64,000 nucleotides of DNA from Marinobacter sp. (GTDB lineage Bacteria > Pseudomonadota > Gammaproteobacteria > Pseudomonadales > Oleiphilaceae): contig JAIUMV010000011.1 in assembly GCA_022565395.1 (NCBI GenBank), positions 62,001 through 126,000 on the forward strand, in the 5' to 3' direction. Position numbers and translations under genes: made by a program. Below, piece after piece: positions 1-64,000 of the stretch. Numbering within the stretch: the first letter of the stretch is position 1; every line of letters begins with the position of its first letter. Under the pieces are notes generated by a model. It was given only the letters and a program-made list of their open reading frames with translations, searched no databases and was not told the origin of the DNA.

Positions 1-392
1 ATGCCGACGGCGGCATCGTCATTCAGTCGGTGGCTGAAATAGAGGTGCGGAATGGGGGTGATTTCCTTGCTGGTGGCCCGGCCAGGGCCATTGACCCGGG
101 AGGTGGGAATACCATAAATTGCCTCTACCCGTTCCGTGATCACTTCCACGTCATATTCCAGCTGGGCATAGAGGGCGGACAGACCGCCACTGAACTGGGT
201 GCCCTGCAGCCGCATCAGGCCTGCGGGGTTGTGGGCGATGGCGGAGGCGTCCTCCAGCAGGGTGGCGGTACCGGCGAAGCCGTGGCCCATTTCCTTGACG
301 CCGTGCTGGGTCAGTTCCAGGCCCGCGGCGTTAACCTGACTGATGGCGGTAGCCAGCAGAGCGGCGGGCAAAAGCAGTCGATTCAGGCGCAT
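1..392 (-). CDS. fadL: FadL-family outer-membrane long-chain fatty acid transporter, N-terminal part
   Basis: The gene starts at the ATG at 392 and runs off the left edge of the window, so only about 130 N-terminal residues are present. A signal peptide of roughly 22 residues (MRLNRLLLPA, cut after a VNA) is followed by AGLELTQHGVKEMG and by the AIAHNPAGL segment that marks the N-terminal hatch of FadL/OMPP1 barrels. FadL proteins pass long-chain fatty acids and other hydrophobic molecules across the outer membrane. It lies downstream of the VolA-like lipase on the same strand, the arrangement known for volA-fadL in Vibrio, where the lipase frees fatty acids for FadL to import. Product family is clear; substrate is not. 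Confidence 0.88.
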   Translation of the reverse strand, partial: MRLNRLLLPAALLATAISQVNAAGLELTQHGVKEMGHGFAGTATLLEDASAIAHNPAGLMRLQGTQFSGGLSALYAQLEYDVEVITERVEAIYGIPTSRVNGPGRATSKEITPIPHLYFSHRLNDDAAVG

Positions 393-452
393 GTTGAGTG
401 TCCCGTCAAAGGTTTGTAGTTATTGGAAAGCGGTGGTAACTGAAAATTGTTG

Positions 453-500
453 TGATCTGACATGCCCCGGCAATCCTGCGACTGCCGGGGCATCAGATCA
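453..500 (-). terminator. Long intercistronic hairpin between lipase and fadL
   Basis: Arms ATGCCCCGGCA (462-472) and TGCCGGGGCAT (483-493) enclose a 10-nt loop, and an outer TGATCTG/CAGATCA pair (453-459 and 494-500) extends the stem past a 2-nt bulge. It begins at the lipase stop codon. On the minus strand only a weak ATTTT run follows, so it may be a partial terminator or an RNA-stability element that sets fadL expression below lipase expression. Confidence 0.65.
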
Positions 501-2996
501 GTGGGGTGTCAGCCAGCCGGTGTCTATGGCTTCAATGCGCTGTCCCCGGTTCTTGAGGAAGTTGCCTACCTGACGCTGCATCTCAAAGTGCGGATCGAGG
601 TCGGAGATGCGGTCATTGTCGATATCCGACCGCGGCAGCAGGAAGGAGGCATGGTCACCCACCATAAAGTTGACGGCCACTTGTAACTGCGGGTCCAGGG
701 TGCCGTCCTCACGCATCTGCGGTGTCAGGGTCACCAGTGGCTGAGTCAGGTCATCCCGGCCATTGGGGCGGAAGTCCAGGCCCATGGCGTTGATGAAAGG
801 TGTGCTGCCCGCCAGCGGGCGGCCGTCGACAGTGGGTGGCAGCACCAGGTCAGCGGGGTTGTCTACCGGGTTGCCGCCAATCTGCGCAACATACACGGGG
901 CGCGGTACCAGCTCACCCTGGCTGTTGCGGCCTACGGGGATAGCGGCCGCATGATTCAGCGGCTCCACGCTGTCGATGGCCGCCTGCACGGCAGCAAAGA
1001 AGCGGTAATAGTCCTCGGTGCCGGCAACCACGCCAGACGCCCCCAGTCCTTCACTCAGGCGCGGGCCCACGGTGTCAGAGCCCTCCAGTGTACGCATGAT
1101 GCCGCCGGTGGGGGCCAGCATGGTCACCGAGCGTATGCCCTTGTCATAGGCCAGAAAAGGGGCGGCAACAATATTGCCGACCGAGTGCCCGACATAGTGA
1201 ATCTCGTTGAAGTTGACGTGCTGGAACAGGTTGATATTGAAACGGCTGGCGTCGCAGGTTTTCGATAGCCCGATTTCGCCCGTGAGAGCGCCTGCCATGC
1301 CACACAGTTGCATCTGGCCGCGACGCAAGTAGTTCATCAGGGCGACCAGATCCAGAGCGCCTTGCCGCAGCGTATCCCGCTGAGTTAGCGGCTGTGACGG
1401 GTTCAGGAAGTGCGTGCCGGAGCTGTCAATGCGGCCATCCTGCCCAGGATTGCCATCGCCGTCCACCAGGTCGAGGTAGAAGGTGCGCTCCATTTTCAGC
1501 GGAATGATATTCCGCGCCGCACTCAGCGCTGAGTTATACAGCTGATCGTTGAGGCTGCCTGCGTAGAGTGCAACCCGGGCGTCGTCGGGATCCAGATCGC
1601 CAACTACCAATCCGTGTAAAGGCATATCGATGGCCACCACGGCAAATCCCTGCATGGCCAGGGCGTCTGCAAACGCCAGGGCATTGGTGCGATCCTGCTG
1701 GATGGCGTGCTGGAACACCACCAACGGATAGCCACCGGCTGGGCGTGGCGGCACGCCAGCGGCACCTGGGCGAGGCGCGGCAAGCACTACGGGGTGAGTA
1801 TTCCAGCTCAGCAGCTCAGGGCGTTCGGGGGCGCCGTCCAGGCCGTAGGCCTGATCACTGTTACAGCTGCCGCTGCTGCAGCCCCAGCGTCCAGACAGCA
1901 CCACGTCATCGCGACTGGTGGCATTGCCAAAGGCATAGTTGCCATTGCGGAAGTTGTTCATTTCTGCGGGCACGGGGCTCAGGGCCGGCAAGCGGATAGT
2001 GCCGGGCCAGATCTGTGCTTTGCCGCCGGGTGTTTGGGGTGCGCTCTGGCCCAGCAGAGAGCCGACGCTCAGGAAACACACTGGCTGGTTGCAGGTGGTG
2101 CCGCCAGGAATGCTGGGTTGCCAGATGTTCTGACTGATGGCATCGGCCGCTGCGCGGAACGTGGTGTCCTCGCGTTGGGTGGTAACCCCCCAGGCCATGA
2201 TCATATTATCCCTGCTCAACCCGAAGCGGCTGTCTTTTTCCAGCGGAGTAACCGCAAAGTGAGTGACGCATTGCAGCAAGGCCACTTCCGATTTGGCCGG
2301 GTCGTCACAGGTCGTGGGGACATTGTCGCCGTTCAGGCCGAGGGCGGAGGTGCCCTTGGCAACGGACCAGGTGATGGGGCCATCCACCTGACGGCCATCG
2401 GCGGCCTTGATGCCGTTGGTCAGTACCGCAGTAAAGGTCTGGTTGTAGCCGAGGGACCGAGTGGGCACAATCTTCAGGACCCGGGTGTCCGGGTTGTAGT
2501 TCAGGCTAAACTCGTGGTTGGGCAGCAACTCCCGATCTACCGCCCGGGGGCGAATACGGTCCGGGTAGGCGTCGCCATTGTTGGCCATGCGAAATACCCG
2601 TACGGTCTCACCAGCCACCAGAGAGCTGGCATCAAGCTCGCCGTTAAAGGCCACACGCCAGGCCTCAATCGTGGAGAAACCGTCCAGGTCATTGAGGGCT
2701 TTGACCACGGCGGCGGATGAAGCGTCCGGATCGGCAATGGGCACATTGAGGGTGCCGTCCAGGTCGCTGGCGGAGGTGGCCGCGGCCTCGAACAGGATAT
2801 TGTTAGGGAAAGGTAACACTTGATTCTGCGGGTCAAAGGCAACCCGCACACTGGAGCGATCCTGCACGCCGGCGACATTGCCGTTGCCGTTTGCGCGGCT
2901 GGAATCCACGGCATCCGAGCCAGTATCCAGACACCCTGCCAGGGAAATAAGGGTTGCACCTAATACCGCCTGTTTCAGTAGGTACCGATTTGCCAC
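498..2996 (-). CDS. VolA-like surface lipase/lysophospholipase lipoprotein
   Basis: I start it at the GTG at 2996 because AAGGAG lies 6 nt upstream and a lipoprotein signal with LAGC lipobox (Cys about residue 22) follows at once; a longer ATG frame from 3119 has no such signal. The 832-residue product has an N-terminal region typical of bacterial virulence-factor lipases (about residues 55-260), then an alpha/beta-hydrolase fold with QHAIQQDR, AIDMPLHG and the nucleophile elbow GHSVG near residue 605. VGDHAS near the C-terminus is a candidate catalytic His. Family members (Pla-1/cef type, VolA) are outer-membrane lipoproteins that cleave phospholipids or lysophospholipids outside the cell. 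The fadL gene downstream fits fatty acid scavenging. Exact substrate is inferred. Confidence 0.85.
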   Translation of the reverse strand: MANRYLLKQAVLGATLISLAGCLDTGSDAVDSSRANGNGNVAGVQDRSSVRVAFDPQNQVLPFPNNILFEAAATSASDLDGTLNVPIADPDASSAAVVKALNDLDGFSTIEAWRVAFNGELDASSLVAGETVRVFRMANNGDAYPDRIRPRAVDRELLPNHEFSLNYNPDTRVLKIVPTRSLGYNQTFTAVLTNGIKAADGRQVDGPITWSVAKGTSALGLNGDNVPTTCDDPAKSEVALLQCVTHFAVTPLEKDSRFGLSRDNMIMAWGVTTQREDTTFRAAADAISQNIWQPSIPGGTTCNQPVCFLSVGSLLGQSAPQTPGGKAQIWPGTIRLPALSPVPAEMNNFRNGNYAFGNATSRDDVVLSGRWGCSSGSCNSDQAYGLDGAPERPELLSWNTHPVVLAAPRPGAAGVPPRPAGGYPLVVFQHAIQQDRTNALAFADALAMQGFAVVAIDMPLHGLVVGDLDPDDARVALYAGSLNDQLYNSALSAARNIIPLKMERTFYLDLVDGDGNPGQDGRIDSSGTHFLNPSQPLTQRDTLRQGALDLVALMNYLRRGQMQLCGMAGALTGEIGLSKTCDASRFNINLFQHVNFNEIHYVGHSVGNIVAAPFLAYDKGIRSVTMLAPTGGIMRTLEGSDTVGPRLSEGLGASGVVAGTEDYYRFFAAVQAAIDSVEPLNHAAAIPVGRNSQGELVPRPVYVAQIGGNPVDNPADLVLPPTVDGRPLAGSTPFINAMGLDFRPNGRDDLTQPLVTLTPQMREDGTLDPQLQVAVNFMVGDHASFLLPRSDIDNDRISDLDPHFEMQRQVGNFLKNRGQRIEAIDTGWLTPH

Positions 2997-3176
2997 GATA
3001 TGCTCCTTGCTTGTGCCGGACCTGGAAAGCCCGGCCTTATAGTTTGTTTTTAGATAGGGACGAGAGTAGTTGTTATGTAATTTTTCGTAATTGGCCCGAG
3101 GTGCACAGGTGTACGTCAAAAAGGCCTAAGAAGCGTAAAAAGTACTTTGTTTTTAATGTTTTGAGAGGTGCGTCAC

Positions 3177-4346
3177 ATGGCGTCAGTGGATTTTGACCAG
3201 GCTTTGGACAGATCAGGCACCCACACGGTGAAGTTTGATGGCCGCAAGGGGTACTTTAACGATGAGCGGGTTTTACCCATGTGGGTTGCGGATATGGACT
3301 TCGCTGCGCCGACCGTTGTCACTGAGGCATTGATCGCTCGGGCGCAGCACCCGGTTTATGGTTACACCCTGTTCCCGGACAGCCTGTATGGCGCCATGCA
3401 AGCCTGGTTCAGTCGTCGCCATGGTTGGCAGATAGCGCGCGACTGGATCCTGATGGCGCCGGGGGTAGTGCCGTCCTTGCATGCGGCGGTCATGGCCTTC
3501 AGTGAACCGGGGGATGCCATTGTGGTGCAGCCACCGGTCTATTTTCCGTTCTTTTCTGCTGTGCGCAAAACCGGCCGCCGGGTGGTGGAGAACCCGCTGC
3601 GCCAGGAGGGTGGTCGTTACGTCATGGACCTGGAGCACCTGGAACATTGTGCCCGGGAAGGCGCCCGCATGCTGATTCTGTGCAGCCCCCATAACCCGGT
3701 AGGGCGGGTCTGGGAGATGCAGGAGTTGCAGGGCCTGCTCGCTATTGCTGAGCGCTATGACATGCTGGTGCTGTCCGATGAGATTCATTGCGATCTGGTC
3801 TACCCTGGCGCCCGGCATCAGGTGACAGCGGGCCTGCCCCATACCCCGGGCCGAATCATCACCACCGTTGCACCCAGTAAGACTTTTAACATTCCGGGCC
3901 TGGGGCTTTCTGCTCTGGTGGTAGAGGACGCCAGTCAGCGCCAGGCGCTGCAGCAGGTGTTTGGCAGCCTGAATATGGTGCAGAGCAACCCATTCAGTGT
4001 GACGGGCTTTGAGGCAGCTTATGTGGGCGGTGAAGCCTGGCTGGACAGCCTTTTGATGTACCTTGCGCAAAGCCGGGATCGGATTCTGGACACCGTAGCC
4101 AGGGATTTACCCGGCGTGCGCGCCATACGCCCGGAGGGTACTTACCTGTGCTGGCTCGACTTCAGCGCGTTGGGGCTGGCAGATGCCGCCTTGCAACAGT
4201 TACTGGTAAAGCAGGCCGGGGTGGGGTTGAGCGCCGGTTATACCTTTGGCAGTCAGGGTAGCGGGTTTATGCGCCTTAACTTTGCCACCCCCAGAGCGCG
4301 GGTGTTGGAGGCCTTGAGTATGATCAGTCAGGTGCTGCCCCGGTAA
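3177..4346 (+). CDS. patB: MalY/PatB-family PLP aminotransferase (C-S beta-lyase)
   Basis: Fold-type I PLP enzyme of 389 residues. The opening (MWVADMDFAAP), SPHNPVGRVW, SDEIHCDL and the PLP-lysine motif APSKTFNIPGL are hallmarks of the MalY/PatB group, which cleaves cystathionine or other cysteine S-conjugates to pyruvate, ammonia and a thiol. The start is the ATG at 3177 with GAGAGG 8 nt upstream; an in-frame GTG at 3168 is less well placed. It is divergent from the lipase gene across about 180 bp and convergent with cobS, so it is probably monocistronic. MalY homologues can also act as regulators, which cannot be judged here. Confidence 0.9.
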   Translation: MASVDFDQALDRSGTHTVKFDGRKGYFNDERVLPMWVADMDFAAPTVVTEALIARAQHPVYGYTLFPDSLYGAMQAWFSRRHGWQIARDWILMAPGVVPSLHAAVMAFSEPGDAIVVQPPVYFPFFSAVRKTGRRVVENPLRQEGGRYVMDLEHLEHCAREGARMLILCSPHNPVGRVWEMQELQGLLAIAERYDMLVLSDEIHCDLVYPGARHQVTAGLPHTPGRIITTVAPSKTFNIPGLGLSALVVEDASQRQALQQVFGSLNMVQSNPFSVTGFEAAYVGGEAWLDSLLMYLAQSRDRILDTVARDLPGVRAIRPEGTYLCWLDFSALGLADAALQQLLVKQAGVGLSAGYTFGSQGSGFMRLNFATPRARVLEALSMISQVLPR

Positions 4347-4361
4347 CGGGTGGCAGCCCCC

Positions 4362-5123
4362 TCAGAGTAGTGCCAGCAACGCCAGCTCGCAGAACACCAC
4401 GCTGGCCCCCAGGGTGTCTCCGGTGTAGCCGCCCAGGCGGCGCATTAGCAAGCGCCCCCACAGCAAGCAGGTTAGTCCCACCGCGCCAGCTGCCAACAGC
4501 GTCAGGTAGGGTGCCCAGGGCCAGCAGGCCAGGGCAATGATCAGCACCAGGGCGTGTGCGACCAGCAAGCGGATACCCGAGAAGCCCTCCGCCACCGGTT
4601 TGGTTTTGCTCTGGTCGGGATCAGTGATATAAGGCAGCCGATACATCAGCCACAACGGCGCCAGCCGCGCGATGGCCGGCGCCACCAGCAGGGCCAGCCA
4701 GATCAGCTGTGTATCCAGCAACAGAGCGACTTTGAGGGCCAGGGCCATTACCAGCGCTGCGGTGCCATAGGTGCCGATACGGCTATCCTTCATGATGCGC
4801 AGCCGGTCCGCCACCGTCAGACCGCCGCCGATGCCATCGGCACTGTCCGCCAGGCCATCTTCGTGGAATGCCCCCGTCAGCCAGAGGTGAAAGGCCACGA
4901 CCGCCACCACCGCCGTTACCGGCGAAAAGGCCAACACCAGAACACTGTAGAGAGCTGCGTAAATCCCCCCCAGCAGCAAACCCACCAGCGGGAAATACAC
5001 ACTGCTTTGGTTCATCAGGGTCTGGGAGTAGTCAATCCTCACCAGCATGGGGATCCGGGTCAGAAACCCCAGTGCCAGCCAGAAGGCTTGCCATTCACGG
5101 CGTATGGGGTGGGTCGGGGTCAT
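4362..5123 (-). CDS. cobS: Adenosylcobinamide-GDP ribazoletransferase (CobS)
   Basis: Integral membrane enzyme of the last steps of cobalamin assembly: it joins alpha-ribazole to adenosylcobinamide-GDP. FLTRIPM near the start, FHEDGLADSADGIGGG (acidic metal-binding loop) and DSRIGTYG are diagnostic, and the rest is a run of hydrophobic helices as in all CobS proteins. The 253-residue start at ATG 5123 matches the family length; the open frame extends upstream but that part has no family similarity and overlaps a terminator. No other cob gene is nearby, so it is isolated from its pathway partners (CobU, CobT) in this window. Confidence 0.93.
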   Translation of the reverse strand: MTPTHPIRREWQAFWLALGFLTRIPMLVRIDYSQTLMNQSSVYFPLVGLLLGGIYAALYSVLVLAFSPVTAVVAVVAFHLWLTGAFHEDGLADSADGIGGGLTVADRLRIMKDSRIGTYGTAALVMALALKVALLLDTQLIWLALLVAPAIARLAPLWLMYRLPYITDPDQSKTKPVAEGFSGIRLLVAHALVLIIALACWPWAPYLTLLAAGAVGLTCLLWGRLLMRRLGGYTGDTLGASVVFCELALLALL

Positions 5124-5200
5124 AGTGTGCCTGCCTGGGGTTGTTGGCGGGCATTGTAGCTTATTCGTTGCCGGTGATGGTGCCTGCGGTGATGACCCAT

Positions 5201-5228
5201 AAAAAAGCCCGGCCATTGCTGGCCGGGC
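5201..5228 (-). terminator. Rho-independent terminator after the DUF1329 gene
   Basis: Perfect GCCCGGCC/GGCCGGGC stem (5207-5214, 5221-5228) with a 6-nt loop, followed on the minus strand by six T (5201-5206). It closes the leftward transcript of the exported-protein block and insulates cobS. Confidence 0.92.
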
Positions 5229-5265
5229 AAATGCCCCTGGCATGAGGCGGGAACTGAATTGATGT

Positions 5266-6627
5266 TTAGCGCACGCCGGCCCGACGCAGGGCGGCGGGGG
5301 TGAAGTCCTGGGAGCGACGAGTGATGCCGAAGGTATAGGGGGTGTCTTCCTCGTTGGTCAGGCCCATCACCAGGTAGCGGCCGGACAGCAGGTCATAGAG
5401 GGTTTCAAACGCGTAGGCCGGGATGTCCAGGTCATAAGACTGAATCATGTGAGCCTCAGCCACCCGCCACAGCTCGCCGCGGCCGTCGTAGTGATCGACG
5501 ATGGCGATTTGCCAGGTATCTTCGTCCACATAGAAATCACGCTGGGCATAGATATGGCGTTCCCCATCTTTCAGGGTGGCACGTACGTGCCAGACCCGGT
5601 GCAGCTCATAGCGGGTCAGTTCCTGGTTGATATGACCCGCTTTGATGATGTCGCTGTATTTCAGCTTGCGGTCCGCCAGGTCGTAGGCGTTGTAGGGAAT
5701 GTACATTTCCTTTTTGCCAATCAGCTCCCAGTTGTAGCGGTCCGGGGCGCCGTTGTAGAGGTCCAGGTTGTCGGAGGTGCGCTGGCCATCTGCGGCGGTG
5801 CCGGGGCCATCATAGGCTACTTGCGGCGCGCGACGGACCCGACGCTGGCCGGAGTTGAAAATCCACGCCCGACGTGCTTCCGCCACCTGATCGATGGTTT
5901 CGTGGACCAGCAGCACGTTACCCGCCAGCCGTGACGGCGAGGTGGTGGTCTGCTTGAAGTAGAACAGGACGTTTTCGTGGTCTTCCGGTTTGTAATCTTC
6001 CAGGAAGGTGGGGGTGACAATTTCTTCGGTGAATTTCACCGGGCTGAAGTTGCCATTAGGCTGCGGCGTAACCTGGGCGACGTTGCGGGCAATGGCGCCG
6101 CCCCGGTAACGGGTCAGATGGTTGAAAATCACTTCCACACCGCTCTGGGGGATGGGGAAGGGCACACCAATTTCGTAATTCACCAAGCCATTGCCACTGG
6201 GTTCCAGTGTGACCGTGGTTGCATTCTGTTTGGTCCGATCCATGATGTTCTGGGGGTAGACCGCTGTCCGGTGGGTGGGGTAGACCGGAATGAAGTAGCT
6301 GTCATAGCGCTGGATCATGGCCACCTGGCCTGGAGACAGGCGATGCTTGTGCTCATCCACATTGCTGCGGTCGATGCGGAACAGAGGCTGCTCATCCGGG
6401 AACGGATTAGTGTAGAAGTGGTTGCCCGGGTAGCTGGCGGGGACTTCCCGCAAACCACCGGTCCAGGCCGGGATTTCGTTGCCGTTACCGGCGCGTTCCG
6501 CACCAATGGGCGTGAGGCTGTCACCCAGTTTGGCGATCTCGCTGGCAGGCACAGCGGCCTGCAGGGGCGCTGCGGTCAGTGCGCAGGCCATCACGCCAGC
6601 GGCGATCAGGGTTTTGTTGAACTGCAT
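5266..6627 (-). CDS. DUF1329 family periplasmic/outer-membrane-associated protein
   Basis: 453 residues with a clean Sec signal peptide (MQFNKTLIAAG to LQA-A). The body matches the DUF1329 family: IGAERAGNG.EIPAWTGG at the start, then a beta-rich LolA/LolB-like lipid-binding region and YDLDIPAYAFETLYDLLSGRY near the end. Family function is not established. These proteins are nearly always encoded beside a DUF1302 protein, as here (34 bp downstream of it), and structurally resemble lipoprotein/lipid carriers, so a role in moving a hydrophobic substrate through the periplasm is a reasonable inference. Start is ATG 6627 with GGAG six bases upstream; a strong terminator follows. Confidence 0.88.
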   Translation of the reverse strand: MQFNKTLIAAGVMACALTAAPLQAAVPASEIAKLGDSLTPIGAERAGNGNEIPAWTGGLREVPASYPGNHFYTNPFPDEQPLFRIDRSNVDEHKHRLSPGQVAMIQRYDSYFIPVYPTHRTAVYPQNIMDRTKQNATTVTLEPSGNGLVNYEIGVPFPIPQSGVEVIFNHLTRYRGGAIARNVAQVTPQPNGNFSPVKFTEEIVTPTFLEDYKPEDHENVLFYFKQTTTSPSRLAGNVLLVHETIDQVAEARRAWIFNSGQRRVRRAPQVAYDGPGTAADGQRTSDNLDLYNGAPDRYNWELIGKKEMYIPYNAYDLADRKLKYSDIIKAGHINQELTRYELHRVWHVRATLKDGERHIYAQRDFYVDEDTWQIAIVDHYDGRGELWRVAEAHMIQSYDLDIPAYAFETLYDLLSGRYLVMGLTNEEDTPYTFGITRRSQDFTPAALRRAGVR

Positions 6628-6661
6628 GGTGGTCTCCTTATTATCAGATCAGCTGTTGTAG

Positions 6662-8563
6662 TTAGAAGGAATAAGAGATGCTGGCCGCCAGGAAGTCGCG
6701 GTCAGACAGCTCGTTAAAGGGTTTTCCGTCGAAGAAGTTGGTGTAACTGATGTCTGCACGCCAGGCGTTCTGGTAGGTGGCCTCTACTCCAATGGCAAAC
6801 GACTTGTTGCCTTCGTTGAAGTTGCCGCCAGGCTGCGGCGAATACCCCTTAACGTCATGGCTGAAAAGGATGCGAGGCATCAGGTTCATGCCAAACAGGG
6901 CGTTGGGGTAGTCCCAGGCAAATGCGGTGCGGTAACCCCAGGAAAAGGGTGTGACATAGCCATCGTTGCGGCAGTAGCTGGGATTTATATTGAGTCCCGG
7001 CTCACTGTCGGGACCTGCGGCACAGAAGTCGCCGGTAAAGTCATCACCGTCCAGTGGCACCGGGCCTACACCAAAGGTGCCGCTACGGCCGTACCGGGCT
7101 TCACTTTTGTCTGGCAGGTCATGTACATAGGTTGCGCCCACCTCACCCACGATAATGAAACGGGAAGCCCCCATGACCTGATCAATAAAGTGAATAAAGG
7201 TAGCCTGGGCCTGGGAGACCTTGTAACGGTCGTAACCTTCAATAATCTGGCCGGCGGCATTCAGGTCCGGGTTGGCATCCCGCAGGCGCTGCTCCAGTTT
7301 ACTGATGATCTCGCCGTTGGGGCCGCGCTGCTGCACGCCACCGTAGATCAGTTCAAAGGTGTTCCATTGCAACGGCAGATTGGGGCGGAAGCTGTACTCC
7401 GCGCCCAGGGAGGTGCCGGTGGGCAGGGTGGTGTTGAGGCTGATGCCGTAAAGCTCAATACCCTTGGGGTAATCAATAAAGTAGCTGGGGAACCGGGTGC
7501 TGGGCAGGTCCGGGTTGAAGTCAACATTATCAATGTTATTGCCATCTTCGGGGTTGTTCACCTTGCCGCTGATATAGGGCAACCGGCTGTGGTAACGCAC
7601 GTAATAGAAACCGAACTCCGAGTCCAGCGCGGAGGAGTAGTAACGCAGTGCTGCCCCGAACTGATCCCGGTCACCGGGCTCTCTATCACCGATGCGAGGT
7701 GCAAACAGCCCCTCTTCCAGGGCCTGGGAGTCGGGGATCTGGCCTGCCAGCAGCACGGGGCCGCAGCCATCGGAGGCCACGTCCGCGGTTGAGAAGAAGG
7801 TGCCGCAATCGTCCACCTTGAACTTTTCCCACTTGGTCTGCACATAGGCTTCAAGGGTGATGTCCGGCGTCAGGCCGATAGAGGTATAGAGCATTTCCAC
7901 CGGTAGCAGTACATCTTTTAACTCAGCGCCCGGCGTCCGGAAGGCGCGCACGTCCACCGGGTTGGTGGCATTGATGCCACCAAGAATGAAGGTGCTCTCG
8001 CCCCAGCTGATCACCTGGCGGCCATAGCGCACTGCTATGGGTTTGTCGGCAATGTACCAGTCCGAGAAGATGTAAGCGTCCAGCAGGTCAACACCCGCCT
8101 GATTGTCCCGCGCCTGGCGGTTCAGCTCACGGCGCTGGCCGACGGGATCTTCGGCGCGTTGGTTCTCCCGCAACTCATAATCGTAGTAGTAGGTTACCCG
8201 CCCCAGAGCGCCGAGTCGGGTCAGATAATCACTGTTCGGGCTATAGTCCAGGAACAGCTCAGACCGGCCACGAAAAATGGTGGAGTAGGGGCGTCCCTTT
8301 TTGAAGTTCAGGTTGCCGTCATCAAAGTTGTTGGACGAGGCCCCCGTGTTACTGAAGGCAAACTCGGGTCCCAGGTTGCCTTGGGAAATGAAATTTGGGT
8401 CCGGGTCCGTCATGCGAATGCCGATGCCCGCGGTCAGGGTCGTGTCAAAGGACGCGCTGACGGGACCTATGTTGAAGTCAATGGCGCTGACAGGTGCGCT
8501 CAGGATGGAGGCGACAGCAAGCGCCAGCGGTGCTTTCAGTGGGCGATAATTTTTTGTTGTCAT
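6662..8563 (-). CDS. DUF1302 family outer-membrane beta-barrel protein
   Basis: 633 residues from ATG 8563 (GGGAG 8 nt upstream; an in-frame TTG at 8578 is ignored). Signal peptide ending ...APVSA, then FDTTLTAGIGIRM, typical of the DUF1302 N-terminus, and repeated amphipathic strands such as YYYDYELR and VRYGRQVISWGES. The last residues are SISYSF: a terminal aromatic Phe is the usual BAM insertion signal, so an outer-membrane barrel is well supported. Function of the family is unproven; it travels with DUF1329 and often with hydrophobic-compound metabolism. Here both lie in a block with two giant lipase-type lipoproteins. Confidence 0.88.
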   Translation of the reverse strand: MTTKNYRPLKAPLALAVASILSAPVSAIDFNIGPVSASFDTTLTAGIGIRMTDPDPNFISQGNLGPEFAFSNTGASSNNFDDGNLNFKKGRPYSTIFRGRSELFLDYSPNSDYLTRLGALGRVTYYYDYELRENQRAEDPVGQRRELNRQARDNQAGVDLLDAYIFSDWYIADKPIAVRYGRQVISWGESTFILGGINATNPVDVRAFRTPGAELKDVLLPVEMLYTSIGLTPDITLEAYVQTKWEKFKVDDCGTFFSTADVASDGCGPVLLAGQIPDSQALEEGLFAPRIGDREPGDRDQFGAALRYYSSALDSEFGFYYVRYHSRLPYISGKVNNPEDGNNIDNVDFNPDLPSTRFPSYFIDYPKGIELYGISLNTTLPTGTSLGAEYSFRPNLPLQWNTFELIYGGVQQRGPNGEIISKLEQRLRDANPDLNAAGQIIEGYDRYKVSQAQATFIHFIDQVMGASRFIIVGEVGATYVHDLPDKSEARYGRSGTFGVGPVPLDGDDFTGDFCAAGPDSEPGLNINPSYCRNDGYVTPFSWGYRTAFAWDYPNALFGMNLMPRILFSHDVKGYSPQPGGNFNEGNKSFAIGVEATYQNAWRADISYTNFFDGKPFNELSDRDFLAASISYSF

Positions 8564-8591
8564 GAGAACGGCTCCCAAAAAGGTGCCTTGT

Positions 8592-8612
8592 CCCGGTCAC
8601 TCAGTGACCGGG
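8592..8612 (-). terminator. Hairpin between lipase-like gene and DUF1302 gene
   Basis: CCCGGTCACT/AGTGACCGGG around one central base gives a 10-bp stem in the 87-bp gap. On the minus strand a TTTTT run follows about 10 nt later, too far for a canonical terminator, so it may attenuate rather than stop read-through into the DUF1302 gene. Confidence 0.5.
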
Positions 8613-8650
8613 CAGGCTTGTTATTCTGTTGGTTGAGTGCAAGGTGCGGC

Positions 8651-11600
8651 TCAGCGACTGCCCCACAGGCTGTCCAGGGCGGCCTGGAACGGACTCAGAA
8701 CGATCTCCTCAAAGGTCTGTGCCGCGTCGCTGAAGGTGCCTGTCCAGTTCTCAAATCCCGCATTATTCTGGCTGACGGCGCAGGAGGCGCCGGCGGGGTC
8801 ACTGTCCTTCACCACATGGCAGCGGCGCACAGTGATGGTGCCGTCGGTATACAGCTCAAGCATTTGCTCCAGCATCTCGTTGAACACATCGGCGGAGCTG
8901 CCCGGGTCTAGGTCGGCCTGGCCGCCAGACACGGGGTTGCCGTGGGAGCCTTCCAAGTAACGGGTCAGGGTCGGCAAGCTGCGATTATTGTTCGGTGCAG
9001 GTGCTGCCACGCCCATCAGGTCTGCCAGGGGCTCGGTGCCCATCAGGGGTGCCGGCTTGCTGGCAATGACAAAACCGCTGTCCGGCAGGACTTTTTGCAG
9101 TGGGCCCATGTCATAGTCCTCGCCCAGTTTGCTCTGATGTACCTGGTTATCTGCTGCATTGGGTACAGTGCCGTCAGCAGCAGCGCCCCCCAGTTCAGGA
9201 TCAAAGGGTGGTGTACCAACGATGGCCGTCAGCAGGGTAGGAGTACCTTGATAGAAGCTGGCGTAGGCTGAGGGGTCTACCGAATCCAGCAGACTCTGGA
9301 GCACATTCAGATAGATGTTCAGCTCGGTACGACCCTGCGCGAGCAATCCGTCGGATGCAGCATTCAGAGTGGGCAGCAGCAAGGGCGCCAGTGCCTTGGA
9401 GTTTTCCAGAGTCCGGGTGAAGTGGCCGCCGGTGTTCAGGAAGGTTTGGCCAAGGATGGGGCGGAGCGCGGTGTTGCCTGCTGCTCTCGCCTGATTGTTG
9501 ACATGGGGGAAGGCCATGCCGCCCACGCCACTGAGGGAGTGGGACAGGAAATACACTCGGTTGGCGTTGAGGCGCAGTTGCTCACCGTTGTTACAGCCAC
9601 TGCAACTATTCAGTGCGGCTTCAATGGCCGGAATAGAAGCACTGATATTGAGCAGGTCTATGGCTGCCTGGCGCAGATTGCCAGTGGTGTTGGGGAAATT
9701 GGTGAAATTGAAATACAGGCTGCCGGAATCGGGTGTTTCAAACTCATCAGCAGGCAGCGCTGGGCCGCCAGGCAGACCGGCATAGCCAAAGTGCCGTTCC
9801 CGCGAGCCTTCGGAAGCGCCCGCCTGGGTTTCGATGGGGGTCAAACCAACCGCACCCTCATCAAAGATGCCGTGCAGCGGCAGATCCACCCCGATGGTGA
9901 CAAAGCAGTCAAAGCTGTCGTCGGCACCGCATAGCAGGCCTGCCGCAGTAGCTGCCGGCAGAATCACTGAGCGATCCTGGGTAGCCGCGTGCTGGTAGAT
10001 GATCACCGGCCAGCCTTCCGCAGGTACCGGAAATGGCTGGAGAACCTCAAGGTCGGGCAGCAGAGGCAAGGGGTTCTCAAGCGTAACTCGCAGTGGAAAG
10101 TCTGGGGTGGTTACCACCAGCGGCACGGTGACATCGCCTTTTTTCTCAGCAAACGGGAAGCGATAGGTGACCCGGTCCGTTTTTGCGTTGGCCAGTTCAG
10201 GGTCGGCACTGAAATCGGCGGCTTGCCAGTTTTCCAGCTGAATGGGCGAGCCATCGGTGCTCAGTGGATCAGGTATGCCCTGATAGTAGGGCAGGGTGAT
10301 CTCGCCCTGGAATACCTGAATATCCACGTCAATATTACCAACCACAGGTACGTTGGTGCTCTGACCCAGCGCGGGGTTTACATCTCTGCCCAGGGTACGG
10401 CTGAAGATGCGGGTGGTACGGGATTTCGGGGTGTCCAGCAGGGCCTCCGCCTGGCCGGCCAACTGGGCGGCCTGGTTGTCCAGTGCTGTAGCCAGCACGT
10501 CGCTGGCGGCTTCGGCAGCGGCGGCTTGTAACAGCAGTGCCGTATCCGGTGTGCCAGCATTAACCAGGTCGTTGTAGCGAACCAGCAGACCTTCGGCGTT
10601 TGCCTCTTCCAGCAACAGGGCCAGGTCAGGATCGAACAGGTCAATGCTCTGCTCGTAGAAGGTCAGCTCACCGGCAATCGTCAGCAGTTCATAGATGCGC
10701 TGGTTGATGGCCTGATCGTCGGCGCTGGCATTCTCGCTCAAGGGCTGGTTGGTCAGGTTGAATGCACCACTGATCAGCCTGCTGACAGCATCCTGTCGAG
10801 CCTGAATACGGGTTTGAGACCGGAAGTAAGTGACCGGCGCGGCGTTGGCCAACAGAATGTCGTCTATACCCGTGGTGGTGAAGGTGGTGGAGAACACCAC
10901 ATCGGCAAAGCCGGGTATGGCAGAGGCCTCATTCAGTGCCTCGGTTTTGAACTGGAAGTAACGGGCGGCCAGTTGGCGGGCTGGAACCATCACATCTCGG
11001 AAGGGTTGGAGGGCCACGTTGGAGATGGCTTTGCTGGGATCGGCAATGCTCTGGTACTGGGGCGCGCCAACCAGCTTTTCACCCTGTGCGGTGCGGATGC
11101 CGTTGGTCAGGGCGACAGCGTACTGGGTTTTGGCCTTGAGGGGCTTGATGGGCAGGATGCGAATAGCATTATCGACACCGCCATCAACACTGATCAGCTC
11201 GATACGAACCTGTTCCTGCTCCGCCATCAGTTCATCCAGTATGGCTTGGGCTGCGGTCGGGTCACTGTCCTTCAACCGTTGCGCAAGGCGATAGCGGTCC
11301 ATGCGGGAAATGCCGGCCACCTCCCCTTGGGCCCGGAACAGCGGGTCGGCCCCGGGATAGGCCAGGGGGATCAGCAGGATGTTCTGGTCAGGGTTGGGCA
11401 GTATCTCGCCATCCACGTCAATGAAATCGCGGGCATCCAGGCTCTCAGCGTCCAGACTGGCACTGATCTTGATATCAAACGGTGCCAGTACGGAATTGCC
11501 GTCCAGATAACCCAGGCCGGCGGTGACCGGGTTGTAGTCCGGCTGGGTGGGGTCGGTGAAGTTGCCGTTCAGCATGGTGCCGTCGTTGGCTTTGTTCAGA

Positions 11601-11812
11601 AAGAACAGCGCATCGCTGGGCAGCGGGAACTCAGAGTTCAATGGACGGAAAACGGGGTGTGGACCCTGCACAATACCGGATGAGCCAGAGGCGCCACCAA
11701 TCAGGTATTGCGGATTGCTGTTGTTGTCAGTGAAGCCGCCACTTTCAAGGCAGCCAGCCAAAGCAAAGCTGGTGATGGCAGCACTGAGGAGTGCCTTTTT
11801 GGGTGTGAGCAT
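8651..11812 (-). CDS. Giant lipase-like outer-membrane lipoprotein with altered nucleophile elbow
   Basis: 1053 residues from ATG 11812, preceded by AGGTGA; a GTG three codons upstream has no good ribosome site. Lipobox LAGC (Cys about 21). It shares the layout of VolA/Pla-1 lipases: an N-terminal lipase-associated domain (PLPSDALFF, VALTNGIRTAQG), a long Ala-rich helical insert (about 340-460), then an alpha/beta-hydrolase core with YQHAATQDRS, GVDLPLHGIF and the elbow FLSHSLSGVGG (Ser about 759). Here the usual GxSxG is SxSxS. A cysteine-rich CSGC loop precedes it and GSHGNP near the C-terminus may carry the His. It is paralogous to the 498-2996 gene but in a different operon. Lipid or polyester hydrolysis is inferred. 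Confidence 0.8.
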   Translation of the reverse strand: MLTPKKALLSAAITSFALAGCLESGGFTDNNSNPQYLIGGASGSSGIVQGPHPVFRPLNSEFPLPSDALFFLNKANDGTMLNGNFTDPTQPDYNPVTAGLGYLDGNSVLAPFDIKISASLDAESLDARDFIDVDGEILPNPDQNILLIPLAYPGADPLFRAQGEVAGISRMDRYRLAQRLKDSDPTAAQAILDELMAEQEQVRIELISVDGGVDNAIRILPIKPLKAKTQYAVALTNGIRTAQGEKLVGAPQYQSIADPSKAISNVALQPFRDVMVPARQLAARYFQFKTEALNEASAIPGFADVVFSTTFTTTGIDDILLANAAPVTYFRSQTRIQARQDAVSRLISGAFNLTNQPLSENASADDQAINQRIYELLTIAGELTFYEQSIDLFDPDLALLLEEANAEGLLVRYNDLVNAGTPDTALLLQAAAAEAASDVLATALDNQAAQLAGQAEALLDTPKSRTTRIFSRTLGRDVNPALGQSTNVPVVGNIDVDIQVFQGEITLPYYQGIPDPLSTDGSPIQLENWQAADFSADPELANAKTDRVTYRFPFAEKKGDVTVPLVVTTPDFPLRVTLENPLPLLPDLEVLQPFPVPAEGWPVIIYQHAATQDRSVILPAATAAGLLCGADDSFDCFVTIGVDLPLHGIFDEGAVGLTPIETQAGASEGSRERHFGYAGLPGGPALPADEFETPDSGSLYFNFTNFPNTTGNLRQAAIDLLNISASIPAIEAALNSCSGCNNGEQLRLNANRVYFLSHSLSGVGGMAFPHVNNQARAAGNTALRPILGQTFLNTGGHFTRTLENSKALAPLLLPTLNAASDGLLAQGRTELNIYLNVLQSLLDSVDPSAYASFYQGTPTLLTAIVGTPPFDPELGGAAADGTVPNAADNQVHQSKLGEDYDMGPLQKVLPDSGFVIASKPAPLMGTEPLADLMGVAAPAPNNNRSLPTLTRYLEGSHGNPVSGGQADLDPGSSADVFNEMLEQMLELYTDGTITVRRCHVVKDSDPAGASCAVSQNNAGFENWTGTFSDAAQTFEEIVLSPFQAALDSLWGSR

Positions 11813-11934
11813 GTCAATCACCTATTATTGTTGTGTCTGCTTTCGATTGGATCTTGCTGCTGGATAAAACGGACAGATGTTCGGAAAGGTTCCCAAAAAA
11901 GACACAGATTGTTACAGGGGGAGAAGGGCGAACA

Positions 11935-11957
11935 GGGGCGACGAATCATCGCCGCCC
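11935..11957 (-). terminator. Possible terminator hairpin after the beta-helix/cytochrome gene
   Basis: GGGGCG...CGCCCC-type imperfect hairpin just past the stop of the 11966-15019 gene on the minus strand. No T-run follows, so termination is uncertain; the 153-bp gap to the next start may contain its own promoter. Confidence 0.4.
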
Positions 11958-11965
11958 CTTGCTAT

Positions 11966-14900
11966 TCAGGGCAGGATGGGCAGGGAGCCAAACCAGTTGC
12001 GGATGCCGTCGAACCAGCTGTCTGGATTGCCGGGCAGCGCGCCGCCCCCCGCGTTGCCACAGGCATCGCCATTGGCATAGTCACTGGTGACCACATGGGT
12101 GATCCAGTGTTTAAGCAATGCGACGGCCTCATCATGGTTCACGCTCTTGGCGATGGGCGGCATCTTCTTCTGCGGATCATGAGCGTTGTCCATTCGGCAG
12201 GTGAGGATGGATGCGTTGGCGTCTCCGGGCACGACCACATGGGCGAGGCCGCAAGACCCATTGCCGGTGGCAGTGGGACGTTTACAGATGCCGTAGCTGG
12301 CGTTCACGTCCCGGAAGTGATCCAGATAATAGCCCGTGTTGGAAGCGGCCCCCTTGTCGTTATGGCAATGCTGGCAGTTAACTTCGAGATAGGCGCGGAT
12401 ACGGGACTCAACATCAGCCGCTGAATGGGGTGTTGCACCGCCGTCTCCCGGCAGGTTCCAGTGTGGGAGCCGTTCTACGTTAGTGGCCACGCCGCGGCCG
12501 TCAATCTGCAGGCTGGGTGCGTTTGCCAGCAGCCCCATGTCGATCCAGTACTGTAGCTGGTTGACGCGGGGATAACCGGCCTGGCCACGGGTGCCCATGT
12601 GACCGGACTCAGGTGCATAGGCACGATTGAGGTTGCGCGGTTTGGGGCCAATCGGTGCGCTGCCGGATTCCAGGTCATCGTTGGCGTGGCAAGTGAGACA
12701 CTGATTGGCATTGGGGATGCTGTAATGAGAGGTGCTACCCACCAATAGCTCCCCGGAGTCGGCATCGCGATAGTGCCAGCTGGCAGCCGTGCTGCCGCCA
12801 CTCATGGCCAGGTGGGCCACCTTGTTACCCTGCGCATCGGTTTCCCAGATATAGGGCAAGCCATCCCAGAAGGCTTTGCCGCTCTGACTGGTGCGCTTGA
12901 TAAGCAGGCGGGTTTCGATAACGTCCTCGGTGCCAGCCTGTTCATCGGTAAAGGCAAAGCTTTTGGCGATAACGGTCCCGTCCGGGAAGATGATGCTGCC
13001 ATTAACATTGCTGCCTTGCTGGCCGTCCTGCCAGATCGCCTGTTCGCCGGGCGGTATGAAAGCGACCCGGTATTTGGTGGCATAGTCAGAGAACAGTTTG
13101 CTGTTCATGACGAACGGCACGCCGCCTTCATTTGGTTGGCTGCGAGGGTCTTGCGGGTCGGCAAAAAGATTGTACTGGTCCAGGCGCGGGCAATTGACGG
13201 CCAGCGCAGCGCGATTGACCTGTCCCGGCGGTGTTGCGACGCTACACAGGCGTTTTACCTGCTCCGCCGAGGGGGCCGGATCAAACTGACCGCTGCGCTC
13301 AAAGGGTGGGATAACGACCCTGGGCAGGGGTGCCAGCGTGCGCCCGAACCGGGCCTGGCAATCGTGGTCCTGCAGACGGGTGTCGGCAGGAAAGTTTACC
13401 AGACCCGTGATGACAGTCCGCAGGCCCTCGGGGCTGAGCAGGCTGGTATCCTGTTCCAGCGCCGCAATCAGCAACTCCAGACCGCTGGTGCCATGGAAGT
13501 TTAGATAGGGTTGCCCGTCCTCAAACACATTGCTGTGAATGCAAGAGCCCCACTCGGGCTGTTTGCGCGCACCCTGAGCGTCGAACTTATAGGCATTGTA
13601 GTGGCAACTGGGGTTAGGGTGGTTGTTGTCGAAATCTGGTTTGCCACTGGGCAGCGCTGGCACCGGGTTGCCCTGGCTATCCAGCGGGTAGGGGCAGTCC
13701 TCGTGGAGGTCGTCCAACAGACCGTCCCAGACAATGTGGGCACCCTGGCCGGGTCGCTGCAGGTTCTTAAAACCGATCAGTGTGGGCAGTATTGTCTCGA
13801 TGTCGCCGTTCAGTACCCGATCAATGTCAGGCGGCGGCAGGCTGTACCCGGAGTTTCGGAAGATGTTGTTGTGGATGTGCAGTCCTTCCGTGTAGGGGTC
13901 CAGCTTGCGGTCGGCGGTGCGCCCCTTGCCATCGATGAGCTCATAGCTGGTGTAGATAACAGCCGCGGTACTGTGGTCCTCAAACAGGTTGTTATAGATC
14001 TCGATATTGTCGTAGCCGAGGGTAATGAAGCCAGTCCCCCTTGGTACTGCGCCGACAATGCCGCTGGGTGCAAAATTGTAGGTGTTGTTGTTGCGTGCCA
14101 CGTTGTCGAGCATGACGGAGGAATCACCATACTGGGTCAGGTTTTCCAGATCGTAGATCAGGAAACCACCGGTATTACACTCAGCCAGATTGCGGTCGTA
14201 CTCGCCCCCCTGTACGTTCTCAATTTCAAAGCCCATGACGTTGTAGGCGGCGCGACTGGTGCGAATAATCGCGTTGTTGGTTTGCCCGACATAGATACCC
14301 GCGTCGGAGGCACCAACCGATTCGCTGTCTTCGACGAGAATATGCGCTGATTCGACAGGGTATATCCCGTAGCGACCGCTGGCTGGGTTAGGCGCGTAAT
14401 CCGGGCTGGTATCCCAGGGGTTCATGGGTGGGGCGGTACAGGGTACGTGTAGCCGGTTCTGGTAGTTGGCCTCGGTAATGGGCTCGCCAAGGCCAGACCA
14501 CAGTGCCCGGACTCTGCGCAAGGTGCCCCATTTAACGCCCTTGAGTTTGAACGCATCGCCCGGTGAATCCAGTATGGTCAGGTCTTCCACGGTAATGCCG
14601 CGCACGTTCAGGGCTTCAAGTCCGGTGACGTTTTCGCTGTTGCGGAATGAAAGTACCGTTTCGTCTTTGCCGCAGCCATGGATGCGGACATCCTCTGTCG
14701 CCTGTATCAACAGACCTTGGTCAATGTTGAAGAAGCCACAGCCAAAGGCAAGGGTATCGCCGGGGCGCAGTTGGATCATGGCGGCGACCATATCAGCCGT
14801 GGCCTGGGGGCCTTGTTGGACATGGAAGGTACGGCCATGGACGGTGCCAGGCGGTGTAATGGGTGGCTGGGGATTTGTGGTATCGACGGGAGATTGCTGG

Positions 14901-15019
14901 CCATCACCAGCTTCCTGGCCGGCCTGCCGTGAGGTGTTGCCGGAGTCGCTGCAGCCGGTAAGGGCAAGTGTTAGGGCCAGCCCTGTGCTGTATAAAAGCG
15001 CGTTTATTCTCGGGTTCAT
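11966..15019 (-). CDS. Fusion lipoprotein: parallel beta-helix domain plus di-heme cytochrome c domain
   Basis: 1017 residues, start ATG 15019 with CAGGAG upstream, lipobox LTGC (Cys 23). Residues about 60-500 form a right-handed parallel beta-helix (repeats such as VRGITVEDLTILDSPGDAF, AHILVEDSESVGASDAGIYVG, NIEIYNNLFED) with many Cys. Residues about 560-1010 form a second domain with two haem c sites, CLTCH (774-778) and CQHCH (882-886), and a possible Met ligand in KKMPP. These are the two families described in TIGRFAM models TIGR03805 and TIGR03806, normally adjacent genes of unknown function; here they are one polypeptide. Electron transfer coupled to polysaccharide or polymer binding at the cell surface is only a guess. 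Confidence 0.85.
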   Translation of the reverse strand: MNPRINALLYSTGLALTLALTGCSDSGNTSRQAGQEAGDGQQSPVDTTNPQPPITPPGTVHGRTFHVQQGPQATADMVAAMIQLRPGDTLAFGCGFFNIDQGLLIQATEDVRIHGCGKDETVLSFRNSENVTGLEALNVRGITVEDLTILDSPGDAFKLKGVKWGTLRRVRALWSGLGEPITEANYQNRLHVPCTAPPMNPWDTSPDYAPNPASGRYGIYPVESAHILVEDSESVGASDAGIYVGQTNNAIIRTSRAAYNVMGFEIENVQGGEYDRNLAECNTGGFLIYDLENLTQYGDSSVMLDNVARNNNTYNFAPSGIVGAVPRGTGFITLGYDNIEIYNNLFEDHSTAAVIYTSYELIDGKGRTADRKLDPYTEGLHIHNNIFRNSGYSLPPPDIDRVLNGDIETILPTLIGFKNLQRPGQGAHIVWDGLLDDLHEDCPYPLDSQGNPVPALPSGKPDFDNNHPNPSCHYNAYKFDAQGARKQPEWGSCIHSNVFEDGQPYLNFHGTSGLELLIAALEQDTSLLSPEGLRTVITGLVNFPADTRLQDHDCQARFGRTLAPLPRVVIPPFERSGQFDPAPSAEQVKRLCSVATPPGQVNRAALAVNCPRLDQYNLFADPQDPRSQPNEGGVPFVMNSKLFSDYATKYRVAFIPPGEQAIWQDGQQGSNVNGSIIFPDGTVIAKSFAFTDEQAGTEDVIETRLLIKRTSQSGKAFWDGLPYIWETDAQGNKVAHLAMSGGSTAASWHYRDADSGELLVGSTSHYSIPNANQCLTCHANDDLESGSAPIGPKPRNLNRAYAPESGHMGTRGQAGYPRVNQLQYWIDMGLLANAPSLQIDGRGVATNVERLPHWNLPGDGGATPHSAADVESRIRAYLEVNCQHCHNDKGAASNTGYYLDHFRDVNASYGICKRPTATGNGSCGLAHVVVPGDANASILTCRMDNAHDPQKKMPPIAKSVNHDEAVALLKHWITHVVTSDYANGDACGNAGGGALPGNPDSWFDGIRNWFGSLPILP

Positions 15020-15059
15020 TGTCTGTCACTCCTGTTGTTTTGGTTATGGAGCGTAAGGA

Positions 15060-15085
15060 GGACCTGGCAAGACGTACCCAGGTCC
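15060..15085 (-). terminator. Hairpin between M19-like gene and beta-helix/cytochrome gene
   Basis: GGACCTGG/CCAGGTCC stem (60-67 and 78-85 of 15000) with a 10-nt loop in the 78-bp gap. No T-run on the minus strand, so processing or attenuation is as likely as termination. Confidence 0.4.
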
Positions 15086-15097
15086 GTTCGTCGTTGT

Positions 15098-17593
15098 TCA
15101 GCGCATCGCCGCTTCAATGCGCTCCCACATACGCAGGTAGGCTTCGGCCGAGGTGAACAGCTGGTTCACCGCATCCTCAACCTGCGCTTTGGGGGCATTG
15201 CTGTGGAGCACCATGTCGGCAATCTGGTCGGCGTACAGACCGTAGTGGGCCACGCCACGACCGTCATACAGGCCGAACTCGCGGTCCCCCGTGCGTTGCT
15301 TGCCAAACTGCACCCGTCCGTCGATGGAGGTGAAGGGGTAGAGGCGTGCGTCATCCTCGGCAGTGCCGCTGTTACCGGCCAGGTTGGCAATGCCGTTAAC
15401 ATCGGAGGCAAAGCCGGCACCGCCGAAGGGGCCTACTTTGTAGTCTGCCGGACGTGGGCGGTTACCATCCCGGGTCAACTCACGAACCCAGCCGTCGCGG
15501 GTGCCCCCGAAAGAGGCGGTAACGCCACCCTGAGCGGCAATGCGGTCCCGCAGGGCTTCGGTGCCGCCCCAGCCACCGTGGCTGTTGATCACCGGATAGC
15601 CGTGGGGTTTGGTGATGTCGAGAATACGAGCCGCGGCTTTGCGGCTGATATGGTCCGTCTCGATCATGATGCCCCGTCGCATCAGCTCCTGAATCAGGAA
15701 ATCGCCCAGGTCAGTAAGGCCACGGCGGTTACAGAGGTGGTCTGTGCCTCTGCGTGGGTCCAGTGCCGCCAGCTCTTCCGGCGTCTCAGGGAAGCGGTCA
15801 CCGACATAATCCAGCTGAAACAGCATCTGGTCGATCAGGCCGAGGGGTTGCAGGCTGGCGTTTTGATCGGGTTCCGAGCCGGTATATTCGCTACCCTCCG
15901 GGCATTCCTCAAACTCCACCGGATGGCCGGTGGCCAGCAGGTTGCCGCCATAGAGCACGGCGCCAATACCGACGCCGCTGGACAGATCTGGCAGATGACC
16001 GCCAAAGGCATTGTCAAATTTGTGTACCGGGAAAATGTTGCGCACGCCAAGGCGATAGAGGTGGTCCAGGCGCTCAACGATCTCTTCCCGTGTGCACTGC
16101 GCCACGTCCTGGAATTCGCTGCAGCGCATCAGCCGGGACATCTCAATACCCAGAATCACCGCCAGCTTGCCCTCACCGATGACCTCTCGCGCTTCTGCCG
16201 GGCTGGTGACTATGCGGAACCAGCCAGCACCGGGGCCGCCATGCTGTGCGTCGATATAGTCCTGCATCTCATACATGCGACGTATCTGCAGGTCGATGGC
16301 TTCAATAGGGTCACAATCGTTCTGCTTCTGAGGATTAATCCGGCAGAGAATTTCGTTGTGGACCAGATGGTTCACCAGAATCTTCATGCCCGCGAGGTGA
16401 GTACGTTCCAGCCAGCGGTAATAGCTCTGGTGGTGCATCAGCTCATTGTTTTTGGGCCAGTCATTAAAGGTGGGCCAGCCCTGGGTGTCATGGGCACCGC
16501 CGGCCGTCACCCAGTTGACAAAACCGGTGGCGCCCCAGGGGCCGTGATTGGCGGAGCAGTCTTTCAGCGCGTGGGTGATGCCAAAGCGGTGGAAGGGAGC
16601 GCCGTAATTGACGCGGCCACCAATGAATTCATAGGCAGAGATGTGAGAATGGGTATCCACGAACCCGAACACCGCCTGCTCATCGATACCCGCAATGCCC
16701 TGAAAACGCTCAACTTCATGCAGATAGATGGCTGGGCCGCGTTCATCCATAACGGTGGCATTCAGTTCCGCCTCCGGGTACTGGGCACAGTCTTCTGCGG
16801 GGGTGAGAGTGAACTGACTATGGCGGCCTGCCTCAGCGGGGCCAACAAGGGCCAGGCCCTCATGGGTTGCTGCCAGTAGCTGGCTGGTTACCCGCGACTG
16901 CAACTGAAAGCGGTCATCCCCGGCCGGGTTCAGTTTCCAGACGGCCAGATCATTGGGGCTGAAACTCATGCCCAGTTGCGGGTAAACAACCGTGGCGCTG
17001 ACGCGGTTGCCCAGCAGGCCAATGGTTTCGCCCGCGGAACGCAGCAGGTTACCTAGCGGCAGTATGGGGTCGAGCACCAGGTTTACGGTGTCCCCTGCAC
17101 CTGAGACCAGGTAGCCCGCTTCGCCAATAAAGTTACCCAGTTCGTCCAGCAAGTCCCCGGCAGGGTCTGTAATACCCAGTAGGTTCATGCGTCCGATCTC
17201 CCCTGGGCTACGTTGGAAATCAGACATCAGCAGATACGCACCCAGCTCAGTGGGGCGCAGGTAAAAGGCCGCTGCCTGTGCAGCGCTGGCTGTCAGGTCA
17301 TAGCTGTTGCTGCCCGGGTTGGCGCGTACCCACTGCTCGCCTGTACCCAGGCGGTAGCACCCATTGGCAAAGCTGTAGCGGTTGAGCGGCAGGTTCTCAT
17401 CGGTATTGTCGGTAGGCGGGCCGGGTCGTGGATGGTCTGGCTTGCCGGGCGATTGGTCCCGATTGCCCAGCTGTTGGCCGCTATTGGCACTGCTGTCGGA
17501 GTCATTGCTGCCAAAGCAGCCAGCAAGCAGAAAAAAACAGCAGAGCATGGCCACCAGGCGAATGCCGGTAGCGTGAAGGGATAATGTTCTCAT
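15098..17593 (-). CDS. Lipoprotein with C-terminal membrane-dipeptidase (M19)/amidohydrolase-like domain
   Basis: 831 residues from ATG 17593 (GGGAG upstream), lipobox LLAGC (Cys 26) and a Ser/Asp/Pro-rich linker. The N-terminal 280 residues resemble a beta-trefoil or galactose-binding-like region but I cannot name it. From residue about 311 a metallohydrolase begins: FVDTHSH (D313, H315, H317 as likely metal ligands), then MKILVNHLVHNE, a glutamate in VILGIEMSR, and ETDHISRKAA...VINSHGGWGG, the His pattern of the M19/amidohydrolase barrel. It is the first gene of the leftward block and lies divergent from the START-domain gene across an FNR-type box. Substrate unknown; peptidase activity should not be assumed. 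Confidence 0.72.
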   Translation of the reverse strand: MRTLSLHATGIRLVAMLCCFFLLAGCFGSNDSDSSANSGQQLGNRDQSPGKPDHPRPGPPTDNTDENLPLNRYSFANGCYRLGTGEQWVRANPGSNSYDLTASAAQAAAFYLRPTELGAYLLMSDFQRSPGEIGRMNLLGITDPAGDLLDELGNFIGEAGYLVSGAGDTVNLVLDPILPLGNLLRSAGETIGLLGNRVSATVVYPQLGMSFSPNDLAVWKLNPAGDDRFQLQSRVTSQLLAATHEGLALVGPAEAGRHSQFTLTPAEDCAQYPEAELNATVMDERGPAIYLHEVERFQGIAGIDEQAVFGFVDTHSHISAYEFIGGRVNYGAPFHRFGITHALKDCSANHGPWGATGFVNWVTAGGAHDTQGWPTFNDWPKNNELMHHQSYYRWLERTHLAGMKILVNHLVHNEILCRINPQKQNDCDPIEAIDLQIRRMYEMQDYIDAQHGGPGAGWFRIVTSPAEAREVIGEGKLAVILGIEMSRLMRCSEFQDVAQCTREEIVERLDHLYRLGVRNIFPVHKFDNAFGGHLPDLSSGVGIGAVLYGGNLLATGHPVEFEECPEGSEYTGSEPDQNASLQPLGLIDQMLFQLDYVGDRFPETPEELAALDPRRGTDHLCNRRGLTDLGDFLIQELMRRGIMIETDHISRKAAARILDITKPHGYPVINSHGGWGGTEALRDRIAAQGGVTASFGGTRDGWVRELTRDGNRPRPADYKVGPFGGAGFASDVNGIANLAGNSGTAEDDARLYPFTSIDGRVQFGKQRTGDREFGLYDGRGVAHYGLYADQIADMVLHSNAPKAQVEDAVNQLFTSAEAYLRMWERIEAAMR

Positions 17594-17752
17594 GTGACTC
17601 CCACCTTGTTGTCATTGTTGGTGTGTGGAACCAGGGACTTTTTTACTTCCAGGAAAAACACGACAAACTGTGACAAAAGGTTTCATGAAGTTACAAAATA
17701 AGTGTAAGAAACCGCACCTGGGTTAAGGATTTTAAGCGTCAATGCGTTTTAA

Positions 17753-17766
17753 TTGATTGAAATCAA
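17753..17766. promoter_or_regulatory. Perfect FNR/ANR box in the divergent region 17594-17890
   Basis: TTGAT-TGAA-ATCAA, an exact match to the FNR/ANR consensus, in the 297-bp gap between the M19-like (-) and START (+) genes. For the rightward gene a class-II position (-41.5) puts the start of transcription near 17801, with a weak -10 (CATTCT, 17792-17797). Leftward, TAAAAT (17729-17734) is a better -10 but about 4 bp too close to the box. Nothing else is evident in this gap. Confidence 0.75.
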
Positions 17767-17890
17767 TAGAAGATTTTAAGATGCTGGTGACCATTCTGGC
17801 TTCGGGGTATGGCAAGCTGGCCAATGTCGAGTTGGCGGCGGTATGGGAGGGTGACGCCTTCAGAGCCACAACAATTAAAGAGACCTCACC

Positions 17891-18631
17891 ATGAAAAGGA
17901 TGATCACTCCGTTACTTTGCCTGTGCCTGCTGTTGCCTGCGGTAGCCTTCGCTGAATCTGGCTGGGACCAGATCCGCAACCCCTCTGACCGTAGTGAAGT
18001 GCGTACCTTTGTGCGCAGCGTTGAGGGCAGCTCCATCAAGCAGTTCAAAGGCATAGTGGAAGTACCCCAGAGCATGCTGACGGCCATTGCCGTAATCAGC
18101 GACGTGCATAACTTTGATAACTGGGTTTTCAACTGTCAGGGCACGGAAATACGCCGCGAGGAGTGGGGCACAGACTACCTGCGCATCAAGATCAACGGTA
18201 TCTGGCCCGCATCGGACCGGGATGTGGTGATACGCAGTAGCTACCATCAGGATCCGGACACCCGGGCTATTACCGTGCGCTCCCAGGCCGCCGAGGGTTT
18301 GCTGGAGCCCCAGCGCGGCTTTGTGCGGATTGAGGCCCTGGATAACTTCTTTGTGGTGGAACCCCTGGCGGATGGCTGGACCCGCATTACCTTTCAGACC
18401 TTTGTTCATCCAGGTGGCTCGTTACCGGCCTGGATTGCCAACTTTGTCGCTACCCGTGCGCCGGTGCAAACCCTGGAAGGGCTCAGACAACAAATGGCCC
18501 GGGACGAGTATCAGTTGAGCTCGCCCGAGCAGCTGCCATCGCCCTTGCCGGGAAGCCCTCACCTTGAGTTTCCTGAAGGCACGCTGATGTCTGGTGAGCG
18601 AGTCGGAGATGACACGGCGGATGCGGCCTGA
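17891..18631 (+). CDS. Secreted START-domain lipid-binding protein
   Basis: 246 residues, signal peptide MKRMITPLLC...AFA. The body is a START/SRPBCC fold: SIKQFKGIVEVPQ, SDVHNFDNWVFNC, the conserved ASDRDVVIRSSYHQD strand-turn and a C-terminal helix with FVATRAPVQTLEGLRQQM. Periplasmic START proteins in proteobacteria bind hydrophobic ligands and are thought to shuttle them. It is divergent from the lipase/DUF1302/DUF1329 block, sharing the FNR-type box, which suggests it serves the same hydrophobic substrate. The ribosome site is weak (AAAGAG). Confidence 0.87.
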   Translation: MKRMITPLLCLCLLLPAVAFAESGWDQIRNPSDRSEVRTFVRSVEGSSIKQFKGIVEVPQSMLTAIAVISDVHNFDNWVFNCQGTEIRREEWGTDYLRIKINGIWPASDRDVVIRSSYHQDPDTRAITVRSQAAEGLLEPQRGFVRIEALDNFFVVEPLADGWTRITFQTFVHPGGSLPAWIANFVATRAPVQTLEGLRQQMARDEYQLSSPEQLPSPLPGSPHLEFPEGTLMSGERVGDDTADAA

Positions 18632-18788
18632 GCATGAGCGCTCGCTTGGCCGGATGTGTAAAGTAGATTCTGAAGCACCCGGTCTGGTGTCAGCTTTTTT
18701 ATCACACATTTGTACATAAAAACTTCAGCCGTTATTTCTTTATAGTTAACTTGTTGTCTGGAAAGGCCAAATGGTTATCTTTTTGGGC

Positions 18789-18804
18789 TGGCACTGTTTT
18801 TGCT
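18789..18804 (+). promoter_or_regulatory. Sigma-54 (-24/-12) promoter of the PEP-CTERM gene
   Basis: TGGCAC-N5-TTGCT: the invariant GG (18790-18791) and GC (18802-18803) are exactly 10 nt apart. Predicted transcription start is about 18815 and the ATG is at 18845. Upstream, GTGTAAA near 18657 and TTTATCACAC near 18699 form a loose inverted pair that could bind an enhancer protein. Sigma-54 control of PEP-CTERM genes with the PrsK/PrsR system is known in other proteobacteria. Confidence 0.85.
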
Positions 18805-18844
18805 GGTCTTGGGCGCAACCCCTTACAACATGGATGAAATAACG

Positions 18845-19660
18845 ATGAATAAGGCAGTAAGAATGTCCGCAATGGCGGTCACCCTGGCAGGCGTATTTGG
18901 CGCTGGTCAGGTGATGGCGGCACCGATCTTTGACGATGGCTTGCCTGCGGATTGGAGCTGTACCGGCAACTGTGGCGCTTCTGGCCCTGACGGTGTTGTC
19001 ACTCAGGCGCCTATTGGCGGAAGTCAGTATGGCTGGGTGTCCACCAGTGGTGGTGTTTATGGTACGGCGTTGCCAGGCATTGGCGGTTCCGGTTCGCCGC
19101 AAAACGGCTCCAAACTGGTGTCCAACTTTTTTACAGTGGATGCTGCCACCGAGCTGGAGTTTGCGTTTAACTACGTGACCTCTGATGGCGCGGGCTATGC
19201 TGACTATGCCTGGGCGCGTCTGCTGGACCAGGATATGAATCAGGTCGCCCTGCTGTTCACTGCCCGTACCACACCTGGCGGTGATACTGTGCCTGGCTTT
19301 GCCATGCCAGACCCGGAAGCGACCCTGAACCCGGAGTCTACGCCGATTATTGGTGGCGCACCGGTGTGGTCCCCGCTGGGAGGCAGCTCCGGTTCATGCT
19401 GGAACGCCAATGGCTGTGGTTACACCGGCTGGATTCTTTCCAGTTATGAGATAGTCCAGGCTGGTACTTACGCGCTTGAGTTTGGTGTCGTTAACTGGAA
19501 CGACACGAGCTACCAGAGCGGTCTGGCCTTTGATGGCATTACCGTGGGTGGCCAGGCCATTACCCAGCCTAACCCGGTGCCTGTGCCTGAGCCTGGTACC
19601 CTGGCATTGCTGGGCCTGGGTCTGCTGGCATTGGGTGGTCGTCGTCGCATGATGAAGTGA
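18845..19660 (+). CDS. PEP-CTERM sorting-domain exported protein
   Basis: 271 residues. Start chosen at ATG 18845, directly before the signal peptide (MNKAVRMSAMAVTLAG to VMA-API) and downstream of the sigma-54 transcription start; upstream in-frame TTG and ATG codons would lie in or before the promoter. The C-terminus VPVPEPGTLALLGLGLLALG followed by GRRRMMK is the full tripartite PEP-CTERM signal: PEP motif, membrane helix and basic tail, cleaved by an exosortase (EpsH-type) not seen in this window. The body is beta-rich with paired Cys (SCTGNCG, SCWNANGC) and resembles secreted jelly-roll proteins of biofilm or extracellular matrix. Ligand unknown. Confidence 0.9.
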   Translation: MNKAVRMSAMAVTLAGVFGAGQVMAAPIFDDGLPADWSCTGNCGASGPDGVVTQAPIGGSQYGWVSTSGGVYGTALPGIGGSGSPQNGSKLVSNFFTVDAATELEFAFNYVTSDGAGYADYAWARLLDQDMNQVALLFTARTTPGGDTVPGFAMPDPEATLNPESTPIIGGAPVWSPLGGSSGSCWNANGCGYTGWILSSYEIVQAGTYALEFGVVNWNDTSYQSGLAFDGITVGGQAITQPNPVPVPEPGTLALLGLGLLALGGRRRMMK

Positions 19661-19681
19661 TGGCACGCCTGCTTTAAGAAG

Positions 19682-19724
19682 GCCGGTAGTGGTGCTGCGC
19701 GCCGCTGCCGGCTTTTCTGTTTTT
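19682..19724 (+). terminator. Rho-independent terminator after the PEP-CTERM gene
   Basis: GCCGGTAGTGG/CCGCTGCCGGC stem (two G-T pairs in RNA) followed by TTTTCTGTTTTT. Well placed 21 nt after the stop. Confidence 0.9.
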
Positions 19725-19788
19725 CACCTCCCGTTTTGCATTTGGTTGCACTTGCTCATATTTTTTACCCGCCTGACTACTTACTATA

Positions 19789-19802
19789 CGACCGAATGGT
19801 CG
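19789..19802. promoter_or_regulatory. Candidate TetR-type operator upstream of the RND genes
   Basis: CGACC-GAAT-GGTCG, a perfect 5-4-5 inverted repeat directly after a possible -10 (TACTAT, 19782-19787), 82 nt before the adaptor start. Geometry fits a TetR-family repressor blocking the promoter. No such regulator gene adjoins the pump, so the repressor would be encoded elsewhere. Confidence 0.5.
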
Positions 19803-19883
19803 CGGCTGTTGTATGTCCGCCACGGCCCGGCAGCCCGCAGAGGCTGCGTTAATAACAACCATAAGTTCAGAGCGGATAACCCC

Positions 19884-20936
19884 ATGATCATCAGGCTTCC
19901 TCTAGTCCTGTCAGTGGCTTTGCTGCTGGCGGCCTGCGCCCCCGAACAACCGGATAGTCGCCAGGGCGAAACGGTACCCTTTGTCAAAACCCTGTCTGTA
20001 CAAACTGCTGATGTGGCAAGCCTGTCCCTGTCGGGTGAGGTTCGTGCCCGTTTCGAAACGCCGCTGGCATTCCAGGTGAGCGGTCGGGTGATCGCCCGGC
20101 AGGTGGATGCGGGGCAGACTGTGGAAGAGGGTCAGGTACTTTTCCTCATTGATCCTCGGGACCTGGAAGAGAGTTTGCGCGCGGCGGAGGCGGAAATGGC
20201 CGCAGCGGAGTCTGCCCAGGCCCTGGCCAGAGCCGACTTGGAGCGTGACCAGCGCCTGTTGCGGGACAACCATATCAGCCGTCAGGCCTTCGAACGCAGT
20301 ACCTTGTTGGAGCGGGAAGCCCGTACCCGTCTGGATGCAACCCGTGCCCGGGCAGAGCTGGCTCGCAACGCACTGACTTATGCTGAGCTGAAAGCGCCTG
20401 CCGCCGGTGTGCTGACGCAACTGAGTGGCGAGCTTGGCCAGGTGGTGGCAGCAGGCCAGACCATTGCCACACTGGCCCATCAGGGGGAGCGGGAGATTGA
20501 GGTGTTTTTCCCGGAGGGGGCGGCACCACCAGAGCAGGGGCTGCTGGTCACCCGGGCCGGCGATCGGCTGGTACTGGCGCGCCGTGAAGTGGCGGGTGCC
20601 GTCGACCCCTTGAGCAGAACCCTGCGGACCCGGTACCGGGTCACCGAACAGGCAGACAGCCTGCCGCTGGGCTCTATTGTCCGTACCAGCTTCCGTATGG
20701 AAGCCAAGGACATCGCGCTGCTGGAGGTGCCAGTGTCAGCGTTGGATGAGCGGGGTGCGGGGCCTCAGGTCTGGTTGTTGGTGGATGGCCGGGCTCAGGC
20801 GGTGCCTGTGCAGCTGGTGTCGCTGGCACCGGAAACAGCGCGGATCCGGGCTGAATTGCCGCCTGATGCCAGAATCATTGCCCTGGGTACACACCTGTTG
20901 CAGCCGGGTATGGCGGTGCGGGAGCTGGCGCCATGA
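19884..20936 (+). CDS. RND efflux periplasmic adaptor lipoprotein
   Basis: 350 residues from ATG 19884; LLLAAC lipobox (Cys about 16) anchors it in the inner membrane. The order is that of AcrA/MexA adaptors: a first lipoyl half (FQVSGRVIARQVDAGQTVEEGQ), a coiled-coil hairpin (AEAEMAAAESAQALARADLERDQRLL... to ARNAL), a second lipoyl half (LKAPAAGVLTQLSGELGQVV), then the beta-barrel domain. Its stop overlaps the permease start as ATGA, so the two are translationally coupled. No TolC-type gene is next to it. Confidence 0.92.
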   Translation: MIIRLPLVLSVALLLAACAPEQPDSRQGETVPFVKTLSVQTADVASLSLSGEVRARFETPLAFQVSGRVIARQVDAGQTVEEGQVLFLIDPRDLEESLRAAEAEMAAAESAQALARADLERDQRLLRDNHISRQAFERSTLLEREARTRLDATRARAELARNALTYAELKAPAAGVLTQLSGELGQVVAAGQTIATLAHQGEREIEVFFPEGAAPPEQGLLVTRAGDRLVLARREVAGAVDPLSRTLRTRYRVTEQADSLPLGSIVRTSFRMEAKDIALLEVPVSALDERGAGPQVWLLVDGRAQAVPVQLVSLAPETARIRAELPPDARIIALGTHLLQPGMAVRELAP

Positions 20937-23900
20937 GTTTCCCTAACCTGTCTGCCCTGGCGGTCAGGGAGCGGGCGGTCACACTGTTCTTCCTGATCCT
21001 GACGTTGCTGGGCGGTTTGTTTGCTTTCCTGTCCATGGGGCGTGCTGAAGACCCAGCCTTCACCGTCAGGGTGATGGTGGTGTCGGCAGTGTGGCCCGGC
21101 GCCACGCCCGCCGAGTTGCAGGACCAGGTGGTGGACCGTCTGGAAAAGCAGATCCAGCAGGTGCGCAACCTGGAAAAACTGGAAACCACCATTCGCCCGG
21201 GCCGCGCGGACATGCGCGTGGTGTTCCAGGACTACACCCCCAGTCACGAGTTGCCGGAGCTGTTCTACCAGGTCCGTAAACGGATGCAGGATGTGGCGCC
21301 CCAGTTGCCGCCCGGCGTGATAGGCCCCCTCGTCAACGATGATTTCGCTGATGTGTATTTCAGTCTGATGGCCCTCACCGCGCCGGGCATGCCCATGCGC
21401 GAGCTGACCCGTGAGGCGGAAGCCATACGCGACCGTTTGCAACGGGTGCCCGGTGTACACAAAGCGCTGGTGCTTGGGGAGCGCCCGGAGCGGGTGTTCC
21501 TCGAGTTTGATAATGCCCGGCTGGTTAATCTGGGGGTTTCACCCCAGGCCATTTTTGATGCCATTGAGGATCATAACCGTCTGGTACCGGCTGGGCGCCT
21601 GCAAACCCAGGGTCCACGGGTGTATCTGCGGCTGGATACCGATGTGGCCGACCCCGCCGACCTGGCGGCGGTGCCTATCCGGGTGGGTAACCAACTGGTA
21701 CGGCTGGGAGACCTGGCGGATATTCGCCGTGGCTATGAGGATCCACCCAGCTATCTGATTCGCGCCCAGGGTGAGGATGCGGTGCTGTTGGGTGTGGTGA
21801 TGCAGCCCGGTGAGAATGGCCTGACCTTTGGCGATCGCCTGCAGGCTTTTGCGGACAAAGAGCGGGCCCGTCTGCCCCTGGGGATGTCCCTGACCACACT
21901 GGCCAACCAGGCAGAGGCCATCTCCTCCGCGGTCAATCTGTTCCAGGTGAAATTTCTGGTGGCGGTCATCGTGGTGGTAGGGGTCAGTATTCTCGCCATT
22001 GGTCTGCGTGCAGGGCTGGTGGTGGGTATTGCCATTCCCATTACCCTGGCAATGACCTTCATGATCATGAAAGTCATGGGCATTAACCTGGACCGTATCA
22101 CCCTCGGAGCACTGATTATCGCCCTCGGTCTGCTGGTGGACGATGCCATCATCGCCATTGAAATGATGATCGTGAAAATGGAAGAAGGCTGGGACCGGGT
22201 ACGGGCTGCCTCCCATGCCTGGAGTGTCACCGCAGCGCCCATGCTGTTTGGCACGCTGGTAACGGTGGCGGGTTTTGTGCCTATTGGCTTTGCCCAATCC
22301 GGGGTCGGTGAGTATGCCGGAAATATCTTCTGGGTGCTGGCCATCGCCTTGCTGGTGTCCTGGCTGGTGGCGGTCACCTTTACTCCCTACCTGGGGGTCA
22401 AACTGTTGCCGCAGTTGGCGGGTGCAGGCCATGGCACCGATCTGTACAGCACCCCCGCCTACCAGCGCCTGCGCAGCCTGGTTACGGCCTGCGTGCGCTA
22501 TCGCAAAACGGTCGTGGGCGCGACCTTTGGCTTGCTGGTGTTAGGCATTATTGGCCTGGTGGGCGCGGTGCAGAAGCAGTTCTTCCCGGGCTCTGACCGG
22601 CCGGAAGTGCTGGTCAGTGTTTATCTGCCCCAAGGCAGTGAGATAGGCGCGACCGATACCGTGAGCAAGCGCCTGGAAAGCCTGTTGGTGGAGATGCCGG
22701 ATGTTCGCAATGTAGCGGCCTATGTGGGTGCCGGTGCGCCGCGCTTCTTTATTTCAGCCAATCCGGAGCAGCCCGATCCTGCCTTCGCCAAGCTGGTGGC
22801 GGTAGCCGAGAGTCCTCAGGCCCGTGACCGGGTGATGGCAGAATTGCAACAGCGGGTGGCGGACGGCGAGTTCCCTGAAGCCCGCATCCGTGTCTGGCGT
22901 TTGCTCTACGGCCCGCCGGTGATCTGGCCGTTAACCTTCCGGGTGGTGGGTGAGGACCCGCAGGTATTGCGGGAGATTGGCGAGCAGGTCCGGCTGGTGA
23001 TGGCTGCCAATCCCCATGTACGTGATGCCCATCCTGAGTGGAACGAACGGGTGCCCGTATTGCGTTTGCAGATGGACCACGATCGCCTCAACCTGATTGG
23101 TCTGACACCTGCAGAGGTGGCGGCGCAACTGCAGTTCCAGTTTGATGGCGTGCCGGTTACCAGCCTGCGGCAGGATATCCGTTCCGTTCAACTGGTCGCT
23201 CGTGCAACCCAGTTAACCAGCGCCGATGACTTCGCGGTACTGGAAGTGCGGACCCGGGATGGCCGCAAGGTGCCCGTTGCCCACTTGGGAGAACTGGTGG
23301 TGGAGTACGATATGCCCGTCATCACCCGTTTTAACCGCGAGGCGGCCCTGTCCGTGGTGGCGGACGTTGCCGGTGCTCAGCCAAATGACGTCACCCTGGC
23401 GGTATGGGAGGCCCTGGCATCGCTGCGGGCCAGCCTGCCGGATGGCTATCGCATTGATATCGGAGGCTCCATGGAGCAGTCCGGTAAGGCCAATGATTCC
23501 ATCCGCAAACTGCAGCCGTTGATGGTGGCGCTGATGTTGATGTTTATTATGTTGCAGATGCGCTCCTTCAGTGGCACGTTCATGGTTGTGGCCACTGCGC
23601 CGCTCGGTGTCATTGGTGCAGTGCTGGCGTTACTGCTGTTTCAGCAGCCGTTTGGCTTCGTCGCGCTGTTGGGGCTGATTGGGTTAGCGGGCATCCTGAT
23701 GCGGAACACATTGATTCTGACGCAGCAGGTAGCTGACAATTTCGAGGCCGGTATGGTGGCGCGCGTAGCCGTGATTGAAGCCGCCGTGCAGCGGGCGCGG
23801 CCCGTGTTGCTGACGGCACTGGCGGCGGTACTGGCTTTTGTGCCGCTGACCCAGGACAGCTTCTGGGGGCCGCTGGCCTATGTGCTGATCGGCGGCGTGG

Positions 23901-23980
23901 CCGTTGGTACCCTGATTACCTTGCTGTTTGTGCCGGCCCTTTACGCACTGTGGTTCCGGATACGGTTCGAGGAGGCCTGA
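20933..23980 (+). CDS. RND efflux pump inner-membrane permease
   Basis: 1015 residues with the RND layout: a first transmembrane helix after ALAVRERAVTLFF, a periplasmic porter loop, a helical bundle (about 335-530), a second porter loop and C-terminal helices. The proton-relay aspartates are present in helix 4 as LVDDAIIAIEMM (D403-D404). Sequence style (RAEDPAFTVRVMVVSAVWPGA) is that of the MexF/AcrB-like but shorter-loop 'hydrophobe/amphiphile' subgroup usually paired with single lipoprotein adaptors. Substrate cannot be read from sequence. Confidence 0.93.
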   Translation: MSFPNLSALAVRERAVTLFFLILTLLGGLFAFLSMGRAEDPAFTVRVMVVSAVWPGATPAELQDQVVDRLEKQIQQVRNLEKLETTIRPGRADMRVVFQDYTPSHELPELFYQVRKRMQDVAPQLPPGVIGPLVNDDFADVYFSLMALTAPGMPMRELTREAEAIRDRLQRVPGVHKALVLGERPERVFLEFDNARLVNLGVSPQAIFDAIEDHNRLVPAGRLQTQGPRVYLRLDTDVADPADLAAVPIRVGNQLVRLGDLADIRRGYEDPPSYLIRAQGEDAVLLGVVMQPGENGLTFGDRLQAFADKERARLPLGMSLTTLANQAEAISSAVNLFQVKFLVAVIVVVGVSILAIGLRAGLVVGIAIPITLAMTFMIMKVMGINLDRITLGALIIALGLLVDDAIIAIEMMIVKMEEGWDRVRAASHAWSVTAAPMLFGTLVTVAGFVPIGFAQSGVGEYAGNIFWVLAIALLVSWLVAVTFTPYLGVKLLPQLAGAGHGTDLYSTPAYQRLRSLVTACVRYRKTVVGATFGLLVLGIIGLVGAVQKQFFPGSDRPEVLVSVYLPQGSEIGATDTVSKRLESLLVEMPDVRNVAAYVGAGAPRFFISANPEQPDPAFAKLVAVAESPQARDRVMAELQQRVADGEFPEARIRVWRLLYGPPVIWPLTFRVVGEDPQVLREIGEQVRLVMAANPHVRDAHPEWNERVPVLRLQMDHDRLNLIGLTPAEVAAQLQFQFDGVPVTSLRQDIRSVQLVARATQLTSADDFAVLEVRTRDGRKVPVAHLGELVVEYDMPVITRFNREAALSVVADVAGAQPNDVTLAVWEALASLRASLPDGYRIDIGGSMEQSGKANDSIRKLQPLMVALMLMFIMLQMRSFSGTFMVVATAPLGVIGAVLALLLFQQPFGFVALLGLIGLAGILMRNTLILTQQVADNFEAGMVARVAVIEAAVQRARPVLLTALAAVLAFVPLTQDSFWGPLAYVLIGGVAVGTLITLLFVPALYALWFRIRFEEA

Positions 23981-24009
23981 GCAGGCTTCGCCAGAGAGGA
24001 AGACGAGCG

Positions 24010-24438
24010 ATGAAACACGGGTTAATGATGGCGGTATTGCTGCTGATACTGTCAGGCTGTGCCATGGTGCCGGTGACGGAGGAGACGACCATTGCCACCC
24101 TGACCAACACCTACTGGAAGTTGGTGACCATGCAGGGTGAGCCGGTGGTGGTCAGTGATAACCAGCGCGAGGCACACCTGATCCTGACGGATGACCTCCG
24201 CATCCATGGCTTCTCCGGCTGCAACCGTTTTATGGGTGAATACCGGCTACAGGGCACGCAGCTGGAAGTGCAGTCCCTGGCCAGCACCCGGATGGCCTGC
24301 GTTGGCGATGTTACCGAAGGCCCCTTCCTGCAGGTGCTGGCCAACACCGCGGCTTACTGGCTCTCGGGTGACGAATTACGCCTGTTGAACACTGACGGGG
24401 AAGTCCTGGGTAGTTTCAGGGCCGTATACCTCCGCTGA
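24010..24438 (+). CDS. META-domain lipoprotein (HslJ-like)
   Basis: 142 residues, lipobox LSGC (Cys 17). A single META domain: NTYWKLVTMQGEPV, then FSGCNRFMGEYRLQGTQLEV, STRMACVG and FLQVLANTAAYWLSGDELRLL. HslJ/META proteins are small envelope proteins, in E. coli linked to heat shock and novobiocin resistance. It follows the RND permease by 29 bp, so it is probably in the same transcript and may support envelope stress responses. The ATG at 24010 has GAGGAAGA upstream. Confidence 0.9.
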   Translation: MKHGLMMAVLLLILSGCAMVPVTEETTIATLTNTYWKLVTMQGEPVVVSDNQREAHLILTDDLRIHGFSGCNRFMGEYRLQGTQLEVQSLASTRMACVGDVTEGPFLQVLANTAAYWLSGDELRLLNTDGEVLGSFRAVYLR

Positions 24439-24459
24439 GGCAATAACAACGGGGGCGTT

Positions 24460-25122
24460 ATGGGGTTGAGTGAAGGGCTGTTTGCCCCCTGGTTACTGTG
24501 GCTCACCACGGCTTGCTTTCTGCTCGGGTTGGCCTGGGCTGTGCGTGATGCCTTGTGGATGCACCTCAATCTGGAGCAGCCCCTGCAGCACACGTTTTTT
24601 GGTGCCGCGGTGGCGCTGGCGCTGTTGTGGCAACTGCGCGCAGGCCTGTCCCCGGGGCTGGTGGTGCATATCTTTGCTATTACGGTGGTGACCCTGATGC
24701 TGGGTTGGGGTCTGGCGGTAATGGCAGGGTTGGCGGCGCTTGCCTTTACCTGTTTGACCGGCAAGGAGCCCTGGAGTCTGTTTGCGGTGAATGGCCTGGT
24801 GACCGTCATCGTACCCGCGCTGGTGTCTCATGGCATTATGCTGTGGGAGCGTCGCCAGGGTTTCCGTAATTTCTTTGCCTACCTGTTTTTCTGCGGTTAT
24901 TTCGGTGCTGCCGTGGCGGTTGGCGTGGCCGGTTGTGTCATGGTGGCCCTGTTATGGGCCAGCGGCACCTATTCGTTTGATCATCTGGTGCATGATTACC
25001 TGCGTTACCTGCCGCTGATCATGTTGCCGGAGGGACTGGTGAACGGCATGGTGGCTACGGGTATCATGGTGTTCCACCCGCAGCGCCTGCTGACCCTTGA
25101 GGAAAGTCGCTACCTGCAGTGA
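24460..25122 (+). CDS. CbiM-like energy-coupling-factor transporter permease
   Basis: 220 residues, six or so transmembrane helices. LPEGLVNGMVATGIMVFHP near the end and LTGKEPWSLFAVNGLVTVIVPALVSHG match the CbiM/NikM (PF01891) fold for cobalt or nickel uptake. The canonical CbiM N-terminal metal motif (Met-His-Ile-His-like) is absent: the protein starts MGLSEGLFAP. No CbiN, CbiQ or CbiO partner lies nearby, so it is a stand-alone member whose substrate is uncertain. It ends one base from the oppositely oriented next gene. Confidence 0.75.
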   Translation: MGLSEGLFAPWLLWLTTACFLLGLAWAVRDALWMHLNLEQPLQHTFFGAAVALALLWQLRAGLSPGLVVHIFAITVVTLMLGWGLAVMAGLAALAFTCLTGKEPWSLFAVNGLVTVIVPALVSHGIMLWERRQGFRNFFAYLFFCGYFGAAVAVGVAGCVMVALLWASGTYSFDHLVHDYLRYLPLIMLPEGLVNGMVATGIMVFHPQRLLTLEESRYLQ

Positions 25123-25123
25123 C

Positions 25124-25744
25124 TCAGAAACGCACGCCGAGTACCAGTTGATCGGGTAGCAGCGCCCAGTGGGGGTAGACCGGCAGGGCAGCCTCCCCGA
25201 CTCTGAGGTGATGGCTGGGCATGCGGCTGAAATGCTGAGGCTCGGTGCGTATCCGTAGCTCACTGGTGATCATGCCGGTCAGGGCGGCGGCAAAGCCGTC
25301 CCGTGGCCGGTTATCCTCCACCCCGATGGCCAGTCCGGCTGCTGTGTTTACTATCAGCGGGCCTATGCGTCGCTGCCAGCCCTGCCGGTGTCGCTCCAGG
25401 GTCGCAATCTCCTCGGCCAGGGCCTTGATGGCATCCTCCTCCAGCCCGTCCATGCGCGCCTTACGGTGCGGCGGCGGATACAACAGAGTGTCCAGCAGCC
25501 CCAGGCTGGCGCTAACGGCCCTTACCCGGGCGCTGTAGCGTTCAGCGCTGCTGCCGGAGTTTGCCGCCAGGGCCAGGCTGGCGGTGGCCGCCGTGCCATA
25601 GATGGCGACCCAGGCCTGAGTCCAGCGCAGGGCATAGTCCTGACTATCCTGCAGCGTGGTCAGGTAGAGATTGTCTGCGCTGGCAGGGCGTGCCAGCAGG
25701 CTGATAGCAAGGCAGAGGATAAGCAGGCAGTGGCGTAGGGTCAT
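25124..25744 (-). CDS. Exported protein of unknown function
   Basis: 206 residues from ATG 25744, chosen because it begins a good signal peptide (MTLRHCLLILCLAISLLARPASA). The mature part is helical (LEEDAIKALAEEIATLERHRQGWQRRIGPLIVNTAAGLAIGVEDNR) and then beta-like, ending LVLGVRF; a final Phe and short strands are compatible with a small outer-membrane-associated protein, but this is weak. I do not recognise the family. It converges on the CbiM-like gene. Confidence 0.7.
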   Translation of the reverse strand: MTLRHCLLILCLAISLLARPASADNLYLTTLQDSQDYALRWTQAWVAIYGTAATASLALAANSGSSAERYSARVRAVSASLGLLDTLLYPPPHRKARMDGLEEDAIKALAEEIATLERHRQGWQRRIGPLIVNTAAGLAIGVEDNRPRDGFAAALTGMITSELRIRTEPQHFSRMPSHHLRVGEAALPVYPHWALLPDQLVLGVRF

Positions 25745-25846
25745 GGCTGAGGTTTCGTTGGCGTTATTGTTGGCGCACCTTAGCACTGACGTGCCAAGGT
25801 GTCACCTTGCTCCGGTTGGCCTGACCCTATTGGCCAATCGGGTATC

Positions 25847-26647
25847 TCAGCGCTTTTTCATCAGTTTGAATACCAGCTCCGGCGCCAGTCTTTTCAGCCA
25901 CAGGGCGGCCATTTCCTTGCCATCCCCTACCGGTATCTCCCGTTTGCGCTTGCCAAGCCCCGCCAGTATGACCCGGGCACACTGGTCCACATCCATACCG
26001 CCGGCATTGTCCGGGTCGTCCTGGCCAAAGGGCGAACCGTCGGCAGAGAGGGAGTTGCGGGCGATGGGGGTGGCGATAAAGCCCGGCAGGATGGTAGACA
26101 CAAATACCCCCTCATCCTCCACTTCGGCGCGCAACGCGTCAAAGAAGCCAATTACGGCATGTTTGGCGGCGCAGTAGCCGGTACGCAGTTTGACGCCCAC
26201 TTTGCCCGCCACGCTGGCGGTCACGGCGATATGGCCGGTCTTGCGGGCGAGCATATGAGGTAGTACAGCCTTGGTGAGGGCAATCTGTCCCAGCACGTCC
26301 ACATCCATCAGCTTCTGATAAACGCTGATATCTGTATCTTTGCAGAGGGAACGTTGCGACAGGCCTGCATTGTTAATCAGCAAATCCACCTGGCCAAAAC
26401 GCTCGATCACGGTATCCGCCTTGCCAGCCAGGCTATCCAGTTCGCTGACATCCAGCGGCAGCACCAGCACCTGCTGTCGTGGCAGCCCGGCGGCCACACA
26501 GCGGTCGGCGACCCGTTTCAATTCTGTTTCACGCCGGGCAGAAAGGACCAGCTGCACGGTGGCTTCCTGTTCTGCAAAGGCAACGGCGAGTGCTTCACCA
26601 ATGCCTGAAGATGCCCCGGTAATCCAAATAACGTGCTTGTTGAACAT
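25847..26647 (-). CDS. SDR-family oxidoreductase
   Basis: 266 residues, classical short-chain dehydrogenase: TGASSGIG cofactor loop (residues about 10-17), NNAG, catalytic Ser in TASVAGKVG and YCAAK (Tyr/Lys pair). The C-terminal stretch resembles the DHRS7-like group acting on steroids, retinoids or other lipids. No operon partner is obvious; the dienelactone hydrolase upstream is on the same strand but 170 bp away, separated by a 12-bp inverted repeat. Confidence 0.9.
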   Translation of the reverse strand: MFNKHVIWITGASSGIGEALAVAFAEQEATVQLVLSARRETELKRVADRCVAAGLPRQQVLVLPLDVSELDSLAGKADTVIERFGQVDLLINNAGLSQRSLCKDTDISVYQKLMDVDVLGQIALTKAVLPHMLARKTGHIAVTASVAGKVGVKLRTGYCAAKHAVIGFFDALRAEVEDEGVFVSTILPGFIATPIARNSLSADGSPFGQDDPDNAGGMDVDQCARVILAGLGKRKREIPVGDGKEMAALWLKRLAPELVFKLMKKR

Positions 26648-26743
26648 AGTGAGCTCTTTCCCTGTTGTTGTTAGAACCCTCTGAGCAAACGCAGGTTGTT
26701 TCTCAGTGGTTCCTTATATTGATTCAGGCGGGTTCCTGAGAGG

Positions 26744-26781
26744 TGTGCAACCCTGAGCAGATTTTGTCCCAGGGTTGCACA
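26744..26781. repeat. Perfect 12-bp inverted repeat upstream of the SDR gene
   Basis: TGTGCAACCCTG (26744-26755) and CAGGGTTGCACA (26770-26781) flank 14 nt. As RNA on the minus strand it would be a strong hairpin without a T-run, 36 nt past the dienelactone hydrolase stop. It could terminate that gene or be an operator about 100-130 bp before the SDR start. Confidence 0.6.
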
Positions 26782-26817
26782 AGTGTACAGGTCAGAGTTG
26801 TTAGAAAATGTTGTGAA

Positions 26818-27621
26818 TTACGGGTGGAAGATTTCACGGTAAAAGTGCAGGGTGCCTTCCCAGGCGCGGGTAGCGGCTGCTTCGTCATAGCCAACCGGCA
26901 TGCCGAACCGGCTCGCAATGGTGTCAGCCTCAGGGTTGGTAAACGAGTGCAGGACACCGGGGAAGTTGACCAGTACGTAGTCAGCGGCAGCGTTCTGCAT
27001 CTCTTGTGCAAACCCCGCCACCTGTTCAGCGGGCACCATAGGGTCTGCGCCGCCGGTATATACCTGGATTCGGGCGTGGATAGTTCCGGGCTCCGCATTG
27101 ATAGGGCTTCCCAGGGCGCCGTGATAGCTCACTACGCCTTTCAGATCCAGGCCAAGGCGGGCCATGTTCAGCACCACCGCACCGCCAAAGCAGTAGCCTT
27201 GGGCGGCTATGCGGCCGGCATCCACGGTTGCGTGGTTTTGCAGTACGGTCATGGCTTTTTCAAAGCGCTGGCGGATCTGGGCGGGGTCGCCAGTGGCTTC
27301 GCGCATAAAACTCATGGCATCGTCTGGATGGTCCGCCAGTTTGCCATCCCCATACATATCAAGGGCAAACGCGGTGTAGCCGGCCGCTGCCAGTCGCTCT
27401 GCCTGCTGGCGGGCAAAGTCATTGTGGCCCCACCATTCATGAACTACCAGCACGCCGGGGCGAGGGCCGGTAATGGCATCGTCATAGGCCAGATAACCGG
27501 AAAAGGTGGTATCCCCCACCTGGTATTCTATAGTTTCAGTTTTGACGGCGGCGTTTGCGCTATTGAGGCTCATAACGGCAACCAGCAAGGCAGTGAACAG
27601 GTTGATAGATTGTTTGTACAT
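26818..27621 (-). CDS. Periplasmic dienelactone hydrolase-family protein
   Basis: 267 residues from ATG 27621 (AAGGAG six bases upstream; the open frame extends upstream but lacks a signal). Signal peptide MYKQSINLFT...SANA sends it to the periplasm. Alpha/beta-hydrolase with VVHEWWGHNDFARQQAERLA, nucleophile Cys in GYCFGG (the hallmark of dienelactone hydrolases), Asp region in GGADPMVP and catalytic His in HSFTNP. Real substrate is unlikely to be dienelactone because no aromatic pathway is present here. Confidence 0.9.
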   Translation of the reverse strand: MYKQSINLFTALLVAVMSLNSANAAVKTETIEYQVGDTTFSGYLAYDDAITGPRPGVLVVHEWWGHNDFARQQAERLAAAGYTAFALDMYGDGKLADHPDDAMSFMREATGDPAQIRQRFEKAMTVLQNHATVDAGRIAAQGYCFGGAVVLNMARLGLDLKGVVSYHGALGSPINAEPGTIHARIQVYTGGADPMVPAEQVAGFAQEMQNAAADYVLVNFPGVLHSFTNPEADTIASRFGMPVGYDEAAATRAWEGTLHFYREIFHP

Positions 27622-27781
27622 AGGGCTCTCCTTAAACAGTTTATCCACAGCAGGTCTCCAGCCGCACAAAGCCGAGGCCAGTGAGGCACCGCCCTGGGGC
27701 CTGCGTCTTGCAGCATAAGCCAGGTCACGGATACGTCGCCAGTATGAGAACGGATATTGTTGCCTATTCGGGGGCTTAGTC

Positions 27782-28471
27782 ATGGAAAACTCCACCATCA
27801 AGCTGTGGGATTTACCCATCCGGTTGTTTCATTGGCTCTTGGTGCTTGCCGTTGTCGGTGCCATCGTGACGGTGAAGCTGGGTGGCAACTGGATGATCTG
27901 GCATGAACGCTTTGGATTAACCGTGCTGGGCCTGATCGTCTTCCGCATCATGTGGGGATTTGTGGGGTCCAGCTATGCCCGGTTTAGTCAGTTTCTGGTA
28001 GGTCCCCGCCGCACCCTGGCCTATCTGCGGGGTGAGTGGCATCAGCCCGGTCATAACCCTCTGGGGGCCTTGTCAGTGATGGCGATGCTGTTGATGCTGG
28101 GAGCGCAGGCCACCAGTGGCCTGTTTGCCTATGATGATATTGCGTTTGGTGGCCCCCTGCGACGCATGGTAGCCAGTGGTATGAGCGGTAAGATTACCGG
28201 CTGGCACCAGCAAGGCGAATGGTTGATCTATGGGCTGATTGCCCTGCACTTGTGCGCCGTGCTTTTTTATACCCTGATTAAGAAGGATAACCTGGTCGGA
28301 CCTATGATTACCGGGCGCAAGCAGCTTGAGGTTAACGGCGCTCAGTCGGCGACAGGCGGTGGCTGGGTCGCCCTCAGTGTTTCACTGCTGGTAACCGCCG
28401 CGGTAGTCTGGGTGGCGAATGGCGGTTTGTTGGCGCCACCGCCGCCACCGCCACCAAGTTTGGGTTGGTAA
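27782..28471 (+). CDS. Cytochrome b561-type di-haem membrane protein
   Basis: 229 residues. LWDLPIRLFHWLLV at the start and WHERFGLTVLGLIVFRIMWG are the first haem-His helices of bacterial cytochrome b561/Ni-Fe-hydrogenase b-subunit-like proteins; GWHQQGEWLIYGLIALHLCAV carries further His. A fifth helix (GGWVALSVSLLVTAAVVWV) precedes a tail of seven consecutive prolines. The family hands electrons between quinol and periplasmic c-type cytochromes; the convergent cytochrome c' gene is a plausible partner. Its start is 160 bp from the divergent hydrolase gene. Confidence 0.9.
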   Translation: MENSTIKLWDLPIRLFHWLLVLAVVGAIVTVKLGGNWMIWHERFGLTVLGLIVFRIMWGFVGSSYARFSQFLVGPRRTLAYLRGEWHQPGHNPLGALSVMAMLLMLGAQATSGLFAYDDIAFGGPLRRMVASGMSGKITGWHQQGEWLIYGLIALHLCAVLFYTLIKKDNLVGPMITGRKQLEVNGAQSATGGGWVALSVSLLVTAAVVWVANGGLLAPPPPPPPSLGW

Positions 28472-28486
28472 ACTGCCCGCGGACGG

Positions 28487-28963
28487 TTATTCCGGCAGGC
28501 GATAGTTGGTGTGGCAGGCCCGGCAGGCTTGCCCTACCTCACCAAACTGGCGTGCGATAGCGCGCCGGTCTCCCGTGGCGGCAACCTCCTGCAACTTGTT
28601 GGCTTCTGTGATGAAGCGAACAGCAATATCGCGCACGCGCTCTGGCTCATCAAAGAACTTCGGGTCCAGACGAGTTTGCTTCCAGCCAATACCTTGCGCG
28701 GTGCCGGGTCCGTAGAGCGCGCCCATGCCGGAATTGGCAACCGCCGCTATGGCGTTCGCTGCGGCTTGCACCTGAGCGGGATCGAAGGGGACATTGCCGT
28801 CAATTACCTGGGCACGAATATTCTCCATATTCCACGCTGCAAAGGTATAGGCGGATTGCCGTGTCTTGATCTGGTTTTCAACCGACATTTGAGCCACGGC
28901 CCCGCCAGCGACAGCCAGACTGAGAGTGGCTGCAAGTAGTGCTCTGCTCCAACGTTTGTTCAT
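28487..28963 (-). CDS. Cytochrome c'
   Basis: 158 residues, signal peptide (MNKRWSRALLAATLSLAVAG...VAQ) and one haem c site at the extreme C-terminus, CRACHTNYR, as in class II cytochromes c'. QIKTRQSAYTFAAWNMENIR is the typical first helix. These four-helix-bundle proteins have a five-coordinate haem that binds NO and CO and protect against nitric oxide or store electrons. GAGGGAG lies 8 nt before the ATG. It is convergent with the b561 gene (15 bp apart), a pairing seen repeatedly in proteobacteria. Confidence 0.93.
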   Translation of the reverse strand: MNKRWSRALLAATLSLAVAGGAVAQMSVENQIKTRQSAYTFAAWNMENIRAQVIDGNVPFDPAQVQAAANAIAAVANSGMGALYGPGTAQGIGWKQTRLDPKFFDEPERVRDIAVRFITEANKLQEVAATGDRRAIARQFGEVGQACRACHTNYRLPE

Positions 28964-29100
28964 GGTTTTTACTCCCTCAACTTTTTATTGCATGTCTTTA
29001 AACACAGATTCCTTAATTTAGTGCCTGTGCTTGCTTCTTGGAAGCAACTCGGGGCTTAAACCTGGCCTCCTCAAGCACAACGCCGCTGATCTATACGTAT

Positions 29101-29130
29101 GTAGACGGCCAAAAAGATGCAGTAGACGGC
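29101..29130. repeat. 9-bp direct repeat, 21-bp spacing
   Basis: GTAGACGGC at 29101-29109 and 29122-29130, two helical turns apart, just past the TetR stop and about 140-165 bp upstream of the cytochrome c' start. A nearby small palindrome (TTGCTTC/GAAGCAA, 29031-29047) lies in the same gap. Possible activator sites; no regulator can be named. Confidence 0.35.
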
Positions 29131-29131
29131 T

Positions 29132-29764
29132 TTACGTCTCGCTCGCGGCTAGCGCTTCACGTTCTTTCAGCTCCTGCGTGATGTAATGACCGATCATCGC
29201 CGCCAGGCCATCGGCCAGCTCGTCGAAACTGATCATGGGATCAGGGTCCGACAGGTGGCGGATGACCGCAAAGATGCCGCCATTGATACCGATGTAAGCC
29301 ATGGCCGGTATGCGCCGGATTTGCAGGGTTTCCGGGTGGCTCATCAGGTAGCGCATGATCACCTCATTCAACACCTGGAACAGCGGATCCAGGTGCAGTT
29401 CAAAGTCCACCGCCATGGCATGCCGTACGCACTTCAGGTAGCGGCCATCGTTCATTTCCAGAAAATCCTTGAACTCATTGAGCAGGGTTCTTATCGCTGC
29501 ATCGATAGGCATCCGAACAAGGGTGGGTGTCAGCGGTTTGATCATGGCTACGGTGTCCTTGATAAAGCGCTGACTCATGACATTGAAGATGGCTTCCTTG
29601 TTCTCGAAGTATTCATACAGGGAGCCGACGCCAACACCTGCAATTTCAGCGATATGGCGCGTAGTCGTGGCAGCAGGGCCGCGCTGACTGAGGGCGATGA
29701 AACCGGCCTCCACGATGGCATCCACGGTGGCACGGGCGCGGTCCTGACGAGGTGTTCTGGGCAT
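29132..29764 (-). CDS. TetR/AcrR-family repressor
   Basis: 210 residues from ATG 29764; the open frame upstream of it lacks family similarity and contains the operator. N-terminal HTH: AGFIALSQRGPAATTTRHIAEIAGVGVGSLYEYFENKEAIF is the classic TetR helix 1-4 region, followed by a divergent all-helical ligand domain with ILNEFKDFLEMNDGRYL. It is divergent from an SDR/di-iron/BVMO operon; a perfect palindrome lies 20 bp upstream of its start, so it most likely represses both itself and that operon until a hydrophobic ketone or related inducer binds. Confidence 0.92.
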   Translation of the reverse strand: MPRTPRQDRARATVDAIVEAGFIALSQRGPAATTTRHIAEIAGVGVGSLYEYFENKEAIFNVMSQRFIKDTVAMIKPLTPTLVRMPIDAAIRTLLNEFKDFLEMNDGRYLKCVRHAMAVDFELHLDPLFQVLNEVIMRYLMSHPETLQIRRIPAMAYIGINGGIFAVIRHLSDPDPMISFDELADGLAAMIGHYITQELKEREALAASET

Positions 29765-29783
29765 GATTTTTCCGAATTGAATC

Positions 29784-29797
29784 CGAACAAGCGTTCG
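29784..29797. promoter_or_regulatory. Candidate operator of the TetR repressor
   Basis: CGAAC-AAGC-GTTCG, a perfect 5-4-5 inverted repeat in the 186-bp divergent region. Same geometry as the palindrome at 19789-19802 but different arms, suggesting related but distinct repressors. Confidence 0.65.
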
Positions 29798-29950
29798 CTC
29801 TACTCTGGCCTCATGTTTGACGGAGATCAAGCGTGGCGCGGCCTGCAGGCCTATCAGGGATGATTCGTGACCCATTCTGCATGCTGGCGTTCCGAGGCGG
29901 CCCCGCTAGGGGCTGGAAAGCTCGAAGGAGCCTCAGATAAAGGTTAAACC

Positions 29951-30787
29951 ATGTTTGGAAAAAAATTGAGTGACAAGGCCTGCGCGGTCGTGACTGGCGC
30001 AGGCAGTGGTATTGGCCAGGCGCTGGCACTGGAACTGGGGCGCCGGGGTGGTCGGGTCATATGTGCTGACATCAATCTGGCCAGCGCCGAACAGACCGCA
30101 GCCCAAGTGACCCGGGTCGGCGGCAGAGGCTGGGCGGTGGCCTGTGATGTTAGCAAGCTGGAGCAGGTTGAAAAACTGGCGGCAGAAGCGGACCGGTTGT
30201 TGCCGTCGCCCGTTAACCTGGTGATCAACAACGCCGGCGTCGGTATTGGCGGCCAGCCTATCGGCGAAATGTCCATGGCGGACTGGGAGTGGACGGTGGG
30301 TATCAACTTCTGGGGTGTGGTGTATGGCTGCCATGTATTTACCCCGAAGCTAAAGGCCCGTGAGCGGGCCGGGATCATCAATGTTGCCTCCACGGCCAGT
30401 TTCTCCGCCGCGCCGCTGATGGGGCCCTACAACGCCACCAAGGCCGCAGCATTGGCGGTGTCTGAAACCCTGGCGGCAGAGTTGGCGGGCACCGGTGTGC
30501 GGGTGACTGCGTTGTGTCCCACGCTGGTGAAAACCAATATTTCCGCCAATGGCCGTATTCGGGGCCGTTCCAATGACCTGTTCAACCGCCTGATGAACCG
30601 GTTTGGCATGTCTGCTGAGCAGGTGGCACGGGTGACACTGGATGGCCTGGACCGAGGCCAGCTGTATGTTCTGCCCCAGTTCGATGCCCGCATGATCTGG
30701 CGTATGAAACGCCTGATCCCCCGCAGCTATGCCCTGGGAACGGGCCTGATAAACCGTTTTATTGCAGCCAGGCTGACCGAGTCCTGA
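29951..30787 (+). CDS. SDR-family dehydrogenase of the BVMO operon
   Basis: 278 residues, start ATG 29951 with AAGG upstream. TGAGSGIG near residues 15-22, ADINLAS (Asp after strand 2 suggests NAD rather than NADP), NNAGVGIGG, Ser in ASTASFSAAP, YNATK catalytic pair. First gene of a three-gene transcript (33 bp to the di-iron gene, then 62 bp to the BVMO gene). In BVMO operons an SDR typically oxidises the secondary alcohol to the ketone that the monooxygenase then turns into an ester, which is the likely role here. Confidence 0.9.
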   Translation: MFGKKLSDKACAVVTGAGSGIGQALALELGRRGGRVICADINLASAEQTAAQVTRVGGRGWAVACDVSKLEQVEKLAAEADRLLPSPVNLVINNAGVGIGGQPIGEMSMADWEWTVGINFWGVVYGCHVFTPKLKARERAGIINVASTASFSAAPLMGPYNATKAAALAVSETLAAELAGTGVRVTALCPTLVKTNISANGRIRGRSNDLFNRLMNRFGMSAEQVARVTLDGLDRGQLYVLPQFDARMIWRMKRLIPRSYALGTGLINRFIAARLTES

Positions 30788-30820
30788 GCTTGACCCTGAC
30801 CGAGAGTGAGGAGAATAACC

Positions 30821-31747
30821 ATGGCGAGTATCGATCTCGACAAGATGCTGGAAAAGATCAAGAACACTCAGTGGACCCTGTCTGATGTGGACTGGGATGC
30901 GCCGGGCGCAGAGATGATCACCGAAGAGCAGTGGCCGAAACTGAAAGCCTTCATGGCCGACCTGATGTGGATTGAGCATGTGGGTGCCCGGGCATTCGCC
31001 GCTATGGCCAAAAAAGCCCCCAACGATACCCTGAAAGAAATCTACACCTACTTCCATGCCGAGGAGCAGCGCCACGCCAATGCTGAAATGGCACTGATGA
31101 AGCGCTGGGGCATGCTGGAAGACAATGAGCTGCCGGAGCCCAACAACAACCTGCGGCTGGTGATCGAGTGGCTGGACCGTTTCGCGGATGACCAGCCCGT
31201 GTATGTGCTGGGCACTGTCGTACCCATGCTGGAGATTGCCCTCGACGGCGCGCTCTGCAAGTTCCTGCTGGATACGGTGAAAGACCCGGTCTGCCACCAG
31301 GCGTTTGATTTGATCAACGCCGATGAGGCTCGCCATCTGGGGGTAGGCTTCTCGGTCATGGAAATGCAGGGTCACGGCAAGACCTACATGCAGCTGGTAC
31401 GCATGGCGGCTCAGCTGATGGACCCGCGCCTGATTCTGGGCATTGCTTCTTACTTCCCGCTGCTCAACAAGATGCGTGACAACATCGTGGAAATGGGCCT
31501 GCCGGAAGAGAAGCTCTACGAGGCCATGAAAAAGTTCGAAAAGATCGGTGGTCGTACCGAGGATGGTCGTCGCAATCCCTGGTTCCAGATCATCAAGCAG
31601 CATGGCCGGGTGGTGATTGACCGTCGTAATCGCTTCTATCACAAACCCATTGATGCACTGGTGAAGGTAGCCGACCTGATCCCCCGCAAGGCTTTCCCCG
31701 CGGTACCCAGCTGGGTGCGTGAGATCACCTACCGACCCACCGCCTGA
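30821..31747 (+). CDS. Ferritin-like di-iron carboxylate protein
   Basis: 308 residues from ATG 30821 with GAGGAG upstream (an ORF start 15 bp earlier lacks one). All six di-iron ligands of the class can be placed: E52 (IEHVGARAF), E82 and H85 (AEEQRH), E138 (PMLEIALDG), E169 and H172 (DEARH), the order Glu, ExxH, Glu, ExxH of ribonucleotide reductase R2, acyl-ACP desaturase and ferritin-like oxygenases. A C-terminal basic/aromatic extension (about 235-308) is not ferritin. Cotranscribed with SDR and BVMO genes, so an oxygenase or desaturase acting on the same hydrophobic compound is more likely than iron storage. I do not know a characterised close relative. Confidence 0.8.
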   Translation: MASIDLDKMLEKIKNTQWTLSDVDWDAPGAEMITEEQWPKLKAFMADLMWIEHVGARAFAAMAKKAPNDTLKEIYTYFHAEEQRHANAEMALMKRWGMLEDNELPEPNNNLRLVIEWLDRFADDQPVYVLGTVVPMLEIALDGALCKFLLDTVKDPVCHQAFDLINADEARHLGVGFSVMEMQGHGKTYMQLVRMAAQLMDPRLILGIASYFPLLNKMRDNIVEMGLPEEKLYEAMKKFEKIGGRTEDGRRNPWFQIIKQHGRVVIDRRNRFYHKPIDALVKVADLIPRKAFPAVPSWVREITYRPTA

Positions 31748-31809
31748 TAACCGGAAGGCACCGTCAAGACTGGCGGTGCCTTCTGTCCCTGACGTAGTGA
31801 GAATTCAGC

Positions 31810-33369
31810 ATGACAACAGCCACAGCCAGTAAAAGTAACGGCCGCAAGCGCGCGCCTGCCCGCAAGCAAGACGCCCAGGCCACCAAGGAGCCCACTGCCG
31901 CCATTGAGCATCCCACTGCCACGGTTCTGATCATCGGCGCCGGTTTTGCCGGTTTGGGTGCCGCCATACGGCTGCAGCAGCAAGGTGTTCGGGATATCGT
32001 GATCCTGGAGCGTGCGGAGGAGGTGGGCGGCACCTGGCGGGACAACCAGTATCCGGGTGCTGCCTGTGATATCCCCTCCAACCTTTACTCGTTTTCCTTT
32101 GCCCAGAACCCGGACTGGTCCCGCAGCTTTTCTGGCAGCCGTGAAATCCTTGCCTACATTCAGGGTATGGTGAAGCAGTTCAACCTGCGTCAGTACATCC
32201 GCTTCGGCAAGAATGTCAGCGACATGGCATGGGATGACCAGAGTGGCACCTGGAAGGCAACCACTGACGCTGGCGAAGTCTTCTCCGGCCGCACGGCTGT
32301 TATGGCACAGGGCCCCTTGTCTAACGCCAGCTTCCCCGCCATTTCCGGCCTCGAAGACTACCAGGGCCATAAGATTCACAGCGCCCGCTGGGATCATGAC
32401 TACGACTTCAAAGGCAAGAAAGTGGCTGTCATCGGCACCGGTGCCAGTGCCATCCAGATCATTCCGGAGCTGGTGAAGGAGGCCAGGCACCTCACCGTGT
32501 TTCAGCGTACCCCGGCTTGGGTCATGCCGCGTCCGGATTTTGAAACCCCTGACTGGAACAAGTCCCTGTTCCGTAAACTGCCCATGAGCCAGAGTGCTCT
32601 GCGTAAGGCCTTGTACCTGATTCATGAATCCATGGCCCTGGCGGTGATCTGGAACTCGCCCCTGACCCGTCTGGCAGAGCGGATTGGCCGCTGGCATCTG
32701 CGCACTCAAGTCAAGGATCGTTGGCTGCGGCGCCAACTGATGCCGGACTATCGTATTGGCTGCAAGCGCATCCTGGTGTCCAACGATTACTATCCGGCCC
32801 TGCAGCAGCCCAATTGCAAATTGATCACCTGGCCCATCGACCGGTTGTCTGCGCAAGGTGTGCGCACGGTGGAAGGGGTGGAGCATCAGTTTGACTGCAT
32901 CGTGTTTGCTACCGGCTTTGATGTCAGCAATGCCGGCACCCCTTTCCCGGTCAGGGGCCTTGAGGGCCGCCTGTTGGGGGAAACGTGGCAACGGGGCGCG
33001 CAGGCCTACAAGAGCATTAATGTGGCGGGCTATCCCAACCTGTTCTTTACCTTTGGCCCCAATTCCGGCCCTGGCCATAACTCCGCGCTGGTGTATATGG
33101 AGTCGCAAATTGACTATATCGTTCAGAGTGTTCGCGCTATCCAGAGCCTGGGCCTGAAAGCCCTGGATGTGCGGGAACAGGTGCAGGCGGACTACAACCG
33201 CGACATTCAGCAACGGCTGGCGAAAACCAACTGGAACTCCGGTTGCAAGAGCTGGTATCTCACCAAGGATGGCTTCAACGCCACCATGTATCCGGGGTTT
33301 GCGACCCAATATGCGAACCAGATGAAAGAGCTGGTGCTGAAAGACTACCGCCTGATCAAGGCGGACTGA
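31810..33369 (+). CDS. Flavin-containing Baeyer-Villiger monooxygenase
   Basis: 519 residues. FAD Rossmann motif GAGFAG (43-48), GGTWRDNQYPGAACD, the type I BVMO fingerprint in the form YQGHKIHSARWD (about 184-195) and an NADPH Rossmann motif GTGASA (about 209-214) are all intact. It inserts oxygen next to a ketone to give an ester or lactone. A 40-residue Ala/Lys-rich N-terminal tail precedes the FAD motif and looks disordered. Last gene of the TetR-controlled operon. Ester products would be natural substrates for a hydrolase, but none is in this transcript. Confidence 0.93.
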   Translation: MTTATASKSNGRKRAPARKQDAQATKEPTAAIEHPTATVLIIGAGFAGLGAAIRLQQQGVRDIVILERAEEVGGTWRDNQYPGAACDIPSNLYSFSFAQNPDWSRSFSGSREILAYIQGMVKQFNLRQYIRFGKNVSDMAWDDQSGTWKATTDAGEVFSGRTAVMAQGPLSNASFPAISGLEDYQGHKIHSARWDHDYDFKGKKVAVIGTGASAIQIIPELVKEARHLTVFQRTPAWVMPRPDFETPDWNKSLFRKLPMSQSALRKALYLIHESMALAVIWNSPLTRLAERIGRWHLRTQVKDRWLRRQLMPDYRIGCKRILVSNDYYPALQQPNCKLITWPIDRLSAQGVRTVEGVEHQFDCIVFATGFDVSNAGTPFPVRGLEGRLLGETWQRGAQAYKSINVAGYPNLFFTFGPNSGPGHNSALVYMESQIDYIVQSVRAIQSLGLKALDVREQVQADYNRDIQQRLAKTNWNSGCKSWYLTKDGFNATMYPGFATQYANQMKELVLKDYRLIKAD

Positions 33370-33378
33370 GTGCCTGAG

Positions 33379-33403
33379 CTGGCCCCACGCAATGTGGGGC
33401 CAG
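33379..33403 (+). terminator. Hairpin after the BVMO gene
   Basis: CTGGCCCCAC/GTGGGGCCAG with loop GCAAT begins 10 nt past the stop. Very stable stem without a T-run; likely marks the end of the operon. Confidence 0.6.
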
Positions 33404-33434
33404 CCTGACGGCCTGCACTTACCCCCACCAGAGT

Positions 33435-33479
33435 TGTGACCCTTCTCACTGAATACCTTGCGTTTTCTGTCAGTATCTA
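33435..33479 (+). promoter_or_regulatory. Candidate CRP/Vfr-type promoter in the 358-bp gap 33370-33727
   Basis: TGTGA-CCCTTC-TCACT (33435-33450) differs from the CRP consensus TGTGA-N6-TCACA at one base. A -10-like TATCTA (33474-33479) puts transcription start near 33485, so the box centre is at about -42, the class-II position, and no -35 is visible, as expected for an activator-dependent promoter. The rest of the gap is a leader of about 240 nt. Confidence 0.5.
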
Positions 33480-33490
33480 TAGATTGGTTG

Positions 33491-33534
33491 CAGCCAGAAG
33501 TATGACTTCTGGCTGGGCGCTCATACGCTGAGCG
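33491..33534 (+). other. Two tandem perfect stem-loops at the start of a long 5' leader
   Basis: CAGCCAGAAG-TATGA-CTTCTGGCTG (33491-33515) then CGCTCA-TACGC-TGAGCG (33518-33534), two bases apart. They begin about 6 nt after the predicted transcription start and 190 nt before the next gene. Could be a 5' stability element, an attenuator or a small RNA; no known riboswitch class is recognisable. Confidence 0.55.
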
Positions 33535-33727
33535 TTGGTCCAGGGACTGGAGCTATGTGCTGGCCATTTCGCCCATACGGGCACACTACCGGCGCGCAAA
33601 GGAGTGCAATCTGTTCTCCGAGTTTCCCGTCCTTGTACCCGATTCCTGCATCATGTTGACGCACCCTGTTTGGGATGTCTGGGCTTGTGTCAGCTGACTT
33701 TTATAAAATGGGTGTCAAGGAGTGATT

Positions 33728-34348
33728 ATGGAGTTCGTGGAAACAGGCTGGGAAATTGAAGGCTCTGCCGGTGGCAATGCACGGGTGGGTACACCTGTCG
33801 TGCGGGTTGAAGTGGGTGCCGGGCACATTGTTTTGCCCATCAAGAATACCGCGTCCGGGGACACGGTCCGTCTTTCTGGCGCAGGTGGTGGTCTGGCGGT
33901 TGGTGCGTCTATATCCCTTCCCTTCGTTAATGTGACCTACAGTGCCGAAGCCTTTCCATCCACAGGCCTGGGTAAAATCTATGCGGGCCCTGATCGTCCA
34001 CAGAGCGGCACCTACCGGGCGGGCGATTTCAGCGGTGGCTTGTTGGTTCACACGGCCGCGGCAGGCAAACAGATCAGCGCCTCCGTGTCCTGTGCAACCT
34101 GGCTTTCTGATCCCGTTGAGGTCTGCATGGCCCGTTTGCAATGCTCTCGACAGGATCTGGTCCAGATTGCCCGCAACGCCTCAAGGATGATTCTCAGCGG
34201 CGGTGTGACCCCCGCGGGCGCCAGCCGTTATCAGCTTGAGCGTTTCATCAATGGCGTCAAAGCCATTGGCTTCTTTGCCGGGTCCAATCTGGAGACGCAG
34301 CTGCTGGGTATGAGCGCAGATATGTTCTATTACCGGGTTTCCGCATGA
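33728..34348 (+). CDS. Protein of unknown function, coupled to a lipoprotein gene
   Basis: 206 residues from ATG 33728 with AAGGAG five bases upstream. No signal peptide. The N-terminal half is beta-rich and Gly/Ala/Val-rich (VRLSGAGGGLAVGASISLPFVNVTYS, GLGKIYAGPD, YRAGDFSGGLLVHTAA), the C-terminal half helical (CSRQDLVQIARNASRMILSGG) and contains GFFAGSNLETQLLG, ending in FYYRVSA. The pattern with small-residue runs suggests a membrane-associated or pore-like fold, but I recognise no family. Its stop overlaps the next start (ATGA). Confidence 0.75.
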   Translation: MEFVETGWEIEGSAGGNARVGTPVVRVEVGAGHIVLPIKNTASGDTVRLSGAGGGLAVGASISLPFVNVTYSAEAFPSTGLGKIYAGPDRPQSGTYRAGDFSGGLLVHTAAAGKQISASVSCATWLSDPVEVCMARLQCSRQDLVQIARNASRMILSGGVTPAGASRYQLERFINGVKAIGFFAGSNLETQLLGMSADMFYYRVSA

Positions 34349-35211
34349 GGTTATGGGGCTTGCTGCCTTTACTGGCGACCCTGATGGGTTGCCAGGGGCC
34401 CGCTGATCCGTCTCAGGATCAGCACCACCTTCGCTGGCAGTTTGCCGGCGGGGTGGTGCATGAGTACGACATGGTTTACACCGAGGTGGCGCCGGAGCCT
34501 CATCTGCTGATAGCCGGTTTGCAGGTGTCGGATGACTCCGCCGCACGGGCCCAGGCAAAACAGGTACTGGGTGACCTGTCTCTGCCGGTGGCTGGCTACC
34601 GGGCCACAGTGGCCCATAAAGGTCCGCATATGCATGCCCGCGTGGTTGGCGTGCAGCCTGAATTTGCCGGCCCTCCCGCTGACTGGGAAGAGGAGTATGA
34701 CCGCGCAGTGATTGCCGCCAACGTTGGCAATGTGGTGCTGGCGGGCGATTTTTCAGCCGAGGGCGAGCTGCTGTCCTTCTTTCTGGCGGCGCGTCAGCAA
34801 AGCCTGAACAACCTGTTGTTTGCCCTTCCCCCCATGGCGTTGCAACCGGGAGATAGCTGGCCGCTGGATGTCTATGGCCTGGAGCTGGGCAGCGGGTTTA
34901 TTCCCGACAGCGCCACACGTGTTGCCAGGGGCTACCTGGAGGGCGTTCATCGGGATGAGCTCGGGCGGCGGGTGGCTGAGGTCTTCTATCTGGTGGGTGA
35001 GGATGTGAGTGGTCACTTCCGCATCCGGCAAGGTGAGGCGCTACAGGATATACCGCTTGCCGTCAGCTACACCTACGTGGGTCATGCCCACTTCCTCCTG
35101 GACGAGGGGCGCTGGCTTGACTACACCGCCCTGGGTATCCATACCGCCAACGGTACAGACCGGGAGGCAAGCGTCACGGTATACGCCTTGCGCCCGGTGC
35201 AAGCGGACTGA
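34345..35211 (+). CDS. Lipoprotein of unknown function
   Basis: 288 residues; signal MRLWGLLPLLATLMGC gives lipobox LMGC (Cys 16). The mature part is beta-rich: YDMVYTEVAPEPHLLIAGLQV, AHKGPHMHARVVG, LPPMALQPGDSWPLDVYGLELG, RLDYTALG. The LQPGDSW motif resembles domains found in DUF-type beta-barrel lipoproteins of phosphate-limited or lipid-related systems, but not enough to name it. Translationally coupled to the preceding gene, so the two products probably act together across the inner membrane or periplasm. Confidence 0.75.
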   Translation: MRLWGLLPLLATLMGCQGPADPSQDQHHLRWQFAGGVVHEYDMVYTEVAPEPHLLIAGLQVSDDSAARAQAKQVLGDLSLPVAGYRATVAHKGPHMHARVVGVQPEFAGPPADWEEEYDRAVIAANVGNVVLAGDFSAEGELLSFFLAARQQSLNNLLFALPPMALQPGDSWPLDVYGLELGSGFIPDSATRVARGYLEGVHRDELGRRVAEVFYLVGEDVSGHFRIRQGEALQDIPLAVSYTYVGHAHFLLDEGRWLDYTALGIHTANGTDREASVTVYALRPVQAD

Positions 35212-36459
35212 TCAGAGGCTCCCTAGCCCTGCCAAAGGGCGCGGCTTGCCCAGCTTCGCGCAGTTGCGCCCACTGGCTTTGGCTGAATAAACCGCAGCGT
35301 CTGCTACTTGCTGCAGGCAGGTGGCGTTATCACCGTGGTCAGGGTACAGCGCGATGCCGATGCTGCAACCAACGGAAAGGCGGTGTTCCCCCTGTGTAAC
35401 CGGCTCGCTCACGCCCTGAATGATTTTTTCTGCTTTGGCCAGCGCATCCTCAGCGTTGTGGAGTGCGGGCAGAACAATGACAAACTCATCGCCCCCGATG
35501 CGGGCTACCGTATCTGACGCCCGCACCATGGCGGTCATACGTTGGGCCAGCGTCTGCAGCAGAGCGTCACCGGCAGCGTGGCCATAGGTGTCATTGATGG
35601 GCTTGAAGCGGTCGAGATCCACAAACAGTAGTGCCACCTTGTGCTGCTCTCGATGCGCGCTGCGCAGGGCCTGGGTCAGGCGGTCCTCCAGCAGGGCGCG
35701 GTTGGGCAACCCGGTCAGGGTATCGCTGTGGGCCTGTGACCAAAGCAGCTGATTGGCCGCTTGCAGTTCGGCGTTTTTCAGTTCATCCACGATGCCGAAA
35801 AGAAACAGCCGCCGCACTGTGAAGGTGTTGTACCAGCTGATAACCAGGCTGAAGACCAGAATGGACAGGTGCACCGAGCTATAGATAAAAAACAGAATCA
35901 GGTCGCCCTGGCTCAGCAGCCACACCCCTGAAAACACCAGAAGTGTCAGGGTAGCTGAGCCCATCAGGGCGGTGGAGAATCGTGCCGTGATGCCAATGTT
36001 CATCCACATGCTGAAAATCACCGCAGCGAAGGCGTACACAGGTACCTCCTCGCTGCCACTCAGGGACAGAATGTACAACCAGAGGGCGGCGGCAATATGG
36101 ACATAGAGGGCACCCAGAGATTCCAGCGTATAAACATTACTGCGCTTACGTACCAGCCAGAAGGTCAGCCCCAGCACAGTGCCTACAAACAGGGATCGAA
36201 GACCCAGTGACGTGCCGATGACGTCCCGGACCACCACAAAATCGCCCAGTGCGAAAAGCGAATAACCCAGGGCGCCGATAACGATAACGGCATAAATATA
36301 AGGTCGGGTTTTGGTGTCCACGTAGTTTGCAAAACGCCCTTTGAGCGCCTCAGGGACAGGGGCGCCGCGCTGGGCAAGCGCTTCTGTAGCCACAATGCGC
36401 AGGTCGTTATTGGCGTGGACGGTTTTGTTGCCCGGGGAGGGCGGCGATGTCGGCTTCAT
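35212..36459 (-). CDS. Membrane-bound diguanylate cyclase (GGDEF)
   Basis: 415 residues from ATG 36459. Six hydrophobic helices (about residues 40-215) form a membrane sensor, followed by a short coiled coil and a GGDEF domain: DSLTGLPNRALLEDRL-type opening, DLDRFKPINDTYGHAAGD, and the active site ARIGGDEFVIVLP. An RxxD inhibitory site (RASD) lies five residues before GGDEF, so product inhibition by c-di-GMP is expected. It makes c-di-GMP from two GTP. Ends directly against the lipoprotein gene on the other strand. Signal unknown. Confidence 0.92.
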   Translation of the reverse strand: MKPTSPPSPGNKTVHANNDLRIVATEALAQRGAPVPEALKGRFANYVDTKTRPYIYAVIVIGALGYSLFALGDFVVVRDVIGTSLGLRSLFVGTVLGLTFWLVRKRSNVYTLESLGALYVHIAAALWLYILSLSGSEEVPVYAFAAVIFSMWMNIGITARFSTALMGSATLTLLVFSGVWLLSQGDLILFFIYSSVHLSILVFSLVISWYNTFTVRRLFLFGIVDELKNAELQAANQLLWSQAHSDTLTGLPNRALLEDRLTQALRSAHREQHKVALLFVDLDRFKPINDTYGHAAGDALLQTLAQRMTAMVRASDTVARIGGDEFVIVLPALHNAEDALAKAEKIIQGVSEPVTQGEHRLSVGCSIGIALYPDHGDNATCLQQVADAAVYSAKASGRNCAKLGKPRPLAGLGSL

Positions 36460-36481
36460 AGTGCTGGAGTATAGGTGTTGC

Positions 36482-36688
36482 CTATCCACTTCTCCAGAAT
36501 AGCGCCCGCGCAAAGGTGTTCAAAAAGCTGGCTACCGTTGACCAGCATTTGAGAGCCAACTGGGCAAAGGGTGTCAGGTTCGGCGCTTCGCCATAGGTCG
36601 GCCCCGAAGCAACAGGGCGATACTCAGGAGTGAGCACGTCGGTCATTGTTTTGGCTGGCGTAGCCAGGGAAATGGCACTAGATTTCAT
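36482..36688 (-). CDS. Possible small protein of 68 residues
   Basis: Open frame between two diguanylate cyclase genes, starting ATG 36688 and ending 22 bp before the start of the 35212-36459 gene. The C-terminal part FAQLALKCWSTVASFLNTFARALFW could be an amphipathic or membrane helix. Ribosome site is poor (AAGGAA about 15 nt away) and codon use is less biased than in neighbours, so it may be chance. Confidence 0.3.
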   Translation of the reverse strand: MKSSAISLATPAKTMTDVLTPEYRPVASGPTYGEAPNLTPFAQLALKCWSTVASFLNTFARALFWRSG

Positions 36689-36797
36689 ACTGCCCCATCG
36701 ATTCCTTGCACTATTTGGCTAACGGCAATGGGTCAGCAGGGTAGCTACACAGCCGTTAGGAATTTGCCGGTGCTTGATTTGGAGTGCGTTGAAGTAC

Positions 36798-37769
36798 ATG
36801 TTCACCCATAGCCCTGCCTTGCTGGAACAGATGTTCGATGTGCTCACGGACCATGTGTTCCTGATGCAGGTTGAGTCTGACGGCGGTTATCGTCTGACCT
36901 TTTGTAACCTGGCCATGAGCCGTTTTTTTGCCGTAGCGCGAGAGGACATCTTGCAAAAACGGCTGGAGGCGCTGCTGCCGGACCCTGAGCTCTATCAACG
37001 GGTGTGTGACAGCTACCGTCGGGTACTGGCCACCGGTAAGGCTCAGGACTATGAGGAAACCAGCGAAGGCCTCCCTCAGGCGCCTCCCACCACCTTCCAT
37101 ACCTCCCTGGCGCCCTTGTTTGACGCCGCTGGTCACTGTACCCATATCTGTGGTGTGTCCCGTAACATCACGGCCCGTAAACAGGCTGAGGATGCCTTAC
37201 GGGTTACTAACCAGGAACTTGAAGTGCGGCTGGCAGAAATCCGGGTGTTGCAGGTGCAGTTACAGCAGCAAGCCATCCGTGACGAGCTGACCGGGCTATA
37301 CAACCGCCGCTATCTGGAGGAAAGCCTGGAGCGTGAGCTGCAGCGGGCTGAGCGCGCCGGCCAGCCTCTCACCTTGATGATGATTGATGTTGACCACTTC
37401 AAAGCCGTCAATGATACCTACGGACATCAGGCAGGGGACAGGGTCTTGCAAGCGGTGGCTGAATTGCTGCGCAAGCGCCTGCGGGCGCAAGACATTGTCT
37501 GTCGTTTTGGTGGTGAAGAGTTTGTGGTAATCCTGCCTGATACCGCCGCACAGCAGACCCTGGTCAGGTTGGAGAGCTGGTTCCGCAAGGAGGGGCTGCT
37601 GACCGTGGGGCATGAAGGTCAGCGCATCGACGTACAGTTCTCCATGGGTCTGGCGGAATACCCGACCCATGGCCGCAGCGGTGAGCAGCTATTACGGGTG
37701 GCGGACCGCGCCCTGTACCAGGCTAAACACAATGGGCGCAATCAAGTGTGTCTGGGGGGCGCCGCCTAG
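36798..37769 (+). CDS. PAS-GGDEF diguanylate cyclase
   Basis: 323 residues, cytoplasmic. A PAS domain (about 15-130: LLEQMFDVLTDHVFLMQ, RLTFCNLAMSRFFAV, HICGVSRNITARKQAEDALR) is linked by a coiled coil (VTNQELEVRLAEIRVLQVQLQQQ) to a GGDEF domain with DELTGLYNRRYLEE, DVDHFKAVNDTYGH and active site CRFGGEEFVVILP. I-site RAQD is present five residues before the active site. The start is uncertain: ATG 36798 is used, but TTG 36789 has GGAG four bases upstream. Ends convergently with the next gene; the two stop codons share the bases CTAG. Confidence 0.92.
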   Translation: MFTHSPALLEQMFDVLTDHVFLMQVESDGGYRLTFCNLAMSRFFAVAREDILQKRLEALLPDPELYQRVCDSYRRVLATGKAQDYEETSEGLPQAPPTTFHTSLAPLFDAAGHCTHICGVSRNITARKQAEDALRVTNQELEVRLAEIRVLQVQLQQQAIRDELTGLYNRRYLEESLERELQRAERAGQPLTLMMIDVDHFKAVNDTYGHQAGDRVLQAVAELLRKRLRAQDIVCRFGGEEFVVILPDTAAQQTLVRLESWFRKEGLLTVGHEGQRIDVQFSMGLAEYPTHGRSGEQLLRVADRALYQAKHNGRNQVCLGGAA

Positions 37770-39433
37770 GCCCCCGCTGTTTCTGCCTCCGCCACCCGTG
37801 CCTTATCCACAAAAATCCGTTTCGCCAGTCCTGCGCCTTTCACGCCCTGAATGGCGAGGGTGGTGAGTAGCCCGCCGATCATGGCGCCGACGACACCGCA
37901 GGTGAGAATATCCTGGCCCGTCAGGTACAGGCCCGGTATCTCGGTTTTGGGGCGCAGCCATTGCTGTTCAAAGCGTTCCGGGGTGTGGTCGAGGCCATAG
38001 AGTTCGCCTTTCTCATAGCGACAGAACCAGGCCGTGGAAAGGGGGGTGGAGGTTTCCACATAGTCCACTTTACCCCGCAGCTGGGGCAGTTTCTCGTACA
38101 TGGCTTCCAGCAGGCGGTCGGTGATGATCTGCTTGCGGGCTTCGTAGTCTTCTCCCCGCTTACCCCAGACGGTGCCCTGCCAGGGAGCGAACATCTCCCA
38201 GGTGGTGGGGGCGACGATTTCGATGGTGGAGGTGCCGGGCCAGCGATTCTGGTAATCCGGGTCTTTGGCGGCGGGGAAGGAGATGTAAACCACCGGGAAC
38301 TCGCTGTCGGTGTCCGCCAGGAAACGCTCGACGTTGCCGTCATGGTCGGCGCTGGGGTAGATCCAGTAATTGGTTTTCGGCAGCGCCAGCTCTTCCGGGG
38401 TCCCTTTCAGGCCGATGTAAAGGCCAATGTGGGGGAAGGAAGGCTCAATATGCTGGCGTTTGTGCGCATAGCCGCAATGTTTGGCAGCCTCCGGGGGTAG
38501 CAGTTTTTCGAAGGTGTTGATGACTCCGGCGTTGCTGATCACCAGTGGGGCGCGAATTTCGTGGCCATCTGCCATACGAACACCAGCGGCTCTGCCTTTT
38601 TCCAGCAGTATGTCGGTGACATCAGCATAGGTCAGCACATCACCGCCGCTCTGCTGAATAACGGGAATAATGGTTTTGGCAATCTCCGAGGCACCGCCGA
38701 CAGGGTAGTAACCTCCGTGAATATAATGCTTGGCGATCAGCGCATGGACCATAAAACTGCCCTGTCGGGGTGTTACCCCGCAATCGCCCCATTGACCTGT
38801 GATGGCGCCGATCAGCTCGCGGTTGTCCGTCAGGCCGGAGAGCACCTCCCAGGTGCTTTTGTTGAATTCTGCAGGCAGGGCAACTCTCAGCAGCGGGCCC
38901 AACAGCGGGCTGAGTAGACCGGGGCTCAGCTTGGACAGGGTGTAGTAACGCATGGCATCCGCCATCTTGCCCAGCAGGGCGATATAGGCATCTATGGCTT
39001 TCGCCTCGTCTGGAAAGGCTTCCAGCAGCGAGTTGCGGAAGGCTGCTTTGCCGGTGCGCAGGTTGATGGTTTTATCGCCCAGGTAAAAGCGGTCGTACAC
39101 ATCATCCATGGGCGCCCACTTGAGCTGACCGTCAGTGATGTAATCAAACAGCTTGCGCCCCAGGGTTTGGGGCGAGCCCATGTCGCCAATGTAATGCACT
39201 CCCACATCCCACTCATAGCCGTTGCGGGCATAGCTGTGGGTGTAACCGCCAGCCGTGTAGTGCTGCTCCAGCACCAGCACTTTTTTGCCGGCTTTTGACA
39301 GGCAGGCGGCGGTGGTTAGGCCGCCGATGCCGGAGCCGATCACCACGGCATCGTAGGGGCCGTCCAGCCGGTTGGCGCGATAACGTTTACCGATACGGAT
39401 ACTGCTGGGGGTGAGGCGGTTGTGAGTGCTCAT
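37766..39433 (-). CDS. FAD-dependent phytoene dehydrogenase/retinol saturase-like oxidoreductase
   Basis: 555 residues. FAD motif VVIGSGIGGLTTAACLSKAGKKVLVLEQHYTAGGY near residue 31 and the C-terminal PGLYLTGQDILTCGVVGAMIGG are those of the CrtI/all-trans-retinol 13,14-reductase family, which saturates or desaturates conjugated polyenes. In between, WDVGVHYIGDM and the substrate-lid region are typical of retinol saturase relatives. No carotenoid genes adjoin it, so the substrate could be another isoprenoid. GGGA lies 8 nt before the ATG. Confidence 0.9.
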   Translation of the reverse strand: MSTHNRLTPSSIRIGKRYRANRLDGPYDAVVIGSGIGGLTTAACLSKAGKKVLVLEQHYTAGGYTHSYARNGYEWDVGVHYIGDMGSPQTLGRKLFDYITDGQLKWAPMDDVYDRFYLGDKTINLRTGKAAFRNSLLEAFPDEAKAIDAYIALLGKMADAMRYYTLSKLSPGLLSPLLGPLLRVALPAEFNKSTWEVLSGLTDNRELIGAITGQWGDCGVTPRQGSFMVHALIAKHYIHGGYYPVGGASEIAKTIIPVIQQSGGDVLTYADVTDILLEKGRAAGVRMADGHEIRAPLVISNAGVINTFEKLLPPEAAKHCGYAHKRQHIEPSFPHIGLYIGLKGTPEELALPKTNYWIYPSADHDGNVERFLADTDSEFPVVYISFPAAKDPDYQNRWPGTSTIEIVAPTTWEMFAPWQGTVWGKRGEDYEARKQIITDRLLEAMYEKLPQLRGKVDYVETSTPLSTAWFCRYEKGELYGLDHTPERFEQQWLRPKTEIPGLYLTGQDILTCGVVGAMIGGLLTTLAIQGVKGAGLAKRIFVDKARVAEAETAGA

Positions 39434-39533
39434 CGTGAGTGTCCCTGCTTGTTGTTGTATTTTGCTGACACATTATCACTAAAGTGTTGGGCGGTGTCAG
39501 CCGCCGATGGTTGGGCGCCTCTGATACTACCCG

Positions 39534-39902
39534 TTACTCCTCGGTCACTGAAGCGCGGCAGGGGTGGCAGGCGTACTTGCGCTGATAGCGACGGTCTGCC
39601 CAGCGTTGGTAGATGCCTTCCGCCAGGGAGCGGATGCCGGGCCACAGCAGGGGGCGGAACATGACGCCATAGCGTGTGTGGGACCAGGCGTGCACGTTGG
39701 CTTCCAGCCCGATCAGCCAGCGACCATCGCCCAGGCGCAGGTGCAGGCGTCGCAGCAGCGCTTCCCGGCCAGGGCGGCGATCGGAGTGGGGTGTCTGTGC
39801 GTGGATGTCGGCAAAGGCCAGGTCGCCGCGCTGCAGGCGCCTGAGCAAACGGATCTCCCTGCGGCACAGTGGGCAGCTACCGTCATAGAACAGCGTGTCC
39901 AT
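39534..39902 (-). CDS. DCC-family thiol-disulfide oxidoreductase-like protein (DUF393)
   Basis: 122 residues. Opens with LFYDGSCPLCRREIRLLRR: the D-G-x-CPLC motif defines the DCC family, predicted from its CxxC to be redox active. C-terminal YACHPCR adds another Cys pair, unusual for the family. A central GLEANVHAWSHTRYGVMFRPLLWPGI segment is also typical. GGAG precedes the ATG by six bases. Function in cells is not established. Confidence 0.9.
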   Translation of the reverse strand: MDTLFYDGSCPLCRREIRLLRRLQRGDLAFADIHAQTPHSDRRPGREALLRRLHLRLGDGRWLIGLEANVHAWSHTRYGVMFRPLLWPGIRSLAEGIYQRWADRRYQRKYACHPCRASVTEE

Positions 39903-39958
39903 GGCATCTCCAGTATCAAAGTGGGCGCTGTTTGATACGCCGCCCCGGCTCTGTTGGT

Positions 39959-40807
39959 TCAGCAGCTGAGGGCGCGGGCGTCACGGCGTAGTTTGTCGAG
40001 TTCGGCTGACAAATGAGAGCGCTGTTGCGGGCTGGCCTCTGCCAGCAGGTCGGCAATCAGGTGAATCATGGCCGCACGGCTGGAGGCGGTCATGGCCTCG
40101 TACTCCTCGCCGCGAAAACGGTCGCCATCCAGCAACAGGGCTTCCACCCGGGCCGGGAAGTCGGCTTGGTCACGGGTCTGTAGCGCGTCCAGCAGCGCCC
40201 GCTGCCAGCGTTCTCTCCCCTGCAGCCAGATGCGGGTCTGGCCGTACTGGCGATCATTCCAGTCTGCGATAATCTGTCCCTGGGCCGGGCTGAGGCTGCC
40301 AAACCAGCGTTCCATCCGCTCCGCGGTTCGCTTGGCGCGGGCCTGGTGCTCCTTGGCGGGATCATCGTCATCAAGAAATTCACCCTCCCGCCTGCGCTGG
40401 TTGTCCGCCATGGCCTGGGCCAGATTATCAACCTGGGTATCACTGAGACTGGCTAATAATGTACTGGCGGTAGGCGCAATATGCAGGGCAAGGCGCTCAA
40501 GAGCTTCGATAACGGTTTGCTGGTGGCCAGCGATGGCGTCAGGGGTGAGCAGATCATTGCGCAATTGATGATCCACCTCTGCCAGCCAGTCTCCGTAGCG
40601 GGGCAGCTCTTCGGCGCAATGCCAGGCCAGATGGGAGGATAGGGCTGAGCTGAGGGTGCGGCGCTGCTCACGGGTAAGGTCTACATAGTCATTGACCCAC
40701 CAGCGAACACCCCAGTCGGCAAAGCGATAGCCCAGCCGGTTGGAGTTGCACCCCGCCAGCAGAGCCAGGATGACAAGCCATATAAGGTGTTTATGGAGGG
40801 CGCGCAT
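39959..40807 (-). CDS. DUF6279-type lipoprotein
   Basis: 282 residues from ATG 40807; lipobox LLAGC (Cys about 20). NRLGYRFADWGVRWWVNDYVDLTREQRRTL and later WNDRQYGQTRIWLQGRERW are typical of this all-helical lipoprotein family found in gammaproteobacteria; function unknown. The mature part is rich in Arg, Glu and Leu with coiled-coil character. Probably monocistronic. Confidence 0.82.
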   Translation of the reverse strand: MRALHKHLIWLVILALLAGCNSNRLGYRFADWGVRWWVNDYVDLTREQRRTLSSALSSHLAWHCAEELPRYGDWLAEVDHQLRNDLLTPDAIAGHQQTVIEALERLALHIAPTASTLLASLSDTQVDNLAQAMADNQRRREGEFLDDDDPAKEHQARAKRTAERMERWFGSLSPAQGQIIADWNDRQYGQTRIWLQGRERWQRALLDALQTRDQADFPARVEALLLDGDRFRGEEYEAMTASSRAAMIHLIADLLAEASPQQRSHLSAELDKLRRDARALSC

Positions 40808-40869
40808 AGTCGTAGTAACTGTCCCCTGAGTTCGATAGTTCAACTATACGCAGGGTTGCGCCAGAATGC

Positions 40870-41610
40870 TCAGTCCAGCAGGGTAAGCAGTTCCTGCCAC
40901 AGGGCCTGGTAGGCTTTTGCTGCTGGTGTATTGCTGGCAAAAGCAGGCAAAGGTTGTTGGTGCTCGCCCATTTTTTCAACCACGCTGGCATAGGGAATCG
41001 CGGTCTTTAACTGCCGGGGCAGGCGGTCGCTCTCGTTATTTGTTATTTCCCGGTGCAGTTGCTTGCGCCGGTCCACCATGCAGAAAAAGGGGTGCAGCTT
41101 TTTGTGCCCGAGCTTCTTATCCTTGGCAAAGCTGTTTAATTGCTCCCAGCTGTTCAGTGAAAGCCAGGTGGGGATGACTGGCACCGCGATCAGATCGGCC
41201 GATTTAAGTACCGCTTCGGCAAGGCGTGACAGGCTCGGTGGGCAATCCAGAATAACCAGCTGGGTGTCTTCTGAGAGCGGTGCCAGCCACTGTTTGAGCA
41301 GGTTGTCATGGCCTTGCGTTTCCAGCCTGATATCCAGGTTGCGAAAACTCTGATGGGCAGGGATCAATTCCAGATTAGGATAGGCTGTAGGTTGCACCAG
41401 TTCCCCCATCGGGGTCTCGCTGGCAAGCAAACGGCCAAGTTTGTGGGCTTTGATGTCGTTGCCCCCCAAGTACCAGCTGGCGCCGCCTTGGGCGTCCAGA
41501 TCCCATAGCAGGGTCTTGATACCCGCCTGGCTGGCAAGATAGGCGATGTTGACGGCAGCGGCTGTTTTGCCGACGCCGCCCTTGAGGCTGTAAAAGGCAA
41601 GGGTTTTCAA
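40870..41610 (-). CDS. ParA/MinD-type Walker ATPase, orphan
   Basis: 246 residues from TTG 41610, chosen because GGAG lies five bases upstream and the Walker region follows at once; an ATG 33 bp upstream has no ribosome site. KGGVGKTAAAVN is the deviant Walker A motif, DLDAQGGASW Walker A-prime, VILDCPPSLS Walker B. No parB or centromere is next to it, so it is not a plasmid partition locus; such orphans position chemoreceptors, enzymes or other cargo. Two repeat elements lie directly upstream, between it and arsJ. Confidence 0.85.
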   Translation of the reverse strand: MKTLAFYSLKGGVGKTAAAVNIAYLASQAGIKTLLWDLDAQGGASWYLGGNDIKAHKLGRLLASETPMGELVQPTAYPNLELIPAHQSFRNLDIRLETQGHDNLLKQWLAPLSEDTQLVILDCPPSLSRLAEAVLKSADLIAVPVIPTWLSLNSWEQLNSFAKDKKLGHKKLHPFFCMVDRRKQLHREITNNESDRLPRQLKTAIPYASVVEKMGEHQQPLPAFASNTPAAKAYQALWQELLTLLD

Positions 41611-41667
41611 AGGGACTCCGGACCCGGTTAAACGTGCTTGCATGTTAACTCAGGGGCGGCGCCACAC

Positions 41668-41685
41668 TGTGACACTTATGTGACA
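41668..41685 (-). repeat. Direct repeat TGTGACA x2 upstream of the ParA-like gene
   Basis: TGTGACA at 41668-41674 and 41679-41685, 11 bp apart, 58-75 bp upstream of the predicted start. One-turn spacing suggests a regulator binding side by side on the helix. Confidence 0.45.
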
Positions 41686-41693
41686 ATGTCTGT

Positions 41694-41717
41694 CAGACTT
41701 GACCCGGGTCAAGTCTG
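41694..41717. repeat. 24-bp perfect palindrome over the arsJ stop codon
   Basis: Arms CAGACTTGACCC and GGGTCAAGTCTG meet without a spacer; the arsJ stop (41709-41711) lies inside. As RNA it folds to a 10-bp stem with a CCGG loop, without a T-run. It may be the arsJ terminator or an operator about 96 bp before the ParA-like gene. Confidence 0.6.
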
Positions 41718-42941
41718 TTGTGTCGTCCCTGCGTTCTGGTGCCCGGGCTGTGGCTCATTGGGCAGTGCCATAGCCAGTGCTGCGGCCAGGGCCACCAGGA
41801 GTGCTGATATCCACAGGCAGGCCTCCAGTCCCCAGACCTGATAGACCCAACCTGACAGCACCGTGCCCAGCAGGCGGCCAGCGGCATTGGACATGTAGTA
41901 GAAGCCCACATCCAGGGATACGCCATCGCCCCGGGCATAGCTGACAATCAGGTAGCTGTGCAGGGATGAGTTGACCGCGAACAGGACGCCAAACAGCAGC
42001 AGCCCGCCAACCACCACCCATTGTGGTGACAGGCCGGCCCATAGGCCCAGGGCAATGGCGGCCGGCAGGGTGGCTAGCAGTGCAGCCCAGCCTGCCGTGG
42101 CAGCGCGGCCGGGTACCCGGCCAGCCTTGCCGCCAGTGATGCGTGGTGCCTGTGTCTGAATCACGCCGTAGCCGATAATCCACAGGGCGAGAAAGCCCCC
42201 CACGTAGAGGTTTGACCAGCCCAGAACAGTGGCCATGTAGACCGGCAGAGCCACTACAAACCATACATCCCGCGCGCCAAACAGAAACAGGCGGGCGGCC
42301 GAGAGAATGTTGATGGCCCGGCTGCCGGAAAACACATCGGTAAACTTGGGCTTGGCCTTGCTCTTGCCCAGCTCCTGTTTCAGCAGTACCAGACTGCTCA
42401 GCCATACCAGCAGCAGGGCGCCGGCCATGGCGATGACGGCACCCTGGAAGCCGATCAGCATCAGTAGCGCGCCGCCAATAAAGAAGCCTACCCCCTTGAG
42501 GGTGTTCTTGGAGCCCGTCAGCAGCGCCACCCAGCGGTACAGCTTGCCCTGTTGCTCCGACGGTACCAGCAGCTTGATGCCGCTTTTGGCGGACATCTTG
42601 TTGAGGTCTTTGGCAATGCCGGACAGGGCCTGGGCAGCCATTACCCAGACCACTGTCAGCATACCGGCTGGCACCGCCAGCATGGCCAGCGCCACAATCT
42701 GCAGGAACAGCCCGACATTCATTGTCTTGTTGAGGCCCAGCCTGGCCCCCAGGTAGCCCCCCACCAGATTCGTCACCACGCCGAAGAATTCGTAGAACAC
42801 GAACAGCAGGGCAATTTGCAGGGGCGAATAGCCCAACTGGTGGAAGTACAGCACCACCAGCATGCGCAAGGCACCGTCGGTGAGGGTAAATGCCCAGTAG
42901 TTGCCGGTGATGATCAGATACTGACGGATGGCCGGGCTCAT
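41709..42941 (-). CDS. arsJ: Organoarsenical efflux MFS transporter ArsJ
   Basis: 410 residues from ATG 42941, two bases after the gapdh stop. Twelve-helix major facilitator with TGNYWAFTLTDGALRMLVVLYFHQLGYSPLQIALLFVFYEFFGV at its start, the characteristic ArsJ opening, and ARLGLNKTMNVGLFLQ. In characterised strains ArsJ exports 1-arseno-3-phosphoglycerate made by a dedicated glyceraldehyde-3-phosphate dehydrogenase from arsenate; together they give arsenate resistance. The upstream gapdh and ArsC-ArsR fusion make this assignment strong. Confidence 0.94.
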   Translation of the reverse strand: MSPAIRQYLIITGNYWAFTLTDGALRMLVVLYFHQLGYSPLQIALLFVFYEFFGVVTNLVGGYLGARLGLNKTMNVGLFLQIVALAMLAVPAGMLTVVWVMAAQALSGIAKDLNKMSAKSGIKLLVPSEQQGKLYRWVALLTGSKNTLKGVGFFIGGALLMLIGFQGAVIAMAGALLLVWLSSLVLLKQELGKSKAKPKFTDVFSGSRAINILSAARLFLFGARDVWFVVALPVYMATVLGWSNLYVGGFLALWIIGYGVIQTQAPRITGGKAGRVPGRAATAGWAALLATLPAAIALGLWAGLSPQWVVVGGLLLFGVLFAVNSSLHSYLIVSYARGDGVSLDVGFYYMSNAAGRLLGTVLSGWVYQVWGLEACLWISALLVALAAALAMALPNEPQPGHQNAGTTQQT

Positions 42942-42943
42942 AA

Positions 42944-43948
42944 TCAGGCGGCGCCCACTTTGCGCACCAGTTCGGCCGCGCGGTTGGCATAACCCCACTC
43001 GTTGTCATACCAGGCGTAGATTTTCACATGGGTGTCATTCACCACCATGGTGGACAAAGCATCCACGATGGAGGAGCGGGGGTCGGTTTTGTAGTCTATG
43101 GACACCAGCGGGCGCTCCTCATAGCCAAGAATGCCCTTCAGTTCACCTTCGGCCGCGTCCTTCAGCAGTTGGTTAACGGTGTCGCGGTCGGTGGGGGTAT
43201 TAACCTCAAACACGCAGTCCGTCAGGGAGGCATTGATCAGCGGGATACGCACCGCATGGCCATTGATACGCCCCTTGAGGTCCGGGAAAATTTCCACAAT
43301 CGCGGTGGCTGAGCCGGTGGTGGTGGGGATCAGTGAGCTACCGCAGGCGCGGGCCCGGCGCAGGTCCTTGTGGGGCGCATCGATAATGGTCTGGGTATTG
43401 GTGAGGCTGTGGATGGTGGTCATGGATGCGTGTTTGATGCCCAGCTTCTCATGGATTACCTTAACCACTGGTGCCAGACAATTGGTCGTGCATGAGGCCG
43501 CCGTCAGAATGCGGTCAGTGGCCGGATCAAACAGCTGGTCGTTAACCCCCATGACAATATTACGGGCACCGGCTTCTTTCACCGGGGCGCTGACCACCAC
43601 CCGCTTGACGCCCTGCTCCAGATAGCCTTGCAATACAGCTACGGTTTTCATTTTGCCACTGCATTCCAGCACCACATCGCAAGCGGACCAGTCAGACTCG
43701 GCGATGGTCTTGTTGCGGGTGACAGGGATGCGCTGGCCGTTAATGACGATGGCCTCGCCGTCTGCCGTGGCGTCGTATTGCCAGCGGCCATGGACGCTGT
43801 CGAAGGTCAGCAGGTGGGCAAAGGTGGTGGCGTCAGCGCCGGGATCATTGATGGCGACGAACTCAATTTCAGGCCAGTCATAGGCAGCGCGCAGCGCCAG
43901 ACGGCCAATGCGGCCGAAGCCGTTGATGCCTACTTTTATCTTGCTCAT
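42944..43948 (-). CDS. gapdh: Glyceraldehyde-3-phosphate dehydrogenase of the arsenic operon
   Basis: 334 residues from ATG 43948. NAD motif [10 protein letters not shown] and the active-site [21 protein letters not shown] (Cys nucleophile) plus the His in TTIHS are intact. In gapdh-arsJ operons this enzyme uses arsenate in place of phosphate to form the labile 1-arseno-3-phosphoglycerate that ArsJ exports. It overlaps nothing and lies 22 bp after the ArsC-ArsR gene, so the three form one transcript. Whether it also serves glycolysis cannot be told. Confidence 0.94.
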
Positions 43949-43970
43949 AGTCAGTATCCTCGGTGTCAGT

Positions 43971-44741
43971 TCATGGTAGCCATGATCGTTGGGGGCGGTC
44001 TGACATGGCGGCCAGACGCATGGCATAGGGTGCAAGCAGCGCCGGATTGGCGCTGACCGTCAGGTCCAGAAGTGCCCGTACCCAGTCGGGCAGCTCTGGA
44101 TGCAGGCGGTAATACACGCGCTGCCCCTGTCGTTCATCCACCAGTATGGCTGCCTCCCGCAGTTGTGCCAGATACCGGCTTACTGCGGGTTGCGCCAGAT
44201 CAAGTGCCGCGGTCAGTTCCGCCACACACAGCGCCTGTTCGCGCGCAATCAGCAACAAAGAAGCCAGCCGCCGTTCCTCACCGCAGAGGCGAAAGACCTC
44301 CGCAGGCGGGTAGGCAGGTGTTTCAGGCAGGCTGCTCTGGTGTATGGCAATAAACTGGCGAATGCGCTCCCGCAGGCCCTCCAGGGCTAGATAGAAATCC
44401 TGCAGCTGGCCTCGGGCAGCGGGATCGGGAAAGTCCCAGGTCAGCATCTGGCGTGCCCCGGGTAAGGGTTGGCAGTCCTGGGTTACCTGATCGCACAGGC
44501 TGATGACGTAGTCCCAGGGCTGATTGCGTACTGTGTCCACGGATTTGCTGTGCAGCGTGTCAGTTTTGAAACCGGATTGTTGCAGGCACTGCAGCGCCAG
44601 AGGGTGTGGTGTGGCGGGGTGAGTACCGGCACTGGCCACACGAAATGCTGAGCCGCCAGCGCTGCGCAGCAGTGCCTCGGCCATCAGCGAGCGGGCGCTG
44701 TTGGCCGTGCAGAGGAACAGGACGTTACGGGGTTGGCTCAT
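43971..44741 (-). CDS. ArsC-ArsR fusion: thioredoxin-type arsenate reductase with C-terminal repressor domain
   Basis: 256 residues. N-terminal half is a low-molecular-weight phosphatase-type arsenate reductase: [11 protein letters not shown] (Cys11), the redox pair Cys83 and Cys90 ([10 protein letters not shown]) and DFPDP (general acid loop), i.e. the complete thioredoxin-coupled set. From about residue 150 an ArsR winged HTH follows: [42 protein letters not shown] and a YYRLHPELP wing. The usual ELCVCDL metal site is reduced to a single Cys (ALCVAEL), with another Cys in RLCGEE, so As(III) sensing may use an altered ligand set. First gene of the ars transcript; no clear ribosome site before its ATG. 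Confidence 0.9.
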
Positions 44742-44745
44742 AGCA

Positions 44746-44757
44746 ATATCCGTATAT
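44746..44757. promoter_or_regulatory. Candidate ArsR operator
   Basis: ATATCCGTATAT, an ATAT-N4-ATAT palindrome five bases upstream of the ars start codon. AT-rich boxes with this form are typical of ArsR repressors. The position would block transcription or cover the transcription start. Confidence 0.5.
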
Positions 44758-44881
44758 CTTTTTCGCTATGCTACCACCAATTGTGTGACGTTTTTACTAC
44801 ATCTACTTGTTTTGTCGTCTGTTGTTACGGTGCGCGGCATCGGTCACGCGCTAAAACATACTGATTATGTTATTGGTCTGC

Positions 44882-45709
44882 TCAGAGTCCGGAAAGATAG
44901 CGATAACCAACGGCAGGGCCGCCGTTATAGCTAACCCGCATCCGCTCACCTTGATCCTGCAGGTCTTGTCTGAGGGTCCACTGGTCGCCGCCCGGTATTT
45001 GCAGGGAGACCTCAAGTCGCTCGGGTGTACGGTGAATGCTGGCAATCTCTACAGAGGCTAGAGGTGCGGTGTTGTACTGCACGACGCCCTGGCCTGCCAG
45101 CTCCTCCAGAAAGACCGTCAGCACCTGTCCATCCGCCGCCGCCGAGACCCAGACACCATTGATAAGGTACTCGGTTTCGGTAGGGGCGGGGTAAGCGTCT
45201 TCGGTGGCAACGACGGCGATATACAGCAGGGCGAAGCCGATGAAGGGCGCGGCGATTACAAATCCGGTGCGATGGCACAGCGCCGGCAGCCCTGGCCAGA
45301 CTTTCTCGTTGTAGGTGACGTGCTTGTAGTAATCGTAGTGAGCGAAAAGCGCACAGAGTATCCCGAGAGGTATCCCAAGCACGGTAGATGGGGCCTCAAA
45401 CTCAAATCCTGTTTCTATCACTATCAGCAGGGCGCCAAGTGTAAGGGCCAGGCCAAACAGCAGGGCACCTTTATGCCACATGCCTTTGAAGAGGTAGTAA
45501 AAGGCCCCAGCAAAGAACGGCAGTATGGCGAAGCTTACTTTCCTGCGCTCCTGCCGGGTCAGCTGGCGGTAGGCGTCGGAGTGTGTGTCGGAGAGGGCAT
45601 CGCCGTTGCGGGTGGCGTAGCGATCATAGATTTCGAACCGCTGCTGCCAGGTCTTGCTCAGCGTGCTGCGAGCGAGAGTGGATACATCACTGCTGGGTGT
45701 GTCGTTCAT
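44882..45709 (-). CDS. DUF2628-like membrane protein
   Basis: 275 residues from ATG 45709. A soluble N-terminal segment (about 1-60, RQLTRQERRKVSFAI) is followed by several hydrophobic helices: LPFFAGAFYYLFKGMWHKGALLFGLALTLGALLIV and GFVIAAPFIGFALLYIAVVA, the arrangement of DUF2628 proteins. After the helices comes a 75-residue extracytoplasmic beta domain (YLINGVWVSAAADGQVLTVFLEELA to the end). Function unknown. Confidence 0.7.
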   Translation of the reverse strand: MNDTPSSDVSTLARSTLSKTWQQRFEIYDRYATRNGDALSDTHSDAYRQLTRQERRKVSFAILPFFAGAFYYLFKGMWHKGALLFGLALTLGALLIVIETGFEFEAPSTVLGIPLGILCALFAHYDYYKHVTYNEKVWPGLPALCHRTGFVIAAPFIGFALLYIAVVATEDAYPAPTETEYLINGVWVSAAADGQVLTVFLEELAGQGVVQYNTAPLASVEIASIHRTPERLEVSLQIPGGDQWTLRQDLQDQGERMRVSYNGGPAVGYRYLSGL

Positions 45710-45810
45710 CACATCGATCCCTGATTGTTTGCTTGCAGAGCGCCAGTATATCGCCCTGGCCGTTGCGGCAGGCAATTCAAGCAGTATCTCAGGGGTAATG
45801 CAATTGGTGC

Positions 45811-45842
45811 AGAAACAAAAGCGCCGGGCATTGCCCGGCGCT
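45811..45842 (-). terminator. Rho-independent terminator after HiPIP
   Basis: AGCGCCGGGC/GCCCGGCGCT stem (45820-45842) followed on the minus strand by TTTTGTTTCT. Twenty bases past the stop of the HiPIP gene. Confidence 0.9.
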
Positions 45843-45861
45843 GTGAGCCCTGTCAGCGTTA

Positions 45862-46185
45862 TCAGCTGCGGGGTACGAACACGCTACACCAGCCTTCGGC
45901 GTTGACCAGCACGTTGGCAAAGCTGGGGTGGCGGCACTTGCCCCAGCCATCAGCTTCCTCGCCGGCCCAGAACACGCAACCGTCGCACTTCTGGCCAGCC
46001 TGATAACGGGCATGGCTGGAGTCAGCGCCATTGTTCACGTAGTCCAGCGCATGACCATCGGCCGCTTGCGGCAGGCTGGCATGTGCCATGGGGGTATGCA
46101 GGGCGACCTTGGCGAAAGGTACAGCCACGACACCCATGGCGGCGGCGCGCAGGAATACACGGCGGCTTTTGTTGATCTCACTCAT
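45862..46185 (-). CDS. hip: High-potential iron-sulfur protein (HiPIP)
   Basis: 107 residues. Twin-arginine signal ([12 protein letters not shown]) for folded export; mature part of about 70 residues. The four cluster cysteines are in CDGC, GKC and GWC with HiPIP spacing, and the Tyr preceding the cluster (RYQAGQKC) is typical. HiPIPs are periplasmic one-electron carriers to terminal oxidases or photosynthetic/respiratory partners. A perfect FNR/ANR box lies about 120 bp upstream in the 401-bp gap. Confidence 0.94.
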
Positions 46186-46298
46186 ACATCAGTCCTCTCA
46201 TCGTTTTGAAAAAAAGAAGCCTCTAACGGGCTTTGGATTACAACTTTGGTCCAGAGTACCAGCCGTCAGGCGCGGGGTCTGGGCCAATTCTGTCGCGC

Positions 46299-46312
46299 TT
46301 GATGTGCATCAA
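46299..46312. promoter_or_regulatory. Perfect FNR/ANR box in gap 46186-46586
   Basis: TTGAT-GTGC-ATCAA. Relative to HiPIP, a -10-like TACTCT (minus strand, 46253-46258) would place the box near -60, a class-I position. The rest of the 401-bp gap holds the promoter region of the ABC-F gene, in which I see no further clear element. Confidence 0.7.
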
Positions 46313-46586
46313 GCAGCGGGAGCTGCGTGGGCTGCCTGCCGCAATGGCGACGCCCTTGTTGGAGTTATGCGTAAAGACTATTAGAACGGATTACTCCACC
46401 TCCTTGCCATGACGAGCTGTTAATAGAAGGAGTGGGAATCATTACCAAGTGATGCGCTTTTCTATCTTCTGGCCATCATGCGTGCAATCCACGGCTGGTA
46501 TCTGTGTATGAAGTCCGTACAATGTCGCGCCTTAACATTCCATGCTGTCGTAGCTGACAGCTAGTCCTGATTCCTGGTGACCCCTG

Positions 46587-48173
46587 ATGATTTCAACCGC
46601 CAACATCACCATGCAGTTTGGCGCCAAGCCCCTGTTTGAAAATGTGTCCGTCAAGTTTGGCAGTGGCAACCGCTACGGCCTGATCGGCGCCAACGGCTGT
46701 GGCAAGTCCACATTTATGAAAATCCTCGGTGGCGAGCTGGAGCCGTCTGTGGGGCAGGTGATGCTGGAGCCCAACGTCAGGCTGGGTAAATTGCGCCAGG
46801 ATCAGTTCGCCTATGAGAAGCACAGTGTTATTGACACGGTGATCATGGGCCATGATCGGCTGTGGCAGGTCAAGCAGGAACGGGACCGCATCTACAGCCT
46901 GGCGGAAATGAGCGAAGAAGATGGCATGAAGGTGGCGGACCTGGAAACCGAGTTCGCCGAGCTGGATGGTTACACCGCCGAGTCCCGGGCAGGTGAGTTG
47001 CTGCTGGGGGTGGGTATTCCCATCGAGCAGCATTTTGGTCCCATGAGTGAAGTGGCGCCGGGCTGGAAGCTGCGGGTATTGCTGGCGCAGGCCCTGTTCT
47101 CGGATCCGGACGTACTGCTGCTGGATGAGCCCACCAACCACCTGGACATCAACACCATTCGCTGGCTGGAAGGGGTGCTGGTGGCCCGTAACAGCACCAT
47201 GATTATCATCTCCCACGATCGCCACTTCCTGAACAGTGTCTGCACCCATATGGCGGACCTGGATTACGGTGAGCTGCGTCTGTTCCCCGGCAATTACGAC
47301 GAATATATGACTGCCGCCACCCAGGCCCGTGAACGTCTGCTGTCAGACAATGCCAAGAAGAAGGCGCAGATCGCTGAGTTGCAGACCTTTGTCAGCCGCT
47401 TCTCCGCCAACGCCTCCAAGGCCAAGCAGGCCACCAGTCGGGCCAAGCAGATTGACAAGATTCAGCTGGAAGAGGTCAAACCCTCCAGCCGGGTCAGCCC
47501 CTTCATCCGCTTTGAGCAGACCAAGAAACTGCATCGTCAGGCGGTCACTTTGGAAAAAGTCAGTCAGGGGTTTGACGATGAACTGCTGTTCCGTGATCTG
47601 AGCCTGCAGGTTGAGGCCGGTGAGCGGGTGGCCATCATTGGCCCCAACGGTATTGGCAAGACCACCCTGCTGCGGACTCTGGTGGGCGAGATGCCGCCCA
47701 AGCAGGGTGCGGTGAAATGGACGGACAGTGCCGACGTAGGTTACTTCGCCCAGGATCACGCCGCCGATTTCGAACAGGACATGAACCTGTTTGACTGGAT
47801 GGGGCAGTGGACCGGCGGCGGCGAACAACTGGTGCGGGGCACCTTGGGCCGCATGCTGTTTTCCAACGATGACATTCAAAAGTCCGTCAAAGTGATTTCC
47901 GGTGGTGAACAGGGCCGCATGCTGTTTGGCAAGCTGATTCTGCACAAGCCCAACGTGCTGGTGATGGATGAGCCCACCAACCACCTGGACATGGAATCCA
48001 TTGAAGCGCTGAACCTGGCGCTGGAAAACTATCCCGGTACGCTGATTTTCGTCAGCCATGACCGGGAGTTTGTCTCCAGCCTTGCCACGCGTATTCTGGA
48101 TATATCAGAAACCGGCATTACGGATTTCAGTGGCAGCTATGATGAGTATCTGCGCAGCCAGGGGGTGTTTTAA
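46587..48173 (+). CDS. ybiT: ABC-F family ATPase (YbiT-type)
   Basis: 528 residues, two ABC domains without transmembrane segments. Walker A motifs GANGCGKST (about 35) and GPNGIGKTT (about 355); Walker [20 protein letters not shown] and [18 protein letters not shown]; a charged linker ([18 protein letters not shown]...) between them. The first signature motif is degenerate ([10 protein letters not shown]) while the second is ISGGEQGR, as in the E. coli YbiT branch. ABC-F proteins act on the ribosome (E site) to rescue or tune translation. Not an exporter. Confidence 0.93.
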
Positions 48174-48176
48174 GGC

Positions 48177-48208
48177 TGATTCAGCCGGGTCCTGGCCCGG
48201 CTGAATCA
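48177..48208. terminator. 13-bp bidirectional hairpin between ABC-F and MCP genes
   Basis: TGATTCAGCCGGG/CCCGGCTGAATCA around a 6-nt loop. It lies between two convergent genes and has no strong T-run on either side, consistent with a shared terminator. Confidence 0.7.
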
Positions 48209-48241
48209 CCGTTGTGGTTAGGTGCCGCGTTGGCAGATACT

Positions 48242-49885
48242 TCAGGATGCCAGCTTGAACATGCTGACGCGGCTATCCATGCCATCGGCCAGAGTTGCCA
48301 GCTCGCGGCTGGACGATGCCACCTGATCGGAGCCCGCTGAGGTTTCCACGGTGGCATCGTGAATGCGGTTAATGTTCTGATTTACCTCTTCTGCCACCAC
48401 GCTTTGTTGCTCGGCCGCACTGGCGATTTGTGCATTCATATCATTGATGGCCGTGACTTCGTGGCGGATCTTCTCCAGTGCGCTTTCTGCTCGTTGGGTT
48501 TGCTCAACGGTTCGCCGCGCCAGATCCCGGCTGGACTCCATCACCTGTGCCGCCTTGTTGGCGCCGGTCTGTAGCTTACCAATCATGTCCTGGATTTCGC
48601 TGGTGGACTCCTGCGTGCGGTTGGCCAGCGACCGCACCTCATCGGCCACCACCGCAAAACCCCGACCGTGTGCGCCCGCGCGGGCCGCTTCGATGGCCGC
48701 GTTCAGTGCCAGCAGGTTAGTCTGTTCGGCTATGCTGTTAATCACCTCAATAATCTTTTCGATGCTGGCACTGTCGGCAGATACCTGATGCACTGTGTCA
48801 GCGGCATCTTCCAGTGTGCGGGCCAGCTGATTGATGGCGGCGGTGGTTTCCTTGACAACCCGGTTGCCGGTATCAACTTCGTGATCTGCCGTACGTGTTG
48901 CACTGGCTGCTTGGGCGGCATAGCCGGCCACTTCACTCACGGTGGCGGCCATTTCATTGATGGCGGCTGCCATCTGTTGAGCCTCACTGGCTTGCAGTCG
49001 GATCTGGCGGTTGTTGCTGTCAGAGGTGTCCAGCAACTCCACAGAGGCATTCTTGAGCTCATCTGCCGCCGTACGCACCTGGCGGATAATGCCCGCAAGG
49101 CCGGCTACGGTATCTTTCAGGGTGCCCATGACGCTGTTTGGATAGCGGGTGTCGATCTGCTGGTTGAGAATGCCATCGGACAATTTGCGAATGGCCTCTG
49201 CCACTTCATGGGGCTCTGCGCCCAGGGTGGCGTTCAGGTTACGGATGATCAGAGTTGCGACGACGATACTCAGTAACACCGCAAGGCCCGTCAGCATGAA
49301 AATAATGTTCTGGAAGTTGCCTGCCGTGTTGCGTACGGCAGTGAGGTCTGCGGAGATGGCGTCTTCCTGATAGTCGATGAATGCATTGATCTCCGCCAGC
49401 CACTGGGTGTAGGCCGGTGATACCTGCTGCAGTACAAACTGCTGGGCCTGGTCGGCGCTGCCGTTGCTACGGAGCCTGATGGCTTCCTCGGTCAGTGCCT
49501 TGGTGCGCGCTTCTGTTTGCTGAATGGCTCGCAGCAGGCGTTCTTCTGTTGCGCTGGCGGGTAACTCACGCAGCATGGCGGCCATGGCACGGGCGGATTC
49601 CTGATAGAAGCTGTCCAGCTGGTTGATGTCCTGCAGATGACGTTGCAGGGCCTGACTGCTGGAAACCAGTACGGCATCGCGAACCGCAATGGCGCGGTCA
49701 TGCACGCTACCACGGAAGTTGATGGCATGGCGTTGTTTCTGCGCGGCGCCCTCGCTGACGGTTGTCAGAGTGCGGTCAATAAAGCCGACGCGGTGACTGC
49801 CAATCAGGGTCAGGGTAACCAGAAAAGCAAGAATTAACCCGAAACCAAAGCCCAGACGTTGCGCGACTGAGAGCTGCTTGAACAT
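48242..49885 (-). CDS. Methyl-accepting chemotaxis protein
   Basis: 547 residues: a transmembrane helix at about 10-33, a helical periplasmic sensor (four-helix-bundle type, about 34-190), a second helix ([21 protein letters not shown]), HAMP and the signalling domain. The hairpin tip [45 protein letters not shown] is invariant across MCPs. There is no C-terminal CheR pentapeptide. The upstream gene on the same strand, 88 bp away, is a periplasmic binding protein and could supply its ligand. Confidence 0.93.
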
Positions 49886-49973
49886 AACGAGGCCTGCCGA
49901 AGTGAGTTAATAGTCTCCGGTTATTCGTTGGTGCTGGCTTGATAGATCCATTAGATTTGTATGGAAACGTATC

Positions 49974-50765
49974 TCAGTTTTGCTGCTTTGTAGCGGTGTG
50001 GGTGTTGCAGGGTGACAGGCTGCCTCGAAGACGGCCATTCTGATCGTCCTCCCGTTGCTGCAGGAGTCCGCGTTCCAGTGAGGCCAGCAGTGACTCAGCA
50101 TTGGTGTAGGCGCGGGACACGTAAAAATGGATATCGATGGGCGCTATCAGGTCACAGGTGATGTTGTTGGTGCTTTCTTCCGCCAGCAGCGCTTCCATGG
50201 GTTCGCGGTAGTTCAGCAGGTAGTCCGCACGCCCCAGTTTGAGCATGCCAAGGGCTGCTTTGTGGGTGGTGGCCTGTTCAACCTGTATGTTGTGGGCCGG
50301 GTCGCGTATGTAGCTGGTAAGAGCGCCATAGGCGTAGTTGGTGATCAGGATCAGGTGTTGACCCTGGAGTGCGTTCACTGAGGTGATGGCTGGGGTGTCG
50401 TGGCGCCGGTAAACCCGTATTTCTGAGCTGATAACGGGTGCCTTGCTTTGCAGGGCAATCGTTTGCAGCGTCTGGTGATCTTTGGCAGCCATGGTGACCT
50501 GAATGTCGCCATCGGCCACTTCCCGGAACAGGCGTGCAGGTGGTCGCTCCCGATACTCCACCGTCAGCCCGAGGTATTGGGAAATCTGCTTAGCAATATC
50601 TACCAGTGCGCCGCGGATGTTACCCTGATCATCCACGTAACCAAAGGGGGGGAAGGCGGCGAAGCCAAATACCAGCGGTGGTTCTCTCTCCTGTGCCGGT
50701 ATGGCGGGTGACACGACCCAGAGCAGAATGCCGAATACCACGGCTGCCAGCGGGTGATTGGTCAT
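49974..50765 (-). CDS. Periplasmic substrate-binding protein (SBP_bac_3 type)
   Basis: 263 residues from ATG 50765 with GGAAGG upstream; signal peptide MTNHPLAAVV...PAIPA. FGFAAFPPFGYVDDQGNIRGALVDIAKQISQYLGL and later YLLNYREP match solute-binding proteins of the amino-acid/diguanylate-linked type. No ABC permease is near, so it is unlikely to serve uptake; the adjacent MCP suggests a chemosensory role. The C-terminal tail (after about 235) is polar and unlike the family. Confidence 0.83.
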   Translation of the reverse strand: MTNHPLAAVVFGILLWVVSPAIPAQEREPPLVFGFAAFPPFGYVDDQGNIRGALVDIAKQISQYLGLTVEYRERPPARLFREVADGDIQVTMAAKDHQTLQTIALQSKAPVISSEIRVYRRHDTPAITSVNALQGQHLILITNYAYGALTSYIRDPAHNIQVEQATTHKAALGMLKLGRADYLLNYREPMEALLAEESTNNITCDLIAPIDIHFYVSRAYTNAESLLASLERGLLQQREDDQNGRLRGSLSPCNTHTATKQQN

Positions 50766-50855
50766 TATGATGGCCTTCCCTGTCTGCGTTGCCCATGCAT
50801 CCGCTGTTGCAGCCAGCGGTGACCTCATCACTATAGCACAGGGCCGGTGAGCTCC

Positions 50856-51137
50856 TCAGCAGCAACGGCTCAGGTACTGCTGAAGCTGCGCCATGCGCTC
50901 ACGCACTACGGCTACATTGGGCCCGTAAAAAACCTCTTTTCCCTGCTTGTTGGCCATTAACAATCCGCCTTGGCGCAAGGCTTTAAGGTGAGCAGAGACA
51001 GTCGCCATACTCAGCTCCACACGGGCGGCAATCTCACTGACAGACAGTGTTTCGCCTCGGGCAAACAGCAGCAGGATACGCTGCCGGTTGGGGCTGGCAA
51101 GCGCATCCAGAAATTGGGCCAGTTCAGGGGGAAACAT
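50856..51137 (-). CDS. soxR: ArsR/SmtB-family regulator beside the soxCD-like genes
   Basis: 93 residues. Winged HTH: LASPNRQRILLLFARGETLSVSEIAARVELSMATVSAHLKALRQGGLLMANKQGKEVFY. The only cysteines are the C-terminal pair SRCC, so a thiol/persulfide or metal sensor at the tail is possible; SoxR/BigR-type ArsR regulators sense reactive sulfur. It is divergent from the sulfur oxidation genes, with two matching palindromes between them. Start ATG 51137 with AGGAGA upstream. The symbol is by context. Confidence 0.88.
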   Translation of the reverse strand: MFPPELAQFLDALASPNRQRILLLFARGETLSVSEIAARVELSMATVSAHLKALRQGGLLMANKQGKEVFYGPNVAVVRERMAQLQQYLSRCC

Positions 51138-51188
51138 GACTTCTCCTGCGGACTTTTCGCCATGGTAGAGAGCCTCAGTCTTCAGGTC

Positions 51189-51208
51189 AATTCGTCTTTA
51201 CGCGAAAT
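51189..51208. promoter_or_regulatory. Operator 1 of the ArsR-type regulator
   Basis: AATTCG-N8-CGAAAT, one mismatch from a perfect inverted repeat; 37 bp centre-to-centre from operator 2. Nearer the regulator gene. Confidence 0.65.
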
Positions 51209-51225
51209 GATCCTGGGTGTACGTT

Positions 51226-51245
51226 AATTCGCATAATGACGAATT
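51226..51245. promoter_or_regulatory. Operator 2 of the ArsR-type regulator
   Basis: AATTCG-N8-CGAATT, a perfect inverted repeat about 60 bp before the soxC-like start. Two copies of the same design in a 166-bp divergent region strongly indicate the regulator's sites. Confidence 0.75.
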
Positions 51246-51303
51246 GATGGGTGGTGCAGACAATGGCCACCTTTAACGGCGTGATGATCCAGGAGGAGAC
51301 AGC

Positions 51304-52602
51304 ATGGCAGGCACGGGATGGACCACAGTAAACACCAGATTGCGGCAGGTGGCAGGGGGTGGCTTGCTGGATCGACGGGATTTTCTGCGGCTTGGGGCGG
51401 GATTCGCAACGATCGCGGCAGCGGGCCAGATGCCGATCGCCCAGGCGCAAGGTGCCGCATCCGCGCGCCCGGCCTGGCAGCGGATGTTGGGGCAGGCTGA
51501 CTTGCCTTATGGTCAACCCTCTGGCCATGAAGCCCATGTGCAGCGTCATTTGTGGGACACCACACCGGAAACGGCAGGCTTCGCCGGTTGGCATTCACCC
51601 ATCCAGCATCTGCGAGGGATCATCACGCCCAACGGTCTGCACTTCGCGGTACATCACAACGGCATTCCCGACATTGATCCTGAGGGCCACCGGCTTATCA
51701 TCCACGGCTTGGTGGAGCGGCCCTTGAGTTTTGATCTGGCGCGTTTGCTGCGGTATCCACTGGTGTCGGCCATCCGCTTTATCGAATGTGCCGGTAACAC
51801 TGCCGCCAATGCGCTCTCCCCTACGGCCATGGATGCCGATGCCCAGTCGTTGTCGGGTCAGGTGTCCTGCGCTGAATGGACGGGCATTCCCCTGCGTGTT
51901 TTGCTGGCCGAGGCGGGTGTCAAGCCTGGTGCCCGCTGGGTGGTCGCGGAAGGCGCCGACGGTGGTTCCCACGCCCGCAGCCTGCCCTTGCAGAAGCTTA
52001 TGGATGACGCTGTGCTGGCGCTTTATCAGAACGGTGAGCGCCTGCGCCCCTCCCAGGGCTATCCCATGCGGCTGCTGGTGCCGGGCTGGGAAGGTAATGT
52101 GAACGTTAAATGGCTGCACCGGCTTGAGGTCACTGACCAGCCTGCCCATACCAAGGATGAATCTGGCCTCTATACCCGCGTGCTGGAGGATGGTGGATTA
52201 TTGCAATTCGCACCCACTATGGAGGTGAAATCCATCATCACCCAACCCTCCGGGCAGCAGCTGTTGCCGGAGCCGGGGTTTTACGAAATCAGTGGCCTCG
52301 CCTGGTCTGGCCGCGGCGGGATCCGGCGGGTTGAAGTTTCCGGGGATGGCGGTCGCAGTTGGGCGGCGGCGCAGTTGCAGTCGCCGGTGCTGGACAAGGC
52401 CTTCACCCGCTTCAGTATTCCCTGGCACTGGACCGGTGGGCGGCACCTGTTGATGAGCCGGGCGGAGGACTGCCAGGGGCAGCGGCAACCCGATCGCAAG
52501 GCCTGGAAAGCCCAGTATGCCCGTCATTCCTTCAATCACTACAACGCCATTCAGGCGTGGCGGGTAAATCGCGACGGCCGGGTGGAGAATCACTATGGTT
52601 AA
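51304..52602 (+). CDS. soxC: SoxC-like molybdopterin sulfite/sulfane dehydrogenase subunit
   Basis: 432 residues, start ATG 51304 after AGGAGGAGA. Twin-arginine signal (LLDRRDFLRLGAG) for export of a cofactor-loaded protein. Moco domain with the Cys ligand in FIECAGN, then the C-terminal dimer domain (LAWSGRGGIRRVEVSGDGGRSW). HLWDTTPETAGFAGWHSPIQHLRGIITPNGLHF matches SoxC rather than plain sulfite oxidase. It overlaps the next gene, a cytochrome c, as in SoxCD. SoxC oxidises the sulfane atom bound to SoxY; soxXYZAB are not in the window. Confidence 0.88.
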   Translation: MAGTGWTTVNTRLRQVAGGGLLDRRDFLRLGAGFATIAAAGQMPIAQAQGAASARPAWQRMLGQADLPYGQPSGHEAHVQRHLWDTTPETAGFAGWHSPIQHLRGIITPNGLHFAVHHNGIPDIDPEGHRLIIHGLVERPLSFDLARLLRYPLVSAIRFIECAGNTAANALSPTAMDADAQSLSGQVSCAEWTGIPLRVLLAEAGVKPGARWVVAEGADGGSHARSLPLQKLMDDAVLALYQNGERLRPSQGYPMRLLVPGWEGNVNVKWLHRLEVTDQPAHTKDESGLYTRVLEDGGLLQFAPTMEVKSIITQPSGQQLLPEPGFYEISGLAWSGRGGIRRVEVSGDGGRSWAAAQLQSPVLDKAFTRFSIPWHWTGGRHLLMSRAEDCQGQRQPDRKAWKAQYARHSFNHYNAIQAWRVNRDGRVENHYG

Positions 52603-53197
52603 GACGCTTGTGCTGATACTGCTGGCGCTGTGGACGGTCACTGGCCGGGCCGATGATGTGACGCCAGGCCTGGGCCAGCCCCTGAGTCTGGATACCCTCA
52701 GCCTCTACGCTATTACGGTATTCCCTGACGGGCGCGGCTTGCCAGCGGGGCAGGGCTCGGTTGCAGAAGGGCGTGTTCTGTACCACCAGCAGTGTGCGTT
52801 CTGTCATGGTAACACCGGGGTGGAAGGGCCTGCGGCCCGGCTAGCGGGACAGGACGGACTGATCAGTCTGCGGGACCCCCTGCGCCCCCTGCGCATCCGG
52901 AAATACCCGATTCTGGTGTTGTCAGTGGGTATGTGGCCGCATGCCACCACCCTGTTCGACTATACCCGTCGGGCCATGCCCCACTATGCCCCCAAGAGCC
53001 TGAGTGATGACGAGGTGTATGCGCTGGCAGCCTACCTGCTGCATCTCAATGGCTTGCTGGACAAGACTGCCACAATGAATGCCGAGAGCTTGCCACAGGT
53101 GGTGATGCCGGGTCGTCAACGGGCGGTGATGGGTGAGGCCTGGCAGTTGGCGGAGAGAGGCTTGCCGCCTCCCTCAGCTGCCCAGCAGGGCGAGTAG
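52595..53197 (+). CDS. soxD: SoxD-like c-type cytochrome
   Basis: 200 residues, signal peptide MVKTLVLILLALWTVTG. One haem site CAFCH at about residue 68 and Met in RAMPHYAP as sixth ligand. It overlaps the SoxC-like gene by 8 bp and is the natural electron acceptor for it. SoxD of model organisms is larger and di-haem; this one has a single haem. Its last 24 bp overlap the convergent DUF2007 gene. Confidence 0.85.
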   Translation: MVKTLVLILLALWTVTGRADDVTPGLGQPLSLDTLSLYAITVFPDGRGLPAGQGSVAEGRVLYHQQCAFCHGNTGVEGPAARLAGQDGLISLRDPLRPLRIRKYPILVLSVGMWPHATTLFDYTRRAMPHYAPKSLSDDEVYALAAYLLHLNGLLDKTATMNAESLPQVVMPGRQRAVMGEAWQLAERGLPPPSAAQQGE

Positions 53198-53497
53198 CAC
53201 TAGCCCCAGCAATGCCAGACCCAACAGAAAACCATGGGCATGGTAATTGAGCTGGGTGTCCGTATGGGTTATCCGCTGTTCCGGTTGCAGGCTGGCTTCA
53301 TAGTCTTCCACCAGTTGCCGGGCCTGGTAATAGTCTTCATCATCCACGTGCACATTGCTGAACCCGGCAGTGCCGATTTCTCCCATGGCACCTTGCAGGA
53401 AACTGCCACTGACGTGGGTTTCAATGCCCTCGGCTTCCAGCAGACCGGCGACGATATGGGCTTCGGTAATGTCTTTGGCGCGGTAGGCGATCTGCAT
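53174..53497 (-). CDS. DUF2007 protein
   Basis: 107 residues: an N-terminal ferredoxin-like DUF2007 domain (AYRAKDITEAHIVAGLLEAEGIETHVSG...GFSNVHVDDEDYYQARQLVEDYE) and one C-terminal transmembrane helix. The family is predicted to transduce signals or bind a protein partner; function unproven. The 3' end overlaps the soxD-like gene. Confidence 0.88.
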   Translation of the reverse strand: MQIAYRAKDITEAHIVAGLLEAEGIETHVSGSFLQGAMGEIGTAGFSNVHVDDEDYYQARQLVEDYEASLQPEQRITHTDTQLNYHAHGFLLGLALLGLVLLALLGS

Positions 53498-53605
53498 AGT
53501 GCGGGCCTTTAGCCGGTAGATTTATCTATACTGCGCAGTATAGATGATGGGTGAGAGGACCTACGAGGGAATCGCCTGTCCGGATTGAAGGATGCGAGGC
53601 GTGTC

Positions 53606-53785
53606 ATGGGTCAAGTGCTGGAATTTCGCAAACCCGATAGGAAAGCCCCCCGTAAAGGGCTGTGTCAGCATGATATTCATAAGTGGGAAGTCTGCAAGCA
53701 GAAGCAGTTTGACGTCAAGCAGGGCAAACTGGTGACTGTTTACCGCTGCGTGCGTTGTGGCAAACAGAAGGTCAAGGCGCTGTAA
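53606..53785 (+). CDS. Small Cys-rich zinc-ribbon-like protein
   Basis: 59 residues from ATG 53606, preceded by GAGG. KGLCQHDIHKWEVCKQKQFDVKQGKLVTVYRCVRCGKQK contains Cys/His and a CVRC pair consistent with a small zinc ribbon. MGQVLEFRKPDRKAP gives a basic N-terminus. Similar short proteins occur in gammaproteobacteria; function unknown. It lies 64 bp before the ADP-ribosylglycohydrolase-like gene on the same strand. Confidence 0.75.
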   Translation: MGQVLEFRKPDRKAPRKGLCQHDIHKWEVCKQKQFDVKQGKLVTVYRCVRCGKQKVKAL

Positions 53786-53849
53786 ACCCATCTGTTGCCG
53801 GCGGGCTTCGTACAAAGGAGAAACGCCGTTTTACAGGAAGGAGACCGCC

Positions 53850-54959
53850 ATGCACCAGACTCAGGCTGCGCTTGACCGTGTGCGTCACGCACTGGAAACC
53901 CAATTTGTGGCTGATGCCCTGGCCATGCCGGTGCACTGGTATTACCGGATAGCTGATATCCTGCAGGCCTTTCCGGGTGGCGTGCAGCAGTTTGAAGCAC
54001 CACCGGCCTTTCATCCCTCCTCTATCATGTCGCTGCACTCCACCCAGTCAGGCGGCCGTCGAAAGGCCACCGAGCAGTCAGCTCCGGTAGTGGGCGCCCT
54101 GATCCTCAAGGACAAAGCGGCCTTCTGGGACAAAGCGAATGTGCATTATCACCAGGGCATGAAGGCCGGGGATAATACTCTGAATGCCCACTGTGTGCGG
54201 GTGCTGTTACGGACCCTGGCGGCCAATGGCGGGCATTATGATGCGGATCGTTTTCTGGCAGCTTACATTCAGCTGATGACAGCAGAGCCGGCGGCCCATC
54301 CGGATACCTATGCAGAGTCTTACCACCGCGGATTTTTTGCCAACCTGCAGCGCGGCTTGCCGCCGGATCAGTGTGCCATGGTGACGCATGACACACCGTC
54401 TGTGGGCGGCCTGGTAACCGTCGCCGCGCTGGTGTTTGCTGAAGGTTTGCGGGGTACCGCGGAAGCGGACATTCGTGATCTTTGTCGGCGGCACGTCAGT
54501 CTGACCCACCCGGATGATACCCTGCTGGCGGTTTGCGACCGCTATGTCAGTTTGTTGTATACCTTGATGACGGGCGCCGTCAACGACACAGCGTTTGAGG
54601 CGTTGCTGGTACAGGCGGGCAAGGGCGTTTGCGGTATTGATTTGGCAGCCCTGGTGGCGAAGCAGTTGCCGGATCAGCAGGTGGTGGGCGGGCTTTACTC
54701 GCCCGCCTGCTACATCACTGATGCCTGGCCGGTGGTGCTTTATCTGGCCTACAAATACCACCGCGAACCGTGGCAGGCGCTGCAGGTGAACACCAATCTT
54801 GGCGGTGACAACGTACATCGCGGCATGGTGCTGGGTGCGGTGCTGGGATTACGCAGCGGTGCGGCCGCTGCCAGGGGATTTTCCCGCCTGGCGGCGACTG
54901 AGGCCCTCCGTGAGGAGATTGACGCGCTGCTCAGTGCGGCAAGCGCTCCCACACAGTGA
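53850..54959 (+). CDS. ADP-ribosylglycohydrolase-family protein with altered metal motifs
   Basis: 369 residues from ATG 53850 with AAGGAG upstream. VADALAMPVHWYY and NLGGDNVHRGMVLGAVLGL are the family landmarks, but the paired Asp of the DraG/ARH site (DDT and GGDTDT) are replaced: GDNTLNA and GGDNVHRG. The all-helical fold is likely kept but magnesium binding is probably changed. Reversal of mono-ADP-ribosylation is therefore uncertain. The 3' end overlaps ovoA by 29 bp on the other strand. Confidence 0.82.
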   Translation: MHQTQAALDRVRHALETQFVADALAMPVHWYYRIADILQAFPGGVQQFEAPPAFHPSSIMSLHSTQSGGRRKATEQSAPVVGALILKDKAAFWDKANVHYHQGMKAGDNTLNAHCVRVLLRTLAANGGHYDADRFLAAYIQLMTAEPAAHPDTYAESYHRGFFANLQRGLPPDQCAMVTHDTPSVGGLVTVAALVFAEGLRGTAEADIRDLCRRHVSLTHPDDTLLAVCDRYVSLLYTLMTGAVNDTAFEALLVQAGKGVCGIDLAALVAKQLPDQQVVGGLYSPACYITDAWPVVLYLAYKYHREPWQALQVNTNLGGDNVHRGMVLGAVLGLRSGAAAARGFSRLAATEALREEIDALLSAASAPTQ

Positions 54960-57087
54960 CCTCTGACAGGGTGTGCTGAAACTTGTGCTGGGTTTCCCGG
55001 ATCACGAAAGGCACCTTGCGCGGCTCCCCCACCAGGCGGAAGTGGCTGCCAAGGTGATCTTTCAAGCCGTCCAGCGTGGTGTAGTTTTCACCGTCCTTCT
55101 TGTAACCGCCAATCCATTCCTCTTTCGGCGTATGTTCCTCCAGCCAGGTGTAAGGTGAGGCGATGATCAGCAGGCCACCGGCGTTGATACGCTCGTGGAT
55201 GCTGTCCAGGAACAGCCGCGGCTTGTAAAGCCGGTCAATCAGGTTGGCGGCCAACACCAGATCGTAGCCGGTAAACTGCGGCTTGAGGTTACAGGCATCC
55301 CCCTGGTAGAAGGCCACCCGGGTTGCGGCATCCTGCAGCCCGAGATTTTCCAGGGTGCGGGTGTGATAACTGACCAGTTCCCCCTCTTCGGCGCGGGCAT
55401 AGCGAACGGCGCCCTGTTCGGCTATCTCCACCCCCAGGCGGATGAAGTTGGCGGAAAAGTCCACGCCGTCTACTTGCTCAAACAACCTTGCCAGCTCAAA
55501 GCTGGCCCGGCCGCAGGCGCAGCCCAGGTCCAGGGCTTTGCTAGCAGGCTTGCCCTGCATACCTTCAATCGCCAGATCTGCGAGGGCTTTGGGGAAATTG
55601 GCCACGCCATGCCAGGTATCACCGAAATGGAATTCGGCATATTCGGTCAGTAAGCGGTCACTCTCATAATAGGCATTGGGTTGCACGGCATCAGCCTCCG
55701 ATGCGATGTAGCGGAAGCCCGCGTGTTGAAAGAAATGGCGGCGGAAGGCATAACGGGCGGCCAGCCGTGCTTCGTTACCGCAGGAAATCCATGAGCCACC
55801 CTTGATAAGGTTGTGCTGACCATCAAAGGTGGGTGTGGTGAAGTCATCATACAGCGGGTGAACGCTGAAGTTATCAAACGGATAGGTCGGTGTTTCAGTC
55901 CATTGCCAGACATTGCCCACCACATCAAACCAGTCGCCTTGGCGAAAACGGGTCACCGGACAGGAGGACGCCCCGTGATCCAGGTGCAGGTTAGCTGCCG
56001 CAGGCTGGTCACCCACCTCAGTAACGCCCGCTACGCTACAGAGTCGATACCATTCATCCTCCGTTGGCAGACGAATGGACAGGCCCGTCTGCTCGGATTT
56101 CCACTGACAGAAGGCCTTGGCTTCGTGGTAATTGACCTCTGCCGGCCAGTCCCAGGGCATTTCGACTTCTTCTGTCATCAGTCGCAACAGCCAGCCGTTA
56201 TGCCAGCGCCAGAAGGTGGGGTGTCTGGCCTGGGCAAAGGTTCGCCAGGCCAGGCCTTCCTCACTCCAGTAGCGGTCCTGCTGATAGCCACCGGCCTCCA
56301 CAAAACCCAGAAACTCCTGGTTGCTCACCAGGTACTGGCTGGCCTTAAACTCGGCAACCTCGGCCTGATGTTCGCCGTATTCATTGTCCCAGCCGTAGTA
56401 GGCGTCGTCATAGGGCTTACCGATCTTGACCTCGCCCGCGGGGACGGAAAGCAGGGTGTTTTCCGGCGCTTCGCCACTGTCACGCCGGGGCGCCCACTGG
56501 GCCTGGGCCCTGACCCGGGCAAGCTCATGCTGGCGAATCAATACCGAAGAGGTTTCCAGGTGAATGCGCTCATGCTCCACCCCCATGACGATGGGCCACC
56601 AGGGGCTTTGCCAGTTGATGGGGAAGCTCAGAGGCAGGGTCTGGATCAGTTTGAGTACGGTGCTGCGCACTTGTGACCGATAGGCCATGACCTCCTCAAC
56701 CGCGGGCCAGTCATAGTGCTCGTCGTTAAGGTCATCCCAGCTCATTTCATCCACGCCAACGGCGAAAATGGACTCCATAAAGGGATTGATGCGCTCCGGC
56801 AGCAGTTTGGCCAGTACCAGCTTGTTCACAAAAAAGGTTGCTGTATGGCCCAGATAGAAAATCAACGGGTGGCGCAGGGGGATGGCTTTACGGTAGTAGG
56901 CCTCGTCATCGGCCAGGCAATCGAACAGGCTGGTATAACGGTCGAAGGTGTCGATGAAATAGCCGGCAATCTCTGCACGCTTGTGTTCGGGCTCGCCCTG
57001 GTCGAGTCGGGGCGTGCGGGTAAGACCCTGAAAGCTGTGGCGCGTTCGTGAGTTGTCGGGCATCACTGATAAGGCTGAGAGAGTCAT
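54931..57087 (-). CDS. ovoA: Ovothiol synthase OvoA (5-histidylcysteine sulfoxide synthase / methyltransferase)
   Basis: 718 residues from ATG 57087; an upstream open frame is rejected as unlike OvoA. Three parts: DinB-like N-terminal domain with the iron motif HERIHLE (H172, H176, E178 as HxxxHxE); a formylglycine-generating-enzyme domain (about 225-450, AEVNYHEAKAFCQWKSEQTGLSIRLPTEDEWYRLC, NVWQWTE, GGSWIS); and a C-terminal SAM methyltransferase (ALDLGCACGRASFELARLF). It joins Cys to His oxidatively and N-methylates the product to make ovothiol A, an antioxidant. The C-S lyase step is done by a separate PLP enzyme not adjacent here. Confidence 0.94.
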   Translation of the reverse strand: MTLSALSVMPDNSRTRHSFQGLTRTPRLDQGEPEHKRAEIAGYFIDTFDRYTSLFDCLADDEAYYRKAIPLRHPLIFYLGHTATFFVNKLVLAKLLPERINPFMESIFAVGVDEMSWDDLNDEHYDWPAVEEVMAYRSQVRSTVLKLIQTLPLSFPINWQSPWWPIVMGVEHERIHLETSSVLIRQHELARVRAQAQWAPRRDSGEAPENTLLSVPAGEVKIGKPYDDAYYGWDNEYGEHQAEVAEFKASQYLVSNQEFLGFVEAGGYQQDRYWSEEGLAWRTFAQARHPTFWRWHNGWLLRLMTEEVEMPWDWPAEVNYHEAKAFCQWKSEQTGLSIRLPTEDEWYRLCSVAGVTEVGDQPAAANLHLDHGASSCPVTRFRQGDWFDVVGNVWQWTETPTYPFDNFSVHPLYDDFTTPTFDGQHNLIKGGSWISCGNEARLAARYAFRRHFFQHAGFRYIASEADAVQPNAYYESDRLLTEYAEFHFGDTWHGVANFPKALADLAIEGMQGKPASKALDLGCACGRASFELARLFEQVDGVDFSANFIRLGVEIAEQGAVRYARAEEGELVSYHTRTLENLGLQDAATRVAFYQGDACNLKPQFTGYDLVLAANLIDRLYKPRLFLDSIHERINAGGLLIIASPYTWLEEHTPKEEWIGGYKKDGENYTTLDGLKDHLGSHFRLVGEPRKVPFVIRETQHKFQHTLSEVTVWERLPH

Positions 57088-57238
57088 AGTCCGCAGGATC
57101 CTGATTCTGTAAAGGGCGTTCGCTGCCGCGAGGCCTTGGTCACAGCTGATACGCCCTGTGTCCCGGTTTGGTTTGGCGCTGAGACAAAGATGTACCTTCC
57201 AGCCTAGTTCAATTTCAGCGGCTGTGGGCATGCAGCGG

Positions 57239-58153
57239 CTATCGGGCCCACTGTTCATCCGCGGTAAAGGACACGGTGTACCACCAGCGGTAGGGGTGAT
57301 GGCGGATTTTGGCGAAGAGTTCCGCGCGAATGCGGTCCTGCTCGACAATGGTCAGGGCGTTGCCAGGATCTTTGACCACAAAATCCACTTCCAGATAAAC
57401 GGTGGTGCCGACTTTCTGGATACGCAGGAAATGGCTGCGAAAGCCCCGGGCTCTGACAATATCATCCACATAGCTACGGATTTCATCCTCCAGCTCGTCT
57501 GCCACTTTCAGCCCTACTACTTCACGGCCAGAGCTGAGCAAGCCGGTGACGGGAATTCGCAGGAAGTAAGTAGCGGCAATAATCAGCATGATGGGGTCAA
57601 TGTACAGAGCCATATCCCGGAACCCAAACCAGGCCAGGGTAAGGGCCAGGGCGAAACCTACGGTGAGCATCAGGCTCAGGCCCGTATCCAGAAGCCATTC
57701 CCGGTGCTCAGCTACCAGCAGTTCGGAATGCTCCGGTTTGGTCCGCGCCACCAGAAAACGGTAGGCGCCAAGGCACAGCAGGGTCACGATGCCGGAGTAT
57801 ATGAGGGCGCTGAGGTAGTTCAGCTCCCGCCCGCCCGCGAGCAGGGTTTGTATGCCATCAATGATTGACAGGGTACAAAGCAGGAAAATGGTGAGGTATT
57901 TGAACACCAGGGTGATGGGTTGGATGATGCTTTTGCCAAAGGGGAACTTGGCATCATCCCGCAGCCGGACATAGCGCCCGGCAACCAGCGACAGCAGCGA
58001 CAGGCCCAGGCTGATCAGGCTGTAGATACCGTCAAAGATGATGATAGATGATTTTAGCCACCAGCCAATCGCAATACCGCCGACGGCAAAAAACAGCGAC
58101 ATCAGCGCTGAGATGGCGATCAGTTTGTCTTCTTCAGTTAGCGCCCGCGGCAC
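57239..58153 (-). CDS. Cation diffusion facilitator-like transporter
   Basis: 304 residues from GTG 58153 (AAGG six bases upstream); an in-frame TTG at 58234 would start inside the preceding terminator. Six helices and a C-terminal cytoplasmic ferredoxin-like domain (VGTTVYLEVDFVVKDPGNALTIVEQDRIR). The usual CDF metal residues are changed: TM2 has FDGIYS (Asp and Ser where most CDFs have two Asp/His) and TM5 has EHREWLLD. So it may carry an unusual ion or be a divergent CDF. Substrate unknown. Confidence 0.75.
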   Translation of the reverse strand: MPRALTEEDKLIAISALMSLFFAVGGIAIGWWLKSSIIIFDGIYSLISLGLSLLSLVAGRYVRLRDDAKFPFGKSIIQPITLVFKYLTIFLLCTLSIIDGIQTLLAGGRELNYLSALIYSGIVTLLCLGAYRFLVARTKPEHSELLVAEHREWLLDTGLSLMLTVGFALALTLAWFGFRDMALYIDPIMLIIAATYFLRIPVTGLLSSGREVVGLKVADELEDEIRSYVDDIVRARGFRSHFLRIQKVGTTVYLEVDFVVKDPGNALTIVEQDRIRAELFAKIRHHPYRWWYTVSFTADEQWAR

Positions 58154-58230
58154 GGGGGACCTTTTTGCAGCCTCGATAGCTATATTCTGGCTGTTGGCGG
58201 GGGATTTGCCAGTCGCGGGAAGTGCGGATG

Positions 58231-58267
58231 ACAAACAGACCCGCCAGCGTTCTGCGTGGCGGGTCTG
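58231..58267 (-). terminator. Terminator after trpB2
   Basis: CAGACCCGCCA/TGGCGGGTCTG 11-bp stem (58236-58246, 58257-58267) with TTTG following on the minus strand. Separates TrpB2 from the CDF-like gene. Confidence 0.8.
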
Positions 58268-58287
58268 CGATTGTAGTGCGCGCAGTT

Positions 58288-59643
58288 TCAGCCCACTACG
58301 GGGAGCCCTGAGAGCGCCATGGCCAGTTCTTCTTCGCTATATTCGTGATCGCTCAACTGACCAGCAAAGTAAGCTGTGTAAGCCGCCATATCGAAGTGAC
58401 CATGGCCGCAGAGGTTGAACAGGATAACCTCAGATTTACCTTCGCGTTTACAGCGCAGCGCTTCTTCAATAGCACCTTTCACCGCGTGGTTTGCTTCGGG
58501 CGCGGGAACGATGCCCTCGGCTTTCGCAAACAACACGCCCGCCTCAAAGCACTCTCGTTGGGTATAGGCCACCGCGTCAAACAGTCCCAACTCCTTGGTG
58601 TGGGAGACCAGCGGCGCCATGCCGTGGTAACGCAGTCCACCGGCGTGGAATCCTGGCGGCGTGAAGCCAGAGCCCAGCGTGTGCATCTTGGTCAGCGGGG
58701 TCATCTGTGCGGTATCGCCAAAGTCATAGGCGTACTTGCCCCGGGTCAGGGTCGGGCAGGCGGAGGGTTCCACCGCCACGATGCGCGACTTTTCTCCGCC
58801 CCGCAGGGCATGGCCCATAAAGGGGAACGCAATGCCGCCAAAATTAGAACCGCCACCGGTACAGCCCACGATCACATCGGGCCAGCAATCGGCCATTTCC
58901 ATCTGCTGCATGGCTTCCAGACCGATAATGGTCTGGTGCAACAGTACGTGATTAAGCACGGAACCAAGAGCATATTTGGTATTGGGGTCCTGCACGGCCA
59001 GTTCCACCGCCTCGGAGATGGCGATACCAAGGCTGCCGGTATGATTCGGATTCTCAGCCAGCACCTTGCGGCCAAAGTCCGTTTGATCAGAGGGAGATGG
59101 CAGGCAGCGGGCACCGTAGGTTTCCATCACGGCACGGCGGTAAGGCTTCTGGTCATAGGACACCCGTACCTGAAATACGGTGACATCGATGTCGAAAAGC
59201 GAGCCCGCAAAGGACAGGGATGTGCCCCACTGGCCTGCACCTGTTTCCGTCGTCAGGCGGCGAATGCCTGCTTCGCGGTTATAAAACGCCTGTGGAATGG
59301 CGGTGTTCGGTTTGTGGCTGCCGGCAGGGCTGACCCCTTCATACTTGTAGAAGATCTTGGCGGGCGTGCCGAGGGCTTTCTCAAGGCGATGAGCCCGGTA
59401 CAAAGGGGCTGGGCGCCAAAGCTTATAGACGTCCTGGACCGGCTCGGGTATGTCGATCTCCCGTTCGGTGGTGACTTCCTGCTCGATCAGTGCCATGGGG
59501 AACAGGGGCTCAAGGTCATCTGGCCCCATGGGCTGTTGTGTGGCCGGATGCAATACCGGTGGCAAAGGCTGTGGCAGATCTGCCTGGATGTTGTACCAAC
59601 GGGTGGGCATCTGGGATTCGTCGAGCAGAAATTTGGTTTGCAT
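58288..59643 (-). CDS. trpB: Tryptophan synthase beta-like protein (TrpB2 type)
   Basis: 451 residues. [22 protein letters not shown] with the PLP Lys111 in GSHKPNT and the Gly-rich phosphate loop [11 protein letters not shown] define TrpB2; a long N-terminal extension ([29 protein letters not shown]) is characteristic of that branch rather than the TrpA-partnered TrpB1. No trpA is adjacent. TrpB2 enzymes condense indole with serine and may salvage indole. A perfect FNR/ANR box sits at -40 of a plausible promoter, implying oxygen-dependent expression. Confidence 0.93.
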
Positions 59644-59730
59644 AGTCAGTCTCTGTCGGTGGCTGTTCAGGCTGTGTAAGCGGCGGGTATGCCTTCACCG
59701 CCGTTGATAAAGGTGTCTCGTGTGGGACAT

Positions 59731-59771
59731 AGCATAGCAGGCGTGGTCTGCGGCGGATTGATGTTTATCAA
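59731..59771 (-). promoter_or_regulatory. FNR/ANR-activated promoter of trpB2
   Basis: TTGAT-GTTT-ATCAA (59758-59771) followed on the minus strand by -10 TATGCT (59736-59731); box centre to predicted start (about 59725) is about 40 bp, i.e. class II. The leader is then about 82 nt. Confidence 0.8.
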
Positions 59772-59778
59772 TGGCCTG

Positions 59779-60459
59779 TCAGTGTTCTTCGGCGGTACCA
59801 AACATGCCAAACAGGGCGGCTTTCTCGTCAGCGCTGACGGCGTGTGATTCGGGCTGGGGAGGATGGCAGCAGCAGTTGCGGCCAGACTGCTTGGCTTCAT
59901 AAAGGTAGTTGTCGGCCTGCTTTATAAAATCCGTGGCGGATTGAATGCGTGCGCCGTCGTAGATGGCGACGCCCAGGCTGGCGGTCACGGTAATGTCACC
60001 AGTGTCGGTGGTGACCGGGGATTGGGCGATGGCTTTGCGTACCCGCTCGGCAACCCGCAGGGTCTCTGTCAGGTCACTGCTGGGCAGAATGATGAAAAGC
60101 TCCTCGCCACCGTAGCGGCAGGGGATGTCCAGCTTGCGGATATGTTGCTCCAGCAGCCGTGCGGTATGCACCAGCACCTGATTGCCGGCTTCATGGCCCC
60201 AGGTGTCGTTAACCTGTTTGAAATGATCCAGGTCCAGCGCAATCAGCCCGGTGGGGCGACCGCAGCGGCGGGTGCGCTCCATCTCGCCTTCCAATGCCTG
60301 CGTGAGATGACGGTAGTTGTAAAGGCCCGTCAGGGTGTCAGTGTGCACCAGTGCAGTGAGACGGCTGACTTCCTGCTGCAGCGTCATGACGTGGTCTGTC
60401 ATGGCGCAGCTGGGCGCACCGGCCAGGCATTGCAGATTATCGCTGCTGTACTTCGTCAT
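59779..60459 (-). CDS. Soluble diguanylate cyclase (GGDEF)
   Basis: 226 residues from ATG 60459; no transmembrane segment. A short N-terminal part with an early SCAMTDHVMTLQQEVSRL coiled coil, then HTDTLTGLYNYRHLTQALE, DLDHFKQVNDTWGHEAG and the active site CRYGGEELFIILP (GGEEL variant). I-site RKLD is present. The C-terminal tail (about 190-226) is Cys-rich (NCCCHPP). Divergent from the two-partner-secretion exoprotein, whose production could be c-di-GMP dependent. Confidence 0.93.
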   Translation of the reverse strand: MTKYSSDNLQCLAGAPSCAMTDHVMTLQQEVSRLTALVHTDTLTGLYNYRHLTQALEGEMERTRRCGRPTGLIALDLDHFKQVNDTWGHEAGNQVLVHTARLLEQHIRKLDIPCRYGGEELFIILPSSDLTETLRVAERVRKAIAQSPVTTDTGDITVTASLGVAIYDGARIQSATDFIKQADNYLYEAKQSGRNCCCHPPQPESHAVSADEKAALFGMFGTAEEH

Positions 60460-60557
60460 CGCAGGCTCGCCGTTGGGGGGGCTTCCGGGTGTCGCTGTGG
60501 CAGATAAGCCCAAGTATATCAGCAAAACAAATAGAAACGTTTAGTGGCTTATGCCCC

Positions 60558-60577
60558 ATTGCAAGAAATTGCAAGAA
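60558..60577. repeat. Exact tandem 10-bp repeat upstream of the exoprotein gene
   Basis: ATTGCAAGAA twice in direct succession, one helical turn, 76-95 bp before the exoprotein start. An inverted pair TCACAG/CTGTGA (60595-60600, 60616-60621) lies closer. These look like binding sites of an activator or a c-di-GMP-responsive regulator. Confidence 0.45.
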
Positions 60578-60652
60578 TTAAAAAAGTGCAAATGTCACAG
60601 TCTGACCTATGTTAACTGTGAGTCATTTTGACGTAATTACTGGGGATTACCT

Positions 60653-63600
60653 ATGAAGCCGAGCGGTCTGAACCACGTTTACCGTGTTGTCTGGTGTGCA
60701 AGCAAGGGGGTCTGGCAGGCAGTCAACGAGCTGAGCCGAACCCGCACCCGGAACAACAGTCGCAGCGTGGTCAGGAAACTGGTGGCTGGCACTGGAGCCG
60801 CGCTTCTGGCGGGAGGCCAGGCGCTCGCCGCCGGCTTGCCGGAACATGGCCAAATAACCGCTGGTAGCGGCAGTATCAGCCAGAGCGGCAATCATATGGT
60901 GATTGACCAGTCCAGTGACCGCATGGCGATCAACTGGCAAAACTTCTCCATCGGGGCCGACAACTCGGTCACCTTTCAGCAGCCAGGCCAATCCGCCATC
61001 GCCCTCAACCGAGTGGTGGGCCATGAGCGCAGCGTTATTGATGGTGCACTCAATGCTAACGGCCAGGTGTGGCTGTTGAATGCCAACGGCGTGCTGTTCA
61101 ATAGCAGTGCTCAGATCAACACCGCTGGCCTTGTGGCGTCCACGCTGGATATCAGCGATGACGATTTCATGGCAGGCAAGAGTACCTTTGCCGCTAACGG
61201 CAGTGCGGCCAGTGTGATAAACCTCGGTAGCATCACGACAATCGATGAAGGCTATGTTGCCCTGCTGGGTCAACAGGTTATCAATGAAGGCGTGATCACC
61301 GCGCGACTGGGCACGGCCGCACTGGCCTCCGGTGATCAGGTGACCCTGAACTTCAACGGTAATTCCCTGGTAGGCGTCACTATCGACCGGGCGGCCCTCA
61401 ACGCGCTGGTGGAGAACCGCCATGCCGTGTTCGCGGACGGTGGCATGGTGATCCTGACGGCCCAGGGGCTGGATGAAGTTATGGCCACCGTGGTTAATAA
61501 CACCGGTGAAATCCGTGCTGCCGGCATCGAAGAACGGGAAGGCCGGGTATTCCTGACCGGCATCGGAGACTATGCCCAAACCGAACAGCGCGGACGTGTG
61601 GACGTGTCCTCGGCCAGTGGCCGTGGCGGTCGCGTCGAGATAGCCGGCGCTCAGGTTGGCCTGTGGGACGGCGCGGAAGTGGATGCCTCCGGCGCAACGG
61701 GGGGTGGCCGGGTGTTAATCGGCGGCGACTATCAGGGCGCCAATCCGGATGTTACCAACGCAAAACGTACCTTTGTGGCGGCTGGCGCCAGTGTCAACGT
61801 GGATGCCACGGAGCAGGGTGATGGAGGTACGGCGATTGTTTGGGCTGATGACATTACCCGGTTTAATGGTCATATCAGTGCCCGTGGCGGTGAGCAGGGT
61901 GGTGATGGAGGTTTTGTTGAAGTATCGGGCAAAGACAGTCTGATCTACCGGGGTACGGTGGATGCCTCAGCGGCCCATGGCGCAGCGGGTCAGCTATTAC
62001 TGGATCCCAAGAACATTACGATTGCCAATGCTGGCGCCGATCCCGCGGATAGCGGCAGCAATGGGTTTGCTGATAATGCGGCGGATGATGTCACGATTGA
62101 CCCAGCGGCCATTGCCGCACTGCTCAACGCTGGCATCTCCGTTACCTTACAGGCCAATAATGATATTTCGGTTGTCGACTCACTTACGGCCGATGCAACT
62201 TCCCATGCTGGTGCAACGGTATTGGCGATGGAGGCAGGGCGCAGTATAAGCATTAGTGCGCTGATGCAGTTGTTTGGTATTGATGCCGAGTTCTATGCAA
62301 ATCATCCTGGTGCTGACGCTGACAACAGGGATGCCGGTCCAGCGGTGTTCAATAATGTCGGCTTCATACAGGCCAGGAACGTCGATATCAAGATCGGCGC
62401 AGGGGCAGATACGGGCAACATCAATACCGGCACTATTCAGGCTGTTGACCTGAATATAGAACATCTGGGGGAGTCGGGACAGGTTAACCTTGGCGGCCTG
62501 ACACTAACAAATAGCCTGACAGTGAATGCCAGCGAGCATGACCTGACGGTCTTTTCTGCGCCAGCGGCATCGTTGCTGCAAACAGGCTCCGGCGGGGTAA
62601 CCATCAATGCCGGCGCGGGCATCGTTGATTTATTTAATACGAACATCTCACTTCTATCGTTGACTGCGCATTTGGCAGAAGTCACCAACTCGCAGCCACT
62701 GTCGCTGGCTGCAGTCACTATTCTCGCCAGAGATGCTGGGGTCACTAAAGGGCAGTTTGATCTCACTGTCACTGGCCCTGTTCAGCAGTCCAGTGGCCAC
62801 ATGGACATTGACGGTACTTTCAATTTCCGCGCTTTGCAGGGTGGCTTTGGTATTCAGCCTAATGATGTGACCTTCAACTCATCTGCAAATATGTTTCGAG
62901 GGGATATTAACGTATTGGGGGGGCGTAATGTGACGTTGCGCTCAGATAATCATAATCTCTCCTTTGGTAGTGACGGGGTTAATATATCAGGGCTCCTGAC
63001 GCTGACAACCAATCAAGATGTCATCTTTGATCCCGCCAGTATTATCTCTATTGGTTCATCATCTCGGTTCACTTTAAACGGTTCGACCACCACCGACATG
63101 ACTGGCGCAACCAACATCAGTAACAACATTCGTGATTTCTTTGTGAGTCGTGCACGTGATGTCACTCTGGTTACGCAAGCGCAGTCGAACCTGATCCTTG
63201 GCACAAGCACAACGGCTAACGCGGTAACGGGCAATTTAAACGTGACCGCAAATAATATGTCCGTTAACAACCTTCGGGTTCAGGGTGATCTGGCGCTGAC
63301 AACCCACGGCAGCTCTATTGCCCAGCAGGCCAACAACACCCGTATGGAGGTGGGTGGTAACCTTAATGTCACTACCCATACTGCTGATACAGATCTCTTC
63401 CTGGGGGATCGTGACTTATCTGCATTAACCCATACCAACAGCATTGGTGGTACGTCGACGCTGAACACGGTTGGTACCGGAAGTTGGCGCGATATCCGTT
63501 ACCGTAACACCGCTACAGGTGCAGGCATGATCCTGGGCCTTGAGGGCGAGACGCTGCGCCATTTGGCCGTTCAGCTGAACAATCCCGGTGCGTCGATTGC

Positions 63601-64000
63601 CTTGCCGACACTGACGCTGACGGGCGGTGGTCAGACCGTGAGGTTGGGGTTTGACGACCAGTCGACGGCGACCTTCTACCTTGAGACAGGTAACGCTACC
63701 ACCACGGTAACCCAGGCTGGCCCGTTGGTTTTCGACAATGCCACTGCGGTCGCACGTTTTCGTACCGGTGCTAACACAACCCTTAGTCTGACAGCCGACA
63801 ACCTGTTCCGCCGCTTGCGCATTGATGACGCCAGCAATATTGACCTGGTCAATACCGTAGCCCTTTCACTGCAAACGGTAAAATCAAGAAATGACTTTGA
63901 TCTTGAGCTGCGAGGCGAGGGTGACATTCAGCGTGACAGTGGCGCTTTGGATGTCGCCGGGGATGCGAGCTTTGTTTCAACAAGTGGCGTGAGCAACTTC
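60653..64000 (+). CDS. Filamentous-haemagglutinin-like two-partner-secretion exoprotein (TpsA), 5' part
   Basis: Open from ATG 60653 to the window edge, 1116 codons without a stop. An extended signal region (ESPR-like, MKPSGLNHVYRVVWCASKG) leads to a signal sequence with ALLAGGQALAA, then the TPS domain: NWQNFSIGADNSVTF, VVGHERSVIDGALNANGQVWLLNANGVLFNSSAQIN (the NPNG-type motif as NANG), GLVASTLDIS. Downstream is a long beta-helix with repeats in GN-, VDAS- and GG-rich turns (GRVDVSSASGRGGRVEIAGA). It needs a TpsB outer-membrane partner, not seen here. Likely a secreted adhesin or contact-dependent factor; the C-terminus is missing. Confidence 0.93.
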   Translation, partial: MKPSGLNHVYRVVWCASKGVWQAVNELSRTRTRNNSRSVVRKLVAGTGAALLAGGQALAAGLPEHGQITAGSGSISQSGNHMVIDQSSDRMAINWQNFSIGADNSVTFQQPGQSAIALNRVVGHERSVIDGALNANGQVWLLNANGVLFNSSAQINTAGLVASTLDISDDDFMAGKSTFAANGSAASVINLGSITTIDEGYVALLGQQVINEGVITARLGTAALASGDQVTLNFNGNSLVGVTIDRAALNALVENRHAVFADGGMVILTAQGLDEVMATVVNNTGEIRAAGIEEREGRVFLTGIGDYAQTEQRGRVDVSSASGRGGRVEIAGAQVGLWDGAEVDASGATGGGRVLIGGDYQGANPDVTNAKRTFVAAGASVNVDATEQGDGGTAIVWADDITRFNGHISARGGEQGGDGGFVEVSGKDSLIYRGTVDASAAHGAAGQLLLDPKNITIANAGADPADSGSNGFADNAADDVTIDPAAIAALLNAGISVTLQANNDISVVDSLTADATSHAGATVLAMEAGRSISISALMQLFGIDAEFYANHPGADADNRDAGPAVFNNVGFIQARNVDIKIGAGADTGNINTGTIQAVDLNIEHLGESGQVNLGGLTLTNSLTVNASEHDLTVFSAPAASLLQTGSGGVTINAGAGIVDLFNTNISLLSLTAHLAEVTNSQPLSLAAVTILARDAGVTKGQFDLTVTGPVQQSSGHMDIDGTFNFRALQGGFGIQPNDVTFNSSANMFRGDINVLGGRNVTLRSDNHNLSFGSDGVNISGLLTLTTNQDVIFDPASIISIGSSSRFTLNGSTTTDMTGATNISNNIRDFFVSRARDVTLVTQAQSNLILGTSTTANAVTGNLNVTANNMSVNNLRVQGDLALTTHGSSIAQQANNTRMEVGGNLNVTTHTADTDLFLGDRDLSALTHTNSIGGTSTLNTVGTGSWRDIRYRNTATGAGMILGLEGETLRHLAVQLNNPGASIALPTLTLTGGGQTVRLGFDDQSTATFYLETGNATTTVTQAGPLVFDNATAVARFRTGANTTLSLTADNLFRRLRIDDASNIDLVNTVALSLQTVKSRNDFDLELRGEGDIQRDSGALDVAGDASFVSTSGVSNF

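Follow-up and report, generated by a model that had tools for sequence, protein, structure and literature searches.

The gene for a VolA/Pla-1-like lipase lipoprotein in the genome of a Marinobacter sp. is followed by genes for a DUF1302 outer-membrane barrel and a DUF1329 protein, and the available genomes support this lipase-DUF1302-DUF1329 group (hereafter module A) as a conserved unit; in roughly ten further families of bacteria, similar lipases adjoin a DUF1302 barrel. Module A is preceded here by two genes encoding an M19-type metallohydrolase and a beta-helix/diheme cytochrome fusion, both lipoproteins (module B). We give a probability of roughly one in two to the reading that module A is a surface lipase linked with the outer half of an Ame-type conduit for hydrophobic compounds, with module B as its accessory.

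The window, that is, the whole stretch of 64,000 nucleotides analysed, corresponds to positions 62001-126000 of contig C11 in a genome (G000) of 3.89 Mb distributed over 49 contigs. The features of relevance are as follows, in window coordinates.

498-3119, minus strand: second VolA/Pla-1-like lipase lipoprotein (TIGR03502, 224 bits; GHSVG nucleophile)
4362-5243: CobS, the downstream neighbour of module A
5207-5228, minus strand: intrinsic terminator-like hairpin at the 3′ end of the five-gene run (9 pairs, 8 of them GC, then TTTTTT)
5266-6627, minus strand: DUF1329 protein of module A, LolA-like, probably a periplasmic carrier (PF07044, 516 bits; LolA_like, 32.8 bits; signal-like N-terminus)
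6662-8578, minus strand: DUF1302 outer-membrane barrel of module A (PF06980, 561 bits; an ATG start at 8563 is likelier)
8651-11821, minus strand: VolA/Pla-1-like lipase lipoprotein of module A (TIGR03502, 142 bits; LAGC lipobox; an ATG start at 11812 is likelier)
11966-15019, minus strand: beta-helix and diheme cytochrome fusion lipoprotein of module B (TIGR03805, TIGR03806; LTGC lipobox; two CxxCH)
15098-17593, minus strand: M19-type metallohydrolase lipoprotein of module B (PF01244, 41 bits; LAGC lipobox)
17594-17890, no strand: divergent intergenic region of 297 bp, presumed from its sequence to contain the promoters for the five-gene run and for START
17891-18631, plus strand: secreted-looking START-domain protein, judged to lie outside the system (PF01852, 35.7 bits, over the threshold of 22)
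18800-19660, plus strand: PEP-CTERM protein of family NF038132 (291 bits), beyond the START gene

The five leftward genes run, 5′ to 3′ on the minus strand, in the order M19, fusion, lipase, DUF1302 and DUF1329, with gaps from M19 to DUF1329 of 78, 144, 72 and 34 bp when measured between the longest reading frames, an arrangement from which an operon is plausible. The hairpin (5228-5207, minus strand) sits between the DUF1329 and CobS genes, and the remaining six minus-strand hits of the same scan are all intragenic; overall, terminator-like sites show no excess (15 against 12.5 in shuffles, standard deviation 4.1). A consensus scan returned no minus-strand promoter-like site in 4300-19000. 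The initial annotation, in which five leftward exported proteins and a divergent START gene were described, together with a clear terminator at 5201-5228, is borne out in the placement of all six genes and in the single terminator-like hairpin found there after DUF1329. Its inclusion of the START protein in the system did not hold: the gene is real and is divergent from that of M19 at a distance of 297 bp, but it is unlinked to either module in relatives. No START match was present in the lipase-DUF1302-DUF1329 and M19-fusion loci examined, and the closest START relatives (42-55% identity) lie 82 kb away from module A in one genome (G047), on another contig than module A in a second whose assembly is fragmented (G013), and, in a third (G045), in a genome without a close lipase or M19 orthologue. 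START was thus rejected as a member for want of linkage in the loci of relatives. The second lipase, at 498-3119, falls outside the range 5266-18631 covered by the initial annotation; it is a distant paralogue of the 8651-11821 lipase and was not adopted as a member of the run because PatB, CobS and the hairpin intervene. A CobS gene is likewise found a few kb 3′ of module A at five other loci (L106, L112, L119, L135 and L137), and the genomic site is therefore probably orthologous.

VolA of Vibrio cholerae is a lipoprotein lipase. The window lipase resembles it in being a lipoprotein lipase of the same broad family and differs from it in scoring below the TIGR03502 cut-off (142.1 against 383.9 bits), in its SHSLS nucleophile motif and in standing with DUF1302 and DUF1329. 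Its LAGC lipobox occupies residues 21-24, the G and C of the box being invariant in the alignment, and Ser762 and His960 are invariant in eight aligned sequences. The nucleophile motif, in the region of residues 758-764, reads SHSLS and not GxSxG, and its H, its nucleophile S and its last S are invariant across 23 aligned sequences; most of the distant VolA-like relatives examined carry GHSLG or a close variant, GHS(L/F/V)G. The AlphaFold models of the lipase (pLDDT 56.8, pTM 0.52) and of the DUF1302 protein (pLDDT 56.1, pTM 0.60) are weak and, with pLDDT at 56-57, were for that reason used for general fold only. Residues ~471-1004 of the low-confidence lipase model match alpha/beta-hydrolase esterases with Z up to 10.6, and in this model Ser759 (762 in the longer reading) comes after strand 748-757 and His957 after strand 948-953, placements that would be as expected for the nucleophile and the catalytic histidine. 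The low-confidence DUF1302 model has about 18 barrel strands and, as its best PDB matches listed, maltoporin (Z 18.7), OccK2 (18.6) and AlgE (17.1), all within a range of about 16-19; no FadL chain is among the 50 matches listed for it, a result with which a FadL-like barrel would still be compatible. Searching solved structures by sequence with the M19, lipase, fusion and DUF1329 proteins gave nothing at the thresholds used.

The conservation of module A was followed in a sample of 97 genomes comprising our own, 60 from its family and, at one per family, 36 from its order. Close lipase orthologues (at least 46% identity) occur in nine of the 60 same-family genomes (G009, G013, G038, G042, G047, G052, G058, G059 and G060), and in 9/9 DUF1302 and then DUF1329 follow 3′ of the lipase in the same order and on the same strand, the loci of G013 and G038 being cut by contig ends. 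A scan of named genomes using an eight-sequence lipase alignment as the query yielded 36 loci, the closest named relatives being Marinobacter and Halospina (family Marinobacteraceae), and 31 of these have DUF1302 and DUF1329 downstream of the lipase; the five without the pair are two contigs shorter than 4 kb (L094 and L116) and three remote homologues only (L121, L123 and L124; 23-32%). Since the named-genome loci overlap the sampled genomes (e.g. L105 is G148 and L111 is G110), the two counts are not independent. Among the named species, M. algicola (L092) has module A and M. shengliensis (L105) all five genes. No DUF1302 gene was found near the VolA-like paralogues of the family (L088 on our own contig C9; L084 and L085 in G041 and G051) in the stretches examined.

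DUF1302 and DUF1329 stand side by side in the window as they do in the Ame-type cassette, and no YCF48-type or MMPL gene is present in the five-gene run. Contig C9 of the same genome carries DUF1329-YCF48-MMPL; the inner-membrane half of the cassette is therefore available in trans, as in Pseudomonas putida. Contig C6 holds another DUF1302-DUF1329 pair (identities of 59% and 70%), which adjoins a thiolase and a MalT/LuxR-type regulator, at a locus with no lipase.

The pairing of lipase and barrel extends beyond the family. VolA-like matches were obtained in five of the 36 order-level genomes (G066, G078, G083, G084 and G091), four of which have DUF1302, and in 4/4 of the latter DUF1302 adjoins the lipase. 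In G066 (L078 10647-13976) the VolA-like lipase is directly 5′ of DUF1302-DUF1329, and the flanks of this locus match those of our own C6 pair (thiolase, MalT-type regulator); in G078 and G084 the lipase and a complete DUF1302-DUF1329-YCF48-MMPL cassette diverge, as do the lipase and DUF1302-YCF48-MMPL in G091. Of 185 genomes drawn from the whole class, 29 other than our own matched the VolA-like query; five (G212, G242, G249, G279 and G350) were dropped for having no more than a single short piece below 30 bits, and 24, with a best VolA-like piece of at least 95 bits, were kept. A strong DUF1302 match (over 200 bits, a threshold set after the table was seen) is present in nine of the 24; among the other 15, four have weaker hits (27-101 bits) and eleven have none. 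The lipase and DUF1302 genes lie within 5 kb of each other in seven of the nine genomes, against about 0.12 adjacencies expected from uniform random placement, a figure that ignores contig ends and kinship. Three of the seven (G253, G290 and G323) present lipase, DUF1302, DUF1329, YCF48 and MMPL in this order on one strand, with about 0.1, 0.9 and 4.1 kb, respectively, between lipase and DUF1302. In G375, whose lipase scores over the TIGR03502 cut-off, lipase-DUF1302-DUF1329 runs up to the contig end; in G235 the lipase adjoins a contig-end DUF1302 fragment of 131 bits, the strong DUF1302 hits being on other contigs; and in G222 and G309, where the lipase is next to DUF1302, no DUF1329, YCF48 or MMPL was detected within 20 kb. 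Two genomes depart from this: in G336 the VolA-like gene, by far the top-scoring one (868 bits), is not within 5 kb of DUF1302, and in G259 lipase and cassette occupy separate contigs. As a rough contrast, a single non-own haem-pair gene was noticed a few kb from DUF1302 in the tables of the 97 genomes, that of G067. Thiolase neighbours are found at our own C6 locus and in G066, G253 and G259; together with the recurrence of the lipase beside DUF1302 and DUF1329, they make ester lipids or fatty products the likeliest substrate.

The module B fusion matches TIGR03805 (beta-helix) with 233 bits, over the cut-off of 141.5, and TIGR03806 (diheme) with 263.9 bits, below the cut-off of 313.3, in a match covering positions 1-313 of 314; its CxxCH haem sites are at residues 774 and 882. 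It thus resembles the TIGR03805/TIGR03806 pair in having both domains, an export signal and two CxxCH motifs, and departs from it in being one chain, as it also is in some relatives, and in standing beside an M19 lipoprotein. The M19 protein scores 41.1 bits against PF01244 (threshold 26), but only 51 residues (623-673) are matched. The metal ligands of peptidase family M19 are HxD, E, H, H and D; the candidate ligands H315, H317, E484, H648, H672 and D731 are invariant in an alignment of only three sequences, and H315-S-H317 occupies the HxD position.

Elsewhere, split TIGR03805/TIGR03806 genes have a member of one regulator family just 5′ of them in seven of 20 loci (L048-L050 and L053-L056), and the two members scanned have an AraC-type HTH. 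At the G067 locus (L056 8804-13385), split beta-helix and diheme genes are directly followed by DUF1302.

Among the 97 sampled genomes, a close M19-fusion pair was encountered in our own family only; one genome of another family (G082) has a fusion orthologue (55%) and, on another contig, only a distant M19 relative. The two modules were then compared across 124 Marinobacter genomes, using M19 alone (over 1000 bits) as the marker of module B and the lipase at E < 1e-100; the M19 search matched 39 genomes, seven of which, being distant (under 400 bits), were dropped. M19 is present in 32/124 genomes and the lipase in 43/124, with 25 genomes having both, seven M19 only, 18 the lipase only and 74 neither (odds ratio 14.7, Fisher p 5e-9, uncorrected for kinship). 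Among the 25, the markers are contiguous in five (G110, G116, G148, G152 and G163), 26-45 kb apart in eight, 73-87 kb apart in two, more than 800 kb apart in three and on different contigs in seven; they are thus within 90 kb in 15 of the 18 genomes having both on one contig. The initial annotation had treated the whole set as one unit, a view at odds with the 18 of 43 lipase genomes missing M19 and with the contiguity of the markers in only 5/25; from this marker distribution, the six-gene unit was rejected in favour of two modules. The co-occurrence search that it had proposed upholds the lipase-DUF1302-DUF1329 unit and, across families, the lipase-DUF1302 association, and not the six-gene set.

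In the contiguous genomes the order is lipase-DUF1302-DUF1329-M19-fusion, whereas the window has M19-fusion-lipase-DUF1302-DUF1329. G148, G152 and G163 have an intact fusion gene; it was not found in 20 kb from G116, and occurs in G110 (L128 4175-5572) in fragments only, reflecting either decay or draft errors. By their M19 sequences the five contiguous genomes group into a single clade, and the window falls elsewhere in both the lipase and the M19 tree; these are quick trees (35 lipase and 13 M19 rows after removal of identical sequences), and long branches meet in that of the lipase. The five-gene neighbourhood is accordingly not unique to the window, since a second lineage also has the M19-fusion pair joined to module A, in another order. 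The simplest reading is that modules A and B were joined twice; alternatively, in view of the 15 of 18 genomes with both markers within 90 kb, an ancient proximity of the two may have been followed by rearrangement. It might also be that module A is a unit and module B merely adjacent to it, through chance or shared lineage. The separation of the markers in most of the 25 genomes (seven on different contigs, three over 800 kb apart and ten at 26-87 kb) and the single M19 clade formed by the contiguous ones speak for such a co-location; the difference in gene order and in tree position between the window and that clade, and a co-occurrence far above independence even if uncorrected for kinship, speak against it. 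We regard it as unlikely, if still to be reckoned with.

Under our preferred reading, the VolA-like lipoprotein would be anchored in the outer membrane, probably facing outward, and would cleave an ester lipid. A fatty acid or some other hydrophobe would result, be captured by or pass through the DUF1302 barrel and then be handed over to the periplasmic, LolA-like DUF1329 carrier. It would next meet the YCF48/MMPL (HAE3-type RND) inner-membrane half, encoded on C9 here and next to the lipase in some other families. In the Marinobacter family, module B would have been recruited as an accessory to this task, in which it might open amide or lactone bonds and take electrons. We infer the surface location, the ester substrate, the inward direction, the physical coupling and the chemistry of module B, and the route proposed in the initial annotation, whereby a lipid or ester is hydrolysed, oxidised and carried, would have the same standing.

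According to the accessible text of PMC10866462, P. putida cannot do without its DUF1302 and DUF1329 proteins on the ester Tween 20, a periplasmic protein and an efflux-type transporter are likewise involved, co-folding hints at contacts, and PP_0765/PP_0766 are tied by phenotype to PP_2018/PP_2019 in a proposed transport system; as in the window, the DUF1302 and DUF1329 genes have their partners encoded elsewhere, and, unlike in the window, no VolA-like lipase figures in that text. AmeABCD of Castellaniella defragrans likewise has a DUF1302 outer-membrane and a DUF1329 periplasmic protein side by side and handles hydrophobic substrates, with no lipase in the accessible portion of the paper, where AmeD is described as an efflux pump (PMC6394551). 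The window run differs from AmeABCD in being without YCF48 and MMPL, which are on C9, and in having the M19 and beta-helix/diheme genes. DUF1302/DUF1329 have also been tied to growth on phenanthrene, as related in text citing that work (PMC13101534). The nearest printed case to a link between lipase and cassette is that of Burkholderia sp. 383, for which the available text describes AphR-controlled operons with DUF1302, PF07044, COG1033 and COG4447 genes and, in a neighbouring operon for which the same regulator is predicted, a COG657 esterase/lipase (PMC6449761); it differs from the window in that COG657 is not the VolA/Pla-1 family and in its setting of aromatic metabolism. In the literature searched, which largely leaves subscription papers outside and is thus weak evidence, no description of a VolA-like lipase with an Ame-type cassette was found. 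COG657 itself we take to be an intracellular-type esterase family.

The direction of transport could be the reverse of that proposed above. The Ame-type cassette would then export or clear hydrophobes, be it for solvent tolerance or as surface or vesicle lipids, and the lipase would process exported lipid or repair the outer leaflet. In the sections available, coping with toxic aromatics has been put forward as a role of the cassette (PMC6449761), and nanopods have been connected with a DUF1329 gene (PMC13101534), both in keeping with an outward route; against it stand the essentiality of the P. putida genes on an ester (PMC10866462) and the reduced monoterpene growth upon ameB insertion in C. 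defragrans (PMC6394551), as far as the accessible texts report them, as well as the thiolase neighbours listed above, which point to catabolism. Inward transport is favoured because of these growth phenotypes, and we consider an outward route rather unlikely. Surface phospholipid turnover is a further candidate: the lipase would be a VolA-like (lyso)phospholipase, and the fatty acids or lipids that it releases would be returned inward by barrel and carrier. It is suggested by the naming of TIGR03502 as a VolA/Pla-1 family phospholipase and by Lp-PLA2 chains among the fold matches of the lipase model (Z about 8.4); against it stand a lipase score well below the TIGR03502 cut-off and many esterases matching equally well or better, and we consider it rather unlikely as well. 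It would in any event be a substrate variant of the preferred reading and not a different mechanism.

The preferred reading has points against it as well, namely the sub-threshold VolA score, the SHSLS motif and the description of AmeD as an efflux pump, in addition to the 15/24 VolA-like class-wide genomes without a strong DUF1302, the family paralogues without DUF1302, G222 and G309 without the further partners, and the 18/43 Marinobacter lipase genomes without M19. A bolder version of the same idea would assemble surface lipase, DUF1302, DUF1329, YCF48 and HAE3 RND into a five-part machine that digests ester lipids outside and moves the products inward across the whole envelope, while the metallohydrolase and diheme cytochrome of the Marinobacter family open further bonds and draw electrons; this we deem improbable. 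Were it true, the RND part would work in uptake and not in efflux.

DUF1302 and DUF1329 proteins are widespread and required on several hydrophobic substrates. Their recurrent partnership with a lipase across families gives them a testable class of substrates, esters and fatty products, and a test of direction. The association of lipase, barrel and carrier hints at machinery for feeding on fats or esters that has drawn little notice and, with it, at a possible route other than FadL for coupling the digestion of extracellular lipids to their uptake, which bears on the marine degradation of oil, wax and polyester.
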